The notes under the pieces were generated by a model. The model saw only the letters and a list, made by a program, of their open reading frames with translations. It searched no databases and had not been told where the DNA came from. Shown one piece after another: positions 1 through 64,000 of a DNA stretch of 64,000 nt; position 1 is the stretch's first letter; every line of letters begins with the position of its first letter. Made by a program: the position numbers and the translations under genes. The stretch comes from Taenia hydatigena (lineage: Eukaryota; Platyhelminthes; Cestoda; Cyclophyllidea; Taeniidae). The stretch covers positions 6,571,145 to 6,635,144 of the forward strand of contig JADWOT020000002.1 in assembly GCA_036345935.2 (NCBI GenBank), read 5' to 3'.

Positions 1-2212
1 CAGGTACCCATAACCAACATGAACTACCGATTGCTTATACAGAAAATGTTGCACAAAACATAATTTAATTTTCATATAGCAGTTATTTGTTCTATTTTTA
101 CTAATTTCTGTTTCTGTTTTGGGCAAGTTATGCTTTTAAACGAAAAACATGCTGCTGATCCTCGTGACTGCCTTTGAAAATGTCCTGGGTAAGCTGCATT
201 TGCAATAGCATGAGACCTCGCAGTGTTTGGTATGAAAACTGTGCGAATCGAGCCACTAATAAAAGCTTGTCCTACAAAACGTTTTTGCGTATCTTCAAAC
301 TTACTATTATCATCGAATCTTGACTAGGGAGGAGTTACAAGTGCTTATTCGCTTTTTTTCAGTGCAGCTCACAAAGCATGCAAAACATGATTAGTCTTCT
401 GGGCCAAACGAATGCGTAACCTCAAAATGCAATTCCTGGATGTGCAATGGTGACTATTTAAGGCGATATCACGCAATGCCATTTAATATACGTTTGCTTT
501 GGGTTCTTGCATTGAATGGCTAGTCAGCATTCTACGCCACTGGGCTTGAAAAGCTTTCAAATAATGCAAATTTTGGGTATTTAGTCATCAAATTCAAATC
601 ATGGAAACCACGTTATGAGCTATTCAACATTGCTGCCGCAAGTTACGTCTTCTTAGAATGCTGCGCAAAGGGGTTAAAACTAAACTATGAGCTCTGTGAT
701 AGCATTAGACTTGATTCGATTGCATCAACGCTCATAAATCACAACCTCTATCATTTCAGTTGCACTTCTGCATTGCTAAGATGGCATTTAAAACTAGCCC
801 TTACTTCAACGTTTCTACGCATCAACGAAAATCTATTTAGAGCAGCTCAAAATTATTCTTTCCTATTAATACTGATTTCGTAAGACCTGGGTGCAATCAA
901 TCTTTTAGTGTTGAGGGATCGTCTTTTATCATCATTGGCATATTTAGCTGCGTGGTTAAGGCACAATGACCAGCACTTTCCTGCACCCACAATTCCTTCA
1001 TTTTCTCTTACAAGAGCTATTGCAATCCCTCTCCTTCCTTTTCCTAGCCCCTTAAGTTCATCACTCATCTCTAGCGATACCACCTTCCCAGCACAAAGAA
1101 TGTTTATCACTTTGTTTCCAAACATCTGAGGTTAAAAAACAATTTGGCTTTATGAGCAAATACTTATTAAAGCAAGAATTTCAGCATAGGCTGCGTAGCG
1201 ATGGTAAGGAAACGTAATGGCAGATAATGCTGCCTTCAGATATGTGAAAGATCTGTTCTTTCTTTGGATTCCTCAGAGATGGGTGATGCGGAATTCTATG
1301 AGGAAAGACTTGCCACCAATGACAACTGAGATGTATCCTCCGTCTAAATACTTCATCAAGCTGTACGACCTTTCTGTTGTAATTCCTATCTCAATATCGG
1401 CCATGATGCATAGCTGCAGGCTCAATAAGCAAAGCTTTTACCAACGAGGTAACATCGCTACAATCCTAAGGAAATTATGCTAAGCGAAGGAACAAAACGT
1501 AAGTATGCTTCTGATCGTGCAAATTCTCACGGCTACTGGCAGAGGTTGGGCACAATGGGCATACACCATGCGGTCACACGCAGCAGTAAGTCAACTCTTA
1601 CCTTATACGACCATGATCTCAATCAGTAAGAAGAGTAGCTATCAGAAACGTAATAGTAATTTTATTATTGGCACTCCACAGTAGTTCAAAGAGGAGAAAT
1701 CGCTCGTCCGAAAGCAGCACTTGTGCATTCGAACTGAAGCAAACTGTGGTTCTAATGCTATATACCACCAAGGTTTTGCTGAACAAGTGAGTAAGTTGTG
1801 CAGTTGCACGAGTCTTGAAGCTGCCTTGAATGCCTCGCTTCGACTTAAGCAGACCTTATTCATTACGAGAACATAATTTCCGCCCAGGACTGGTGCACAG
1901 GCCTAAGACACAGCATAGGCGGTACACGGAGTCTATTTGCGCTGCATATAGTGCTGTTTACACTCATAATATGTGCAACGTACCGAGGTAGATATCTTAA
2001 TCAAAGCTCCTGCTGTCAACCAGCCGGCCAGTCTTGCCAAGCAAAAACCAGCTCCACAATGGCTACTGTATAGCAGTGCTTATGCGAAAAAGGAGATTGA
2101 TCTCATAAGTAGGTCGTCACACCACCTTTATGAGGCGTCGTACCTGTCCAACTGCCATCACAAATGATTGGTCATGACCAAACACGTACTCGAAATATCC
2201 TTCGTATAATGG
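1..2212. other. Unannotated DNA, no gene recognised
   Basis: I see no recognisable exon, RNA gene or repeat here. Open frames are all below 91 codons and overlap each other on both strands (for example 853-1125 minus against 908-1129 plus), which is expected by chance. No long tandem repeat or inverted repeat was found by eye. The stretch is probably intergenic or intronic. Confidence 0.5.
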
Positions 2213-2700
2213 CTAAAAAGTTGAGAGGAAGTGGATAAAATGAATGAATGATTGTATGGATGAGGGGGAAAGGGCTTCTATCAAAAGATTATAAGTGGTG
2301 GTGGGAGTGAGATAGAAGAATTGGTAGGAAGTGGGTTGACTATAAGGTGTACTTAGTAAGTGCATGCAAATGCGTGGATAGGTAGATGAGAAGGAGGAGA
2401 ATGGCAATGGCATCGCTACAAAACGAAATTTTTCTCTCGCCGTAATTGCTACAGATTTTCGTAGGAATATGGTCTCCCACCATTTGTTAATCTGACGCGA
2501 AATGTACCCACTACCCAACCTGATTCGACAAGGGGTAGCGGCAACAGCAAAACCACTCCTAAAATTGTCACTGTGCCTATGCAGTTGAAGAAGAGTGCTC
2601 ATGCTTGGGCGCAGTTGTGTGCAGAGCAACATAATTTTGAGAGAGAAACAGGCTATCACGCTAACGATGCTGTGTCAAAGGGAACATTTTTGGATCAAAT
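2213..2700 (+). repeat. GGTGG-rich interspersed repeat, left block
   Basis: Purine-rich, GGTGG/GGGAGTG-rich block. It contains a core reading ACTTAGTAAGTGCATGCAAA near 2350. The same order of motifs (AAATGAATGAATG-like, GAGG-AAAGGGCTTCT, GTGGTGGTGGG, then the core, then GGATAGGTAGATGAG) recurs at 38.56-38.96 kb on the same strand and at 8.75-9.06 kb on the opposite strand. The 148-codon minus-strand frame at 2213-2659 is best explained as the C/T-rich complement of this repeat, not a gene. Together with the inverted block at 8.75 kb it could form the arms of an old terminal-inverted-repeat element. Divergence is high, so the element call is inference. Confidence 0.55.
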
Positions 2701-5700
2701 TATAAATAAATGCATGTGTGCACACATCTTGTTCCAGATTCATTAAGGATCGCAAAATCAATTGGAACTTGTCTCGCCCTGACAGTCCGACCTTATGAAG
2801 TGCTAGAGTTACCAGCCCTATGCCCTTCCCCACTCCTTCACAGAATCGCCTTCATATCTCTTTTACAATTCATTTGAAAGCTATCAGACGGTCTAATCCA
2901 GTGATGTTTGTACGAGGAATGATGCGCACGACAACAACTAATACGCAGGCGCTGAATGCCGAGTAGGTCGATTCAAGATCAGAGGCCTACTACCAAAACA
3001 CATCTGCAGAGGTCAGTTCGATGGCACCCCTGCCTTTGCCCTTACAACATATCAGCGCTTCAAGTTTCGAGCGTGTGTGCACACCAATAGGCCGATACCC
3101 TCGCAATACTGAAGAACCAGTTTAAAGTGGCTGACAGCGTATTCGCAAGTGTATCCACACTTCCCTTTCATTGCGACTCATCAGTGCATTTAAGTTTGAA
3201 TTGGCAAACCAAGGGACGGATTGCATACTATAACTTACAAAACTGTTTCTAAATATAAGGAGAAAAACTCCTCACCCGATCCGTCTCGATGACGAAGCGG
3301 GCTATTCAGCATCTCTCATAAACTAAATTGTGTCAAGATATACAACCCCATTCCTCCTTGCCATCATTTCTACCGTCAGAAAGCAACCGTTACAGGCTGG
3401 TGGTGACGTTGTAAATTCTCCTGCAATCAGGAGTTGCACGCCGACTAATTCAACGCACAGAAGCACTGTGCTAAGTGACAAGGCTAGCCTACAAAACTGG
3501 TGCCCTGTGCCTTTCACTCATTTCTCCATGATAAGCAAAGAATGCTCCGTGGAGAACAAATCACCCTCATCGTACTTTAAGCGCGCAACGCCTTTGGCAA
3601 TATATAGAGCCAATCGGGTGGCAGGCCATCGTCCTCACCACTTCCACCGCATTGGACCTCACCCCACATCTCTTCCACTCCTCCTCCTCCTCCTCTTTTT
3701 CTCCAAATGTTGAGTGATTTTTATGAAGCAACGGATTAATAGTTGGCACGCCACATACTTCACATCATTACTGGAAAACTTATTGCGGACATTACCCCCG
3801 AGGTGTCACCATAAATATTATACTTTATCGGCATGATTAATCGACATACGTGGCTATTTTCTTGAAGGGGTTATTTTCGATACTCATTTGCCTTGATGTA
3901 CTTTTGCACTGACCATTGTAATGAAACCAGTAGTCGGTATCGGTGAATCTCCCTAATAAAAAGGTTTCGCTAAAGCGTAAAGAGCTGCTAACAACGACTA
4001 TGGCTGAGTTCTTGCTTTACACATGCAAAAACTGGTTTCTAGATCCATTTTTGATTGCGCTGCTGATATGTTTGGAAGGCTAGCAAATGGAGGATCATAT
4101 GAATGCGAACCTTATTTTTGTTTAAAGAATTCACATAACTCATAAAAAACTGTAGGTTTTGATTTTAATCTATCGTTTTTAGCTGATCTATAAAGAAGCT
4201 GGCTATGGTGATTTTCTTTAAGTCATAGAAAGGGTGTAGGAGCCGTATTAATAACTTTCCTGGTCCCAGGGCCTCACGAGTTCTTATTTGGTGGATTAAT
4301 CTGCTTGTTGCTGTAACTCAAATGAGTGTGGATACAGAAATGCACCTCTACTGTACAGAATGCTTTGTGGAATGCTTTGCGCGGGAGGAAGTAAGCGGCG
4401 AATCAAGAAGGCTTAAGAAATCGCATGACTTTGTTGCTACTGCGAGCACGTTACGCAGCCATCAACGGATAAATATTTGCATCAGTAAGGGCATTCATAG
4501 CCTGACCAACAAATGCTTACGTGCTTCGTGAGAGGGAGGTCTGGCCAACTCTATGATATCAGATCGGTGCATGCGCTACGCCTTCACACAATTGCTCCAC
4601 AGTTTCGGTTCCTAAATAAAAGCAAGTATGGACAAAAGTGAGGATAGCTGCATGTATTTTCTTCTAGGCAATTAACGGGACCGGTGTATCATTCTTTGGG
4701 ATTTCAATAGTGAACGCGTCTGAGGCTAACCCGATTTCGCTGTATCCATTCTTGCTAGTGACAGTTAAACCCCGACTGCAACATTGGATGAAGTTGCCTT
4801 CGGATAAACCATTCCCCTCTGCCTCCGACACCATTTCTCCATTTTATCCAAAAAGTGTTACCACATCGCGACCACCGCTTTACCGCTATTCATGATTAAA
4901 GCATTCGTTGGCTTTAATAAACACTAGTTAAGGCTCTCATTTAAAAATCAAAGAAAAAGAACTCATTTCCGCACATTTAAAGCAAAATTTTACAAAGACC
5001 AGTAAATTTTGCTGTTTTTTGTAAAACCCTCTTTTTGGCAGAGAAGGTGGACCTCATTTTTTGAAACGATTAATCTCTAGATTCATCGTTAATATAATTG
5101 CAGAGAAAAACCACTCTGACGTCATTGGTATTGCATGTAAACATTCTCCGACATAATGCTTATAACTTATAATTGAAACAAACAATTGACAGTCCTCAGG
5201 TCACTTTTCCTTTATTAATGACCCACCTAGAGGAGGATGGGAGTGTAGCAGCTACACAAGGCTAGGAAATCTTGTCTATTTTTGGTAATTTTCTAATGCG
5301 TTCATATTTTGTTATGTAAAAAATGAGCCAGTTATAAATCCGGTGAGAACTATGCTTTAAAATGCTATAACTGGTACGTAAATCGGGCGAATTCGTGAAA
5401 GCCTTCTTCCCTGATGGCGCAAAATTCTCGTTCCTAGACCCTACATGGGATGGGTAGCATACAACATTTGCCTAAAATAAGGAATGATTGTTTGGTTAAA
5501 CCTAATGTTGCCGTTACATAAGATGGCACGCCAGCTCACCAGCGTCTGCAAAGGCTCACATGGCGAATGGTTGAGAAGAGTGTCGAAAATGAACAGGTGT
5601 CCAGTGCCATGAGTTGCAGAATTATTAACATGAGGGTTAAATCCTAATTATTGATATCTTGATACTTTAAATTTCTTATTGCGGGTAACCATTCCATCAA

Positions 5701-8700
5701 CGCCCTGCGGCTGAATCCTTCCAAACGAGCAGGTACCCAACAATTTTGTTCATCATTTAACGAGAATTTTGTTAATTATCGCACGATGATCCATTAACAA
5801 ATACACGAGACCCGTTATTGACAGCCTTATAAATAGCGCTCTAGCTGCTTAGAGGTAAAACGTGTTAGCTGGGCAGGTTAGTCTTTCACCTTGAACGTCA
5901 AGGGCTTCAAATCTCATGCTTGTATTTAGCTATTATACTTAGCGGTTTCCAGCACATCTATCTAACCTTCGATAGAAGTTGATCATCGCACTTTATCCGT
6001 GGCAGATGAGCACGATGCATCACCGTATGTAAGCGTTGTTAAGGTACTGTACCAGCTAAAACACCCAATTATATAGCGCCTTTGTCTTAGTCTCGTTGAC
6101 ATACTACGCAGTGAATTGAATCATTGCTTTACTGCACTGCCGGTGGTGTAATAGCATACGGAATTCTTGAGTTTTCATTTAAAAAACCACATTGTGGATC
6201 AAACTTGCATCCTATTTCCATCAATTTTAGTGCCAGAACGCCTAGCCTAGTCTCATCTGACATCTTCCTGGGTAAATCTTAGAGTGTGATGGTTATTGCG
6301 CTTCTGATAAATATTGTGGTGCCCGTAGCCCATCTGGCCCTCTCGTCCAATCAATTTACAGGTATCGCTTGATGATCGGCACAAATTATAAACAAAGTAC
6401 TGGAAATCAGTATGACAAACTTTGTCATCGATAAAGGCAAAAGATTCTTCTGAGCAGCATTTTAAATATCATCCGATCGCTGAGATAGGCAGCTGTATAT
6501 GGACTGACATAACAGCGAAGCATGTGTCAAATACGGGTGGGCATGACTGCCAAAGCCCTACTTTTAGCGCCATTTAGCAGAGCAAGTGATGAGACATTAT
6601 GCTTGGAATTGGATTGATGAGTGGCAAGTTGTTTAACTTTAGCTTGATGTAGTCATTGCCAAAGTAAGTATCGCTGGGCAACCCATGCGGTGCTTGATGG
6701 ATGGTTTAACAATAATGTTTGTAAAAAACATTGAAAAACGGATTCCGGTAGATGTCAAGAATAAGAAAATTCTACGTGTCATGGTTTTTGTCCTAAAACG
6801 AAGAAAGCGAACACCATGGTATATGCTTCTCCTAAATAACTCATTAATGCACTTAACAAATCTCGATAATTTTGCCACTTTAATGAGCACTCGAAGTGCG
6901 ATCAAAATTACGCACGGCTTATTGGCAAGCAAGATAAGGTCAGATGTGATACAAGCTGGATGTAATGGTAGCATTTACACTTTCGATTCTCTTTATCCCG
7001 ATATTTAACAAATACGCAAATGTAAAGGATTGTGTCAACTTTCTTCAATCTCAAATGCTAGCCCCGCCACTATTGCATTCGAGTAAGCTAACGGTCCTTT
7101 GGTGTAGCTATGCAATGCATACCTCGATTGAAAAGTTGAAAGAGGAAAGATAAGCGGTGAGTGGAGAATGGATGTCGGTGACCACACTACGCCAATATCC
7201 GTGGTTTTGACACGTCATCAAGAATGCGCTGCTTTGGTCCAGTTTATCGCATGTATGCGCGATGGTAGTGCAAGGCTCGGGGTCGCCAATTCACATGATC
7301 TCGTTTTACTTATCTACTTCCTGCCTCGCTTGTTACATTTAAAAGGGAATAAGACATAAAGATGGGCAAAAGAATTGGAATGACATCTCGATTTATTCAT
7401 TCCATGGGACTTTGAAGGCCTGCGATGTAAATACACACATTTCAGCATTTACCTACCACAGTAAATTTAGTTTTGATTCGAGAAGATTTGCCACTACGGC
7501 GTGGCCGATCTAGAAGCAACCACCTTCTCCCTTTTATTACCGAGCCCAGTTCTTTCAGGGTTACGAAGCCTCCCAATTGGCTAAGGCCTATGGCCTACAC
7601 ATAGGGTGATTTGTGGCCACAACCTTAATCATTCCAATCACTTTTGAAGCTACTGGCTATGGAGCCAGGCAATACAGTCGGTGTGTGGAGTTTTATGTTG
7701 GCAGTGCTGCCGGTTATTGACAAACAGGATGACAAACCTTGCTGACACTAAGAAATTGAGAAGGTTCGGGGGAGGACATCCGGTTAATTTATACTGACAG
7801 GATGTATCGTTGTCCACCTCGATATCTCGAAGTACTAATTTTTACTTCCTTTTCCTTTTTCCACCATGCCTTTCTATCTACGCAGAAGTAAATCTGCCAT
7901 GAGTGTTGATGTAATGAAGTGTGGCAGCCAAATGCTCAACTGTCTATATATTCACCAGTCCGCCAAATGCCTGCTAATTATAACTTAACGGTTTGATTTT
8001 ACACCTTTGTGTTTAGCCACTTTCCCGAATGTTGATGATGTCTGAGCGACCAAACGTTTTGCGTTCCCCTCTCACATAGAACAATGTAAGGGAGGAAAAG
8101 GAGTCCCTTCATCAATTAAATAAAGGTATGCTCGTAGTGGATGGGAGGTTGTGGAGGGCGAGGGGGAGAGTGGAAAGTAGAGATAGAAAAGAAGCACGCA
8201 AATTAAGATTTTTTGACAATCCAAATTATAAAACTTAGGTCTCTACAGCAATCTCCGTTCTAAGGAATGCTAGAGATGAAGAGTGAATAAAGGCATGCAG
8301 CTTAGAGCCATTAATAATTTAATCAACATATTGGGCTATGTAGTCAGGAGTGGGTTTGTCGATTGCGCACGTGCAGCACACGAACGCCCTAAAACACGTT
8401 CTCAGTTAATTGTCACATTATTCGAGGTGACCAAAACACGATTCGTAGACTTATAATTGTCTTTAAATATTCCATAAGGCTGAGGTATTGGTCGCCAAGG
8501 CATTAATCTTTCCTTCTTCAGCCGCCTTGCCTTGTCTTCCTCCTTCAAAGGAGCAGATTTACAAAGAAAGAACAGGTAAAACTGCCTCGTATCTGTGAGC
8601 ATCCTTTTCTTTGACATTGTCAGGAAGACTACAACCAGTACGTAAAAAAGCCTAGTTGTAATTGATAATATGGGACGTTAGATCACCAAACAAAATATGG

Positions 8701-8740
8701 CTTTAGAAAACCCAACCTTATAATACGCACGCAATTCCCA
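2701..8740. other. Unannotated DNA between two inverted GGTGG-rich blocks
   Basis: About 6 kb with no recognisable transposase, reverse transcriptase or host gene. The best frames are 6685-7008 plus (107 codons) and 6639-6974 minus (111 codons). They lie over each other on opposite strands, so at most one could be real, and neither shows a motif I recognise. Two C/T-rich stretches (3.6-3.7 kb and 4.78-4.88 kb) look like low-complexity sequence. If the flanking blocks are arms of one element, this would be its degraded interior. Confidence 0.4.
3676..3695 (+). repeat. CTC trinucleotide microsatellite
   Basis: A short run of about six CTC/CCT units inside a longer pyrimidine-rich stretch (about 3640-3705), ending in CTTTTTCTCC. 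It creates spurious Leu-rich and Glu-rich open frames on the two strands. Confidence 0.85.
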
Positions 8741-8749
8741 ACGCATTCC

Positions 8750-9400
8750 TTACGCAAATTCTTATTTTTGTTTGCTTTATTTCGCCCTTTCATTCATCCT
8801 CATTATACCTGCTCTTCCCTCTCCTAGTCACAACCTCCGAGTAGTAGCAGTTATGATTAGCTACCTATACCTTTGCAATTTCCTTCCTCCACACCGACCC
8901 ATCTCCCCATTTGCATGCGCCTACTAAGTGCATGTTATGGTCATTCTGCTCCTACTATCCCTTCCATCCCACAACCACTACTAATCGTGGCCTTTAGTAA
9001 AGACCCTTTCCTCCATCCTTCCCACATCCGCAAATTCATCCATTTTATGCATTTCTAATTTTCTTACTGCTGACATATCGCAAACAAATCAGATAATTGC
9101 CTGATAAAAGGTTACCGTTTCCTTGCTATTGTGTTGTTCCGCATCATTAGCCCTGCATTTTACCACGCCGCCACATGCATGTGACGCACACGTATACAAC
9201 CATTATACCAATTCACTTCTAGAACCCAACACTACTACTGTTATTTTTGGCCCCATACATGTATTCATATATATTTACATGTGTCACCGCCTCCTCTTCC
9301 AAATTCCATTTAACAACTCTTTTAACAAATCCTTACCACTTACACATCCATCGCCCACCAGCTCCAGCTCTCTCGTTTTCATAATTAAATTATAACAAGA
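8750..9400 (-). repeat. CCACC-rich interspersed repeat, inverted copy
   Basis: Pyrimidine-rich block. Read on the minus strand it repeats the motif order of the 2.2-kb and 38.6-kb blocks, including the core ACTTAGTAGGCGCATGCAAA (complement of about 8910-8933) and a GAGGAAAGGGTCT motif near 9000. It continues with CCACC and CTCC-rich sequence to about 9400. Identity to the 2.2-kb block is only moderate by eye. It is in opposite orientation to the 2.2-kb block, so the two could be arms of one 6.8-kb element or independent insertions. Confidence 0.5.
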
Positions 9401-12400
9401 TCCATTCGACCAATCAACAAATTTCTGCGTTTTCACTTATAAAATACCCTTGACTTCATTAAGCCCTGTTCCTCATGCATATTTTGCACACACAAGTGCA
9501 CATTTGGTCACCATATTTCCTTCTCTCCACTCATGCTAAAGCACGCATTGCATTCTTGGATAAAAGGTTTTATGGAACTGTGGGATGGTGGGGAATCCCT
9601 GACCGTCCATTCAATCCAATTATTGCATGTCCCAAATCATGCTATATATTTTTGGACGGTAGTTTCTGATAAGGCGCAGTGATGAGAAGGGTTCCAACAT
9701 AATACTATTTCTATTATCACACTACATTAGCAGCTTGCAAGATAAATGACGTCTGAGTGTGCACGTGCGACGGCAATCGAGCAAGGTTTGGTGACGCTGG
9801 GCATTGGTAATGTCTGACAGATTTTCATCACCTCGTGCATATCATCCGCTACTAGTGAGGCAAATGCCATGTAATCTCCTCCTCCTCCTCAAGCAGTGAC
9901 GAAAAATTCTTCACACATGCATCACAATTGCTACGGGCATTGATTGCCACGAGCATGTATCATTTCTCGGTCATTCCACATGCACCGGGGTTTGGAAGAT
10001 ATCAGGCGACAATATGGTGGGGTTATATACGGACTTCATTTCATACAGCAAACAAATAACTTTGGAAGAGGAAAGGAAAACCAACGCAAGCATTTGTAAT
10101 GATCGCCTTACAGGCAGCATCTTACTTAGAGGATGATTCCGGTCGGACAATTATGGTCACCATCTAAACGGATTCCAATTCTGCAGCGTGGTTAGACACT
10201 AAGTAATCTGCAATCGACCCAATTCCAATAACCGCCTTTGCACTTAGACGTGCCAGGCAGTGATTGGAAGCAAATAACCACGTACTCAGTTGTCAATCCG
10301 GCTCCATCACACAGAGTTTTCGCACAATCGAGGTGCAACCTAATTTATGAGTAATGGATTAGCTTATTGGATATTGAAGACTATCATCTTAAATTACCAA
10401 AGGAATCTTTGCCTTATTACTTAACCAGCACGTCCACATAACCTACCAAAACATCCCAAGAAGCCAACCATTACACTTGCATTGAAAGTGCAACAACGCA
10501 TTACCTGGCAGCGTCAAATGCTAGTGGGCTGCGCCAAAATTGAATGCAAGTGCAACGAGCTTTGAAATCCAATCCTCTACTATTCTTGATCAACATAGTT
10601 TGCGGAATGGTATCGCGTTGCGACACATTAGCGAAGTGTTGAATGGCAGTGAGACCGACCACTAATTTATTGAAGATGAGGGCATTATACTTAGCGAAAA
10701 CAAAGCAACGACCTCAAACTAGTGCTGCACCACCCTGATTTGTTCCGCCAGTTAGACAACGAACGGAAGAGCGATAGTAGAATTCAGCACCTGCAGAACT
10801 CGTGCAGTGCTTCCCAACATGAGAGTTACAATGCTCATAAAAACCCGGCCGGCTAAATCCATCATGCCACTACCTTTTACATAAGGTTGAAAGATGCGGT
10901 GCCATCTGGGAGGGAAACCTCATAACACTGGATGTGCTAGCCACACCAATCAAGCTGAGTTATTTACAGCTCAAAGAAGCTCAATTTCTACATCGGCACA
11001 TCTGCCCTTCAAAATACACATTGAATTACTGCCGAATGGATCGATACAGCTTGTGTTCTTCTAACGTAGCGAAATGCCGAAACTGACGCTGCGAATCGTA
11101 GTCGGCACCTCCTTCAGCTAGGACGTACATGATGTAGTCACACACACTCTTAAGAAGCACAAACTCTCATGTCATCATGAATATAAGCTGTGGTGCACAC
11201 CACGAAAAGCGGTCCCGTGGTATATGGCTGCCATCCGATCTGTCAAAACAGACGAAATTGCATCAAATGATTCATTTAAACCAGCAATTCCCGCTTTCCA
11301 CTATTACTCTGATGTGACTGACTGAGTAAAATCTGCCTTCCTTCTGTGAATGTGTAGTCTATTGTGAATTGCATTCAACCCGACTCACTTTAACGCTTAG
11401 CAGATGAAAATGTCCTGGTCGTTAATTAATTAAAGAAAAAGTGTGAACAGTTTGCTTTCTTTATGGCCAAGAAGCAAGTGTTGCATAACAAATTATAGTA
11501 GTTCTGATCTACTTTAAACTGGCTATGCAACCAGCAAAAATGTAATGATTGTAGGGAGCATTTCGAAGAATTCCTCGTGACAAGGTTAGCAGGATTCAAA
11601 ATGCGCTCTCATCAACTAGGCGCGTACCTGACTTCAGTGGGGATATGAGTGTGGCAAAGTAAGAGTAGAACAGCATGTATTGAGTTCGCGCAACAATTCA
11701 GAAAAAAACTTCTTCTTCATTAGAATCAGAATGGCAAGCTTAAGCACGAGTACAATCTCTACCGTGGATTGTGCTATTTTGGATAATATCTACTGAAATG
11801 TCGAATAGATGTTTCATGGCACCGCAGCTTGGTTTTTCCCGTTTGTGTTTAAAAGCTTAGGTAAATCACTATAAATTTCCAAATCACGGTGATAACGGAT
11901 GCGGAAATGTTGTTGAAGGTAGTACATTGAAAGTAACGTTGTGTAGGACTGCAATAAAGTACGTCTAGAACAAGCATATGCAACTCCCTATTGTTTAATG
12001 GGACATTTACTTCTTCCGTCGTGGTCATCAGTAAGCAAGGAAATGGTATTGTCCTAAATTATTCGCCACTAGTGATTAGCGATCCTTTGGGATTTCCCAT
12101 GTACTGATGGGATTTCACTCCTGCTTTACCAATGGAATGCAAGTAAGCGAGTTGGGTTCATTCTAACCCATCATTTCAACTACAGAGGTGAGGAAGATAT
12201 CGAACAGAAGATGTCACACTACTATTCAGTGATCGCTGTCCATGTTCATTCTCCTTCATCAAGGGGCAGTGCTGAAACCCTCTGCAATCCTAAAATGTCC
12301 TGATCTTTGCACACCTCGAAGGTAAGCACTTGTGTTTGCATGCACTTATTTCGGCGTTTCGGTCAGTCTATCACAAGCACTAGCGCCATAACTAGTTGTC

Positions 12401-13399
12401 CGGTCTGACATCCCTCAACTGTCAAGTGATAGCAATCAGGCGAAAAATCGGTATTCAGATCTACTTTGAAGCACCCACACATCGTCAGTTAGTCTTGATA
12501 TATCGATGCATCGCGATGACTTGCAAACTCTTGGCACGAAAATTTCTGGGATGCCTTCATTCCGCCTTCAAAGAGTGACATTCATCGCGGCAGCATTCTT
12601 GAAAACTTTATACCTTGGCACCTAGCGCATTCCCTTTTAATTGGTCAGCACCACACTGCGGTGTGTGTTGGGTTCCTTAGTGATCAACACATGGACAAGA
12701 TCAGCTCTGCCTCCGAATTCCAGACACGTTTGTTCGTCTGCGGCACTCAAGTAGAATGATTTTGTGGTGTTTCTGTCTGCTACTTAATCTGGCAAAGGAA
12801 AAAATAGAGCTTTGCATATTTTTTAAAACCACTCCACTTTTTGCTGCTTTTTATGGTGCCGCACTGACCCGTTATAATCGGCCTCTCCTCCATGGACTTC
12901 CAAACGAATTTCGATCTTGTTGCCGTCGATTTACTTCAAAATTTCATCAGATGACAATCATTTTGTAAGTGGCTTTAGCTGAGCAAGTTGTACGCTGTTT
13001 AAATTCGGTTCCGGTCCATTGCAGTTTAGATTCCCAAAATGTTGGTCGTCTGTCTCAAGGGAAAGAAAGTCATGAGCGCATTTCATGATCTATAGTACAA
13101 AAAATTATTAATCAGGACATCCTATGCTTCGGCAGAACATGGGTACGTACTTGTCCGCAACATATAAATAAATAAACTGTTGCAGCATTAGAAAAGCATG
13201 CCCTATGTTCTTAAAGCAGTCTTAAAATGATACACTTGGTGTCTGATTAGAGACATTATTAGACTGTCTGATTTCAAATGAGTAAAACGTACATCATGCA
13301 CTTATTGCATCACAGACGAACTGGCATCAGAATGTCTTCTTCTCCAGCAGAACTGCATTAATTTATGCCAAATACTGAGCATCAAAATGCAGTTAAGGC
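9401..13399. other. Unannotated DNA, no gene recognised
   Basis: Open frames are short (at most 70 codons, at 12396-12578 and 12756-12968) and unrecognised. A CTC microsatellite lies at about 9875-9890. Nothing else with repeat, RNA-gene or coding signature was seen in these 4 kb. Confidence 0.5.
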
Positions 13400-13680
13400 A
13401 TGCAATTAGATGAAGCCTGTTTGCTTCATAGTGAACTTACTATTTCATTGACAAATCCTGGTGACAAATTGGTGTCTGCAAGGCGATTCCGCCTATGCAA
13501 TCCTAAAAGATCTGTCATGGGAATGATCTACTGCTTCGGCTTTTAGTTGCTCGTATGGTTTTTGTCCACCAGCTTCGGCAATTTTGATTCCTCGACCTCA
13601 TTCCTAGCCCAACTAAAAGCCAAGGGGAACCAGTTGCACTCCAACTAAGAATGGACAGTCGTGTGTGCATGACAGTTCAC
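13400..13680 (+). repeat. Repeat R, copy 1, directly upstream of segment A1
   Basis: About 280 bp that align, with gaps, to 16150-16435. Shared landmarks in order are GTGACAAAT-GGTG, ATCCTAAAAGA (ACCCTAAAAGA), a GCTTCGGCAATTTT/GCTTCGGAATTTT stretch, CCTCATTCCTAGCCCAACTAAAAGCC, and a final GATGGACAG-like motif. By eye the identity is about two thirds. One copy precedes A1 and the other runs into A2, so the A locus is itself built from an older tandem arrangement. Confidence 0.55.
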
Positions 13681-13681
13681 C

Positions 13682-15040
13682 TGATAATTGTGTTCCAATT
13701 TCACCAAGAGGGCGTCCAAAAGAGACCCAGTTATTGTGCACCGTGAATGAGCTTACCTAGGACTGCTTAAAAAGCAAAAAGCCATGTTTCCATCCTGCTC
13801 TTCGACTTCAGGACTTAATCAAACATCCTCTTTAAAAAAGAAAAAAAACAAATTTATTAACCTTAAATTTTGATCGCTAAGGCAAGAACGAGAACGACTA
13901 AATATCATTCTCCACTTATTTTTAGGTGAAAACGTCACCTATTCACGCAATGTGAGCTAAAGTGAGAAAATCGTTGGAAGACAATGGCGAGGCTGTGGCG
14001 ATGTATATTCCACCTGGCTCCAAAAATGGGAATAGAAAGCTACGTAAACAAAAGACGAAATAAAAGAGCTTTTCCAAAAGTGAGAACTGCGTTGTTATTT
14101 TTCTTTTAATTAAACCTCTCCACATCTTGCCATGTGATTCCCAACCTAAAGGCATTTAACACCAAGAGGCGTGTCAGTGCAACCACACAATTTGAATGCA
14201 ACTTTGCACCCACTTTTCATAAACCGAAAAATTTGCTTCCGAATAGAAAAATGCTGTTTCCCTCCTTTGCATGAGGAATGGTTTTGCACGCACACTAATA
14301 AACCTTTAGTTTACCCATCGGCAATGCACATTACACATTCGAACATGCAGATGCCTATCCTGCAGAATAGAGAACTATCACGGCATAAACTTACACTAAT
14401 GCATCCGTTCAATGATATGTAATTGCAAAATATGCTTTATTGTCACACTGCGCTTAAAGTGATCGTGAACAGCCTTAGATATAGTGCCTTCGCCGCACGT
14501 ATGCACTGCTAATGTCGTCTGGCTTATGGATCAGTAGTACATTGCTAATGTCTGGGGATCCTGATGCATGGTAAGGAAAGAGACCTCACCACTTCCCACT
14601 ATTGACCCAGTTGTGTCAGTAGGCAACTCATCTCACAGTTCATTCAAGAATTTAGTGCGATAAAACAGGATAATCCCAAGTTAAGAAGCAAAGCCCGTCA
14701 AATCCAACGTCAGGCAACGCATCTGAGAAAACCGAAACATAGCGAAAGCAGGTTAGATGTTCTAAGTTTGCTGGCAATTAAAGTGCACCCAGTCAGTCTT
14801 GAAGTTTAAGATTTCAGAATTAGAAGGCGAAGCTAAAGACCTCCCATTTCAACAAAATCAAGCCGATCGATTAGTGCACATCAGTGTGTCATCAGTAAAA
14901 GTATAGACGAATGAGAGCCTGGTTCAGCGAACAGGGCCGGTAAAGGCAAATTGCAGTGTAGACTCCAACATCATCCTAAAGCGCAAATTGCAATAAAAGT
15001 GGCGCTTAGCGTTACAAAGCTTCTGAGCGGGTGAAATAGC
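13682..15040 (+). repeat. Segmental duplication A1 (copy of B1)
   Basis: About 1.36 kb matching 24585-25930 in the same orientation. The match runs from GATAATTGTGTT at the left end to GCGTTACAAAGCTT at the right. A 112-base sample around 13936/24830 differs at about 17 positions, or roughly 85% identity. Frames are not conserved: the 68-codon frame present in B1 (24844-25050) is interrupted here by a TAA within the same stretch. The segment is therefore probably a non-coding or decayed element. Sequence identity ends abruptly at about 15040, where B1 continues into tandem repeats. Confidence 0.85.
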
Positions 15041-16149
15041 ATTGCGCAACAAACCATATTCTCATCCAATGATAAATAAAAGCCTAGCTTAAGCACTGCT
15101 GGAGGCAAAGATGAAACTCAAGCTCGAACGATATAGCGAAGCATGAAATTAACTGTCAGCAATGTTACGGGTTCGACGCCCGCATGTATTGGGAATTACA
15201 ATAATGCTAGAAATCGAATTCACGCCGGGCACTAATGAAGAAGCGAATCCGTGACATGACACGACATTAATAGCGTCCATCCCTTGCTAGGTCAAAGCTG
15301 ACTTCTGAATATTTCTCAACAAAACGATGAAGGGTGGAAAAGCAGAAGCCAACGCCTGAGGTGTGAAGTGACAGCCGGTATTGTTGATGTGCAAAGGGTG
15401 GGTCAGTTCCAATATTATTACTTCGGTCTTTCCTTGTCACCAAAGGGCTGTGCTCATCTCTTCCGTAGTCGTCGCATACCTCAATCTTTGCATTTTCAGC
15501 GGCGTGCTGATTATTTTGTCAAAATCCCCAGTGAAGAGAGTGAAGAACGAAGATAACGGTTAAAATGCTGCCATAATTTGACCTTTTCTAATACAAACAG
15601 TGTAAGAGGCTCAGTTCGATCTCCTTCCGCTGGCATGTAATAAAATGTAATTAATCGAGCATCAAGATTGAATGCCGAGGGATCAAACTGGTATGCAGTG
15701 TAGCCCACAATTTGCGACTGATTGCAAAAGTGAGTCTGTTGATTTTTGCGCAATTCTGAACAAATCCTCCTGAAACAGTGGAATGGTCTTATTCTCGATG
15801 ACCATCCACTCACTTCAGTCTTACTTGGCCTGAGTCGTAAAACCCAGTTGTGAAAGCAAGTTTTAAAATGGGGTGCATGACATAGAGTTTCCTTGGTAAA
15901 TTGACGCCTAATCACTCTGCACATTATTATGGTAAGTATCTGACAATCCCAGACATTTATTTGACTTCGGTAAGTTAAGAGTTCGGTGATTGGAGGAAAT
16001 TCAGGACCATCTGCTTTCGAATTATTGGAGCGCACATCACACATCCTATTTGCATCATAGTCCAATTCGCAAATAGTTTATTATTTAACAGAACTTCATC
16101 AATCAAAATTAAATTTTGCTTCAAATGCGGATCTGGACATGGATTGCAG
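15041..16149. other. Spacer between A1 and A2, absent from the B copy
   Basis: This 1.1 kb lies between the duplicated segments A1 and repeat R2/A2. At the B locus the same position holds the opposed tandem-repeat arrays (25930-27838). It contains the longest open frame of the window (15511-16065, minus). A lone T-arm-like hairpin near 15168-15184 is not accompanied by other tRNA parts. Confidence 0.6.
15511..16065 (-). CDS. Unrecognised 184-codon open frame
   Basis: This is the longest uninterrupted frame in the window; the first ATG is about seven codons in. I do not recognise a family. Composition looks protein-like, with Trp, Cys, His and charged residues spread through it. There is no signal peptide or hydrophobic segment long enough to span a membrane. 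A rough chance calculation for this base composition gives about 0.2-0.3 frames this long in a 64-kb window, so it is suggestive but not significant. It could be an exon, a decayed element frame, or chance. It sits in the part of the A locus that has no counterpart at the B locus. Confidence 0.3.
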   Translation of the reverse strand: MDYDANRMCDVRSNNSKADGPEFPPITELLTYRSQINVWDCQILTIIMCRVIRRQFTKETLCHAPHFKTCFHNWVLRLRPSKTEVSGWSSRIRPFHCFRRICSELRKNQQTHFCNQSQIVGYTAYQFDPSAFNLDARLITFYYMPAEGDRTEPLTLFVLEKVKLWQHFNRYLRSSLSSLGILTK

Positions 16150-16435
16150 CAAAGGAATGCTAGATGATGCCTCTTGACATCATAGTGGACCTAATATCTC
16201 AATGGGCAATCATAGTGACAAATCGGTGCCTGCGACGCAGTCTTGCCCACGCGACCCTAAAAGACCCATGGTAAACATGAGCTGTCGCTTTAGCTTTCAG
16301 TTGCAGCTAGGTATTTTGGCAATCTGCTTCGGAATTTTCTGATTCTTTGTCCTCTTTCTGGCTCAACTCAAAGCCACGCAGAACTGAGCATGGTCAGATT
16401 GGGGATGGACAGCTATATTTGCATGCCAGATCACA
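16150..16435 (+). repeat. Repeat R, copy 2, running into segment A2
   Basis: Diverged match to 13400-13680, with the same ordered landmarks ending in a GATGGACAG motif. Its last 30 or so bases are also the first bases of the A2/B2 duplication (27839 onward at the B locus), so only the end of R was included in that duplication. Confidence 0.55.
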
Positions 16436-17890
16436 AGGCTAGCTTTAGTTACTAATATTTTAATAAAATCGTTCAACTTATGCCACCAGAGGTGAAAATC
16501 GTGGAGAAAGAAGAATGCGGACAAAACTGTCAGGTTTGAGTCCACTTAAACGCGAATCTTCCAGATAATGCTGGTAGGCCAGCGTAATTATCACAAGCGG
16601 TATAGAAATCTTTGTCTGATGTCCGTGCCTTTCTTCCAATCTTGCCCGCCAGCACTTCATAATCCTTAAATCTGCAAAACATTTTTATGTTTATATACCA
16701 GTCTTGAGCTGAAATGCAGACAACACGAAACAGCTGCATGTATTTGCATTTGCGAAACGCAGCCAACTAGGCACTCTTGAGCACCAGCATCAATATAACA
16801 ATGCGAAGGTGTGCTGCTGGTAATTATGCAACCATTTGTTAACATGATGTTTCACCGCCCACCAAAGTGCGCAACCACTTCCATGCTTAAACCTTGTTTG
16901 AATGCCATAAAGAAGGCCTGACCAAAATGGCAGCCCACAAACTGTAGCTCATTCGAATTGGACGTCGTTGCAGAAGATCCGTGATAGCACATTGCTTGAG
17001 ACCACGTCATGCGCAGTATGTTAGCGGGCTGCGTTTTTGATGAGTCTAGCATAAGTAAATTGGCAAAGAGCGAACTGCACATATTACCAGTCCCAAATCG
17101 CGAGGTGGTCCCATGCATGTGTCATGATGTTTGGGCGGGGCACCACAACACCACGTCAGATCAACAGCTGTAATGCGCTTTAATTATATTGTAACAACCT
17201 TCTCCAGCCAAATGGTAGGCAGATTTTACAAGGTGGAACAAAGATCGTAAGACTAAATGGATTTAGTCCATGTCATGGAATCCAAATCTTCTCGCTCTGC
17301 CCTCTAGAGATGATGATTGTATTCCAACTACGGTGACCTGATTTTATGATCGCATTATTTTAGCATATCTAATGCACAATTAACATCGAAGGAAATTCGA
17401 GCGGAATGTAACATTAATGCTAAAATCAAGAGCGAAAGGAGTTTCGTTGTTCACTGTGCTTGCAAACATGCTGACTGGACATATCTGGCGTGAGAAGTAA
17501 TTATACCGATTCTGCTGTGACACTCAAAATAGGTTTGGGTGATTTCATGTCTCCTAAGTGAGTGTCCTCTCTCGCGATAAGCATAGGACATCGTGCATGG
17601 CAATTGCGTTTAAAAGAGCTTTGTCCGAATTTCCTTGTATTGGAGTACACCTAGCATAATTCGTCGTGGACATTAAGCACGCATTTAGTTAAAATGCATC
17701 GACATCGATATGCAAGCGGAATTGAACTTGTGCCCAAATACCGTGACCCCTTTGCGTAAGGTGTAGGACAACATCAAAAATGCACGAATTTGAAGCATAA
17801 GGCATTTGTTTAATTCGCAGTACAGCGTGAACTCAGTTTTGAGTTGGCGGAAATGGTAAACTCAAGAAAATTAGGTGAACATAAAAAACT
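16402..17890 (+). repeat. Segmental duplication A2 (copy of B2)
   Basis: About 1.49 kb matching 27839-29312 in the same orientation, roughly 85% identical by eye. Clear anchors are TTTAATTATATTGTAACAAC at 17180/28580, CATGTGTCATGATG at 17115/28517, and the shared ending near GTGAACATAAAAAA. The 88-codon minus frame at 16852-17118 is broken in B2, and the 86-codon frame of B2 (29161-29421) is broken here, so neither is likely to be coding. The match stops at about 17890. Beyond it lie the FnIII antigen exons at this locus and tandem repeats at the B locus. Confidence 0.85.
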
Positions 17891-18236
17891 TGTAGTTTCA
17901 GCAGTTGTCAAATCAAAGAGGTTGCACTGGGAATAAGTAAGCATAAGTGAGCAGCATTGCTTCATTACACGCACCATGAAAGCCTATGTTGATAAAAGAG
18001 AGGTCTGGTAATTTTGCATGATTGACCGTGGTTGTAGGCATGCACAAACTGTTGGCAATTTGCACTTACGCACAAGTAAGCTCAAGTACGCCTCAATGCC
18101 GTGCCAGACGGGACCAGACGGAATGGACCCCTGGGCAGATCAGTTGGTCGCCATACCTCCCTCGTCCTCCCTATGCAAACAGACAAGTCATCTCGCAGTT
18201 TGGTAGAGCACATTGCAATCACACTTGCCAGCTTAC

Positions 18237-18530
18237 CGGGAGGTGGTGTTATAACAAATCCATCGTATAGTTCACCCGCCTCTGTGTCCACCAACACTCG
18301 GTATCGAGTTTTGGCCTCCAACCCATCATGCGTGATACTTCCTTGTGAATAATTTACCGTTTTACTTTTGGAGAAGTAAGGTCGATGAGTAGAAACCACA
18401 GTCAGCCTAATCCGGTTCGCGCAGCGCACACCCAACGCTCTCACATCCCAATTTAACGTAATGCTTTGTGGCGTCGCGAAACTCCATCGGAAATGTGCTG
18501 GAAGTGGTTTATTTGCTTCCCTTGTCTCGT
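18237..18530 (-). CDS. EG95/45W-type oncosphere antigen, FnIII exon (partial gene, intact frame)
   Basis: Single 294-bp exon encoding one fibronectin type III domain of the taeniid host-protective antigen family (EG95, 45W, TSOL16/18 type). These are secreted or surface proteins of the oncosphere. Seen directly: the acceptor TTTTATCTTCCAG before 18530, the donor GTAAGC starting at 18236, both in phase 1, and an open frame between. Domain landmarks in order are PLPAHFRW, SITLNWDV (core Trp of strand B), ANRIRLTVVS, a sequon NYS, DGLEAKTRYRVLV (core Tyr of strand F) and GFVITPPP. About 98 residues matches the usual size of the domain exon. Genes of this family normally have a short signal-peptide exon upstream and a hydrophobic C-terminal exon downstream. 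I could not place either convincingly, so the gene is annotated as partial. It lies about 470 bp downstream of a frameshifted paralogue on the same strand and next to duplicated segment A2. Confidence 0.8.
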
Positions 18531-19000
18531 CTGGAAGATAAAATAACTTCAATGCATGATAGCAATCACGCAAGCATTCCGACCCTAATAGGAACGAAAA
18601 TGTGGAACGTTTAATGCTAAGCCATTTGCAATGATGACAGCAAGCCGCATGAATTAAATATGTCTACCCCTAAGTCGCAACAAATTCTTGCTTAATGTGA
18701 ACGCCAATTTACGATTGAAGGGTGCGCAGCATAAATACGAGCATACTTTGTGGGAGATGTTCATTATTAATTCGTGAGTTCAGTCCGTCTTTTACTAAAG
18801 ACATTTTTGGACTCTTTATCTCATGCCATTGGGACGGGTAGTGGACACTTGGCACATGCCTTTCCATCTAGTATCCACTTACAATTTGCTACCAATTAAA
18901 TGGAAAATGAGGCATTAGCACATCACGATGTTCCTTATGCAAATAGACATGCCATGCTTTGGCATGGTGATGCACATCGTAATCGCACTTGCCAGCTTAC
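18531..19000 (-). other. Interval between the two FnIII exons
   Basis: Contains the downstream intron start of the 19.0-kb copy. Its first bases (GTAAGCTGGCAAGTG) are identical to the intron start of the 18.2-kb copy, and similarity continues for about 80 bp, so the duplication included intron sequence. A minus-strand signal-like frame beginning MRLAVIIANGLAL (ATG at 18650) lies about 120 bp upstream of the intact exon, but no phase-1 donor follows it. I do not call it as exon 1. Confidence 0.4.
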
Positions 19001-19306
19001 CAGTGGGCAGTGTTTTTAATGAATCCGTAGAATATAACATCAGAGCTCTCATTTGCGATTGCGTTCACAAACACATGGTATCGTGTGTCGGACTCCAATC
19101 CGTAAAAATGAATATCCCATTCGAAAAATTTCCTTTTTTGCTCTCGAGTAAAAAGGGGTTTGAAGGTGAAAATGCAGTCACTCTAATTTGGTTCGCGTAG
19201 TCCTCGCCCAACTCTTTCACATCCCAAAGAAGCGTAATGGTGTGTGCGCCCACGCAACACCAGTAGAAGTGATTTGGAAGCGGTGTGTGTGCTTCTATTG
19301 CCTCTT
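19001..19306 (-). pseudogene. Second EG95/45W-type FnIII exon, frameshifted
   Basis: A 306-bp paralogue of the 18.2-kb exon. Seen directly: acceptor GCTTTTTACAG before 19306 and donor GTAAGC starting at 19000. The upstream part reads PLPNHFYW, TITLLWDVKEL and ANQIRVTAFSPSNPF, then a sequon NFS. After about residue 62 the domain continues in a different frame (LESDTRYHVFVNAIANESS, then FYGFIKN), while the original frame meets a TGA near 19065. A one-base loss near 19125-19135 explains the switch. Because the exon length is still a multiple of three and the end is out of phase in the shifted frame, a second, compensating indel near the donor is likely. This may be a decayed gene or assembly error. 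An 18-residue hydrophobic frame starting MPHFYLYCILLKL (ATG at 19595) is a weak signal-peptide candidate, but its donor phase does not fit. Confidence 0.75.
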
Positions 19307-20581
19307 CTGTAAAAAGCAATGCGCTCAGCTTAGCAGAACTGTTACTTGTATTGTGGATCGCTTTAAAATAAGGATGTCAGATTTTCCTGCTTTGATAATG
19401 AAAATGCCGTTGTTAAAAGACATAACTACTTGCTGGCCACCTTTAAAATGCAACAATTGACACGCTTGATCCATAGGGGACAGGCGTTTGTAAGTAATTG
19501 CATGTGACGTGTGAGTTTGGGTCACGAGGAAACGCATGTCTTGAAAAATATACTAATAGCTTGAGTAAAATACAGTAGAGATAGAAATGTGGCATGCAAT
19601 TAGTGTGACTTGCTAGCCATTCGCAAACAAATGCCGCCGTCAACCGGTACACATGCAGCTATTTGTGTGAGTGGATGGAAAATTAGGAGTTAGGGTCAAG
19701 TGAATGTAACACGTGAAGCGGAAGCAATTAATAGGTGGGATTTATGCACAAATGCCGATCAGTGTTACTCAGTTGATAAAAACTCACCACCCAGTTCTAC
19801 GCGGCTCTTCGCCAAGTGCGAAATTGCCAGCAGCATAAGGTGCAAGCGAAGTGACATCGTCAAGGAAGAATTGGATTACAAGCATAAATCATGGGGTATT
19901 TATAGGAGTAGGCACTGTTGTATCAGCCTATCAAACGTGTGTTCTTGAACTACAAGGCGACTCCCACATGCGCAGAGTAGTTGATTGTGAAATAGGGTGT
20001 TGGTTTCTGCTCATGAATCAGTGGCCTGCTGCCACATGACCTGTCATGAAGGTGAGTAGACGCGGAAGGTGAAATCAAGCACAAGACCTAATAACGCTAT
20101 AGATCTCAAGATGACTTTCGGATCAACAGCGAGCAAATTGATGCGGTTGAGCAGCCTTGAGATATAAAGCTAATTTAGCAGGACCAAATCACAATCAAGC
20201 GTCCCTGTAGTGCCGATTAAGGACTGACTGTGACTGCCTGTTGGCTCCATCATCACGTCTAGTAGATCCCACATTCATGCGGGAAGAAAGTGATGCCTGG
20301 GAGGAAGGAGGCAAAAAAGCGATGTTTGATAATAGATGAGTTCCAATAAAAATTGTGCTCATAGAACTACACTTGCGAAATTTCTTTAGACGTCAACGCT
20401 GTAACGTGGTCAATGGAGGAATATGCGCGGAAATATGGGTAGATATGCAAGACATGTAAATGTCCTTCAATGTAACGGGATTCTTATCCGTTGTTGAGTC
20501 CGCAATTTTAACTCGCTCTCGTTGACGATCTCCAGCATAAGTGGACCTTGATTGACGAATGGAAGCATCTAAAGTGCATGA
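19307..20581. other. Upstream flank of the FnIII pair
   Basis: About 1.3 kb between the second FnIII exon and the first tandem array. It should hold the promoter and first exon of that gene copy if they survive. Frames on both strands are below 85 codons and unrecognised. No clear promoter motif was identified. Confidence 0.4.
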
Positions 20582-21845
20582 ATGACAACTGACAGAGCTG
20601 TAGGATTAACACATATCTTCCTCTTCCGTTTTGCATGGGTTAGCCTGTGGTGGGAGCAACTATCAGAAATGCCACGCCTTGTGTGCCACCAATCGGCGTG
20701 GAGGGATAGACTAGAACGCATTGCAGTCATGTGAGAGATCTGCAAAATTTGCCTACATTTTACGCCAGTAGTGCAGCCGTATGTATACATTGCCACAACT
20801 TGTGAGCAAGAAATCAGTGTCGAAGGATAATCAAGCATACATAAATGGCAAGTTAGAGACGTACAGGATTCACCCATGTACGCGCGACATTAAAAACGCA
20901 CCGGGTGCCAGTGGTGATTACAAGCTACAGCAATGCCGCTACTTGTGTGCCAACCATCAATTTGGAAAGAAAATCTGCACCTCAAACGATGACATTAAAG
21001 ACACTTGCAGAATTGACTCATATACAATCGAAATCAATCTCACACCAGCCCGTCAGTGGTGGGTGGATGTGTCATAAATGCCACACCTTATTTTCCAATG
21101 GTGTGTGGGGATAATTTAGAACCAATTATTGGAATGATCGATGAGTCCACAATTCACTCATTTTACTCCCGACGTTAGTATCACATCAGCATGTGGGTGG
21201 TAGAGGTAAATGCTAGCAATGCCACAGCTTGTGTGCCACCAATGAACGTGAGGGGATAACCTAGAAAGCAATGTATTCACGTGGCAGATCTGCAGTATTC
21301 CTTACATTATTGCGACTTCAAAAGCACAACGGTGTGTCGGATGTTTGAGTAGGTGCCAGCAATTCCAAAACTTGTGCGCCGAAAGTCAGTAAGGTAAGCT
21401 AATCTAGGCCGGTCCATAGCATTCGAGACACCTGCAGAATTGACTCATGTACAAACGAAATCAATCGCACACCGTCCCGTCAGTGGTGGGTGTAAGTATC
21501 AGAAATGCCACTACTTGTGTGCTAACAATTAGTGTGGAAGGGTAATCTTGACCCCATAAACAGCATGTGACACCTGCAAAACTAATCCACATATTCTCGC
21601 CATCGATATTGCACTAGTCAGCCGGTGTCGAGTGTAAGACTTAGCAGTGCAAGTCTTGTGTGTCATAAGTCAAAGTGGAGGGATATTTTAAGGCGCTTAG
21701 CTGGCAACTGATAGAACTGTGGAACTTATACACATTTGCCTCATCCATTTCACACTGGTCAGTTGGTGGTGGGATTAAGCGTTAGCAATGCCACACCACG
21801 TGTTCTATTAGTTATTGTGAAGGGATAACATAGACTCGATGATGT
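20582..21845 (+). repeat. Tandem array 1, forward half (about 143-bp monomer, nine units)
   Basis: The anchor AATGCCACAACTTGTGTGCC and variants recurs at about 20671, 20792, 20935, 21080, 21221, 21364, 21507, 21647 and 21790. Spacing is 140-145 bp except for one short unit of 121 bp. Each unit continues with a CACCAATCAGTGTGGAGGGATAA-like stretch, then TCTAGAC, CTGCAGAATTGACTCATGTA, and CACACCGGCCCGTCAGTGGT before the next anchor. Units differ from each other by roughly a fifth to a third by eye, so the array is old. The minus frame of 102 codons at 20569-20877 is a by-product. Confidence 0.9.
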
Positions 21846-22545
21846 AAGCAAATTCTGAAGGTCTTTTACATGCCATCTATGGGACTGGACAATCCCAACA
21901 CACCGATTGGTGTGACAGACGTATGGGGCTTAATGTCGCAAGAATGTGAGTAAATTCTGCAGGTTTCCCACTTAACTACAGGGCTTTATAGATTAACCCT
22001 TCAAACGATTGGTGGCACACAATTTGTGTCACAGCGGACACCTGCACAACTACCGACTGACCCGTGGGAAATGGGAGAGGCAAATATGCATAAATTATGC
22101 AGTTCTGTCATGAGCCATCTATGTGGATTAGACTAAACCTCTACAGTGACAATTAAACAAAATTTGAGCAATGCAAACACAAGCTCACCACCGACAGATC
22201 GCTTTACGATTAATGCGTAGGGAATGTGGGCTAATTCCGCGGTTCTCTCACATGCCATCAATGAAGTTTAGATTATCTCTCCGCACTGATTAATAGAGCA
22301 TGTGGTGCGTCATTGCTAGCGCTAAATCCCACCGCTGACTGATCTGTGTGACATAGAAGAGGCAAATATAAGCAAATTAAGCAGTTCTGTCCATTGCCAG
22401 CTATAGACCTTAAAATATCTCTCCACCCTTCTTTGTGGCACAAAAGATATGCATTGCTAAGTCTTACAGCCAACACCGACAGGCTGGTGTAATATTAATG
22501 GCGAGAATATATGAAGCAGTTTTACAGGCATAACATGCTTGCGTC
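21846..22545 (-). repeat. Tandem array 1, reverse half (about five units)
   Basis: The same 143-bp monomer on the opposite strand, beginning immediately after the forward half. The complementary anchor (GGTGGCACACAATTTGTG and variants) appears near 21908, 22011, 22155, 22290 and 22432. The junction is at about 21840-21860, with no spacer visible, so the two halves form a very large imperfect inverted repeat. The array decays near 22545. Confidence 0.85.
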
Positions 22546-24584
22546 TTAACTTGAGCATGTCAGGGTAACGGCTAATTCATCGGATCATGCAATGTCCTCG
22601 AGGTCTCCTCGTCTGCAAAACAACGATGCGCTCGGGTCATTGCACTTCTTCACAGCACACGTGACCTCGCATCGCATCAGCCCTTCATTTCTCCATCGCT
22701 GCATAGAGCTTCACACGTTGCTCCGTTTTGTAAAGAATTTTAGGAATTGTCCTCAACTATAGCATCATATCTGAGCAGGGTCGCAACACCTTCCGCTGGA
22801 AGACATGATTCAAATTCGAAGCAGATCCAATACTGTCAAATATTGCGACTGCATCCAGTCTCACACCGGTTCCTTCGATTAGGAGTCACTGACCAATGCC
22901 ATGCGCTTATCGATGTACAGTAATGTCTCCTCTCTTCTACTTGGCAGCTGTTCCAGTTCGAACTGAAATGTCTGATAGTCTGTTATGAACAGACCTGAAG
23001 CAATCCGAATACGAGAGCGATTTAAAAGTTCGGCCACTATACGCAAGCATTTTCTAACTTTGTATGTGGCCCTACAGCTTCTGCGACTAAAATGACGCTG
23101 ATTAAACACATGCTTCTAGTGATCAAACACATTTCTCAGTTGGACGAATTTATACGCAATAGTCGCAATAGAAAGGCTGCGCACCTACGATTTTGCGCAA
23201 AAAGCGATCTGAGTGATTGCAGGCTCGGAACGTCCTTAGAAGTATTGGCAGGCTAATGGCAATGACTCAACTGGCAAACTTACGCAGTAGGAGAATGAAA
23301 GAATGGTGTCAGTCTAGCAGTCTAGGAGGCAATTTTAGACAACAGAAAGTGGGAGTTTTACCAGCAGCAACTTACTCCGAGTTGGCACTACTATCTGGTG
23401 CAACTCATGTGCGAGAAAAGATTCCCTGTTGTTTTCTGATCCACGTAAATGAAAGAGGTAGCCGATGAAGGTGAGGACTGAATTACTTATATCAGCGGGA
23501 TGTTGTTCGAGAATCTAGCTCAAGTGAACAAGTCTGGCTCTCCAAGCTGGAAATGAACCGACTTCCTTGTTGTGAAAACGTTTCCGAAAAACGCACAGTT
23601 ACATGCACCTTGCATGGAAACGCGAGGGGACTTCTGAAGATGGGGAATGAAAGAGAGACTTACAAATTCTTCATTTGCAAAGTGTAGCAAAATCATAGCT
23701 AAGAAAGGTTGTTCAATATAGAACCGACTTTAGGCGTGCATCTCCGTAGTCCAAGCCTGTACCACGGATTCAAGCAAATGGTCATCTTCATGCAAGTATC
23801 GAAGCATCTCTGCAACGAGCCTTTCCGATGGGATCACGGCCATATGTGGTACTGCTTTGGAAGTGGAATCCGAAAGTTGTTTCTTATTCTTCTGTTAAAA
23901 TAATCGCAAATTATCTCATCCTTATCATATTCCTCTTCTAAGTCCTGTCAAAGCCCACTGCTAAAAGGCGAAGGCCAGGGTGGGTCTCATTTAGGGCTGA
24001 TTTAGTTTTCCGCTGTCAAGATAATATTTTATTGGCCTTCACTGAAGTCGAAGTTGAAAATAATGCCAAAGTAGATGAACTACTGCCCGAGTGCATTAGC
24101 CCTGAGGCTACCAGCGTGGCCTTTAGTCAATGCTAGTTAGCAAAAGCACAAAAGCGGAGGCATTTATGGTACAGTTCTTCTCCATTTGTTCCGCATAAAA
24201 GATGTGAAATTTAAGGATTTCGATTACCCTCATCGAGTTTGCCTGACCACCAGGTGCGAACCCATCCTATCATCTTCGATCTTAGTTTGTCAGTAAAACA
24301 GCAGACTGTAGAAAGGTGCGTCGCAGGCAAAGCAGATGTGCTAACACGGTAAACGCTGGAATGGACGAGAAGAAGCAGAAGATAAAGTGCTTACCGTCGC
24401 GCAAAGTCACCAGGTGTAGACAAGGCTTTAAGCCGGATCCCAAGTAAATGAATACACGCGGGTCCAAGGCAGAGATATAGGTAACTTACGCTGAGAAAAT
24501 TCGGTAATGGCGACAGAGCATCGCGCGAAACGTCTAGGACGAATTGTAATTGCTTGCAACGACGTAGAAGGCAAAGGAAATGGC
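22546..24584. other. Unannotated DNA between array 1 and segment B1
   Basis: Two kilobases with no recognised gene. Frames at 22879-23109 (minus, 76 codons) and 23217-23468 (plus, 83 codons) look moderately protein-like but show no motif I can name and no supporting pair of splice sites. No copy of this stretch was noticed elsewhere in the window. Confidence 0.45.
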
Positions 24585-25930
24585 TTGATAATTGTGTTAA
24601 ATTTCACCGAGAGGGCATCCAGAAGAGACTCAATTATTGTGCACCGTGAATGAGCTTACCTAGGACCGCTTAATAGCAAAAAGCCATGTCTCATCCCGTT
24701 GTTCGACTTCAGGACTTAAGCAAACATCCTCTTTGAAAAAACAAATTTGTCAACCCTAAATTTTGATCGCTCAGGCAAGAACGAGAAAGATTAAAAGTCA
24801 TTTCCAACTCAATTATTAGGCGAAGACGCCACCTATTCACACAATGCGAGCTAAAGTGAGAAAATCACTGGAAGACAATGGCGAGGCTGCGGCGAAATAT
24901 ATTTCACCCGACTCCAAGATCGGGAATAGAAAGCGATGTAAACAAGAGACGAGATGGAAGAGCTTTCCCAAAAGTGCGAACTGCATTGTATTTCTTTTAA
25001 ATAAACCTCCTCACAACTTGCCATGTGATTCCCAACCTAAAGGCATTTAACACTAAGAGGCGTGTCAGTGCAACCACATAATTAGAGTGCAGATTTACAC
25101 CCACATCTATAAATCAAAAAATTTGCTTCCAGGATTAGAGATGTTGTTTTCTTCCTTAGCATGAGAAATGGCTTCGAACATACTCTAATAAGCGTTTAGT
25201 TTAAACATCGGCAATATAAACCACACATTCAAACATGCCGATTCTTATCTCGAAGAATGGAAAACCGTCTCGGCATAAATTTGCACTAGTGCGTCCATTT
25301 AATGATATGTCAGTGCAAAATAAGCTTTATTGTCACACTACGCTTAAAGCGATTGTCAACATGCTCAGATTTGATGCCCTCGCCGTCCACATGCACTGCT
25401 AATACTGCCCGGCTCATAGATTATGAGTACATTGTTAATGTTTGGAGGATTCTGGTACATGGTAGGCAAAGAGACTTCACCACTTCCCGCTATTAGTCCA
25501 GTTGTGTCAATAGGCAACCAACCTCACAGTTTACTCAAGAATTTAGTGAGATGAAACAGGGTAACCCCAAGTAAGGCAGCAAAGGCCGTCAAGTCCAACG
25601 TCAGGTGACGTATCTAAGAAACCCGAAGTATAGCAAAAGCTGGTCAGTTTTTTAAGTTTTGCTAGCAATAAAAGTACACCCAGTCAGTCTCAAAGCCCAA
25701 GACTTAAGTATTAGATAGCAAAGCTTAAGACTTCCTTTTTAACAAAATCAAGTCGATCAATTAGTGCACCTCGGTGTGTCACCAGTAATAATATAGCCAA
25801 ATAAGAGAGTGATTCAGCGAACAGGGCCAGTGAAGTCAAAGTGTTGTGAGAACTGCCAACATGAATTCAAAGCGCAGGTTGCAATAAGAGTAGCGCCTCG
25901 CGTTACAAAGCTTTCGAGCGGATGGTTTAG
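24585..25930 (+). repeat. Segmental duplication B1 (copy of A1)
   Basis: Direct-orientation copy of 13682-15040, about 10.9 kb downstream of it and about 85% identical by eye. It contains a 68-codon frame (24844-25050) that the A copy does not keep. The copy ends at about 25930, and the next bases are the start of a tandem-array monomer (CAGTCCGTCAGTGGTGGGTG), so the breakpoint lies exactly at the array edge. Confidence 0.85.
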
Positions 25931-26290
25931 TATGGCACACCAGTCCGTCAGTGGTGGGTGTAAGTGCAAAAATGCCACACCTTATTTTCCAATAGTGTGT
26001 GGGGATAATTTGGGCCCAATTATTGGAATGTCAGATAAGTGCAGAATCCACCCACTCACTCTTGACATTAAATTCACATCGGTATGTGAGTGGTGGGTGT
26101 AGGTGTTAGAAACGCTACAACTTGTGTGCCACCGATCATTAAGGACGGCTAATGTAGACGTCATAGACAGCATTTGGGACGTCTGCAGAATTTACTTATG
26201 TGCTTCCAACATCAATCTCATACCGGTCGTTCAGTGGTGCGTGTATCAGAAATGCCACAAATTGTTTGAAGCATCTTCAAAACGGGAGTG
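25931..26290 (+). repeat. Tandem array 2, forward arm (about 2.5 units)
   Basis: Anchors at about 25974, 26114 and 26254 (spacing 140). The individual monomers match, in the same order, those of array 3 (29474, 29614, 29758). The first match is also seen in array 1 at 21080 (monomer with TTATTTTCCAATAGTGTGTG). This is a shared higher-order arrangement, not random monomers. Confidence 0.85.
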
Positions 26291-26871
26291 CAGTACAGTG
26301 AGTGCCAGAAATGCATTCTCAAAATTTTGTATCTTTCTTATGGAAGTCACAAATTCCATCGTATCCCTTACTTAGTAATGATGACTTCCTGAACATATCA
26401 AAGCACTTATGAGCTGATGCTGATTTTGTAAGTTGATCCACTCGCAATAACTGACCATAGATTTAGTCACAGAAATTCTGGCCGTATTTAGTCTCTAAAT
26501 GCTTCTCAGTGCACCCGATTGCTAATGAGCGCGGAAGTTGGAAGTGAAATCAGCAAAAAGAGATCCATAACAGATTACACCCCAAATGGCTACGGCCTTG
26601 CAATAAGAGAAGTGCAAGTCTGCAAAGAATGCGTGGAAAATCCGATAAAGAGCATTGACTGAAAATATGGCACAGACTGTGCTAGCAAACTGAGCTTAGG
26701 ACGAGTCACCAATAAAGGCAAGTCGAGCTCTATGAAACATACATGATCTATCAAGTCGTAATGGGCACATTTGAAAAGGCTGATAAACATGAGAAAATAA
26801 TGGCGCCAGTAGAAGCCTGCAGAAGGGAGCCGTCTAATCATAGTTAATACGAAATTTAAGCGTATCACAAA
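26291..26871. other. Spacer between opposed arms of array 2
   Basis: About 580 bp of unique sequence between forward and reverse arms. The best frame is 92 codons on the minus strand (26590-26868), rich in hydrophobic residues and unrecognised. In a foldback-element model this would be the loop or cargo. No transposase is visible. Confidence 0.5.
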
Positions 26872-27838
26872 TGACGTGTCATTGCCGACAGTTCACCCCA
26901 ACACTGGCAGACCGGTGCGGGGTAGTAGATGCGAGTAATTAGGGCAAAGATGAAGGCATATCACATGCCATCCAAGCGATCTTATATACTCACCAGACTG
27001 CTTGGTTGCCAATAGGTTGCTGCAATTCTGACACGTATTTCTACAATCAGCAGGGAAGTGCGACTTTAAACAAGGAATTAAGCGCAGGAATTCTAAAGGC
27101 GAATCGCATGCCATTAAGGCGGTCTAGATTTTCACTCTACACTGGTTGGAGGCGCACAAGTTGACGCATTGATAACACTTTAACCCCCCACTGACAAACC
27201 CGTGTGATGTTAAAGACGCAAGAGTGTAATTAACTTCTGAAGGTCTCTCACATGCTATCGATGGGGTCTGGATAATCCCAACACACCGATGGGTGGCACG
27301 CAAGATGTGAAACTACTGACATCACCGCCTACCAATGACAGACAGGTGTGAGTTTAAAGTCCCAAGAGTGTGAGTAAATTCCGCAGGTCCTCCACAGAAC
27401 TACAAGGCGTTATAGGTTAGCCCTCCACACCGATTAGTGGCACACAATTTGTGACGCAGTGAACACTGACAAAACTGCCGATTGACCTGTGGGAAATGGA
27501 AGAGGCAAATATGCGTAAATTATGCAATTCCGTCAAATGCTATTTGTGCTGATAAATGGCACACAATTTGAGCATTGCGAACACTTAAGGCCACCACCGA
27601 CACACCGGCTTGAGATTAATATCCAGGGAATATGGATCAGTTTCGAGGGTCTCTTACATGCTATCTATGGGATCTAGATTATCCCCCCACACTGATTGAT
27701 AGAACACGTGGTGTAGCATTGCTAACGCTTAATCCCACCACCGACCGACCTGTGTGAAATGGAAGAGGCAAATATGTGCAAGTTCTGCAGTTCTATCGAT
27801 TGCCAGCTAAGCGCCTTCAAATATCTCCCCACACTGAT
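26872..27838 (-). repeat. Tandem array 2, reverse arm (six to seven units)
   Basis: Complementary anchors at about 27004, 27151, 27292, 27437, 27557 and 27698. Spacing is 140-147 bp with one short unit of 120 bp. Several units align best with specific units of the reverse half of array 1. For example, 27377-27540 matches 21958-22110, including GTGGGAAATGG and AGAGGCAAATATG. The arm ends exactly where segment B2 begins. Confidence 0.85.
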
Positions 27839-29312
27839 CGGAAATGGACAGCCATGTCTGCATGCCAGTTCACAAGACTAGCTTGAGTTATTGATATTCA
27901 GATGAACTCGATTAACTTCTGCCAATTACCACAAGCAGTTCAGAAATCTTGGTCTAACATCTGCGCCTTCCTTTTTATCTTGCTCGCCAGCGCTAAATGA
28001 TCTTTGAATCCGCTAAGTATATATATATTCATGCACCAATCTTAAGCCAAAACACAGTCAACGCGAAACAGCTGCTTGTGCGTGCATTTGCGAAAGGCAG
28101 TTAACTAGGCAATCTTGAGCACCACCATCAATATAACAACGTGGAGGTATGTCAAACTTAAACCACCAATCGAAATGCTGGAGTGACAATGTCAAAATCT
28201 GTTATTTCCCGTAATTATATGGTTATTTTGTCACCATGATGTATTGCCGCCCATCAAAGTGTGCAACCACTCCCATGTTTAAACCTTGTTTGAATGCCTT
28301 GGAGAAGGCCTAAGACAGTTAGAACTGCACTGATCGAAGCAACAATTCACAAACTGTAGTTCATTTAGATTGGACCACGGTGCGGAGAACCCGTGACAAC
28401 AGTGTTTAAGATCATGTCATGTTAGTGGACTGTTTGTGATGGGTCCAGCATAGGTGAAATTGACAAAGAGCGAACTGCGCATACTATCAGACCCAAATCG
28501 CGAGGCGGTCCAATGCATGTGTCATGATGTGTGGACGTAGCACCACAACGCCGCATCATATCAACAGGAGCAAGGCGCTTTAATTATATTGTAACAACCT
28601 TCTCCAACCAAATGATGGGCAGATTTTACAAAGTAGAACAAGGATCTTATGCGAAATGAATTTTGTCCATGTCATAGGAGTCTGGATTTTCTCGCCCTGC
28701 CCTCAAGAGATGATAATTGTTTTTTTTAAATAAGGGCACTTGATTTTATGATAGCATCATTCCAGCATATTTGATGCGCAATAAACATCGAGAAAAATTC
28801 GAGTGGAGTGCAACAGTAATGCTAAAACTAAGAACAAAAGGATTCCGTTGTTCGCGGTGCATGCTAACATGCTGAATGGGCACGCTAAGCAAACCCTTTC
28901 TCATTTAACGCGAGAAGTAATGATGCCAATTCTGCTGTGAGACTCAAAATTGGCGTGGGTGATTTCATGTCGTCAAAGTGAGTAATTTTTTCTCTCTCAC
29001 GACAAGCGTAGGACGTCATGCGTGACAATTGCGTTAGAAAGAGCTTTATCCAAATTTTTCTGTATTACGGCGTACTCCCAGCATAATTCTTCGTAGACAT
29101 TAGGTACGCATTTAGTTTGAATGCATTGAAACTGATTTGTTAGCGGAACTGGGCTTGGGTCTAATGTTGTGTCTCCTTTGCGTGGAATGCAGAACACCAT
29201 GAAAAATGCAAGAATTGGAGGCATAAGACACTTTTTTGATTCGCAGCACAGCGTGAACTCAGTTTCGAGTTGGCGGAAATGTTAAACCCAAAAGAATAAG
29301 GTGAGCATAAAA
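27839..29312 (+). repeat. Segmental duplication B2 (copy of A2)
   Basis: Direct-orientation copy of 16402-17890, about 85% identical by eye. It is flanked on both sides by tandem-array sequence: reverse arm on the left, forward arm on the right. The 75-codon and 86-codon minus frames here (28997-29224 and 29161-29421) are interrupted in A2 and are not supported as genes. There is no counterpart of the FnIII exons after B2. Confidence 0.85.
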
Positions 29313-29800
29313 AATAAGCTAGTGCAAAGCCACAACTTATGTGCCAACCATCAGTTTGAAAGGCAAATCTAGACCCCAAAGATGAAATTAAAGACACCTG
29401 CAGAATTGATTTTACATGCAATCGAAATCAATCTTACACCGGCCCGTCAGTGGTGGGTGTAGGTGTCATAAATGCCACACTTTAATTTCCAATAGTATGT
29501 AGGGATAACTTAGACCCAATTATTGAAATGCTAGATAAGTGCAGAATTCTCCCATTTGCTCTCGACATTAAATTCACATCAGTATGTGGGTAGTGGGTGT
29601 AAGTGTTTGCAATGCCACAACTTGTGTGCCACCAATCGTTAAGGACGGCTCATCTAGACGCCATGGATATACTTTGGGGCATCTGCAGAATTTACCTATG
29701 TACTTCCCACACCAATCTCATACCGGTCGTTCAGTGGCGGGTGTAAGCATCAGAAATGCTACAAGTTGCATAAAGCATTGTTAAAACGAAATGCTCTGAG
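29313..29800 (+). repeat. Tandem array 3, forward arm (four units)
   Basis: Anchors at about 29329, 29474, 29614 and 29758 (spacing 145, 140, 144). Monomer order matches array 2 forward, and the first two monomers match array 1 at 20935-21200. The array stops near 29800 with AAAGCATTGTTAAAACG, which is similar to the end of array 2 forward (AAGCATCTTCAAAACG near 26280). The forward arms therefore share the same right-hand boundary. Confidence 0.85.
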
Positions 29801-31260
29801 AGATATTTTGGACAAAGATGCTTAAACAACAATTAAAATCTGATTTTCAATTTGTTCGGCTAGTAGTTTGCCATAGATTCTCGATTAGCCTACTTGGATG
29901 ATTTAAAAAACAAATGCAGATTGAGCTTGCCGCGGAATTCCGACCCGGCTGGTGGGAGTAAGCAAACCAATGTAATTAGATCGCCTGAATGCAGATATTT
30001 CACTTAGGTGGGTTGATGCATTGCCTGCTTCACAGGATAGCGTGTAAACTGTGGGGTGTTCACCAAAGGCTAAGGCTCAAATGAAGATTGATGGGGAGAA
30101 GAATTGGTGAGATAACCTCGCGGTGAGGGGCAAAAGCATGTGATCCGATGCATCGTTAGCAAGCGTGCTGCTATGCTTGAACAATCTGGCATAGGAGAAC
30201 ACTGGCATCACATGCCTTAGAAAAGATGGAGTTAAAATTTTCCACATTATTTATTGTTACCCACTTCAGCAAGAAGGCTTATTACAGATATTCTGATTGG
30301 TAGTCAGAATGCATTCTAATCGCAGAATGTTCAACTACGAAACCTAAAATAAGGGAGCGCCTTTTAACTGAGATAAGCGGAGGGCATGGTAATGCTCACA
30401 AACTTGCATCCGGATGGGAATGGAATAGGTGAGTGTCACAGGAGAGTCTCAAGCTTCCATAGGAGTCGACATCACACAATAGCCGCATTTACAGCAAGAT
30501 CTCTTCCGCAAATTGCCTTCTACGACACATGCAGTGCAGAATGCGCAACTCGACCTCCCTTCCAGCAAATCAGGTCATGTGGGTGTGGACAAAGCTCAGA
30601 GGAGCCAAGTTGCCTCTTATTCGAGTGCATTGCATGACTTTCTCAACTCACCCATCTTGCACTGCAAATTTTGATCAGGCTGTCATCTTGCACCGCAAGT
30701 ATTTCAAGTCAAATGCTTCTAGCTAAGAATAATATATAGGTTTGGCACAGTATTGCGCAATTGATCACCAGGCCTCGTTAAAATTTGCCTAAGCACACCG
30801 AAAAACATTTGATTTAAGGAAACTTGACCCAAGTGCCAATCTGTTTTGTCAACTGCTTCGCCTTTGTCAGTTCAATATTCAAAGTCTTATAGGTGAAATA
30901 CTAAGTTATATTTACCTTGTAGTGACGACCATGCACAATTCATAATTTTCCGTCTTTTAGCTCAGGTCTCAAATCAAAAGAAGCTAACATCACATTTGTG
31001 GCAAGTGAGGCATAAAAAAGGCTCCAATCAAATTTAGGGAGTGAATGCTCGGCTCCTATATAAATGCGTAGTGTGCAACCCTTAAAAGGCAGAGACAAGT
31101 CCTGCTGGAGATTATCACAGTCCTCCCTGTGCGCCACACCGCGCGCGCATGCGCTTGCTTCATTACTACCTTTAATAGCTCTTTTGTTTCCAAATGTGCT
31201 TTGATCGTTGACTGGGCCGCATTTTTGCTAGTGAATGATTGACACGATGGCAATGCCAAA
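29801..31260. other. Unannotated DNA with short unrecognised frames
   Basis: A Cys-rich plus-strand frame at 30386-30637 ends in CSAECATRPPFQQIRSC and a few further Cys residues. This faintly recalls thrombospondin type 1 repeats but lacks the Trp residues that define them. Minus frames at 30940-31137 and 31056-31259 are unrecognised. None is called as a gene. Confidence 0.4.
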
Positions 31261-31285
31261 ATACACTTTTCATTAAAGACGGATA

Positions 31286-31354
31286 AAGTTCACATTCATT
31301 GGAGCCATGAGCTTTTGAGTTTCGGGCGGATCAACGAGAGCGGTGAAGAATCGG
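31286..31354 (+). CDS. Candidate small internal exon (unrecognised)
   Basis: An open frame between an acceptor-like TTTTCATTAAAG and a strong donor TCG|GTAAGT (GT at 31355), readable as TDKVHIHWSHELLSFG followed by RINESGEES, phase 0 at both ends. The support is only the splice-site pair and protein-like composition. No family was recognised. It could be paired with the exon candidate at 31.44 kb only if that exon is read in a frame that soon meets a stop, so the two do not form an obvious gene. Confidence 0.15.
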
Positions 31355-31435
31355 TAAGTGCATTGCGTGGGGAATGTTGTATGATGTTTTCTAAAAGGTT
31401 ACCAACAAATGTTTAGCTAAACTTGTTTTATTTAG

Positions 31436-31538
31436 GCAGTGTCCGTTCAGCACAACCATTTGGCGCATTACCGATTGAAGATGGCAAGTGTTGTTTAGTC
31501 AATGGAAAATTTTATGACAGCCCATATCACCAAAATAG
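31436..31538 (+). CDS. Candidate internal exon (unrecognised)
   Basis: Bounded by a pyrimidine-rich acceptor CTTGTTTTATTTAG (an alternative AG lies four bases later) and an excellent donor AG|GTATGT at 31538/31539. One frame is open across it and contains the fragment GKCCLVNGKFYDSPYHQ. The spacing of Cys and Gly-Lys-Phe-Tyr is faintly like the start of a VWC-type domain, but this is too little to name one. The other two frames contain stops. Confidence 0.22.
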
Positions 31539-34500
31539 GTATGTCTGATTTTGCTCATTCGCATGCATCTTGACCACTATCTGCGTTACACAAATTACAT
31601 ACTCAACGAATTATTTGGTAAAGGGAAATAAGAATCGTCTCCTTAGCTTCCGAATTAGCCAAGATAAATATGATGTAAATAGTTTATTGCAATGCGAATT
31701 TTCACAATTAAGTTTCTCACGTAATTAAACTGCGTTGCATGCAACCATTGTGTGTTTATCTTAGCAAAGTTAAAAGGCAGTTCAAACCATGTCTGCAGCG
31801 AGCTTTGCGCCCTTTGAGACCACGTTCTTACATACTGTCGTTGATGTACGTTTACTTAGCCAGCAGCACTTTTCAATTTTGCAGCTTCCATACTAAAAAT
31901 ACAACTTCAGCTGCATGAAGTTTCTACTAATCAGTTCCCGCAAGTTTCTTACGAACTATGACAATTCCGTTTGATTCATGAAGACACAATTTCGACTATG
32001 TCCATGGATTCTATGTGCAAAGGCGCGCAGAATGATTAGCGTTGGTGATCGCGACAATTGTGATCATGCATGCCAGTTTGTCCTTTCCCTTAAATTGAAG
32101 CATTTCTGTTAATGACACAAACGCCTGGCCGAATCGCATGCGCAAAAGTCGGCTGGTGCGAGTGACAACCTATAAAGTCGCCCAATGGAAACCGCAAGTG
32201 TACAGTTGGGAACAAAATAGAAAGCGACGGGAAGCAACGCCAGTTTTGTCTTGCATTATTAGCCGTGACATCTTCAAAAGATGTGCATTTCTAGATTCAT
32301 TTGCCCTATCCCAAAATGTGCTCGAACTAGATAGGACGATGCAAGTATTGCCGTGTCAGACCTAGCCTCGTCTTAAGTACCCGTGAGTTTTACAACATAA
32401 TGCCTCTCAGTTAGCAAGAGTGCCGTCCCGTAAGTCAAACGAGTAATTACAGGTCATTTTGTTTGACTTGCCCATTAAACTAACTTTTGCCCCAATTTGG
32501 CTCATGTCAACACACAGACCTGTGCAGAACCTCACTATGCCTGATGAAATAAATAATTGCTGCGGTCGGAGGTTTGCATTTGCGGACCTCTTACATGGTG
32601 GGTTGCAAATACGATAATTGCGCACGTTTGCTTATGGCGTTTCTTTATGCCAGATTATAGCACCTGTTTTCGATTTCGCGCAAATACTTCACTAGTTCTG
32701 AATAGTTTTAAGTGAAACGCCTTTATTTATGCATTGCCTTAACCAAGTAGGTGTTGTAATTGTAGCAAAATTCTAATGCAAATCTCATTAGTGGTTGTTA
32801 GCTATTCTGCTTTGCTAGCAGGCTGTGGCCAACTGTTTTGCATCGCTCACTTATCTATGTGTTTTATGCATCACAGTTAAGTATTTCATAATTTGACAGC
32901 CCTTACATTCGCAGATCGATTCGTCTGCCATAAATCTCATTATTGAAGCAAGAATAAAAAATTAATGCAATGCCCATACGTTTGCTACTTTCTAGGAGCA
33001 TGACACACATAGTGGGTTGACTTCTCCAAAATAACATGTCTGCTAATATGTAGCTACTATATGCGGTTGCGTGCCGAGATTAGCAGCCACTGATCAAAAC
33101 CTCAGGTGGTGCACATTAGCCCCGTCAGGTCAACAAAAGTCTTAGCATTCTCCCTCTTGATACCATGATCTTCACAGTGTCAGGTGCAAATATGCCATGT
33201 TTTCGTCAATAGAATAAGCGCTTTGCACAGACTCTCGCTCAATAACGGCTATTTCACTGCAGCATCAAAGAGCCACGCACAGAAAGGGCCTTGCTCTCAT
33301 CACTCTTCAAATGGTGCCACATTGGTCCCGACTACATTAAACATAGTCGAGATGCAGAAAATTGGGCAGAAACTACAAAGATGCAGTTAGGCTGACTGCA
33401 GTGAAAATCACCTGCTTCTGCTTCGAGGTGAACTTTACAGCGTTCTCAAACCATGACGCCAATCTCAAGGACTGGGTTACAATGCGACCTGCAGTGCGGC
33501 AGTGGAAAGAGCAAGCATTGTAAGCCTCGTTGCTAGTCGCACCAAACTTATTAAATCGTCGCCTGATGGTATGTTTGAGTGTGCGTCTTCAATGCACAAA
33601 TCCCTATTTGATTCCTTGGTATGTGCTAATTTTGTTGTTATCTGATCTGTTAACGATTTTTGCCTCGCTGTTTATGGTTGCATTATGGACGCATACGATG
33701 CAGCATCATTAATTTCATGTAAGTCAGTGCGAATGCCAAAAGCGGATAGATTGCAGGATAACCACAGCTCACAACATGCGACTATTGAAGAGAACTTTGG
33801 TCCATTAAGGACCGCTGCCTCTCACCCATAACGCATTCTATAAAGTATGCATAAGTGATGCATTCAATTTCAAGCGCCCTCCTTTTTTTATACGAAAGAT
33901 ATTCAAATCTTGCATGCGAGCTCATTTCTCCCACAACAAAGAATGAATGAGATTGGGTTGCTTGGTTCCTGATTGTCCAGCTGCTCTATACGCTAAGAAT
34001 GAAGTTGTGTGCGCGTAACCTTGGGTATACTGGTCTGAGGATTCGATTTAAAAAAGCTCTCACCTCGATATCAGTCTTTAAGTAAATGACAAGCGTTTCG
34101 GCTAATCGAAGCAAATTGGTGCTTATTTGCCTTCAGCACTTGCTTCCCGTAGCCATAGTTAATCATTCCCATCTCGACGCTGTATTGAGGTTATTTAATT
34201 CGCAAGTGCTCAACACTTCTTGCATAATTTACTTCTCATATTGCATCCTACGTGGCATGCAAAGTGTTTTCGACGGCACTTGCCCCAGCAAGTTCGTATT
34301 ACTTTATGTGATATGCAGATGCTTTTGGCGGGGTGCTATGAACCCTGTGAGATTGGTCCATTTGTCTTTGATAGGCATTATTCCGCCACGTCGCCATTGG
34401 TAATATTTGCAAAGTGTCTTTATAACGTTGCGGTTATACGATTGAATAATGGTACTGATTTTTCCACAAGTATTAGGAATTTCTTAAGTTGAAGCACCCC

Positions 34501-37390
34501 AACTGCTTCCAGTGTCAAAACCATGTGGCGCACGACTTGCACCATCGGTGCTTTTCTGAGGGCACATCAGCAAATTGCACAGGTTTTGGAATCATTCCCG
34601 AACACACAGTGCATTGCTTTTCTAGGAAATACGTTTCAATGCAAATTACTCCAATTGTAGATGTGAATGCACGCATGATGCAGTGCTTATAAAGGGTGGC
34701 TTAGTGCGTTCATTTATTCTGTTATGATGCTAAGATTCCAATCTTTGCTGCCCTTGCAGGATGAAATCCATTGCCAATCATGCGTCCCTCCAAGGCATCT
34801 CTATCCCAACATATTGGGGAACTTTCCCGTTCATGGCGTCAAGGGATGGGACAGCCAAGAGCAAAATCTAAGACTTCAGGGCTAAGGAATGTTTTTTTGT
34901 TTCTGCAGGTATGTTCAGGTACCAGTCAACTTAGCCCACATGATAAAATAACAGAGCACATATTCCAATCAAATTTTGTAACAGTAAGGTACGTATGTGC
35001 ATTAGAACATGTCTTGTTGGTTATAAAGGCAAAACGTAACCTTCCGATTAGAGAATCATGGGAATTATGCATGATATCAAGGGTATCGCAATATGCACGC
35101 GCGTGAAGCAACCATGAACTACAATGCAACAATTGTTGGCAGCTAAGAAATCGCAATAAAATCAACGTATCCCAAGGAATTAAACAACTACTTACATATT
35201 AAAACTGCACGCTTCAGCTTTGTACTCGTGACTCTGTGATAACCTCGATGCAGATGAATACGAGGCTCACAATGCTCAGTACTTCCACCATCGTGTTGCA
35301 GGTCGAAGCAATTAAATCCTACTGCTCTCAGCCTAACTGCATCTGCGTTGTGTTCATCCAATTCTCCAACGTTCGAGCTTAATTCAATGAAGTCAGAACC
35401 AATGTGGTTCTAATTGAAGAATGACGGGAGCAAAGACCTTTCCGTACTTGGCCTTCCTGTTACTGTCACAAAACAGTGCGATGTTAAGAACGCCTGGTTC
35501 ATTCACCAACGGAATCTTAGGCCATTTGCACCCAATACCAGTGTATGGGAATAATTCAGAACTTGCACACCTAGCAAAATATGTTGGGGCAATAATTTAA
35601 GCAGCGGTACTATCCATTCGAGAAGAAAACGGCCGCGTAAAAAGATGGCGAACGTGCATGCTACGCTGACTCTACTGCGGCGCTGCTTATCAGTCTGAAG
35701 GACTAAGAAGCAAAACGGAAAGGAACATGAAAACAACCCTTCAGCGCTAACAACTTTATTGTTAAGATTTAAAGTTTTGTTTTTCTAAAGCGCATATTAT
35801 CAGAAATGTTGTGAAAAGCTCCTTATTAAGGACCAATTATGATCACCACTTCAATCTTGTGACAATCTGAGTGGGTCATGCATGCGGTAACGACGCATCC
35901 AAAGCTTTTTTGCTGGTTGGATTTTATCCACTACTGTCCGATTTCTCTTAGCTGTAGGAGCAAGCAGTAGAGAATTGCATGCGACAAAGGAATGTTTATT
36001 GACTTATTTATAGTGTTTTACGCTTTAATAGACGAAACATTGCGTTTCCCTATGGAAAGTGATCTGCTCAATGCATTAAATTCATCAGTACTTCCATTAT
36101 TGACATGCCACATCCAAAATGTTTTAATGCTGGCTAGACAATTTTGGGTGTGGTGGGCATATTGAATGGATTTACATTTAAATGCAACTTTTGGCTCCAC
36201 TAACAGCGCTACTCTCAACTTCTATCCTGCGTAGCAATACCTAATGTGTTTTGTTTGACACTTGATGCTTGAAATATTCTTAATTTTGTGCGGAGGAGGC
36301 AGAATTGGTGTGGGTGTGGGATGAAAGTCAGCATCATTGTTGTTGACATCTTTTTAAGGAAGATATGACTGGAAGTCTAATGCTGCATACTGCCTCGACT
36401 TTCCGCAGCATAGACAATGCAACCTGCCCTGACTTGTGTGCATCACGTCTGAGTTCAATCTAACAGCCTTGCAAAAATTTGATGTACTGCACTCCGGTAG
36501 GATGCCATGAACTTCGGCCCTTGCAAAAATACATCTGTCACTAGCTGCTGATGAAGACCACTTAATCTTTTGAAGCATGGTTGGGTTTTATAGCACGTTG
36601 TCCTCAGCGCGCAAGCAACCGTTTTAATCCCATGCACAGTGGCTTCAAGGTACAACAATCGCAAATAAAGTGATCATTCGCCATTCATGCATAATAATAC
36701 CCATCGCAGCAACATGCAATTTTTGAGCAATGAGAGTAGCATATTTGGAACAAAATCATGGGCCACAGTGTCACATGTATCCGTGTTTGGCGCGCTCTAC
36801 GTTGATGTCAAAGGCAACTGATCAACATCTTGTTGAGCATTGGAGCTTCAATAAAATAAAAAACAATTGCGATAGTTTTGGCTGTGTGCGGATGGGAAAG
36901 TGCCAGTTTTCTGTGAAACTAATCAAATAGTTATTGATGGTCCAAAGCATAATAATATTCTCGTAAGTCCTTTTGCAATGCAAGTCGATGTTTTATTATG
37001 ACACGCATAAATAGGGCTGCATGGGATGTGCTGTGACGACAGCAGTGGGACCAACTTGCTGAAACTCATTGATCGACTCTTAGTAACTCTGTCCAAATGA
37101 AGAAAGAAGAAGCTTCATTTAAAACCATGATTAAGTCCAGAGAACGTGCAATCCTTCGTTTCCTCGACATCAAGCATAAGTCGCGGCGAGTCATTGTCAT
37201 CGGATCATAAGTCAACTATTGCACTGATGGCCCTACAGCATACACTTACGTTTCTCAGACTCTTCGCGCACGTATTTTACAAGTGTTTTTAGACTCGTAT
37301 GCGTTATAGTCCTCATAAATTGTTCAGGTTGCAAAGAACAAATCAAAAGGACAATGCGCTGTGCCATAGATGCTATGTTGGATTAATGCA
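31539..37390. other. Unannotated DNA, no gene recognised
   Basis: Nearly 6 kb with frames up to 111 codons (34086-34403 and 34771-35106, plus strand), none with a recognisable motif, signal peptide or conserved pattern. No tandem arrays or copies of other parts of the window were noticed. It could include introns of a larger gene. Confidence 0.45.
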
Positions 37391-38010
37391 ACACTGACCC
37401 AAAAGCAAAAAAGTTCAACTCCTGCTATCGGTACCACCTCAAGGCTACGATGATGACACGAAACAATTAAACTTTGATCAATCGAAGATCGACTAACGCA
37501 TCGCAAGCACAATTGAATATGGCATGAACGCTTAGTGCCACCATGGGCAGAATCAAGTACGGCAGTCAATCATGGATCCGATTTTACGCCCACATTCCTC
37601 CTCGCCATTATTTCCAACGCTGATAACGATGCGTGTTATTGGCAGGCAGCCTCATAAGTACGTCATTGACTAAGACGTTAAGAAGCCTCTCCAGCCAATA
37701 TTGCGAACAGTGGTAGTGATGGAGGCGACGCAGCCAGTGTTGTTTAGAGGCTGAATATTGCAACACGGTAATACCGTACTGACAAGCCTTAAGTATAAAA
37801 TTGATATCTAATGCTACTCACTCATGTCTCCATACCTATCACAATATAATACTCCGGTGGAAACGAAATTCCCTTTCGCCATAGCTTAGGCTGGCATATC
37901 TTTCGGTAAGTCCCTTTGTTCGGCTTTTATCCTAATAAATGAGACTTCATTTCCTACAACAACATTCTCTCCTAATTCAAATTACCTTCCGCATGCCTAC
38001 CTATCAAACA
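37391..38010 (+). repeat. Long direct repeat, copy 1 (about 97% identical to 63386-64000)
   Basis: Both copies begin at the same base (ACACTGACCCAAAAGC) after unrelated flanks and remain aligned to the end of the window. By eye there are about 15 substitutions and one 3-bp indel over about 615 bp. Frames of 78 codons (minus) and 60 codons (plus) that are open in copy 2 are both interrupted here, each by a single base change (TGA and TAA). Coding function is therefore unlikely. The sequence to the right runs into the GGTGG-rich block at 38.56 kb, which may belong to the same element. Confidence 0.85.
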
Positions 38011-38559
38011 TTCCGCCACGACAACATCATTTATACCCTTTTACCCCATTGTTCAGTATGGCGATATCTTGCATTACTGTTCTTAATTAACTATTTGTTT
38101 TGACTAATTAGGACACGAAGGTCGCTTGAGGTTGCAAATGAATGACTGATTTATGTGCCCTTCCGCGTGATATGGAAGGGGAAGATGAGATAAGGAATAG
38201 GAAATTATGAGGTCGAGGGTATTGTTTAAGTGTTTGGCTCTTTTTAGGCAAAATAATAAGAAGGCGAGGTTTGAGAGGCTGGTAGGCGGTGGTGGTGTCG
38301 GTGACGAGGATGTACTGTTATAAATGCTTGCTGGAATAGAGAATGAGAGGTAGTGATATATGCATACATGTACACACGTATGCATGAGGCAAAATGGTAT
38401 CAGTGGTAATTTTTAGAGGGGAAATGGGTAATTGGTGTTGTGTGCCACATATGGGCAACAGTGAGGCAAAACGCGAAAATTGAGGAGGAAAGACATCATA
38501 ATAGGGAAGAGTGTTGACCCATATCTATGATTCTAAAATTTGTTTAACAATTTAACTTT
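38011..38559 (+). repeat. Probable continuation of the 37.4-kb repeat, G-rich
   Basis: AT-rich stretch followed by GGTGGTGGTGTCGGTG-rich sequence near 38.28-38.31 kb. It lies between the near-identical repeat and the GGTGG block. The second copy would extend past the end of the window, so the match cannot be followed. Minus-strand frames of up to 93 codons here are low-complexity complements (Ser/Pro/Thr-rich). Confidence 0.35.
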
Positions 38560-38960
38560 AGTAAAGACAAGTATAAGAAGAGTGGAAAAAGTGAATGAAA
38601 ACAGGAGTGAATAAATGAGGAAAGGGCTTCTACTAATAGGGTAGTGGTGGTGGTGGTTGGATGAAAGAGGTGGTAGGTGGTGAGGTGACCAAAAGTTGTA
38701 CTCAGTAGGTGCATGCGGATGAGCGGATGGGTAAGTGGAATGGCAAAGGGAGAGGAAACCCAATACGACCGCTACCACCCAGAGGCAGACATAATGAGGA
38801 AAGAAGAAAGGAAGAAATTACGAAACAAGAGTAAAATTTTGTGCAAGGGATGTGTAAAATAAGGGGTGGTTGTGGATAAAGGCAAATGGAAAGAAATGGT
38901 AGGAGCGTAGGTGGTAGAGTTTGCATGGGCAAGGGGGATGAGTGGGTAAAGCAGCTGTGA
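38560..38960 (+). repeat. GGTGG-rich interspersed repeat, third copy
   Basis: Same motif order as the 2.2-kb block: GAATAAATGAGGAAAGGGCT, TCTACTAATA, a run of GTGGTGGTGGTGG, then the core GTACTCAGTAGGTGCATGCG, then GATGAGCGGATGGGTAAGTGG. It is better preserved than either of the other two. The 108-codon and 81-codon minus frames across it are Pro/His/Ser-rich complements of the repeat. Confidence 0.6.
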
Positions 38961-41900
38961 TTCCTGTCATTCTTCGGTGTTCGGAAGAACCAAAACCAGC
39001 TGAATGAACGGCACTTTATCAGCGGCAAAATCGCAAATTTTTCAGATAATTGCTAGAGTAAAACAGCGGCTGCTTTCCAACATGGATCTCATGGATGGCT
39101 TAGGTTTAAAACGAAATATTTTGATGGCATGTGAAATATGAGACAGCTTCACGAAGTCAAACGGTATTATGAAGTGAGACAAACCAACCAGTTTAATGTG
39201 TACTATCTAAAGTTTATTGAGAGGAAACCATCCAATCCAGATTGTGATTCTGCTACAACGCGTCTCCTTCGCTCCATCAGAATTGTGATTATTTGGGCCA
39301 CAGGAGCAATGGGTTTTGTGTTGAACGCGACCAATAAGTGGAAGCATTTTATAGAAGAAATGACAGGCGTTATTAGGTAGCAATCCACTCCACAGGAAAT
39401 TAAGGATTGCACAAGTCTTGAAGTCTAAGAATGGTAGTGAGTTGGAAATTCGACTCAAATCAAAGCAATACCTAAATAATTCGAGTGTGGAGTCGCTGCT
39501 GATTTGTATGACAAGATAGATGTGGTTTTCAATTGGAGCTTCCTAGTATAATCAGTGTTCGAATTTTTGGTGAAGAAGGAACCAAAATGCAGGGAGTGGG
39601 CACCAGGATTACAGTTTAAAGTGATCTCCGGTCTTAGTTTTAACAACAGCCTTGTTTGCTTGATGAATGCTCGTTAGGCTTTGGTTAAGGCTTACCCTGC
39701 CTGCACTTCTGAATTACTTCAGAATAGCATAAGTCATTCACGGAAAGTAGTCTCAATGTACGGGGTCACTAATTTTCCAAACTTGAAGTGCTTTTGCCTC
39801 TATTACTAGATTTTAATTTTCATTGCATTAGTTACGCGTCCAAATAGGCGGTTCTTAAAGTCTCTTGTACACATTCATGACTATCCCTAGTAATAATCAC
39901 ACACTATTTGTTTTTAAATACGCTGCCAGTGTCTTTCTTTAACATTGGTATTGGCGATAAATAAACTGGTCCTTTGCATTTGTACAAGACGTAGATTCTT
40001 GTTAGGAGATCAAGTTATGACAACTCTGATCGATGTGAGTTTAACGTTGGGGAGATCTTGACAGAAGCTGCATCTGTTTCACAAAAGCATTAGTATGTTA
40101 CCTTTAAAAGAAGTGTTTGCTACTAGGAGTCCATGAAAGTGGGTTAACCTTGGAGGCAGATGTGTCATACTGTCTCCAGCCTCTAAATTTTGCTTTTTAC
40201 TGAAGCCGTATACAAGCGTTTGCGCTTCCTTGCATCTTGCTGGTGCAGTTTTTTATTGCTATGCAGAAAGGCTGCCCCTTTTCCGTGTTTCTTTGGCAAT
40301 AGGTGTCCCCAACGTAACCACTCATTAGTTGTTCACTCAGTCCGCTTTGTTTTAAAAAGAATCTGCCCCTTGCGCTTGCATCGTATGAGTCCTTCTGCTA
40401 CCTGAGTGAATTTGTGACTAGATACAAATAGGTCTGTGAGTGTTGAGTGGTAGATTACGGCTTATGGTGGAAGATTTCGCCCTTATCCGACCCTAACTTG
40501 TTGTGTCTGATGGTATGTGTCGCATACATGCACCTACTTTCCCAATTAAAGCAAACTAGTACATTTGCAGTATGACCCTTTTTGACCAGTCAAGGGTAAT
40601 GCATGTTTCCTGCACCGCTAAACGCCGCTGACAAGCTTGTGTAAAATTTCTAAGTCCTCCAATCGACGTCAACCTTACTGCCTCTCCATAGACTGGGGCC
40701 AGATCAAAGTTTCAATTATTTGATTGGTTTATATCTTTCACTGTTATTCACAACAAACCCTTCTTTGAGCACTAGTAGCAGTCCTACTTTGAGCTGGAAC
40801 GACCGAATCAGAAGAGAGTAATTTCATGGCAACCACCACATCAGCGAGGCTGTGAGCTGTATTGGTTTGGTGCAAACTGCTTTTCTCAGACGGCAACGCC
40901 TCCTCCACCACTTTGCTTAACCACTAACCCAGATCGACAACGGCTATGTGGCTCATCGTATTTGAAGGCTCTACAAAGTGGAATGTATGATTTGTCAGGA
41001 TTCGGTATCTTGAGAGTAATTGCTCCGAACGAAAATTGACGCTTTTGTAAATAGAAGGGCCAGAGAGTGAAATCGGTTCCGCAAACAGTTTGATTTGGTC
41101 TGCATGGAGTTCAGTTAGACTTTGGATGTCCTAACTAAGCTGATAGGTCTAAGGTCCACGTAAATCTGGTCAAAGTGCCCTGATAGCAGTTCTGCTTCGT
41201 TGGCAGCATTCATTGTCATTGCTCGAAAGTAGGCAATAAATGCGTCGTTCATTCAATTTGCTGCTGTTTATTTCTAAATTTGGCACAAAAATACTTTGGA
41301 TAATATTGTGAGAAAAGGGATTTGAAGCACTTTCCCATCGAGGCAAAACAGAGAGAGTAGCTTTCAATGACTTCTACGAAAATTTTGATTGGTTTCCAAT
41401 AAAACAGCATTCTCACACCTGCTTATTCACTTCTCCATTAGATCCCTAAGCTTCTCTTTTGATGAAAGTGAAGGTGAATACTTGATTATTATGCGACGTC
41501 TAGCTCAACGATTGTAGAGAGCAAAAACAGTTCCCACCAACGCCGGAAGATGTAAATAAAGTAAGCACGGCACTAAAATTCGCGAGGAATAGTGCAGTTG
41601 GTCAAAAAAGGACTTATTTTTGATCGTGCCACTGACTGACTGTTTTGGATTGAGCAATGGCTGGTTTGAATCTTCTGAAAATCAGATGAGCAATTTGCCT
41701 CTTTATTAAGGTTATCTGGAAATATATCAATTCGGCACAGAAGATGGAAAGAAAAACGAGGGGACGATGCATTGCCTTTGATGGGTAAAGTAGTTGACGA
41801 CGAGAAATTATGACCTAGGAAATCATCTGAATTTCAACTAGCGTTCTCAACTAACAGAAATGCAATAAGAACTAAATCCAAAGGCTAAAATTAATTTTTC

Positions 41901-42774
41901 AAAGGTCTGCATGTTGCAACAATTTGCTTTAACGAGGTCGCTGCTTACAGTGCATGCTCTAAGTATTATGGCAATCGACGAATCGAACGGGAAGCTGAGC
42001 AGCGAAAAGAAGTGAACACCTTCTAAATATTCCATTAAGGTTCATAAAAGAAAGTCATCTACTGCCTCACTGTGATCCTAACTCAAACGTTCTCGGGTGA
42101 ATGGTATTATCATAACTTGAACCACTGTGGTGAAGAAGTAGTGCTCTCGCCCGTCTCAGCGAAGCTCTTATCAATGGGTCGCCTGCATCCCTTCTGCATG
42201 TTGCATTAACCTATACCCCATATCCAGACACTAGTTTTAAGGACACTTGACAGAATTCCTCCTCATGCGGTCAATTTTGCTCACTTAGTTTGCTTCAATG
42301 CGGACTTTGGTAAACTAGCCTGTGAGGAGGTGGAGAGAACTCATAGCGTATGCACTGTCTTAACATTCTTGTTGCTTCTAAAGGCAGTCATATTTTCAAG
42401 GCGATTCTCCTATAGCCAAGAGTGCCTAAATTTATCCAAATGGCGCCGCATTGTATCTTTTAGAAATTACTGTCGCGGAGGTGATATCTGGTTTGTAGAT
42501 GAGTTTGAAGGAGTACAAGCCAGAAAGTGGTGATGCCTGCTGCGGCGCAAAGTAGAGTGTAGGACTTAAATTGACTCAGGAGGAAAAGTGCAATTGAAGG
42601 CATATGAGGGCTAATGATGTGTATATGGCATTCAACGTTTTCAACGATTCGGTCAGAAGAGAAATATTCCACCGTAACTTAAATCCTTAATCCATTCGGC
42701 CACCAGAACCGATTTTTCCTCGAAAATTTCACTATTCGCCCTTAAAATTGTGTACACTAATTTACTGACCTTGA
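38961..42774. other. Unannotated DNA, no gene recognised
   Basis: Frames do not exceed 83 codons and overlap on both strands. No repeats shared with the rest of the window were noticed. Nothing that can be supported as a gene was seen. Confidence 0.45.
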
Positions 42775-42850
42775 TCGCGGGACTCAGTGGTTTAGGGGCA
42801 TTGCCTTCGACTCGAAAGCGAGAGGACCTGAGTTTGGGGTCTGATTGAGC
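42775..42850 (+). tRNA. tRNA-Ser(CGA)-like relic or tRNA-derived SINE head
   Basis: Seen: an A-box-like GGACTCAGTGGTTTAGGGGC (42780-42799). A seven-base loop CTCGAAA (42811-42817) follows, with anticodon CGA at 42813-42815, closed by TTCGA/GCGAG with four of five pairs. Then comes a five-pair hairpin GACCT/GGGTC (42825-42829 with 42837-42841) around a seven-base loop, where a T arm would be. Against a functional gene: the T loop is GAGTTTG instead of TTCGANN, no acceptor stem can be paired, and the long variable arm typical of serine tRNAs is missing. It is probably a pseudogene or the head of a short interspersed element. Confidence 0.4.
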
Positions 42851-45800
42851 TCTAGGTTAGTAATAGCTGCCGTCATCCTCTCCCATCCGAAGCATCATTT
42901 CAATAGAAATTCTTGTTATATGCCCTACTTTGGCACTATTTAGCAGTTTACCTTAAGGAAACAAAAAATGTACTGGTGTGCGCTAAGCTATTTTGCTATG
43001 CTTAGGTAAAGTGGTCTTCTCTTATCTTTTTAATTAAGCTTTTCTGCGTTACACAAATTCGATGGAACTAGTTAATTTTACCTCATTTTGCATTATTTTC
43101 TAAGTTTGTTTAAAGCACCAACTTGCTGAAATCAAGCCATTGCATCATTTTGGTGCACCAAAGTTGGCTACATTTTATCCGAGACGTAGTTAGCGCTTGG
43201 CAGGAATAATGCTGCCCCTTGAATTTCGCTTTGATCGGGTGCTTACCACTTTCACTTGTTGAGTGTAATGCCGTGCTGGGTAGGAAAATTTAATTTTGTG
43301 CGAAGCAGAGCCATCTATGTTTAGTTTGAAGCGCAGATAAAAGATAACACGAAATAGATTGCCCCATCTAGGTTTTGCTGCCTTTGCTTTCCTTCAATGA
43401 CGTCTTTTCTTTTGACGAAATCCATCTATTGGATGATACATATGCGCAAATATACATGCGCATATTTTGTTTAATAAAGAGACCAGTAGAGGTCTAAACG
43501 TAAACAATGATTTGCATAGGCTACTAACCTAATCGTTCTAGGTACTTTGCACTATAAGTTATCGCTGGCTTCCCTTACAGGCTGGATTTGACAAACCAAG
43601 TGCCGTCTACTATGCCAGGGGATAAAAGTACCTGAAAGCTTTTGTTCGGAATTTAATCGAACACTGATTAATTTATCAGCATAGTGCGCCCATTTGCAAA
43701 AGTCAAGGTGGATTCTCAGGTTACGGAATCAGTTGTGAATCTCAATCCTACAGGCCAACACGCTGCCGTCTAAAAGGAATTGCACCGCTTTCCACTTCAT
43801 TGCCCTATTTGAGTCTTGAGGCTAAAATCGACCGACATTTGTGCCCTTGTTTGGTCTTCTCGAATCCTCACCTGCTCCACTAAGGTCTTGTACGCGGTCA
43901 CTTACAAAAATCAAAAGGCTCTCCCATAATAGTGATGAGGTGCATGTAAAAGCAGATACATTTAAAAACTGCGTGGTCAACGATTTAAATGCCAACAGTC
44001 ATGATTTACATTAACATGCTCTCCTCAGCTTTTAATTAACATGAGAAGCATAACTTTCCGCAGTCGCGAAAGGCGCAAGGCATTGATGTCTTGAGAGGTG
44101 AGAGTGACCAAATTATACTTTTGACAGCATTATCACGCCTTACTAATTCTTTGATAGGGCCATTCTTCAAGTGTTCTCATGTCCACACAGGAATATTAGC
44201 TACTACCATCACGCGGCAGCATTAATTGGGCCCATAGTATCACTACCTATTGCGCTCTAATTTTTGCAAAAGTTCTCCGACTACTTGACAGCTTTTACAA
44301 TTCTCAAAATGCAGAATGCAAAAATTCTGATTAGCAAAGCCAACGAAGAATTAACACACTTCTAGTAGAAAGGAAGCAGAACAACCTAACAAATATCTCG
44401 ACGACCGAAACCGCCTTGCTTATTTGCGAAAGCCAAAAATAAATATCCTATCTCAATTTTTCGCTGTCTTTGATCCCACTCTTTTTAGTAATACATTAGC
44501 CGGCAACTCTCTCCTGCAGTTATAATGTGTTTGACGGTTGGGGCCTATAGTTCCGAGCTTTTATGACCTACACTAATAAAACTTGTGTGTGTCGCTCGAT
44601 ATAGTAATTCAGGGGTATCTATTTTACAGCACAATGAAGGCTATTAAATGTAAATAATCACGAAACCTACACAAATGTGATCGTGTATAATCAATTTCAC
44701 TGTCACTTCGTATGTTTCAGCACGAAAGTTTTTTATGCTGAAGCTGTTATTTGAAAGAGTAGGAATGTGCACTCTCAAATCCTTCCTTCTTTTCGCCACA
44801 TATAGACCACTCTCACCGAAATTCATGTGAAGCTTAAAGATTTGCAGCCTAGCCATTGAAAGCCATGACTAAACTTATGCAAAGGAGTAGCCTAAACATC
44901 CGGTCCCTTCATATCCATTAACTGAGAGTGCAGCCGATTGAGTCTGCCTCCACCGCCATCGCTCACAGACAGTAAAGTGACAGGCCGGGATGAAGGAAAA
45001 CAGGGAAGCGGAGCTTAGCCAACCGCCTTATATATACACCAGAATTGTGGCACTAGCACAGCTGATTAACCGGCAAGCTAATTCGTGAATTAAGACCGGC
45101 GGCCGTGTTGCCATTCATTTTACCAGAAACCCGATTGCGAGATTTAATCAGCGAGTTTCATTCCAGGCCGAGAATATCAATTGGTGCGATACATGTTTGT
45201 GTGAGCTCACTTGGTCGCATTCGATGTTAATTGGTGATCAATGAGTACTTTTCTGCCGCCGAAGCCACCTCAAATTCATGCAAGGTCAAAAATTCTCTTT
45301 TTTAATGGTCTTTGTCAATACTTCCACTTCCGCTATAGACATGCTCCGAAATCTGGTTAGTAATGAGGTACGCCAGAAGGTTCAGCTGTCATCAATGTGA
45401 GAACACAAAGAGTAGTTGGCAAATGTCTGTTAAGCAGACCGCTGGCCTTTTTAGACGTGCCCATTAATAGAATAAATGGAGCAGCTGCCATAGATTATTG
45501 ATAATTGAGTCGCCTCATTTAATTGGTAAGTTTGGGCAAAAGGGAACAGAAGAGAGACAATCCTGGCAGAAATGAGACAAAGATGCGAATTAGGAGTTCA
45601 GCAGCATCCGTCAACATAATAATGAGGATGGCGCATTTGAGCATCCTGAGCATAGTCGAGATTGACATTTTTGCATGCAATACATCGAATGAAGCTTGGG
45701 TACGGAGTCTGTGAATGGAAGTAGTACAAATTTGCACGGTCTCTAAAATGTCAAAGTTACTCCCTGAAGTGGAAACAAGGAACGTTATTCTTACTCTTGA

Positions 45801-47726
45801 CTCCCATTCTCGCGAGGGTAGCTGTACTACTGTAAAGCGGCAAACAATCAGATCGCTCATGAGCATCAACTTAAATGTCCCGCTGATTCGTTGCGAGTAG
45901 AGGGATGGAAGGCAAGGCGTAAGAGAGTACAGTTGCAATTACCCTATTGGTTGGCTTACCAATACCTCCCCATTTAGGCTGCGATCGGAGACATCACCTA
46001 CCGAGGTATAAATTCAACATGTCATGATGCATGAAGAGCTGAAAGTAAAATATCTTGCATCTTTAAGGCTTGATTGATTACGTGGGTGAGTTTGCCCTTC
46101 TCTATTATCGCAAGACAAGCCTTACCCCTGCGAGAACAAGATCCATTCTTCACGAGAGCATATAACCTGCCCAAAAGCATCCCTAACAGAGAAGCATGGC
46201 GCTTACTTTTTGGTGGAAAGTCTTCTATTCAAATAACTTATGCATTCAGCCTAATTAACTACAATGCTGAACCTACCTCTGGTCACCAGTTAGCTGGACT
46301 TACTAGGCAAATCTCATATTATGGACAATCAGAATGTGATGCATAAGTTCAGAAATGGGGAGTGACAATCAGTCAAGGTTCCAAAATCTGCACGCAGGAT
46401 GTTGAACTCGCTTAAGGCATAACATACTCCGGAGCGAAAATGCCGACCATAGAGCAAAAAGTATCTTTTGTAAACATAAGCAATAGCCATTGATTTGGGA
46501 TCACTTTGACGACAGCCCATAGCCCTTAGTTCTTCCCCATTCGTTGTAGCCCAGAAAAGGATTATTAGCACCTTACTTTTGAAAGGCGATGGGGTTAGGT
46601 CAAGCAGGCTAAATATAGATTTTGAATTTGCCAGTGCATTTGAAATGCCTATCTTGACGGACGATTCGGAGTACATTACGAAAAACTAGGCAACTGAATT
46701 GAGGCACATTTTAACCGCGTACCCACTCTGAGCAAATTTGTGGCCATGCACATAAGGTCGACTACTTCCCTGCATTTTAATCACATGTAATGTTGAGGAC
46801 AGATCCAAGGGGACCTCTTGTTCACTCATTGAATTCACCACAAGTTCTTTTGCGAGACTTCGAGCGATTCGTCATTTTCATCCTTAAAATGGCTTTCTGA
46901 GGATGCACGGTGTGCTCTACTTTATTCATAAACGTCATTTTACGCCTCAAACATAGTAGGCGCCTCTCATTTGTGGATATATTATGGGCATGCATTTCTG
47001 TGCATATGCACATGCACACAAGAAAGCGCTGCATTTGCGCATAAGTGCTCGTGTTTATGCCTGTTGATTCCTCATCTGACTATGAATAAATGACTTGCAG
47101 CAAGCGAAACAACTCTTATTTAGTCCAAATTATAATTGAATGCCCAACAGGCAAACGAAGTGGGTAAATGCGCTCGTCGCTTTTAGTAATCGTGGAATTG
47201 CCTTGTTTAACTTGCCAAACGCGTTGCAGATCCTACGGAAGGCTCTTGTGGCATCAGAAACGTAAGGGAATTTACCGAACCTCTCCATTATTTTTGCCAC
47301 GTGTCTTCTTACTTGTCTAAGATTTTCTTTTTAATCCTATTTAAAATCACAGCCTATGCCATGCGTGCCTCGTCCCATTCGCAAACTTCCGTTTGCTTCT
47401 CGGTCATTATATCGATACCCATATTTGTGAGTGGGCGTCTGCTAACCCTTGATTAAAATCCTCCCTGTGCGCTGCATCTCAGTCGTGACTTTGGCCTGAA
47501 TGACAGTAGGCTTTGGGAAGTGCGTCAAACGCAAGACAACAAAATGGGTGGGTTCAGTCAAGACGATATGGTAGTTGGAGTCGCTGAAACAGGTAAGGCG
47601 AACTCTGCAACTATCACCCTTGCGCACTTAACCAAAGGCTGTGTAGGAATTATGACACTGCAATGACCATAACCAAGGCTTTGTAAGAGTAGCCTAGTTT
47701 CCTGGTTCCAGAACACAGATATGGAC
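42851..47726. other. Unannotated DNA; bidirectional open stretch at 45.5-45.9 kb
   Basis: The only notable frame is at 45519-45938: 139 codons on the minus strand, mirrored by two abutting plus-strand frames (45523-45714 and 45715-45900) separated by a single TGA. Neither reading has a motif I recognise. The minus reading has a hydrophobic stretch near its C-terminus (about residues 102-135). A 115-codon minus frame lies at 46329-46676, also unrecognised. Confidence 0.4.
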
Positions 47727-47753
47727 AATATATATATATATATATATATAATA
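47727..47753 (+). repeat. AT dinucleotide microsatellite
   Basis: About 12-13 perfect TA units. It produces the runs of Tyr-Ile in short frames on both strands. Likely polymorphic in length. Confidence 0.95.
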
Positions 47754-50582
47754 AGCACGAGCAGCATTTCCAAGTTAGCTGATGGAGCGCATGAAGCGCC
47801 GCATACTTGGGCTAATTTATCGTTATATTACAACATACCACTTTGTACATGCAGCAATCTTAGCTTGCAGTCAAAGCGTAATATCACTCATAATAAAGTG
47901 GACATAGCTGCCGAGCCGAGTGAAGTTTCACTTTGACACACCGTCAGTGCTCAACCTGCCATAACAATGTACCTAAGCGTTCACCTGGAGGCAAAACCCA
48001 GATATTCACCTAACTGAAATATTCACTTGAAAATAAGTCGTGGAAAATACGAAGGCGTGGAGCTGGAATTGTCTCTTGGCTTCAGGGAAGTAAGTGCACT
48101 AACCTAGGTGGAAATCCTTATCTCACAATAGCGTCCGGAACCTTCACAGTGTGAAGTCGTAATGATGAGCCTGCTTACTATGTAAGAGCATGAACTACTG
48201 CTGCGGTGCAGAAAGTAGCACCTGGAGGCTAGTACTGTGCCCCAACAGGCCACGGGTACCACCGCTGTCGTGATTCAGCACACCGGTGGGCAAAACTTCT
48301 AATCATCAAATACAGATCAGGTTTTTTTATTTGTATTTCCTTTAATTTCCCACCCGTTGGTTCGAATTCCACATTTTACAACAAGTTACGATTTCTTATC
48401 TTTGGAGATGCTTTTTTTTAAACTCATTTACTGAGACAAGCATATTCTTAAAGAGGGCGTTTGAAAGCGATTTTTATAGCAAGCTCTGCAAAATAGTCGT
48501 TACTGAGCCTGCCAAACTGTGAGACTTCGGGCTTACGTTAAGCTTTTTGCTTGACATGTATGTTTAAAAATGATGACAACTTCCTAGCTCCACCGCCCTC
48601 ATAAGTTGCATTTGGATAGACTCGTTGTGAAAGGACCTGAAGAAGTGGGCTGCAGGTGAACATGCCAATGGGAGAGGTGAGTCTACACCTCACAACGCCC
48701 AGAACGGTGCACAATAGAGTGCGCTGTTCGAGAAGCTGTACATTACAGACAGAGTGCATGTTGGTAAGATGGGTTCAAAAACTTGGAACGCATATCTGCC
48801 CCGCTGACCTACATAGCTGCGCTAGTTCTCCCTTCCCATGGTTGTCTGTCTGTCCACTTGGTAATATCTCCGTTGTCTAATGTATGGCAGTCCTTAGGTA
48901 GAAAAAATAATTTTATCTGGTTTCTCTAATTATGAGCATATCCGACTGCGATAGGCAGATGATGCCTAAACCGCAACGATGCACACAAGTAGGCGTCCTC
49001 TAAGCCATAGCTCTAGCTTTATGATTGTCCATGCCTAGCAAAAACATTGGGCGTTCCACGCTGTTGAATGGAGCAAAGAAAAAGCTAAAGCATATCATTT
49101 CCTTGAACAAGCAACCGGTGTAGGAGGATGTCATAAGAATGTTAAAGGGACAGCAGAATGATAAATCACTCCCTATCTGCCCGAAGCGATTGGTTGTGGG
49201 AATCATTTGCACCAGCACAGTGTGCGATTAAACACGGACCATTCGCATACAAAGAAAGCTATTAGTCTGCGAAGGCGTATTCTTCTGATAGCTCAGCTCT
49301 CCTCCTCTACGCTAAATTTCCACATCATCCCGCATTTTGTTATCCTAGAAACTCAATTGGATACCAGAGCTCGTTTGCACTTTATAAAGCACGCTCCTAC
49401 CCAAATTATCTGCGATTTGCTAGTGAGACTCGATGCAGCCTCAAAATGGGCACTACAGATTTCAGTTGCGTCTACTTACGAGGAAACAGCAACTGTGTTT
49501 GCTTCTCTGCATTATTAGGCAGAAGAACCCTTTGCGAAATTCCGAATCTCTTTGGCATTACAAAGGAAACAAGCTCCAAGCAGCACATGCTGCGTTAGGT
49601 CTGGGCACAACTGCAACCGCTAACGATGTCTTTCATTTATTAATGTCTTCCTCATGCCGCTGAGACCAGTTCAGTAAAGAGGACACTGATGCAACAGTGC
49701 ATTGCGCAGATTTGGGAAAGCTTGGAATGTGCTTTTGACATGGCTATACCCGAGTAAAGAAGTGCACTTCTAGTTTGTTAGGGCCATTTTGGTGTAGGCA
49801 GGATATGGAATATGCAGCTCACATGATCTTGGGATGCAGCGTGGAGGGATCCAACGTGGATATTCAAGTTTTGTACATCTGTTGGGCATATCAGAAATCG
49901 TTGTCAGAAGGAACTCCTAACGTTTTCTGATTGCGACCTTGATTAGCTGACTGAAGTTGTTGTTGGTCATAGAGTGGCTATTTCCACAACGCTGTGTGGC
50001 TAAATCTTCGCTCTGAATTAAAAGATTACCTAGCCGGTGAGCCTGTCGAATAAAATTCCTCGAATTGCCCGTTCTGCTGGGAGTTGCAAATTCCTAGCCT
50101 ACTCTACATCATCCTCACCATGCACTTGGTCGCGATGGAATAAGTCTCTAATATGCTGAGCCAATACCTTGCGGCATTGGTTGATGTCAAATCATGAAAG
50201 ACTCCGGCATCTATTTTCGCCGAGGGTAACCTTTGTATAAGCGCCAATGAAATCAGAGAAATTCATTGGCGCTGGAATATAAGTGAACGTTGGAGCTAAC
50301 GGTTTTCATCAAACCTCCATAATTTGTCATTTTAAAGATGGAGCTTCCTCGAGCGCCGCCACCAGTGTATGGTTTTCTCCTTTTTCCTGTTTTTAACCTT
50401 TGCCACCCCTGGTAATTGAAGGTTGGATGATTTTAGGCATCTTCAATACAAAAGCTGAACTCTAGTTAGGTAACGAAACAGTACCAGTTTAGGAGAGCAG
50501 TCTCTCCACGTCTGCGAAACCGACCTGTTCTTCCTATACCAGGTTCCACTTGCTCTCTCGCCTCGCACATACAAGGTCATTT
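47754..50582. other. Unannotated DNA, no gene recognised
   Basis: Frames up to 103 codons (49207-49518, plus) with no recognised family. The stretch near 48.55-48.90 kb is open on both strands but short. No shared repeats were found. Confidence 0.4.
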
Positions 50583-50951
50583 TTATCCAACACAAGTTTT
50601 GAAATTATAATGTAGGCAATTTGAGGTTTCAATGAAACCGGAAACCGAGGCAGAAGTACTAAAATAATAGTCAGGCACTCTGGGTGCGTTACCGTCAGTT
50701 AGCTTATGCTGCATACTTTCCCATACTCGCTCGAAATAGGCTGTGGTGAGTAACTCGCGTTTTACAACTTCGATTCGGCCTAAAGGGAACCACTTACTAA
50801 TCATTTCGTAAAATGTTTTTAAAATTACTAGCAAAAAGCTTAAATGAAGGTCTGTTTGATCAAAAAAGACTTCATCATGCTGAAATGCAGTTGATGTTGT
50901 CGCATCTTTAGATTTTTGCCATCTGAAGTTGGGATTAGTTGCATGTTCCAT
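50583..50951 (-). CDS. Unrecognised 122-codon open frame
   Basis: Protein-like composition with a hydrophobic/amphipathic middle (LHLSFLLVILKTFYEMI, about residues 36-52) followed by basic and aromatic residues. There is an ATG at 50951, but neither the start context nor a splice site decides the boundary. It faces the plus-strand frame at 50.98 kb head to head, only tens of bases apart. I cannot assign a family. It could be an exon or a chance frame. Confidence 0.22.
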   Translation of the reverse strand: MEHATNPNFRWQKSKDATTSTAFQHDEVFFDQTDLHLSFLLVILKTFYEMISKWFPLGRIEVVKRELLTTAYFERVWESMQHKLTDGNAPRVPDYYFSTSASVSGFIETSNCLHYNFKTCVG

Positions 50952-50984
50952 TTAAACTAGCAAATGTACACGTATTTGCGTCAG

Positions 50985-51266
50985 GAAATCTCAACTATGG
51001 CCGATTACTCGGAGACGAAACCGAAGCAAGTCATTAAATATCAAGGGGAATCCCTTTGCGTCTTTCCCTTACAACCGGATAAATTTGGTGTCAACACCAG
51101 TCTCGTCGTGGCATTGCACAAGTCCTTCGTGTGGGACAAATGCAATGTTAGCTACTCCCACAAATGCTGGGAAACCCACTCCCAAATAGCAGCGCGAATC
51201 AGGGATTATGTGTTGTATGGTGTCCGCTCAATGCAGCAAAGTGTGCTTCAAAATCACAAAGAATGA
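50985..51266 (+). CDS. Candidate terminal exon, unrecognised protein
   Basis: An acceptor-like GTATTTGCGTCAG ends at 50984. The frame is then open to a TGA at 51264-51266, and an AATAAA polyadenylation hexamer follows at 51321. The reading includes an internal ATG (MADYSETKPKQVIKYQ...) that would give about 89 residues with four Cys and no signal peptide. I do not recognise the family. The acceptor, stop and poly(A)-signal spacing fits a last exon of a short flatworm gene, but each element alone is common by chance. Confidence 0.3.
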   Translation, partial: EISTMADYSETKPKQVIKYQGESLCVFPLQPDKFGVNTSLVVALHKSFVWDKCNVSYSHKCWETHSQIAARIRDYVLYGVRSMQQSVLQNHKE

Positions 51267-51656
51267 CGTGAATACTATTTCATGAAGTAACAGCTATTTA
51301 AACGTAATTAAGGCAAAATTAATAAAAAGCTTATTTCTAACGAGAGCTTGAAGCGTAGGGTGCAATATAGCGAAACGGGATGTGACTATAAAGCTCGTCG
51401 AGATCAGAGAAAGAAAACATGTATTGGAGATGGTGTCACACGCGATGCAGGAAGAGGAATCGAAGTTGAGAGGGTCTGAGTGAAAGGACGAGGAGGCGAC
51501 GAAGCAGCCACAAGTGCCAGAGGTCCATGAGAGGAGCCTGACCGCAGCCTAGGCTCAAGGGTTTCAGCACTCATGCAGCCACAGGGCTACTGATGAGCAA
51601 AGGATGAAATCGTGACGTACTAATTGTCTCATAGCACTCCGTTCTTAAAATCCACG
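51267..51656. other. 3' flank of the 50.98-kb candidate exon
   Basis: Contains the AATAAA hexamer at 51321 and then A/G-rich sequence (51.40-51.50 kb). No gene seen. Confidence 0.4.
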
Positions 51657-51833
51657 CTATCCAGTTGGTGACCAGACCCATAACGGCAAGAAAGCGCTTC
51701 CCAAACGTTCTTCCATGACGGGAATGGGCACGTGGTAGAGGAGCAAGAGAGCGTCCAGCGGTGTCATCCAGAGAACATCACTGAGCCGAGGTCCTGGTAA
51801 TACTCTGTGGCGTATCAGATTGAGCAAAGGCGA
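51657..51833 (-). CDS. Possible downstream exon of the E2-like candidate
   Basis: Begins after an acceptor-like GTTTCCGCAG (CAG at 51834-51836) in phase 0, the phase in which the 52.06-kb exon ends. The reading LLNLIRHRVLPGPRLSDVLW vaguely resembles the region of NEDD8/ubiquitin-conjugating E2 enzymes just after the active-site Cys (the -LNLLRE...P..tLkDVvW- region). The Cys itself and the HPN motif are not present here or in the sequence between, so a working E2 is not shown. Confidence 0.18.
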   Translation of the reverse strand, partial: SPLLNLIRHRVLPGPRLSDVLWMTPLDALLLLYHVPIPVMEERLGSAFLPLWVWSPTG

Positions 51834-52056
51834 CTGCGGAAACAACGCCCATTTCCGTATATAATAAGAAACTGTCTGCTATGAATGCATTCTCATTTGC
51901 GTGTTTCAAGCATTCCACAAGATCATTTGCAGCTCGCATTTTTAAATAAAAGTCTTAAGCCTTATTAACTACCTTTTACCAAATATGAGCAATCACAGAA
52001 ATTGAACAAAAATTCCGCGTAAAGTCAAGCAATGTCAAACTGGTGAGGAAATTTAC

Positions 52057-52257
52057 AGTTAACTGGAAGTCCGCATGCGCGTTGTATCCGGATTTGGGAC
52101 GCAGTGAAACCTTAACCGTGTTCGCGTCGATTCCCATGATGGATGCTTGGCCATCGGTAGAGGCATCAATTATTCTGCAGAGCTGCTGCACGTCCTTTGC
52201 AAATGCATGCTTAGTTGCTGGGGGTGTCATCTGGGAGACTTTAATAAAACGAGTCAT
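52057..52257 (-). CDS. Possible first exon of an E2 (UBE2F-like) conjugating-enzyme gene or relic
   Basis: ATG at 52257 is preceded in frame by a TAA about ten codons upstream. The frame runs 67 codons to a donor-like GTAAAT at 52056, phase 0. An N-terminal helix-like AFAKDVQQLCRII is followed by a strand pair TVKVSLRPKSGYNAHADFQL. This has the G-Y-x4-F spacing seen in strands 1-3 of E2 folds (compare TPDEGYxxGGxFxF). The resemblance is by eye and modest. The essential HPN and catalytic Cys region was not found downstream. Alternatives are a chance frame or an unrelated domain. Confidence 0.3.
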
Positions 52258-55200
52258 TTTAATTGCGCCATTACTAATAGTCCTTTATGAACAGGAATAA
52301 TGAAATCAACCGCTTAGTCGAAAAGCAAAAAAAAGGATAGAGGAATAGAGCAGATGACGTTTAAACATTTAAATGCAAAATAAGCTGTGCACAGAGCATT
52401 TACAGTGTTTTGTTATCCAGCGCGCAAAAGTCACGAACGCGTAAAGGAAATGGTGGGGTTTGAAGCACCTGGACCCGTGCAGCGATGTGACTTCCAGCTC
52501 ACAACGAGCCAATCGGCATTCAGCGACACTTGGTTTCGCCATTCTGCTGCTAATTTTGCTAGCACAGATACTCTCCCTTAACAGCGGTTTGCTTTCCCCA
52601 AAGTTTTGCGGAGCAGGTGGTGGAGCATCACTATGAAATAGTGTTTCCTCGAAAATTGCGCCACAAAATTGGAAAACCTTAAGCAGTTTTGCATAACGAC
52701 ATTGTTTAATTATGAGTTGCTTCATTTGTCTTTTTAGTAATTGCTGTCTAATAATTATCGGGCCCTTTAAGCCAGCTGACTCAAGATGCTATTAATCTCG
52801 CTGACCAGTTTTATTCTCAGCTAGCATGACTTAACCCGACGGGAAATATCGCACTTCTATTGTCAAAGTAAATTGTTATTTACATCAAAAGCCAGTGTAT
52901 CAGAATACCGCATGAAAAGCAACAAGTCTTGGTGCAAATATACAAAAAGCCAGGTCTAACACCGCCTATTAAGCTTCCGTACTAATGACAATTTGCACGC
53001 TTGCTGACCCTACCCACGTCACGACAAGTGGGAAAGAGGTCGTGTGCATGGCCGCATTGCGCTATACTTATCATTTGTAGTATACGACTGAACTAGTGAC
53101 AGTATCAGCACCTATCTATACAGATTTGGATTCCAAGTAGCACGGCAGCGCCTTATCCACGTCCTTAATCTAATCGTGAACCTGGTGCCGCGACTGCTCT
53201 CTTTATAACTAGGTGGTATGATGTGCGACTTGCACACCTTGGACGCCGCAGAAATAGATGTCGTAGTATTATGGCACAAGCGAAATCAGAGCTGGTGTGG
53301 ACACCTTTCGTAAAGGCGTAAAGTAAACAATTCTCACAGACTACTATGAAAACCGCATTGAGCAGTTTTCAGACATTACTAAACAAACTTTGCGGCAAAG
53401 ATATTTCGATATTTTTTGCATCGTAGGGCATGATACGCTTTTAAGAAGAATCACAAAGGAAAAACGGAGGTCTGATGCGCAGAGAAAAGGCAAAGCATAT
53501 GGACTTAGTTGAATGGTGTTTCTGAGATTAAATCCTCATGCATCAGTAATGTGTGTAACCTACAAAACAACCGTAGAAGTCAAATTTGCTGTGATTTATG
53601 GACTGTATTTTTTGTTTCTGTGAAAGAAGAAAGTTGTGCGAAATTGAGGAACTAGTATACATAGTCCTTTTGGCAGTTAACTACCATTCACCCATATTCT
53701 ATTTGCATGCACAAAGATGAACCAGACAGCAAGAAACGCTTCCTTGTGCAAATTGCATAATTTTGCCTGCATTAATTAATGACATTATCATGAGATAAGC
53801 ATGTATTTAAGTAAAACACCTCGAGTGATTGACGCATGGCTGCGTAATTCTCTAAGTTAAGGAGCTTATACGTTCAATGCTGATGTCAAAACATGGTGCT
53901 GCAAAATTTTGTTGACAGACATGCCTGCTGCAGTTGTGGTGTTAATCAAGTGAGAGTTCCTTCACATGCAGACAGGACAAATTAAAATGAACAAACACAT
54001 GCCTTGGGATCATTGAACTAAAAACCCATAAAGCGTAGCCTTGCTTAGGGGTGGGTTCATTCCCGTTCGGATAACAATGATATTGATATTTAAATGATAA
54101 TGAAAAGTAAAGAACAATAAGTACCATCACGAATTAGGGCTCGATTTTCATACATTGACTAGATACTTCGATAAAACATGTGCCCTTCATAACGAAACTG
54201 TCCTGAATTGGATGCATTTAAATGACGGCAAGTCAATGTCGTAATAAAACTGTAAGCATAAGCAGAGAAAGTCTCAAGCTGAAACATATATTCACTTTTG
54301 CATGTTGCAAACGTGGTGAATTATTTGCTTCAGCTATGAAAGCCAACCATCCGCCTTCCATAAAATGAAGTAAAGATAAATGCTTAATTCTACTCTGAGC
54401 ACAAAAATTGGAAAATCAAAGATTCTATCAGGGTAGTTTTGCAGGTTTAAATCAAAGGATAGGAAAATGAATGAGGATTGTAGTTCCTTATTTGCGTTTT
54501 TAAAACAAGTAAGGAATTTAATGAGGATATAGTGTTGACCGACATATTTTACACCACTGAGGCCTAATTTCGTCCCATTCCCGGGCAAAGGCTGGGAGCC
54601 ATGCCTCAGATCGTAAAGATATGCAAGCATTCATTGTTGTGACGAAAGTGGACTTTTACGAAATCCATTAAGTCTATGTCAATGCATACGAAATCCTGAA
54701 TTGGAAATTCAATCGCAAACACTCAGAACAGACGCTTGTAAAGATTTTGTCTGTCAAGTCTCTGTTGCCTTAACCTTCACGCAATTCATTGCACAGTGCC
54801 AAGATGCGATGCCACTTGTTCTCTAATCCTCGGCATAGGTGCGAGGTGTTTATAACAAGAGTGCACGAATTTATTTGGTTCGCAATGGGAAGTTTAGTAT
54901 GCGCATGCATTTTAAATAAGGGAAGGAATGCCATCGGTTCAAAAGTGTGGGCCAAACATAGGGTTTTTATGATGCCAAGTCTATCGCTTGTATTATTACA
55001 AAATCTCTTTGAAATGTGCGAGTAATCCTATCAGTTTCTTCGTATTTATATGAGATTATATCACACAATTCCCAACGGAGTGCTTTTGAGGGATGGTTAT
55101 GTCAGCTAAGCATCGGGGAGGCCACGAGTCAGGATACTTAGCAAACAGAAGATGCTTTGGTCAATTTCATTTGCCGTTTTCTCAAATCATGGTAATTGTA

Positions 55201-56152
55201 TTATATTTGAGTCTTTGCCAGATATAATTTGAACCTAATCTGCACTTATTATCCATATCAGTCAGAGATATACGCTCTTGCTCTAGCTTAACTATGCGGT
55301 ACATTCAGAAAGCGATCACAAAAGTGAAGTGCGATTTTCCAATCGTACAACCTTTGGCTATACGTTTTGTACATGCTCGTTAATTATACGACGAATCGCA
55401 AGTAAATCTGCGACCGTCATCGTCTAAACACATTTAGCTTCATCGGTACCTAAGTTTGTTTTCTTAGCCATTCTCCAACATTTTACAAAAATCACAAGTC
55501 CCTCGCCTAATTTACAGGAAATGAGACAGGTACTTGGTCGCTGTAAGCAACTTCCTCCAATTTGCGCATAGAGTAGCACGAACGGTTTCATTATGGTAGA
55601 GTCTCCAGAGTAGAAGTCGTAATTACGCACGATGCTAGATTCGGAATCACAAGAAAAAAAAAATTGCGTTGCTTACATTTTCTATTATAAGCATTTATCC
55701 AGTGGTTTGACTTGCATCTAGATTGATATATTCTGCCTATTAGTGCCTCGTTACATAGGTCTATCCAGGTTTCTTTCAATGGGCAATTATTGACAAAACT
55801 GACCAAAATCATCGGATCAAGAAGCCTTATTGTAAGTACTGTGGTTGATTCGAATGTGCTCCGGAGACCTGCACCGTAACACATGGTGCTGCATAACATT
55901 TAAAGTTCCGAATTTTGCTCAGGCATGGATAGTTAGTGTCTTTCAGCACAGGGACAATCATGTTTTTTCTGATAACATTTCAAAAGTTGGCATTGATCGG
56001 CCAATATGTGCACATGAAAATGAAAGCCCATGTGTCGCATCACTTCCACCGACCCTTGTCGTACTGCTATTTGGCGAGTTTACGCCGTCGCCGTTATAAG
56101 TGCGCAATACATAGAGTCTGCTTGCTGGAAAAGCTTACGGGCAATTAATAGA
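52258..56152. other. Unannotated DNA, no gene recognised
   Basis: Includes a 118-codon minus frame at 52369-52725 overlapped by a plus frame, and a 98-codon minus frame at 54334-54630. None is recognised. No shared repeats were found. The right edge is the assembly gap. Confidence 0.4.
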
Positions 56153-56252
56153 NNNNNNNNNNNNNNNNNNNNNNNNNNNNNNNNNNNNNNNNNNNNNNNN
56201 NNNNNNNNNNNNNNNNNNNNNNNNNNNNNNNNNNNNNNNNNNNNNNNNNNNN
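56153..56252. other. Assembly gap, exactly 100 Ns
   Basis: A run of exactly 100 N characters, the conventional placeholder for a scaffold join of unknown length. Open frames drawn across it are meaningless. Confidence 0.99.
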
Positions 56253-57633
56253 GACACATCAAGCATGGAAGTGAAGAGAATGGTGGGGAAAGCAAAGCGG
56301 TGACAGGCAGCGTATAGAATGTTAAGTGTGCGCGATTTCTTGTGGTCTGTGATAATGCAGCTCAAACTATGTGTGCAAGCTGCAAGTATTTGACTAATCC
56401 TGCAAGGGCCAAAATGGAAGGCAGAGCTAAGCATGTAGGAGGTGGAGTAAGGAGCGCAAGTACACTGTTGTCCGAAAGTGCAGCGGTTTTCTGAATAGCC
56501 AGCTAGCACCAAGCAAACTGACACAAAGCAGGGCATGATACGCCAGGCTAAGGTAAAGCAAGCAGAAGAGTTTAACGTCAGCAGGACAGGCTTTCTTGGA
56601 GGATGTGAGGAGAGCGATGGTGACGTTTAGACTTGTATGCTTGTCACCTTATGATTCTGGATTGATGGGGAAAAGTGCGATGACTTGAAGGCAGTGAGAT
56701 TGTAGCATTGGGCCTATTATGGTCATTTTCGGCATATTAGGACAACGAAAAATCCAAACAAACAAATTACTGTATTTTCAGACGAATTATTGGACGTCGA
56801 CTGCATTGTCCCCGGTAGCTGAATATGGATGGAAAGAAGACAAATATGTGAAGGATAAATATATGAAGACAGGTGGATTAATGAGGTGTAAATGTGAAAT
56901 CCGCTATATTCAACCAGATTAGCAGGTGTTACTTAACAAGCTTTTGTGATACTCCTCCACATTTATGTTTACCACTTCAGCATTATCTTGTCTAGATGCA
57001 TATTTATCGGATGTCTGTTGCATGATACACAGGCAGGCGTTTATTTAACGCAACTTCATTCGGACAAAACGTGTCTAAACTCACAAATGCAAAAGATCGT
57101 TTGCTCCGCAACAACTAGCTTTAATCCTTAGCACAATTGGGGCAAAAATAAAAGTTTGAGGGACAGGAATTATTGTCAAACTCATAATCAACATAGAACG
57201 CTTAGTTTAACATCCTGAAGATAAATGCAATGCCCACAACCCATTTATTTGCCTCACTAAATTCACAATGTGGGACACTTTGCCATGTTGTTAAGAACAT
57301 TTCTTCGCTTGAAAACGTAGATGGTGCATGTTCAGAGGGACTGAAAGAGGCTTTGTGGTAGTAAGGGGACGGTGATGGCAACATCGTACGGCGATTGTGT
57401 GGCGATGGTAAATGGGTGGGTAATATTGCCGAATCTAAATGCACTTATCTGGGAGGTAACGCAGATGGTGAGATAAGCAAGGTGGTGAGAGGTAGTGGGT
57501 AAGAAGTTATGTTTGCAAAGAAATTAGTACACGATATTTCCATGTGAATTGGGCACGTTTAGTATTGATATAGCTCAGGCTGTGACTAGTAATTGACATT
57601 GTTTGACTAAACCTACACGGATTACTTTGGAAG
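56253..57633. other. Unannotated DNA with a G-rich stretch
   Basis: No gene recognised. 57.33-57.51 kb is GGTGG/GTGGTAG-rich and resembles in composition the repeats at 2.2 and 38.6 kb. The conserved GTGCATGC core was not found, so I do not call it a copy. Confidence 0.4.
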
Positions 57634-58466
57634 GGCGGAGGCAGGCATAGAGGTAAAGTGGTTAAAGTAGAGGGCACTAGCTCACTATTAGTTGGCATTG
57701 TAATGGCTTTTTTAATTGACAGGCATTTCCATGCTATGCGAAGACAAGCTAAGCCACGCCAAATCGTTGGCTATCGTGTCACTCCACTTCGGCAAGGAAG
57801 AATAGAGTAGAGGCGTTTTCTTCAAGGTGACACTCAATGCGGTTCATAAAATGCAGCAGAATGTGACCTTGGCTCAGCACTTTCGCCAATGCACCACTCC
57901 GAGAGTTGCTTCTGTGCATAAGGTTATAATCTGAGGCCTTCCTTCCCACTGACACTGCCTTCGTCTCTGCCACCTCTCTGCACGACATTGTAGACCACGC
58001 ACATGAGAGGCAAATTAGTGTTCTGCTTTTGGATGCATAGGATGCAGATAGATGGCGCTCTCCTATCCCGCCCTACTCACAGGCATGGAGATGAAGAGCG
58101 GCACGACGGTGCAAGAGAGAAGGAATCGCGTCCATTACTTTCACAGAATATTGTTTGCCGTGTCCTCGTTTGCTTTGTGATTTTACCAGGTCTGGTAGGG
58201 TGTCCTGTGTTGTATTCTGCACTTGTGAAGATATATGAGGTTAAAACAGGCTGCTGAAACTGGTTTAAATAAGTCCTTATGCACCACAATGAGGTGAGTG
58301 GAAAGAAGGAAATGCATTATCTGAGCTTTAGCTAACCAGCTTCATTGCACTTTAGATTCACCAAAGTACTTCTCTTCGAACTGCGAAGGCGACAAATGGG
58401 TAAAATTAGGCAATTTGTGATTTGGGCTTTCAATAATTTCAAAGGCTAAAAGCGGTGTAAATTTAC
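57634..58466 (+). repeat. Left inverted arm of a foldback-type element
   Basis: About 830 bp whose reverse complement lies at 62001-62880. Matching landmarks from outside inward are AAGTAGAGGGC-TAGCTCACTAT, then GGTTGGCATTGTAA-type sequence, then the GCGTTTTCTTCAAGGTGACA stretch, then GGCAAATTAGTGTTCTGCTT (58010), and finally AAGCGG-GTAAATTTACA at the inner end. Over the best 255 bp (58003-58257) I count about 27 differences, or roughly 89% identity. Two frames (58003-58257 plus and 57779-57988 minus) are open in both arms. In the longer one about 17 of 84 residues differ, so most base changes alter the protein. That argues against a maintained protein. Confidence 0.85.
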
Positions 58467-61400
58467 AAATACGCATGTGTGGTGGTGAGGGTGGGTGTGT
58501 AATGACTACAGGTGGTAGTAGTAGCAGTAGTTGCATGCGAGTGGTTGGATGCGCGGGCAATTGGGTGGGATTGGGAGAGGCCGCAAGGGAAATTGGGAGG
58601 AGCAGAAGTGCTTCCGCGTGTGCGAGCTGTGGAATAAACCTGGGTCTAGATATTCTGAACCAAAGTCACGCCACCCAAACCAATCAAGTTGCCGATAGGT
58701 CATTAAATCAAAAATATCTCTGTAGAGGAATGCAGGTCGACCAAAAATCATTCGTTGGGATTGCGCCACTGCCGTTCAGACAACCATGTATGCAATAAAT
58801 ATGGACTTCTAGAGTATATTAATAAAGTTATTTGATGTGTCATTGCTAAAAGTAAATATACAGTAGCACTATAAATGAATGAACCGATAAGAAGGCGCAA
58901 GTTAATTTCAGCTTAGGTGGTAGTTGATAAGTCGTATCAACATAGTTAATAAACCACCTGTGGGCGAAATATTGCGTCACCAATGACAACGCAATGTGAA
59001 CGAAGAGAGCAACATAGAAAAGAGAGGTCAGTAAGTTTGCGCAATATGTGTAATCGTTGGCATCAATTGCGACATCGGCTGCAAGTGGACCAACCGGAGG
59101 TAAGTACATTTCGAAGCAGCCATAAAGGCAACGTAATGCTCCAGAAATCACTTCAATCACAACGGAAGGGATAGAAGTGCGGACAGTGTCGGGGAGGAAT
59201 GCTGTGAGAACTCTAAAGTCTTCGGTTAGCTATTTTTACTCGGTGACCAGACTATGCAATTTTATACGCAGAGAACTGTTTCCGCTCTCAAACCCATTCG
59301 ATTTTGCCCAGTCATTTTCAATAACTTGAGGTTAAAATTCGCGGAAAGCTAATTACTCCGCTTTATTTGACGAAGCTTCACTTCATTGAAGTCAGCATAT
59401 GGCTGGATTGCTGAAGTGACCAAAGGAAGTTTACAAGCTTACCAATTTTAACAGCTTCTGCAAGAGTTAAGTGCGTGACCTAAGGAAGCACTTGATCTGA
59501 AGCAATTAAAGCACAGCTATTTCACTGGTTAATAAGAATTCTGCTAGCGTCTCATTGGTCCACCTTTTAATAGTAGAAATTCCACCAATGTAATGAATCT
59601 GCCCTCGTAGTGCTAAACAAGGTGTTGCCTCTAGAACACAACTGCCTTGATGTTTCAACAGTTGACTCAGGACTTCACAGGTGCAACCGACTTGTGCTTT
59701 TCATGTTTTGTTAGAATCTGGGCCGTCTGAAGTGACAGTGGAACAATAGTTCCTTGGTCAAGAGCCAGAAAAGGAGACAATCTAGGAAAATTACAGCACA
59801 TCCTACGCCGTGTGGCGGTTGATGCTTCTTCTTGCCTTTATTTTGCTGTTGCCGCCTCCTTCCCCTTTGGAGCACTGATCGACATATAAGTGAGGGTGGT
59901 GGAGGAACTGGAGACTGTACCATGCCCATACTACACCTCGACACATGAGCGCGCAGTTCCAACTTTATCCATGTGTCTCTGCCTTTATCGCTGCTTGCAC
60001 TACACACGACAACATTTTGGTCCGATGTTCAACAAGACCGTCTACGACTTGGTGCTAGGCCTCACTACAACACTGTCAGCATTGTGACAGGTAATTTATG
60101 GAAGAGCGGTTAAGACCATCCATTGCCCGAACTTTCATACCGTCTTTATTGCTAGATGTTGAGATAGCTGAATCGGATAGGCTGTGTTGTCTGCCTCTGA
60201 ATTTAGGAGACAATGAGTTTTATCAAGCGTTTCAATATCTTAGAATTTGATGCACTTAAGCCTTCATTCAAGACATTTCACCACACCATTGTTACCGCCA
60301 GCACTTTTAGCTTACAAATGCTTGGAAAGGCAATAAGCGAACGCTTTGCTTGTTATTGCGGGTGGTTAGATCTACAAATTGTCCTTTGTGGCTCACAAAG
60401 ATAGGGTCAAGCTAAGACATGCTCTCGAAATCGCTATAAATCATCTCGCATTCAATACAACGAAGTGAGTAAGAAGATAGGGGATGCATTTCAGCATCAT
60501 CCGGACAACCATAGCATTTCAGGAGTTCACATAGACGGATAGTTTCCAGGTACAGGTGAGCATTTTGTGGCACCTAGATCCGAAGCATCATTTGATAAAA
60601 ATGCAAAGCAGACGTATTTCGCAAATGTCAGTGCTCAGCTTAAACAGTTGTAGCAAAGGTGGGAGCGTTGCAGATTTTCAATGTCAACGCAATGCGCAGC
60701 GATTATACACCAGACGGTGCGATCTGGAGGAAAGGCATGACACAAGCAATGAATGCTTTTTAGAGCTCTGAAGCATTTATTTGCCCTTCAATCAGTTCAA
60801 TCTCTCATACTTTCGGTGTCCCACACAAACTACCTCCAACTTCATCTTCTTTTAAATAGGGTCTGAGTAATGAGCCTTTACTGCACAGAATGTTCGAATC
60901 AGGAGGCAGAGCAAGAGCACATGCACTCATGTCATTTCCGTGGGTATTTTTTATTTTGCCGTGATGCCTGTATCACAATGCGAGCTTACAGTATTGCCGT
61001 GGACTCTTCTTCTTTGTTGGTATTTAACACAACTAGTCCCTTTAGCTAAATACACAAGCCACAAGTGAGTATCTTGCTAACTGGATCCCATTTTATTCAA
61101 ACCGATAGCTCAGAGAGGCGAAGCTTCCGTATGTATTTATTTTATTGTTGCGCCAAATAACAAGTAGGATAAGCATAAATCTGACTGCCCAGGACTAATT
61201 TTGCACTCGAAACTCGATTGAGTAAATGAACATAAGCAGTTGACCCTCCAACCAATACCCTTTGATATTCTTTCATCTCCAATTTAAATGTTTAACTGAA
61301 TCGGTGACGCCATTAAAACGCAAGTAGCGGAGATGCAGTGGATGCGAAACTGTCACCAGCGAATCAGTACCCTCCTTGATCGACCAAAGTCTGCCATATA

Positions 61401-62000
61401 TGCGGAGCAACATGCTTTTGCAATTCATTTCAATTTATGTTACTCAAGAAGAAAATCTGAACAAGTAGCTGTAGTTGGTGGCAATGAAAGACAGTGTCAT
61501 CACTTCAAGGTAGTGATCGGCGACTTCGAAGCTAAGTATCAGGCCATCATTCACTGGTTGGCTAGCCTACTTTAGTCCTGCGCACTCTCCTTCATGTCAG
61601 AACTACGAATTACTTGCGCATGCTGAAGTGAATCGTCCTTCTCATTGCGATGCAGGCGTGCATCATTCTAACACAGACAAGTAGGTGAAGGAAAAGCTGT
61701 ACTTTTTGCAATGGTCATTGCTGATGCCAAGAATGATTTTTGAGTGAACTAAGCTTCTGCTACTTGTGCGAGCAAAGTCTTAGCCAAACGTCACAATCAT
61801 GCCCCACTGATTTTGTATCCACTGCTGTGAAGTTGGACGATGAAATAAAACCGTAATGTGACGTTAGAAAAGATAGTCACGAAAACACTCAAGGTAACAC
61901 ATTTTTTCCCTTTTACGTGCAAACCATGCTACACTGCACTAAATTCACTTTAACTTCATCGCTGTCTTTCCTAGTGCACCAACGTGATCCACATAAAAAC
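58467..62000. mobile_element. Interior of the foldback-type element, no transposase recognised
   Basis: About 3.5 kb between the inverted arms. It starts with a GGTGGTAG-rich stretch with a GTTGCATGCGAGTGG motif (58.47-58.60 kb), similar to the interspersed G-rich repeats. Frames: 58846-59160 minus (104 codons) has two hydrophobic segments (LLTSLFYVALFVHIALSLV and a C-terminal FIVLLYIYF). 58475-58798 plus, 59711-60007 minus and 61333-61575 plus are unrecognised. No DDE, RT or helicase motif was seen. The interior may be ordinary DNA trapped between inverted repeats, not an element. Confidence 0.4.
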
Positions 62001-62880
62001 TGTAAATTTACGCCGCTTTAAGCCTTTGAATTTATTGTAAGCCCAAATCACAAATTGTCTAATTTTACCCGTTTGTCGCATTTGCAGTTCGAAAAAGTTC
62101 TATGGTGAATCTCAAGTGCAATAGAGCTGATTAGCTAAAGCTCAGGTAAAGCCTTTCCTTCTTCCCACTCACCTCATTGTAGTGCATAAGAACTTATATA
62201 AGCCAGTTTCAGCAGCTTCTCTTAACCCCATATATCTTCACAAGTGCAAAATACAACACATGACACCCTACTAGGTTTGGTAAAATCACAAAGCAAATAG
62301 GGACACGGCAAACAATATTGTGTGGAAGTATTGGACGCGATTCCTTCTCTCTTGCACCGTCGTGCCGCTCGTCGTCCCCATGCCTGTGAGTAGGACAGGG
62401 TAGGAGGGAGCCATCTGTCTGCATCCTGTGCATCCAAAAGCAGAACACTAATTTGCCTCCCATGTGCGTGGTCTACAATACCGTGGCGAGAGGTGACAAC
62501 GACGAAGGCAGTGTCAGTAGAAAGGAAGGCCTCTAATTACAGCCTTGCGCACAAAGTCAAAACTCGGAGTGGTGCATTGGCGAACGTGCTGAGACAGGAT
62601 CACATTATGCTGTATTTCATGAGCCGTATTAAATGTCACCTTGAAGAAAACGCCTCTACTCTATTCTTCCTTGCCGAAGTGGCGTGACACGATGGCCAAA
62701 GTCTTGGTGTGGCCTAGCTTGCCTTTGTATAGCATGAAAAAGCCTGACGTAGCAAATCTTAGCTTGGATTTTTTGAGCCCAATGTGTGATGTCTAGTTAG
62801 ACAACCGTTACAATGCCAACCAATAGTGAGCTAATGCCCTCTACTTCGCCCACCTTTCTTCTAATGCCTACCTACGCCGA
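62001..62880 (-). repeat. Right inverted arm of a foldback-type element
   Basis: Reverse-complement copy of 57634-58466. Mirror images of both left-arm frames are open here (62209-62463 minus, 62493-62687 plus). Outside the arm (62881 onward) no similarity to the sequence left of 57634 is visible. I could not identify a target-site duplication by eye. Confidence 0.85.
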
Positions 62881-63385
62881 CATCTTACTTGCTTACTTAC
62901 CTTCTTTATGTTTTACTTTCCATCATCTGTGACGTCAGCAATAATTGTTTGCAACCGTTCCAGAGCAAAAGCGCTTCTATATCCATGGCAAAAACTATGC
63001 TGCTGTTGTCACGAATGAGCTCTGGCCCATGGTGCTTCCATTTGTATGTGTATGCTCATACATAAGCACTGTAGCACCCTTAGCCTTACCTGCTCTACCC
63101 CAAAGGAGGACGAAAGAAAGGAGACATAAATGGAGCAAGACATTCATGTTCATTTTTTACATACCGATCACGAGCCACCACCTTAACGACGAGGGTACAA
63201 TGCTCTCCTTGTTTAGGCCACCGCATCTGCAGTCGCCAATTCTTCTTCTTCTTCTTCTTCTTCTTCATCTTCGTCCTCCTCCCCCTCCGCTACAATAAAA
63301 GTGCGTTCCGTAGGATTCGGGGCACAGAGGCAGGGACAATGTGCTCCCTGTCACGCGTACTCGTGCTTAGCGGTATTAGAAGAGG
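62881..63385. other. Unannotated DNA with microsatellite
   Basis: About 500 bp between the foldback right arm and the direct repeat. The 117-codon plus frame at 62945-63298 owes its C-terminal third to the TTC/CTC microsatellite (poly-Leu, then Pro) and is not supported as a gene. Confidence 0.5.
63241..63280 (+). repeat. TTC/CTC microsatellite
   Basis: About nine TTC/CTT units followed by an impure CATCTTCGTCCTCCTCC tail. Likely length-variable. Confidence 0.9.
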
Positions 63386-64000
63386 ACACTGACCCAAAAG
63401 CAAAAAAGTTCAACTCCTGCTATCGGTACCACCTCAAGGCTACGATGATTACACGAAACAATTAAACTTTGATCAATCGAAGATTGACTAACGCATCGCA
63501 AGCACAATTTAATATGGCATGAACGCTTAGTGCCACCATGGGCAGAATCAAGTACGGCAGTCAATAATGGATCCGATTTTACGCCCACATTCCTCCTCGC
63601 CATTATTTCCAACGCTGATAACGATGCGTGTTATTGGCAGGCAGCCTCATAAGTACGTCATTGACGAAGACGTTAAGAAGCCTCTCCAGCCAATATTGCA
63701 AACAGTGGTAGTGATGGAGGCGACGCAGCCAGTGCTGTTTAGAGGCTGACTATTGCAACACGGTAATACTGTACTGACAAGCCTTAAGTATAAAATTGAT
63801 ACCTAATGCTACTCACTCATGTCTCCATACCCATCACAATATAATGCTCCGGTGGAAACGAAATTCCCTTTCGCCATAGCTTAGGCTGGCATATCTTTCG
63901 GTAAGTCCCTTTGTTCAGCTTTTATCTTAATAAATGAGACTTCATTTCCTACAACATTCTCTCCTAATTCAAATTACCCTCCGCATGCCTACCTATCAAA
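63386..64000 (+). repeat. Long direct repeat, copy 2 (runs off the window)
   Basis: About 97% identical to 37391-38010 in the same orientation, from the shared start ACACTGACCCAAAAGC to the last base of the window. Two frames (63376-63612 minus, 63567-63749 plus) are open here but interrupted in copy 1. The element boundary on the right is outside the window. Confidence 0.85.

What the first reader, a model, noticed from the sequence alone, without database searches (positions are those of the whole stretch)
18237..19306. Tandem pair of EG95/45W-type FnIII antigen exons
Two exons on the same strand, about 470 bp apart, show the ordered landmarks of the taeniid host-protective oncosphere antigen domain. 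Both have phase-1 splice sites and nearly identical intron starts (GTAAGCTGGCAAGTG). This is the only confidently recognisable gene family in the window and fixes the likely taxon. The spacing is very tight for complete three-exon genes, so the downstream copy's first exon would have to lie within about 470 bp.
Basis: partly seen in the sequence, partly recalled or inferred. Interest (0 to 1): 0.75.

Follow-up and report, generated by a model that had tools for sequence, protein, structure and literature searches.

The report
Tapeworm vaccine-antigen gene, one exon broken
This stretch of tapeworm-like DNA appears to hold one gene of the family used in livestock tapeworm vaccines, with two side-by-side copies of its main protein domain, one of them apparently broken; it is a new example of a known gene kind rather than a new kind of system.

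Summary
The exons are real and the coordinates exact, but they probably form one gene, not two. On the minus strand lie a 70-nt signal-peptide-like exon (19857-19788), FnIII exon B (19306-19001, 306 nt) and FnIII exon A (18530-18237, 294 nt), all junctions phase 1. Published EG95 peptides find B and A as the two best places in the window (E 1e-9 and 6e-9; next 0.15). Exon 1 + A aligns to EG95 without a gap over residues 15-105, in register (0 of 5000 shuffles). Exon 1 and exon B have the EG95 exon lengths. Two FnIII domains in one gene is the Taenia solium TSOL45-1 layout, where a splice form lacks exon II. Here exon B does not read through: the homology changes frame and the spliced frame meets a stop (19067-19065). 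If the assembly is right, only a product without a complete exon B, such as an exon-skipping single-domain form, could be made. The last exon is tentative. A paralogous segment lacks the gene; one probable FnIII-exon relic (35.4 kb) and one weak one (33.3 kb) lie nearby. Expression, species and assembly errors were not testable.

The parts
19897..19904 (-). TATAAATA box, 40-47 bases upstream of the A of the start codon
   Evidence: Sequence. A TATAA box is also named for Eg95-1 (PMC8894454 figure legend).
19788..19857 (-). Exon 1, 70 nt: MSLRLHLMLLAISHLAKSRVELG plus one base; signal-peptide-like by hydropathy; donor GTGAGT
   Evidence: EG95 exon 1 spans sites 5-74, i.e. 70 (PMC2671473 Figure S1 legend). 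One of 7 signal-peptide-like phase-1 first-exon candidates (two of them nested) in 64 kb, both strands. In-register identities with EG95 begin at residue 23.
19001..19306 (-). FnIII exon B (exon II), 306 nt, phase 1-1, reading frame disrupted; stop in the spliced frame at 19067-19065
   Evidence: EG95 peptides hit it at E 1e-9. EG95 exon 2 spans sites 699-1004, i.e. 306.
18237..18530 (-). FnIII exon A (exon III), 294 nt, phase 1-1, open reading frame
18168..18236 (-). 5' part of the intron after A, matching 18932-19000 after B
   Evidence: 54 of 72 columns identical, first 15 bases identical; exons A and B: 190 of 297 columns.
17913..18004 (-). Tentative last exon (92 nt with stop): DLSFINIGFHGACNEAMLLTYAYLFPVQPL; intron 232 nt, phase 1
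   Evidence: The only candidate between 16500 and 18237 that meets criteria which I set after seeing the list; such candidates occur at 0.2 per 400 nt (32 on the minus strand of 64 kb), so weak. EG95 exon 3 spans 95 sites.
17889..20921 (.). 3.0-kb stretch carrying the gene; no counterpart in the paralogous segment 24586-29768
   Evidence: 13682-17888 matches 24586-29314; 20922-21374 matches 29316-29768 at 75%, so the flanks are adjacent there.
35320..35430 (-). Probable relic of an FnIII exon with an in-frame stop
   Evidence: Profile of EG95 + A + B1: 14.7 bits, E 0.0011; best of 30 random 64-kb windows 11.3 bits. EG95 alone only E 0.15-0.16.
33291..33446 (+). Weak second relic, inverted duplicate of the 35.4-kb one
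   Evidence: DNA match 33272-33402 to 35321-35452, 73%, E 1e-12; profile only 5.3 bits, E 0.95, within the range of random windows.

Best explanation
This is a single member of the taeniid EG95/45W oncosphere-antigen family with the TSOL45-1 type of layout: a signal-peptide exon, two tandem phase-1 FnIII exons, and a short last exon. The shared phase and the conserved intron starts suggest that the second FnIII exon arose by duplication of exon plus intron start. The protein would be secreted, its FnIII domain forming a compact adhesion-type beta sandwich at the oncosphere-host interface (function inferred from the family). Because exon B is frame-disrupted while its splice sites and its length modulo 3 are kept, the layout allows exon B to be skipped, which joins exon 1 in frame to exon A. 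So the gene is either limited to a one-domain product like TSOL45-1B, or is a decaying pseudogene. Shown here: exon sequences and phases, homology to EG95, predicted FnIII fold of A, disruption of B in this assembly. Inferred: one transcription unit, splicing and skipping, last exon, secretion, function.
For: EG95 peptides find B and A first and second in the window, E 1e-9 and 6e-9, next 0.15. Exon 1 + A vs EG95: score 96, shuffle mean 25.5, maximum 59, 0 of 5000; B1 vs EG95: 102, maximum 51, 0 of 5000. The first 91 columns of the exon 1 + A alignment (residues 15-105) have no gap. Against another published EG95 fragment, 12 of 34 identities at residues 24-57 in fixed register; 0 of 100000 shuffles. 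Controls with solved structures: EG95 14-139 finds no PDB sequence at E<=10; B1 finds no FnIII protein at E<=10, only two unrelated chains at E 0.92 and 1.4, but scores 31.1 bits with EG95; A scores 27.0 bits with EG95 in one domain, while its best PDB match, fibronectin, reaches 27 bits only as a sum over three repeats, the best single one 9.8 bits. Fold of A. Exon lengths 70 and 306. TSOL45 mRNAs encode two, one or no FnIII domains, and TSOL45-1B lacks exon II (PMC3383989).
Against: No transcript data. The last exon is weak. By whole-sequence score, exon A matches fibronectin (27 bits, E 3.6e-5) as well as EG95 (27.2 bits); only the per-domain scores, register and exon layout separate the two. 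B2, the shifted piece of exon B, is not significant against EG95 (340 of 5000 shuffles reach it; 99 of 5000), nor is A against EG95 94-139 alone (1096 of 5000). Pfam fn3 for A (16.9 bits) is below the curated cut-off of 25, and the two B pieces hit no family. Identity to EG95 is low (30 of 108 aligned positions). The frame disruption could be an assembly error. An alternative first exon with a poor donor (18650, MRLAVIIANGLALNVPHF, donor GTTCCT) lies between B and A. That TSOL45-1 exons II and III each carry one FnIII domain is my inference from the passages.
Confidence: 0.78

Rival explanations
1. Two separate, tightly packed EG95-like genes in tandem, each with its own first and last exon.
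For: Neighbouring family genes are plausible: the gene numbers EmuJ_000368610 and EmuJ_000368620 suggest neighbours (PMC4836691 table passage; adjacency is my inference from the numbering). An alternative first-exon candidate for A exists at 18650, and short last-exon candidates exist between B and A.
Against: No signal-peptide-like phase-1 exon with a GTAAG/GTGAG donor lies between B and A; the candidate at 18650 has donor GTTCCT and would leave an intron of 65 nt. None of the 14 last-exon candidates there combines a pyrimidine at -3 with a hydrophobic stretch of 1.0 or more.
Confidence: 0.12
2. The whole locus is a dead pseudogene: exon B broken, last exon lost or unrecognisable, no product.
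For: Exon B disrupted. Last exon not secured. The family has known pseudogenes: eg95-7, and an E. vogeli copy with a stop in exon 1 (PMC2671473 passages). One probable and one weak relic nearby and a gene-less paralogous segment.
Against: Exon 1 and exon A are open with good splice sites, and a TATA box stands upstream. Differences between A and B1 fall somewhat more at third codon positions (18, 23, 26 of 64) with pN 0.32 below pS 0.46; in the shifted piece 6, 3, 8 of 18, pN 0.30, pS 0.35. This hints at past coding constraint but does not date the loss.
Confidence: 0.35
3. Exon B is intact in the animal and its frame changes are assembly errors, so this is an ordinary two-domain TSOL45-like gene.
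For: Exon B keeps a length divisible by 3 and the EG95 exon 2 length, and both parts of the domain remain recognisable in their own frames. The exon contains short A and T runs (sequence), and the window holds a 100-N gap.
Against: Nothing direct; reads were not available. Pseudogenes are known in the family.
Confidence: 0.3
4. An unrelated animal FnIII protein (for example a fibronectin-like or receptor gene fragment).
For: Exon A matches human fibronectin at E 3.6e-5 to 4.2e-5 for the whole chain, as high a total score as with EG95.
Against: That fibronectin score is a sum over three repeats, none above 9.8 bits; B1 finds no FnIII in the PDB at E<=10; EG95 peptides match both exons far above shuffles; exon sizes, phase and residue register fit EG95.
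Confidence: 0.03

Closest known systems
TSOL45-1 of Taenia solium (45W family)
   Same: Secretory signal plus two FnIII domains from one gene; a known splice form (TSOL45-1B) lacks exon II and one FnIII domain (PMC3383989: passages and section 2.1 read). A 16-residue signal is given there; the exon 1 peptide here has a plausible cut after residue 16 (my reading, no predictor run).
   Different: Here exon II is frame-disrupted.
EG95 of Echinococcus granulosus
   Same: 70-nt exon 1 and 306-nt exon 2 (site ranges in the PMC2671473 Figure S1 legend), phase-1 junctions (deduced from those lengths), residue register from the start codon, about 28% identity.
   Different: EG95 genes have three coding exons with most of the one FnIII domain in exon 2; this locus has two FnIII exons.
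eg95-7 pseudogene and the E. vogeli eg95 copy
   Same: Broken members of the same family (PMC2671473 passages).
   Different: The E. vogeli stop is in exon 1; here exon 1 is open and exon B is broken. The nature of the eg95-7 lesion was not read.
Tm16/Tm18 of Taenia multiceps (16k/18k families)
   Same: Secretory signal exon, FnIII exon, three coding exons (PMC2706984 passages and figure legend).
   Different: Single FnIII domain.

Membership tests
EG95/45W taeniid oncosphere antigen family | Sequence homology to a family member beyond generic FnIII | tested here: met
   EG95 peptides vs exon 1 + A and vs B1: 0 of 5000 shuffles reach either score; window E 1e-9 and 6e-9. Controls: EG95 finds nothing in PDB at E<=10; B1 finds no FnIII there; A finds fibronectin, but at 9.8 bits at most per repeat of the best chain against 27.0 bits with EG95. 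Only EG95 was available as a family member.
EG95/45W taeniid oncosphere antigen family | FnIII fold | tested here: met
EG95/45W taeniid oncosphere antigen family | Signal-peptide exon 1 of about 70 nt joined in phase 1 to the FnIII exon | tested here: met
   Sequence model; EG95 site ranges from PMC2671473. Signal judged by hydropathy, no signal predictor run; splicing itself not shown.
EG95/45W taeniid oncosphere antigen family | Short last exon after the FnIII exon | tested here: inconclusive
   Candidate 18004-17913, chance density 0.2 per 400 nt, criteria set after seeing candidates.
EG95/45W taeniid oncosphere antigen family | Taeniid host genome and oncosphere expression | not testable with these tools
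   The genome search did not complete; no RNA data.
TSOL45-type two-FnIII gene | Two FnIII exons behind one signal exon | tested here: met
   DNA arrangement; one alternative first exon for A with a poor donor noted. Transcript not shown.
TSOL45-type two-FnIII gene | Both FnIII exons open | tested here: not met
   Exon B has a stop in the spliced frame at 19067-19065 and homology in two frames. Holds for this assembly only.
TSOL45-type two-FnIII gene | Alternative splicing that drops exon II | not testable with these tools
   No transcripts available; phases permit it.

The most novel reading that the evidence does not exclude
A two-domain antigen gene whose first FnIII exon has decayed while the gene stays alive by constant skipping of that exon, so that a formerly optional splice form became the only product. 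It would be a natural example of how alternative splicing buffers exon loss in a vaccine-antigen family, with a gene-less paralogous segment and a probable exon relic nearby as other stages of the same birth-and-death process.
Probability: 0.2. Interest if true: 0.45.

Novelty: new member of a known kind. Interest (0 to 1): 0.3.

Why it matters
Members of this family are the basis of livestock vaccines against hydatid disease and cysticercosis. Knowing which copies are single-domain, two-domain or broken matters for annotating the family and for interpreting antigens. The locus also shows exon-level duplication and decay in one place: two tandem FnIII exons with a conserved intron start, one of them broken; one probable and one weaker relic; and a paralogous segment without the gene. 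I could not check whether this locus is already annotated in a public genome.

Tried and rejected
Two complete tandem genes: looked for a first exon for A and a last exon for B in the 470 bp between them; only weak candidates. A generic FnIII protein: the total score of A with fibronectin equals that with EG95, so I checked single repeats and exon B, which speak for EG95.

Searches without result: the protein database (2 candidates, none at E<=10); genome contigs (84 pattern matches, none confirmed by tblastn); Rfam at gathering scores (0); tRNAs (0); Pfam on 10 other window ORFs (two matches below the curated cut-offs, eight ORFs with none at E<=1), so most ORFs of the window were not scanned.

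Weak or negative results: A against EG95 94-139 alone, 1096 of 5000 shuffles reach the score; B2 alone, 99 of 5000 and 340 of 5000; EG95 20-63 alone against A and B1 only E 0.33 and 0.56 at the PDB search size, and EG95 94-139 alone against A, B1 and B2 no hit. DNA comparison of exons A and B with the 33-kb and 35-kb places: of four pairs, two reached the maximum of 200 shuffles (34 vs 34; 39 vs 38) and two lay near the mean. The profile that supports the 35.4-kb relic contains A and B1 themselves; a further profile match near 40.6-41.9 kb (9.1 bits, E 0.063) is below the best random window and was dropped. The filters of HMMER were off in my own comparisons, not necessarily in the PDB searches.

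Not done: a family tree with 45W, TSOL16, TSOL18 and TSOL45, because no full sequences of them were reachable here; a signal-peptide predictor.

Full report
Observation. Both are bounded by AG and GT, both are phase 1 at each end, and both are followed by GTAAGCTGGCAAGTG. The 15-mer occurs twice in the window, both times here. The copies match each other at 66% over 386 DNA columns (E 5e-17), and exon A finds B at 60.8 bits against a best of 28.5 bits in 200 shuffles. The starts of the two introns are better conserved than the exons: 54 of 72 columns identical, the first 15 bases without change, against 190 of 297 columns in the exons.

Controls against generic FnIII. The EG95 stretch finds nothing among 177635 distinct PDB sequences at E<=10. 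B1 finds no FnIII protein there, only two unrelated chains at E 0.92 and 1.4, yet scores 31.1 bits with EG95. Exon A is less clear-cut: its best PDB match, fibronectin 6xay, reaches 27 bits (E 3.6e-5), the same total as with EG95 (27.2 bits). That total is a sum over three fibronectin repeats, the best single one 9.8 bits with gaps, whereas EG95 gives 27.0 bits in one domain. Together with register and exon layout this puts both exons in the EG95 family.

Gene model. A 70-nt exon, ATG at 19857 to 19788, encodes MSLRLHLMLLAISHLAKSRVELG plus one base, with donor GTGAGT and a TATAAATA box at 19904-19897. In EG95, exon 1 covers sites 5-74 (70), exon 2 699-1004 (306) and exon 3 1222-1316 (95) (PMC2671473 Figure S1 legend). 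Joined to A, the residue numbers match EG95 from the start codon: G23, E25, T26, P32, L33, H36, F37, Q45, I47, L49, W51, V53 and L56 are shared with the PMC7244849 peptide, and the alignment with the other EG95 version has no gap over residues 15-105. Signal-peptide-like phase-1 first exons are rare: 7 candidates, two of them nested, in 64 kb on both strands. Between B and A none passes the same test; one at 18650 has a poor donor, GTTCCT. One gene with two FnIII exons is thus the simplest model. It is the layout that I infer for TSOL45-1, whose mRNAs encode two, one or no FnIII domains, TSOL45-1B lacking exon II (PMC3383989, passages and section 2.1). The last exon is uncertain: 18004-17913 is the only candidate meeting criteria that I set after a first list, and such candidates are expected at 0.2 per 400 nt.

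Exon B is broken in this assembly. Its spliced frame reaches a stop at 19067-19065, while the middle of the domain matches A in another frame. Its length and splice phases are intact, so a transcript that skips B is in frame from exon 1 to A. A versus B1 differences (18, 23, 26 at codon positions 1-3 of 64 codons; pN 0.32, pS 0.46) hint that both once coded for protein under mild constraint. Whether the disruption is biological or an assembly error cannot be settled without reads.

Surroundings. The segment 13682-17888 has a diverged copy at 24586-29314 (81% and 74% in the two main blocks), and 20922-21374 matches 29316-29768 at 75%. The 3.0 kb between them, 17889-20921, which holds the gene, is missing from that copy. 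Loss there seems simpler than gain here, because the right flank lies inside a divergent repeat of about 143 bp that also occupies 20570-20921; this is inference. A profile from EG95, A and B1 finds one more place, 35430-35320 on the minus strand, with an in-frame stop (14.7 bits, E 0.0011; best of 30 random windows 11.3). Its inverted DNA duplicate near 33.3 kb (73%, E 1e-12) scores only 5.3 bits. I take the first as a probable relic and the second as a weak one; direct DNA comparison with exons A and B was at or near chance.

Taxon. The family is reported as apparently absent from Spirometra erinaceieuropaei, with zero codons listed for Hymenolepis microstoma (PMC4265353 passages), and the window's GC of 42.4% is like E. 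granulosus (42.2%, PMC8894454 passage). This fits a taeniid but does not prove one; the own-genome search did not complete.

Function. From the literature: EG95 gene products were localised to oncosphere penetration glands (PMC8894454 passage), and the antigen is described as GPI-anchored and probably involved in cell adhesion (PMC4836691 passage). For this locus, secretion and an adhesion-type role are inferred from signal exon and fold. Verdict: a new member of a known family, of moderate interest because of the broken exon.

Noticed in passing
13682-17888 and 24586-29314: Diverged direct segmental duplication (81% and 74% in the two main blocks); between the blocks the second copy carries the 143-bp-type repeat (25936-26284 and about 26866-27838) where the first copy has mostly other sequence; the second copy lacks the antigen gene.
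   Followed up: partly
20570-22530, 25930-27840, 29316-29790: Divergent tandem repeats of about 143 bp, matching one another in both orientations; Tandem Repeats Finder did not list them, probably because the units are too unlike.
   Followed up: partly
35320-35430 (-) and 33291-33446 (+): One probable and one weak FnIII-exon relic of the same family, lying in inverted duplicates of each other.
   Followed up: partly
63386-64000 and 37391-38008: 97% identical 0.6-kb direct repeat that runs up to the window end, by far the least diverged long repeat in the self-comparison; it may be a recent mobile element.
   Followed up: no
62001-62746 and 57720-58467: 87% identical inverted repeat of 0.75 kb; one ORF in it, 57782-58072, gave only a Pfam match below the cut-off.
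   Followed up: no
56153-56252: A run of exactly 100 N, probably an assembly gap, so the window is likely a scaffold and small assembly errors are possible.
   Followed up: no
18168-18236 and 18932-19000: The intron starts after A and B match better (54 of 72 columns) than the exons do (190 of 297), with 15 identical bases at the donor; this could be gene conversion, a splicing signal or fast-changing exons.
   Followed up: partly
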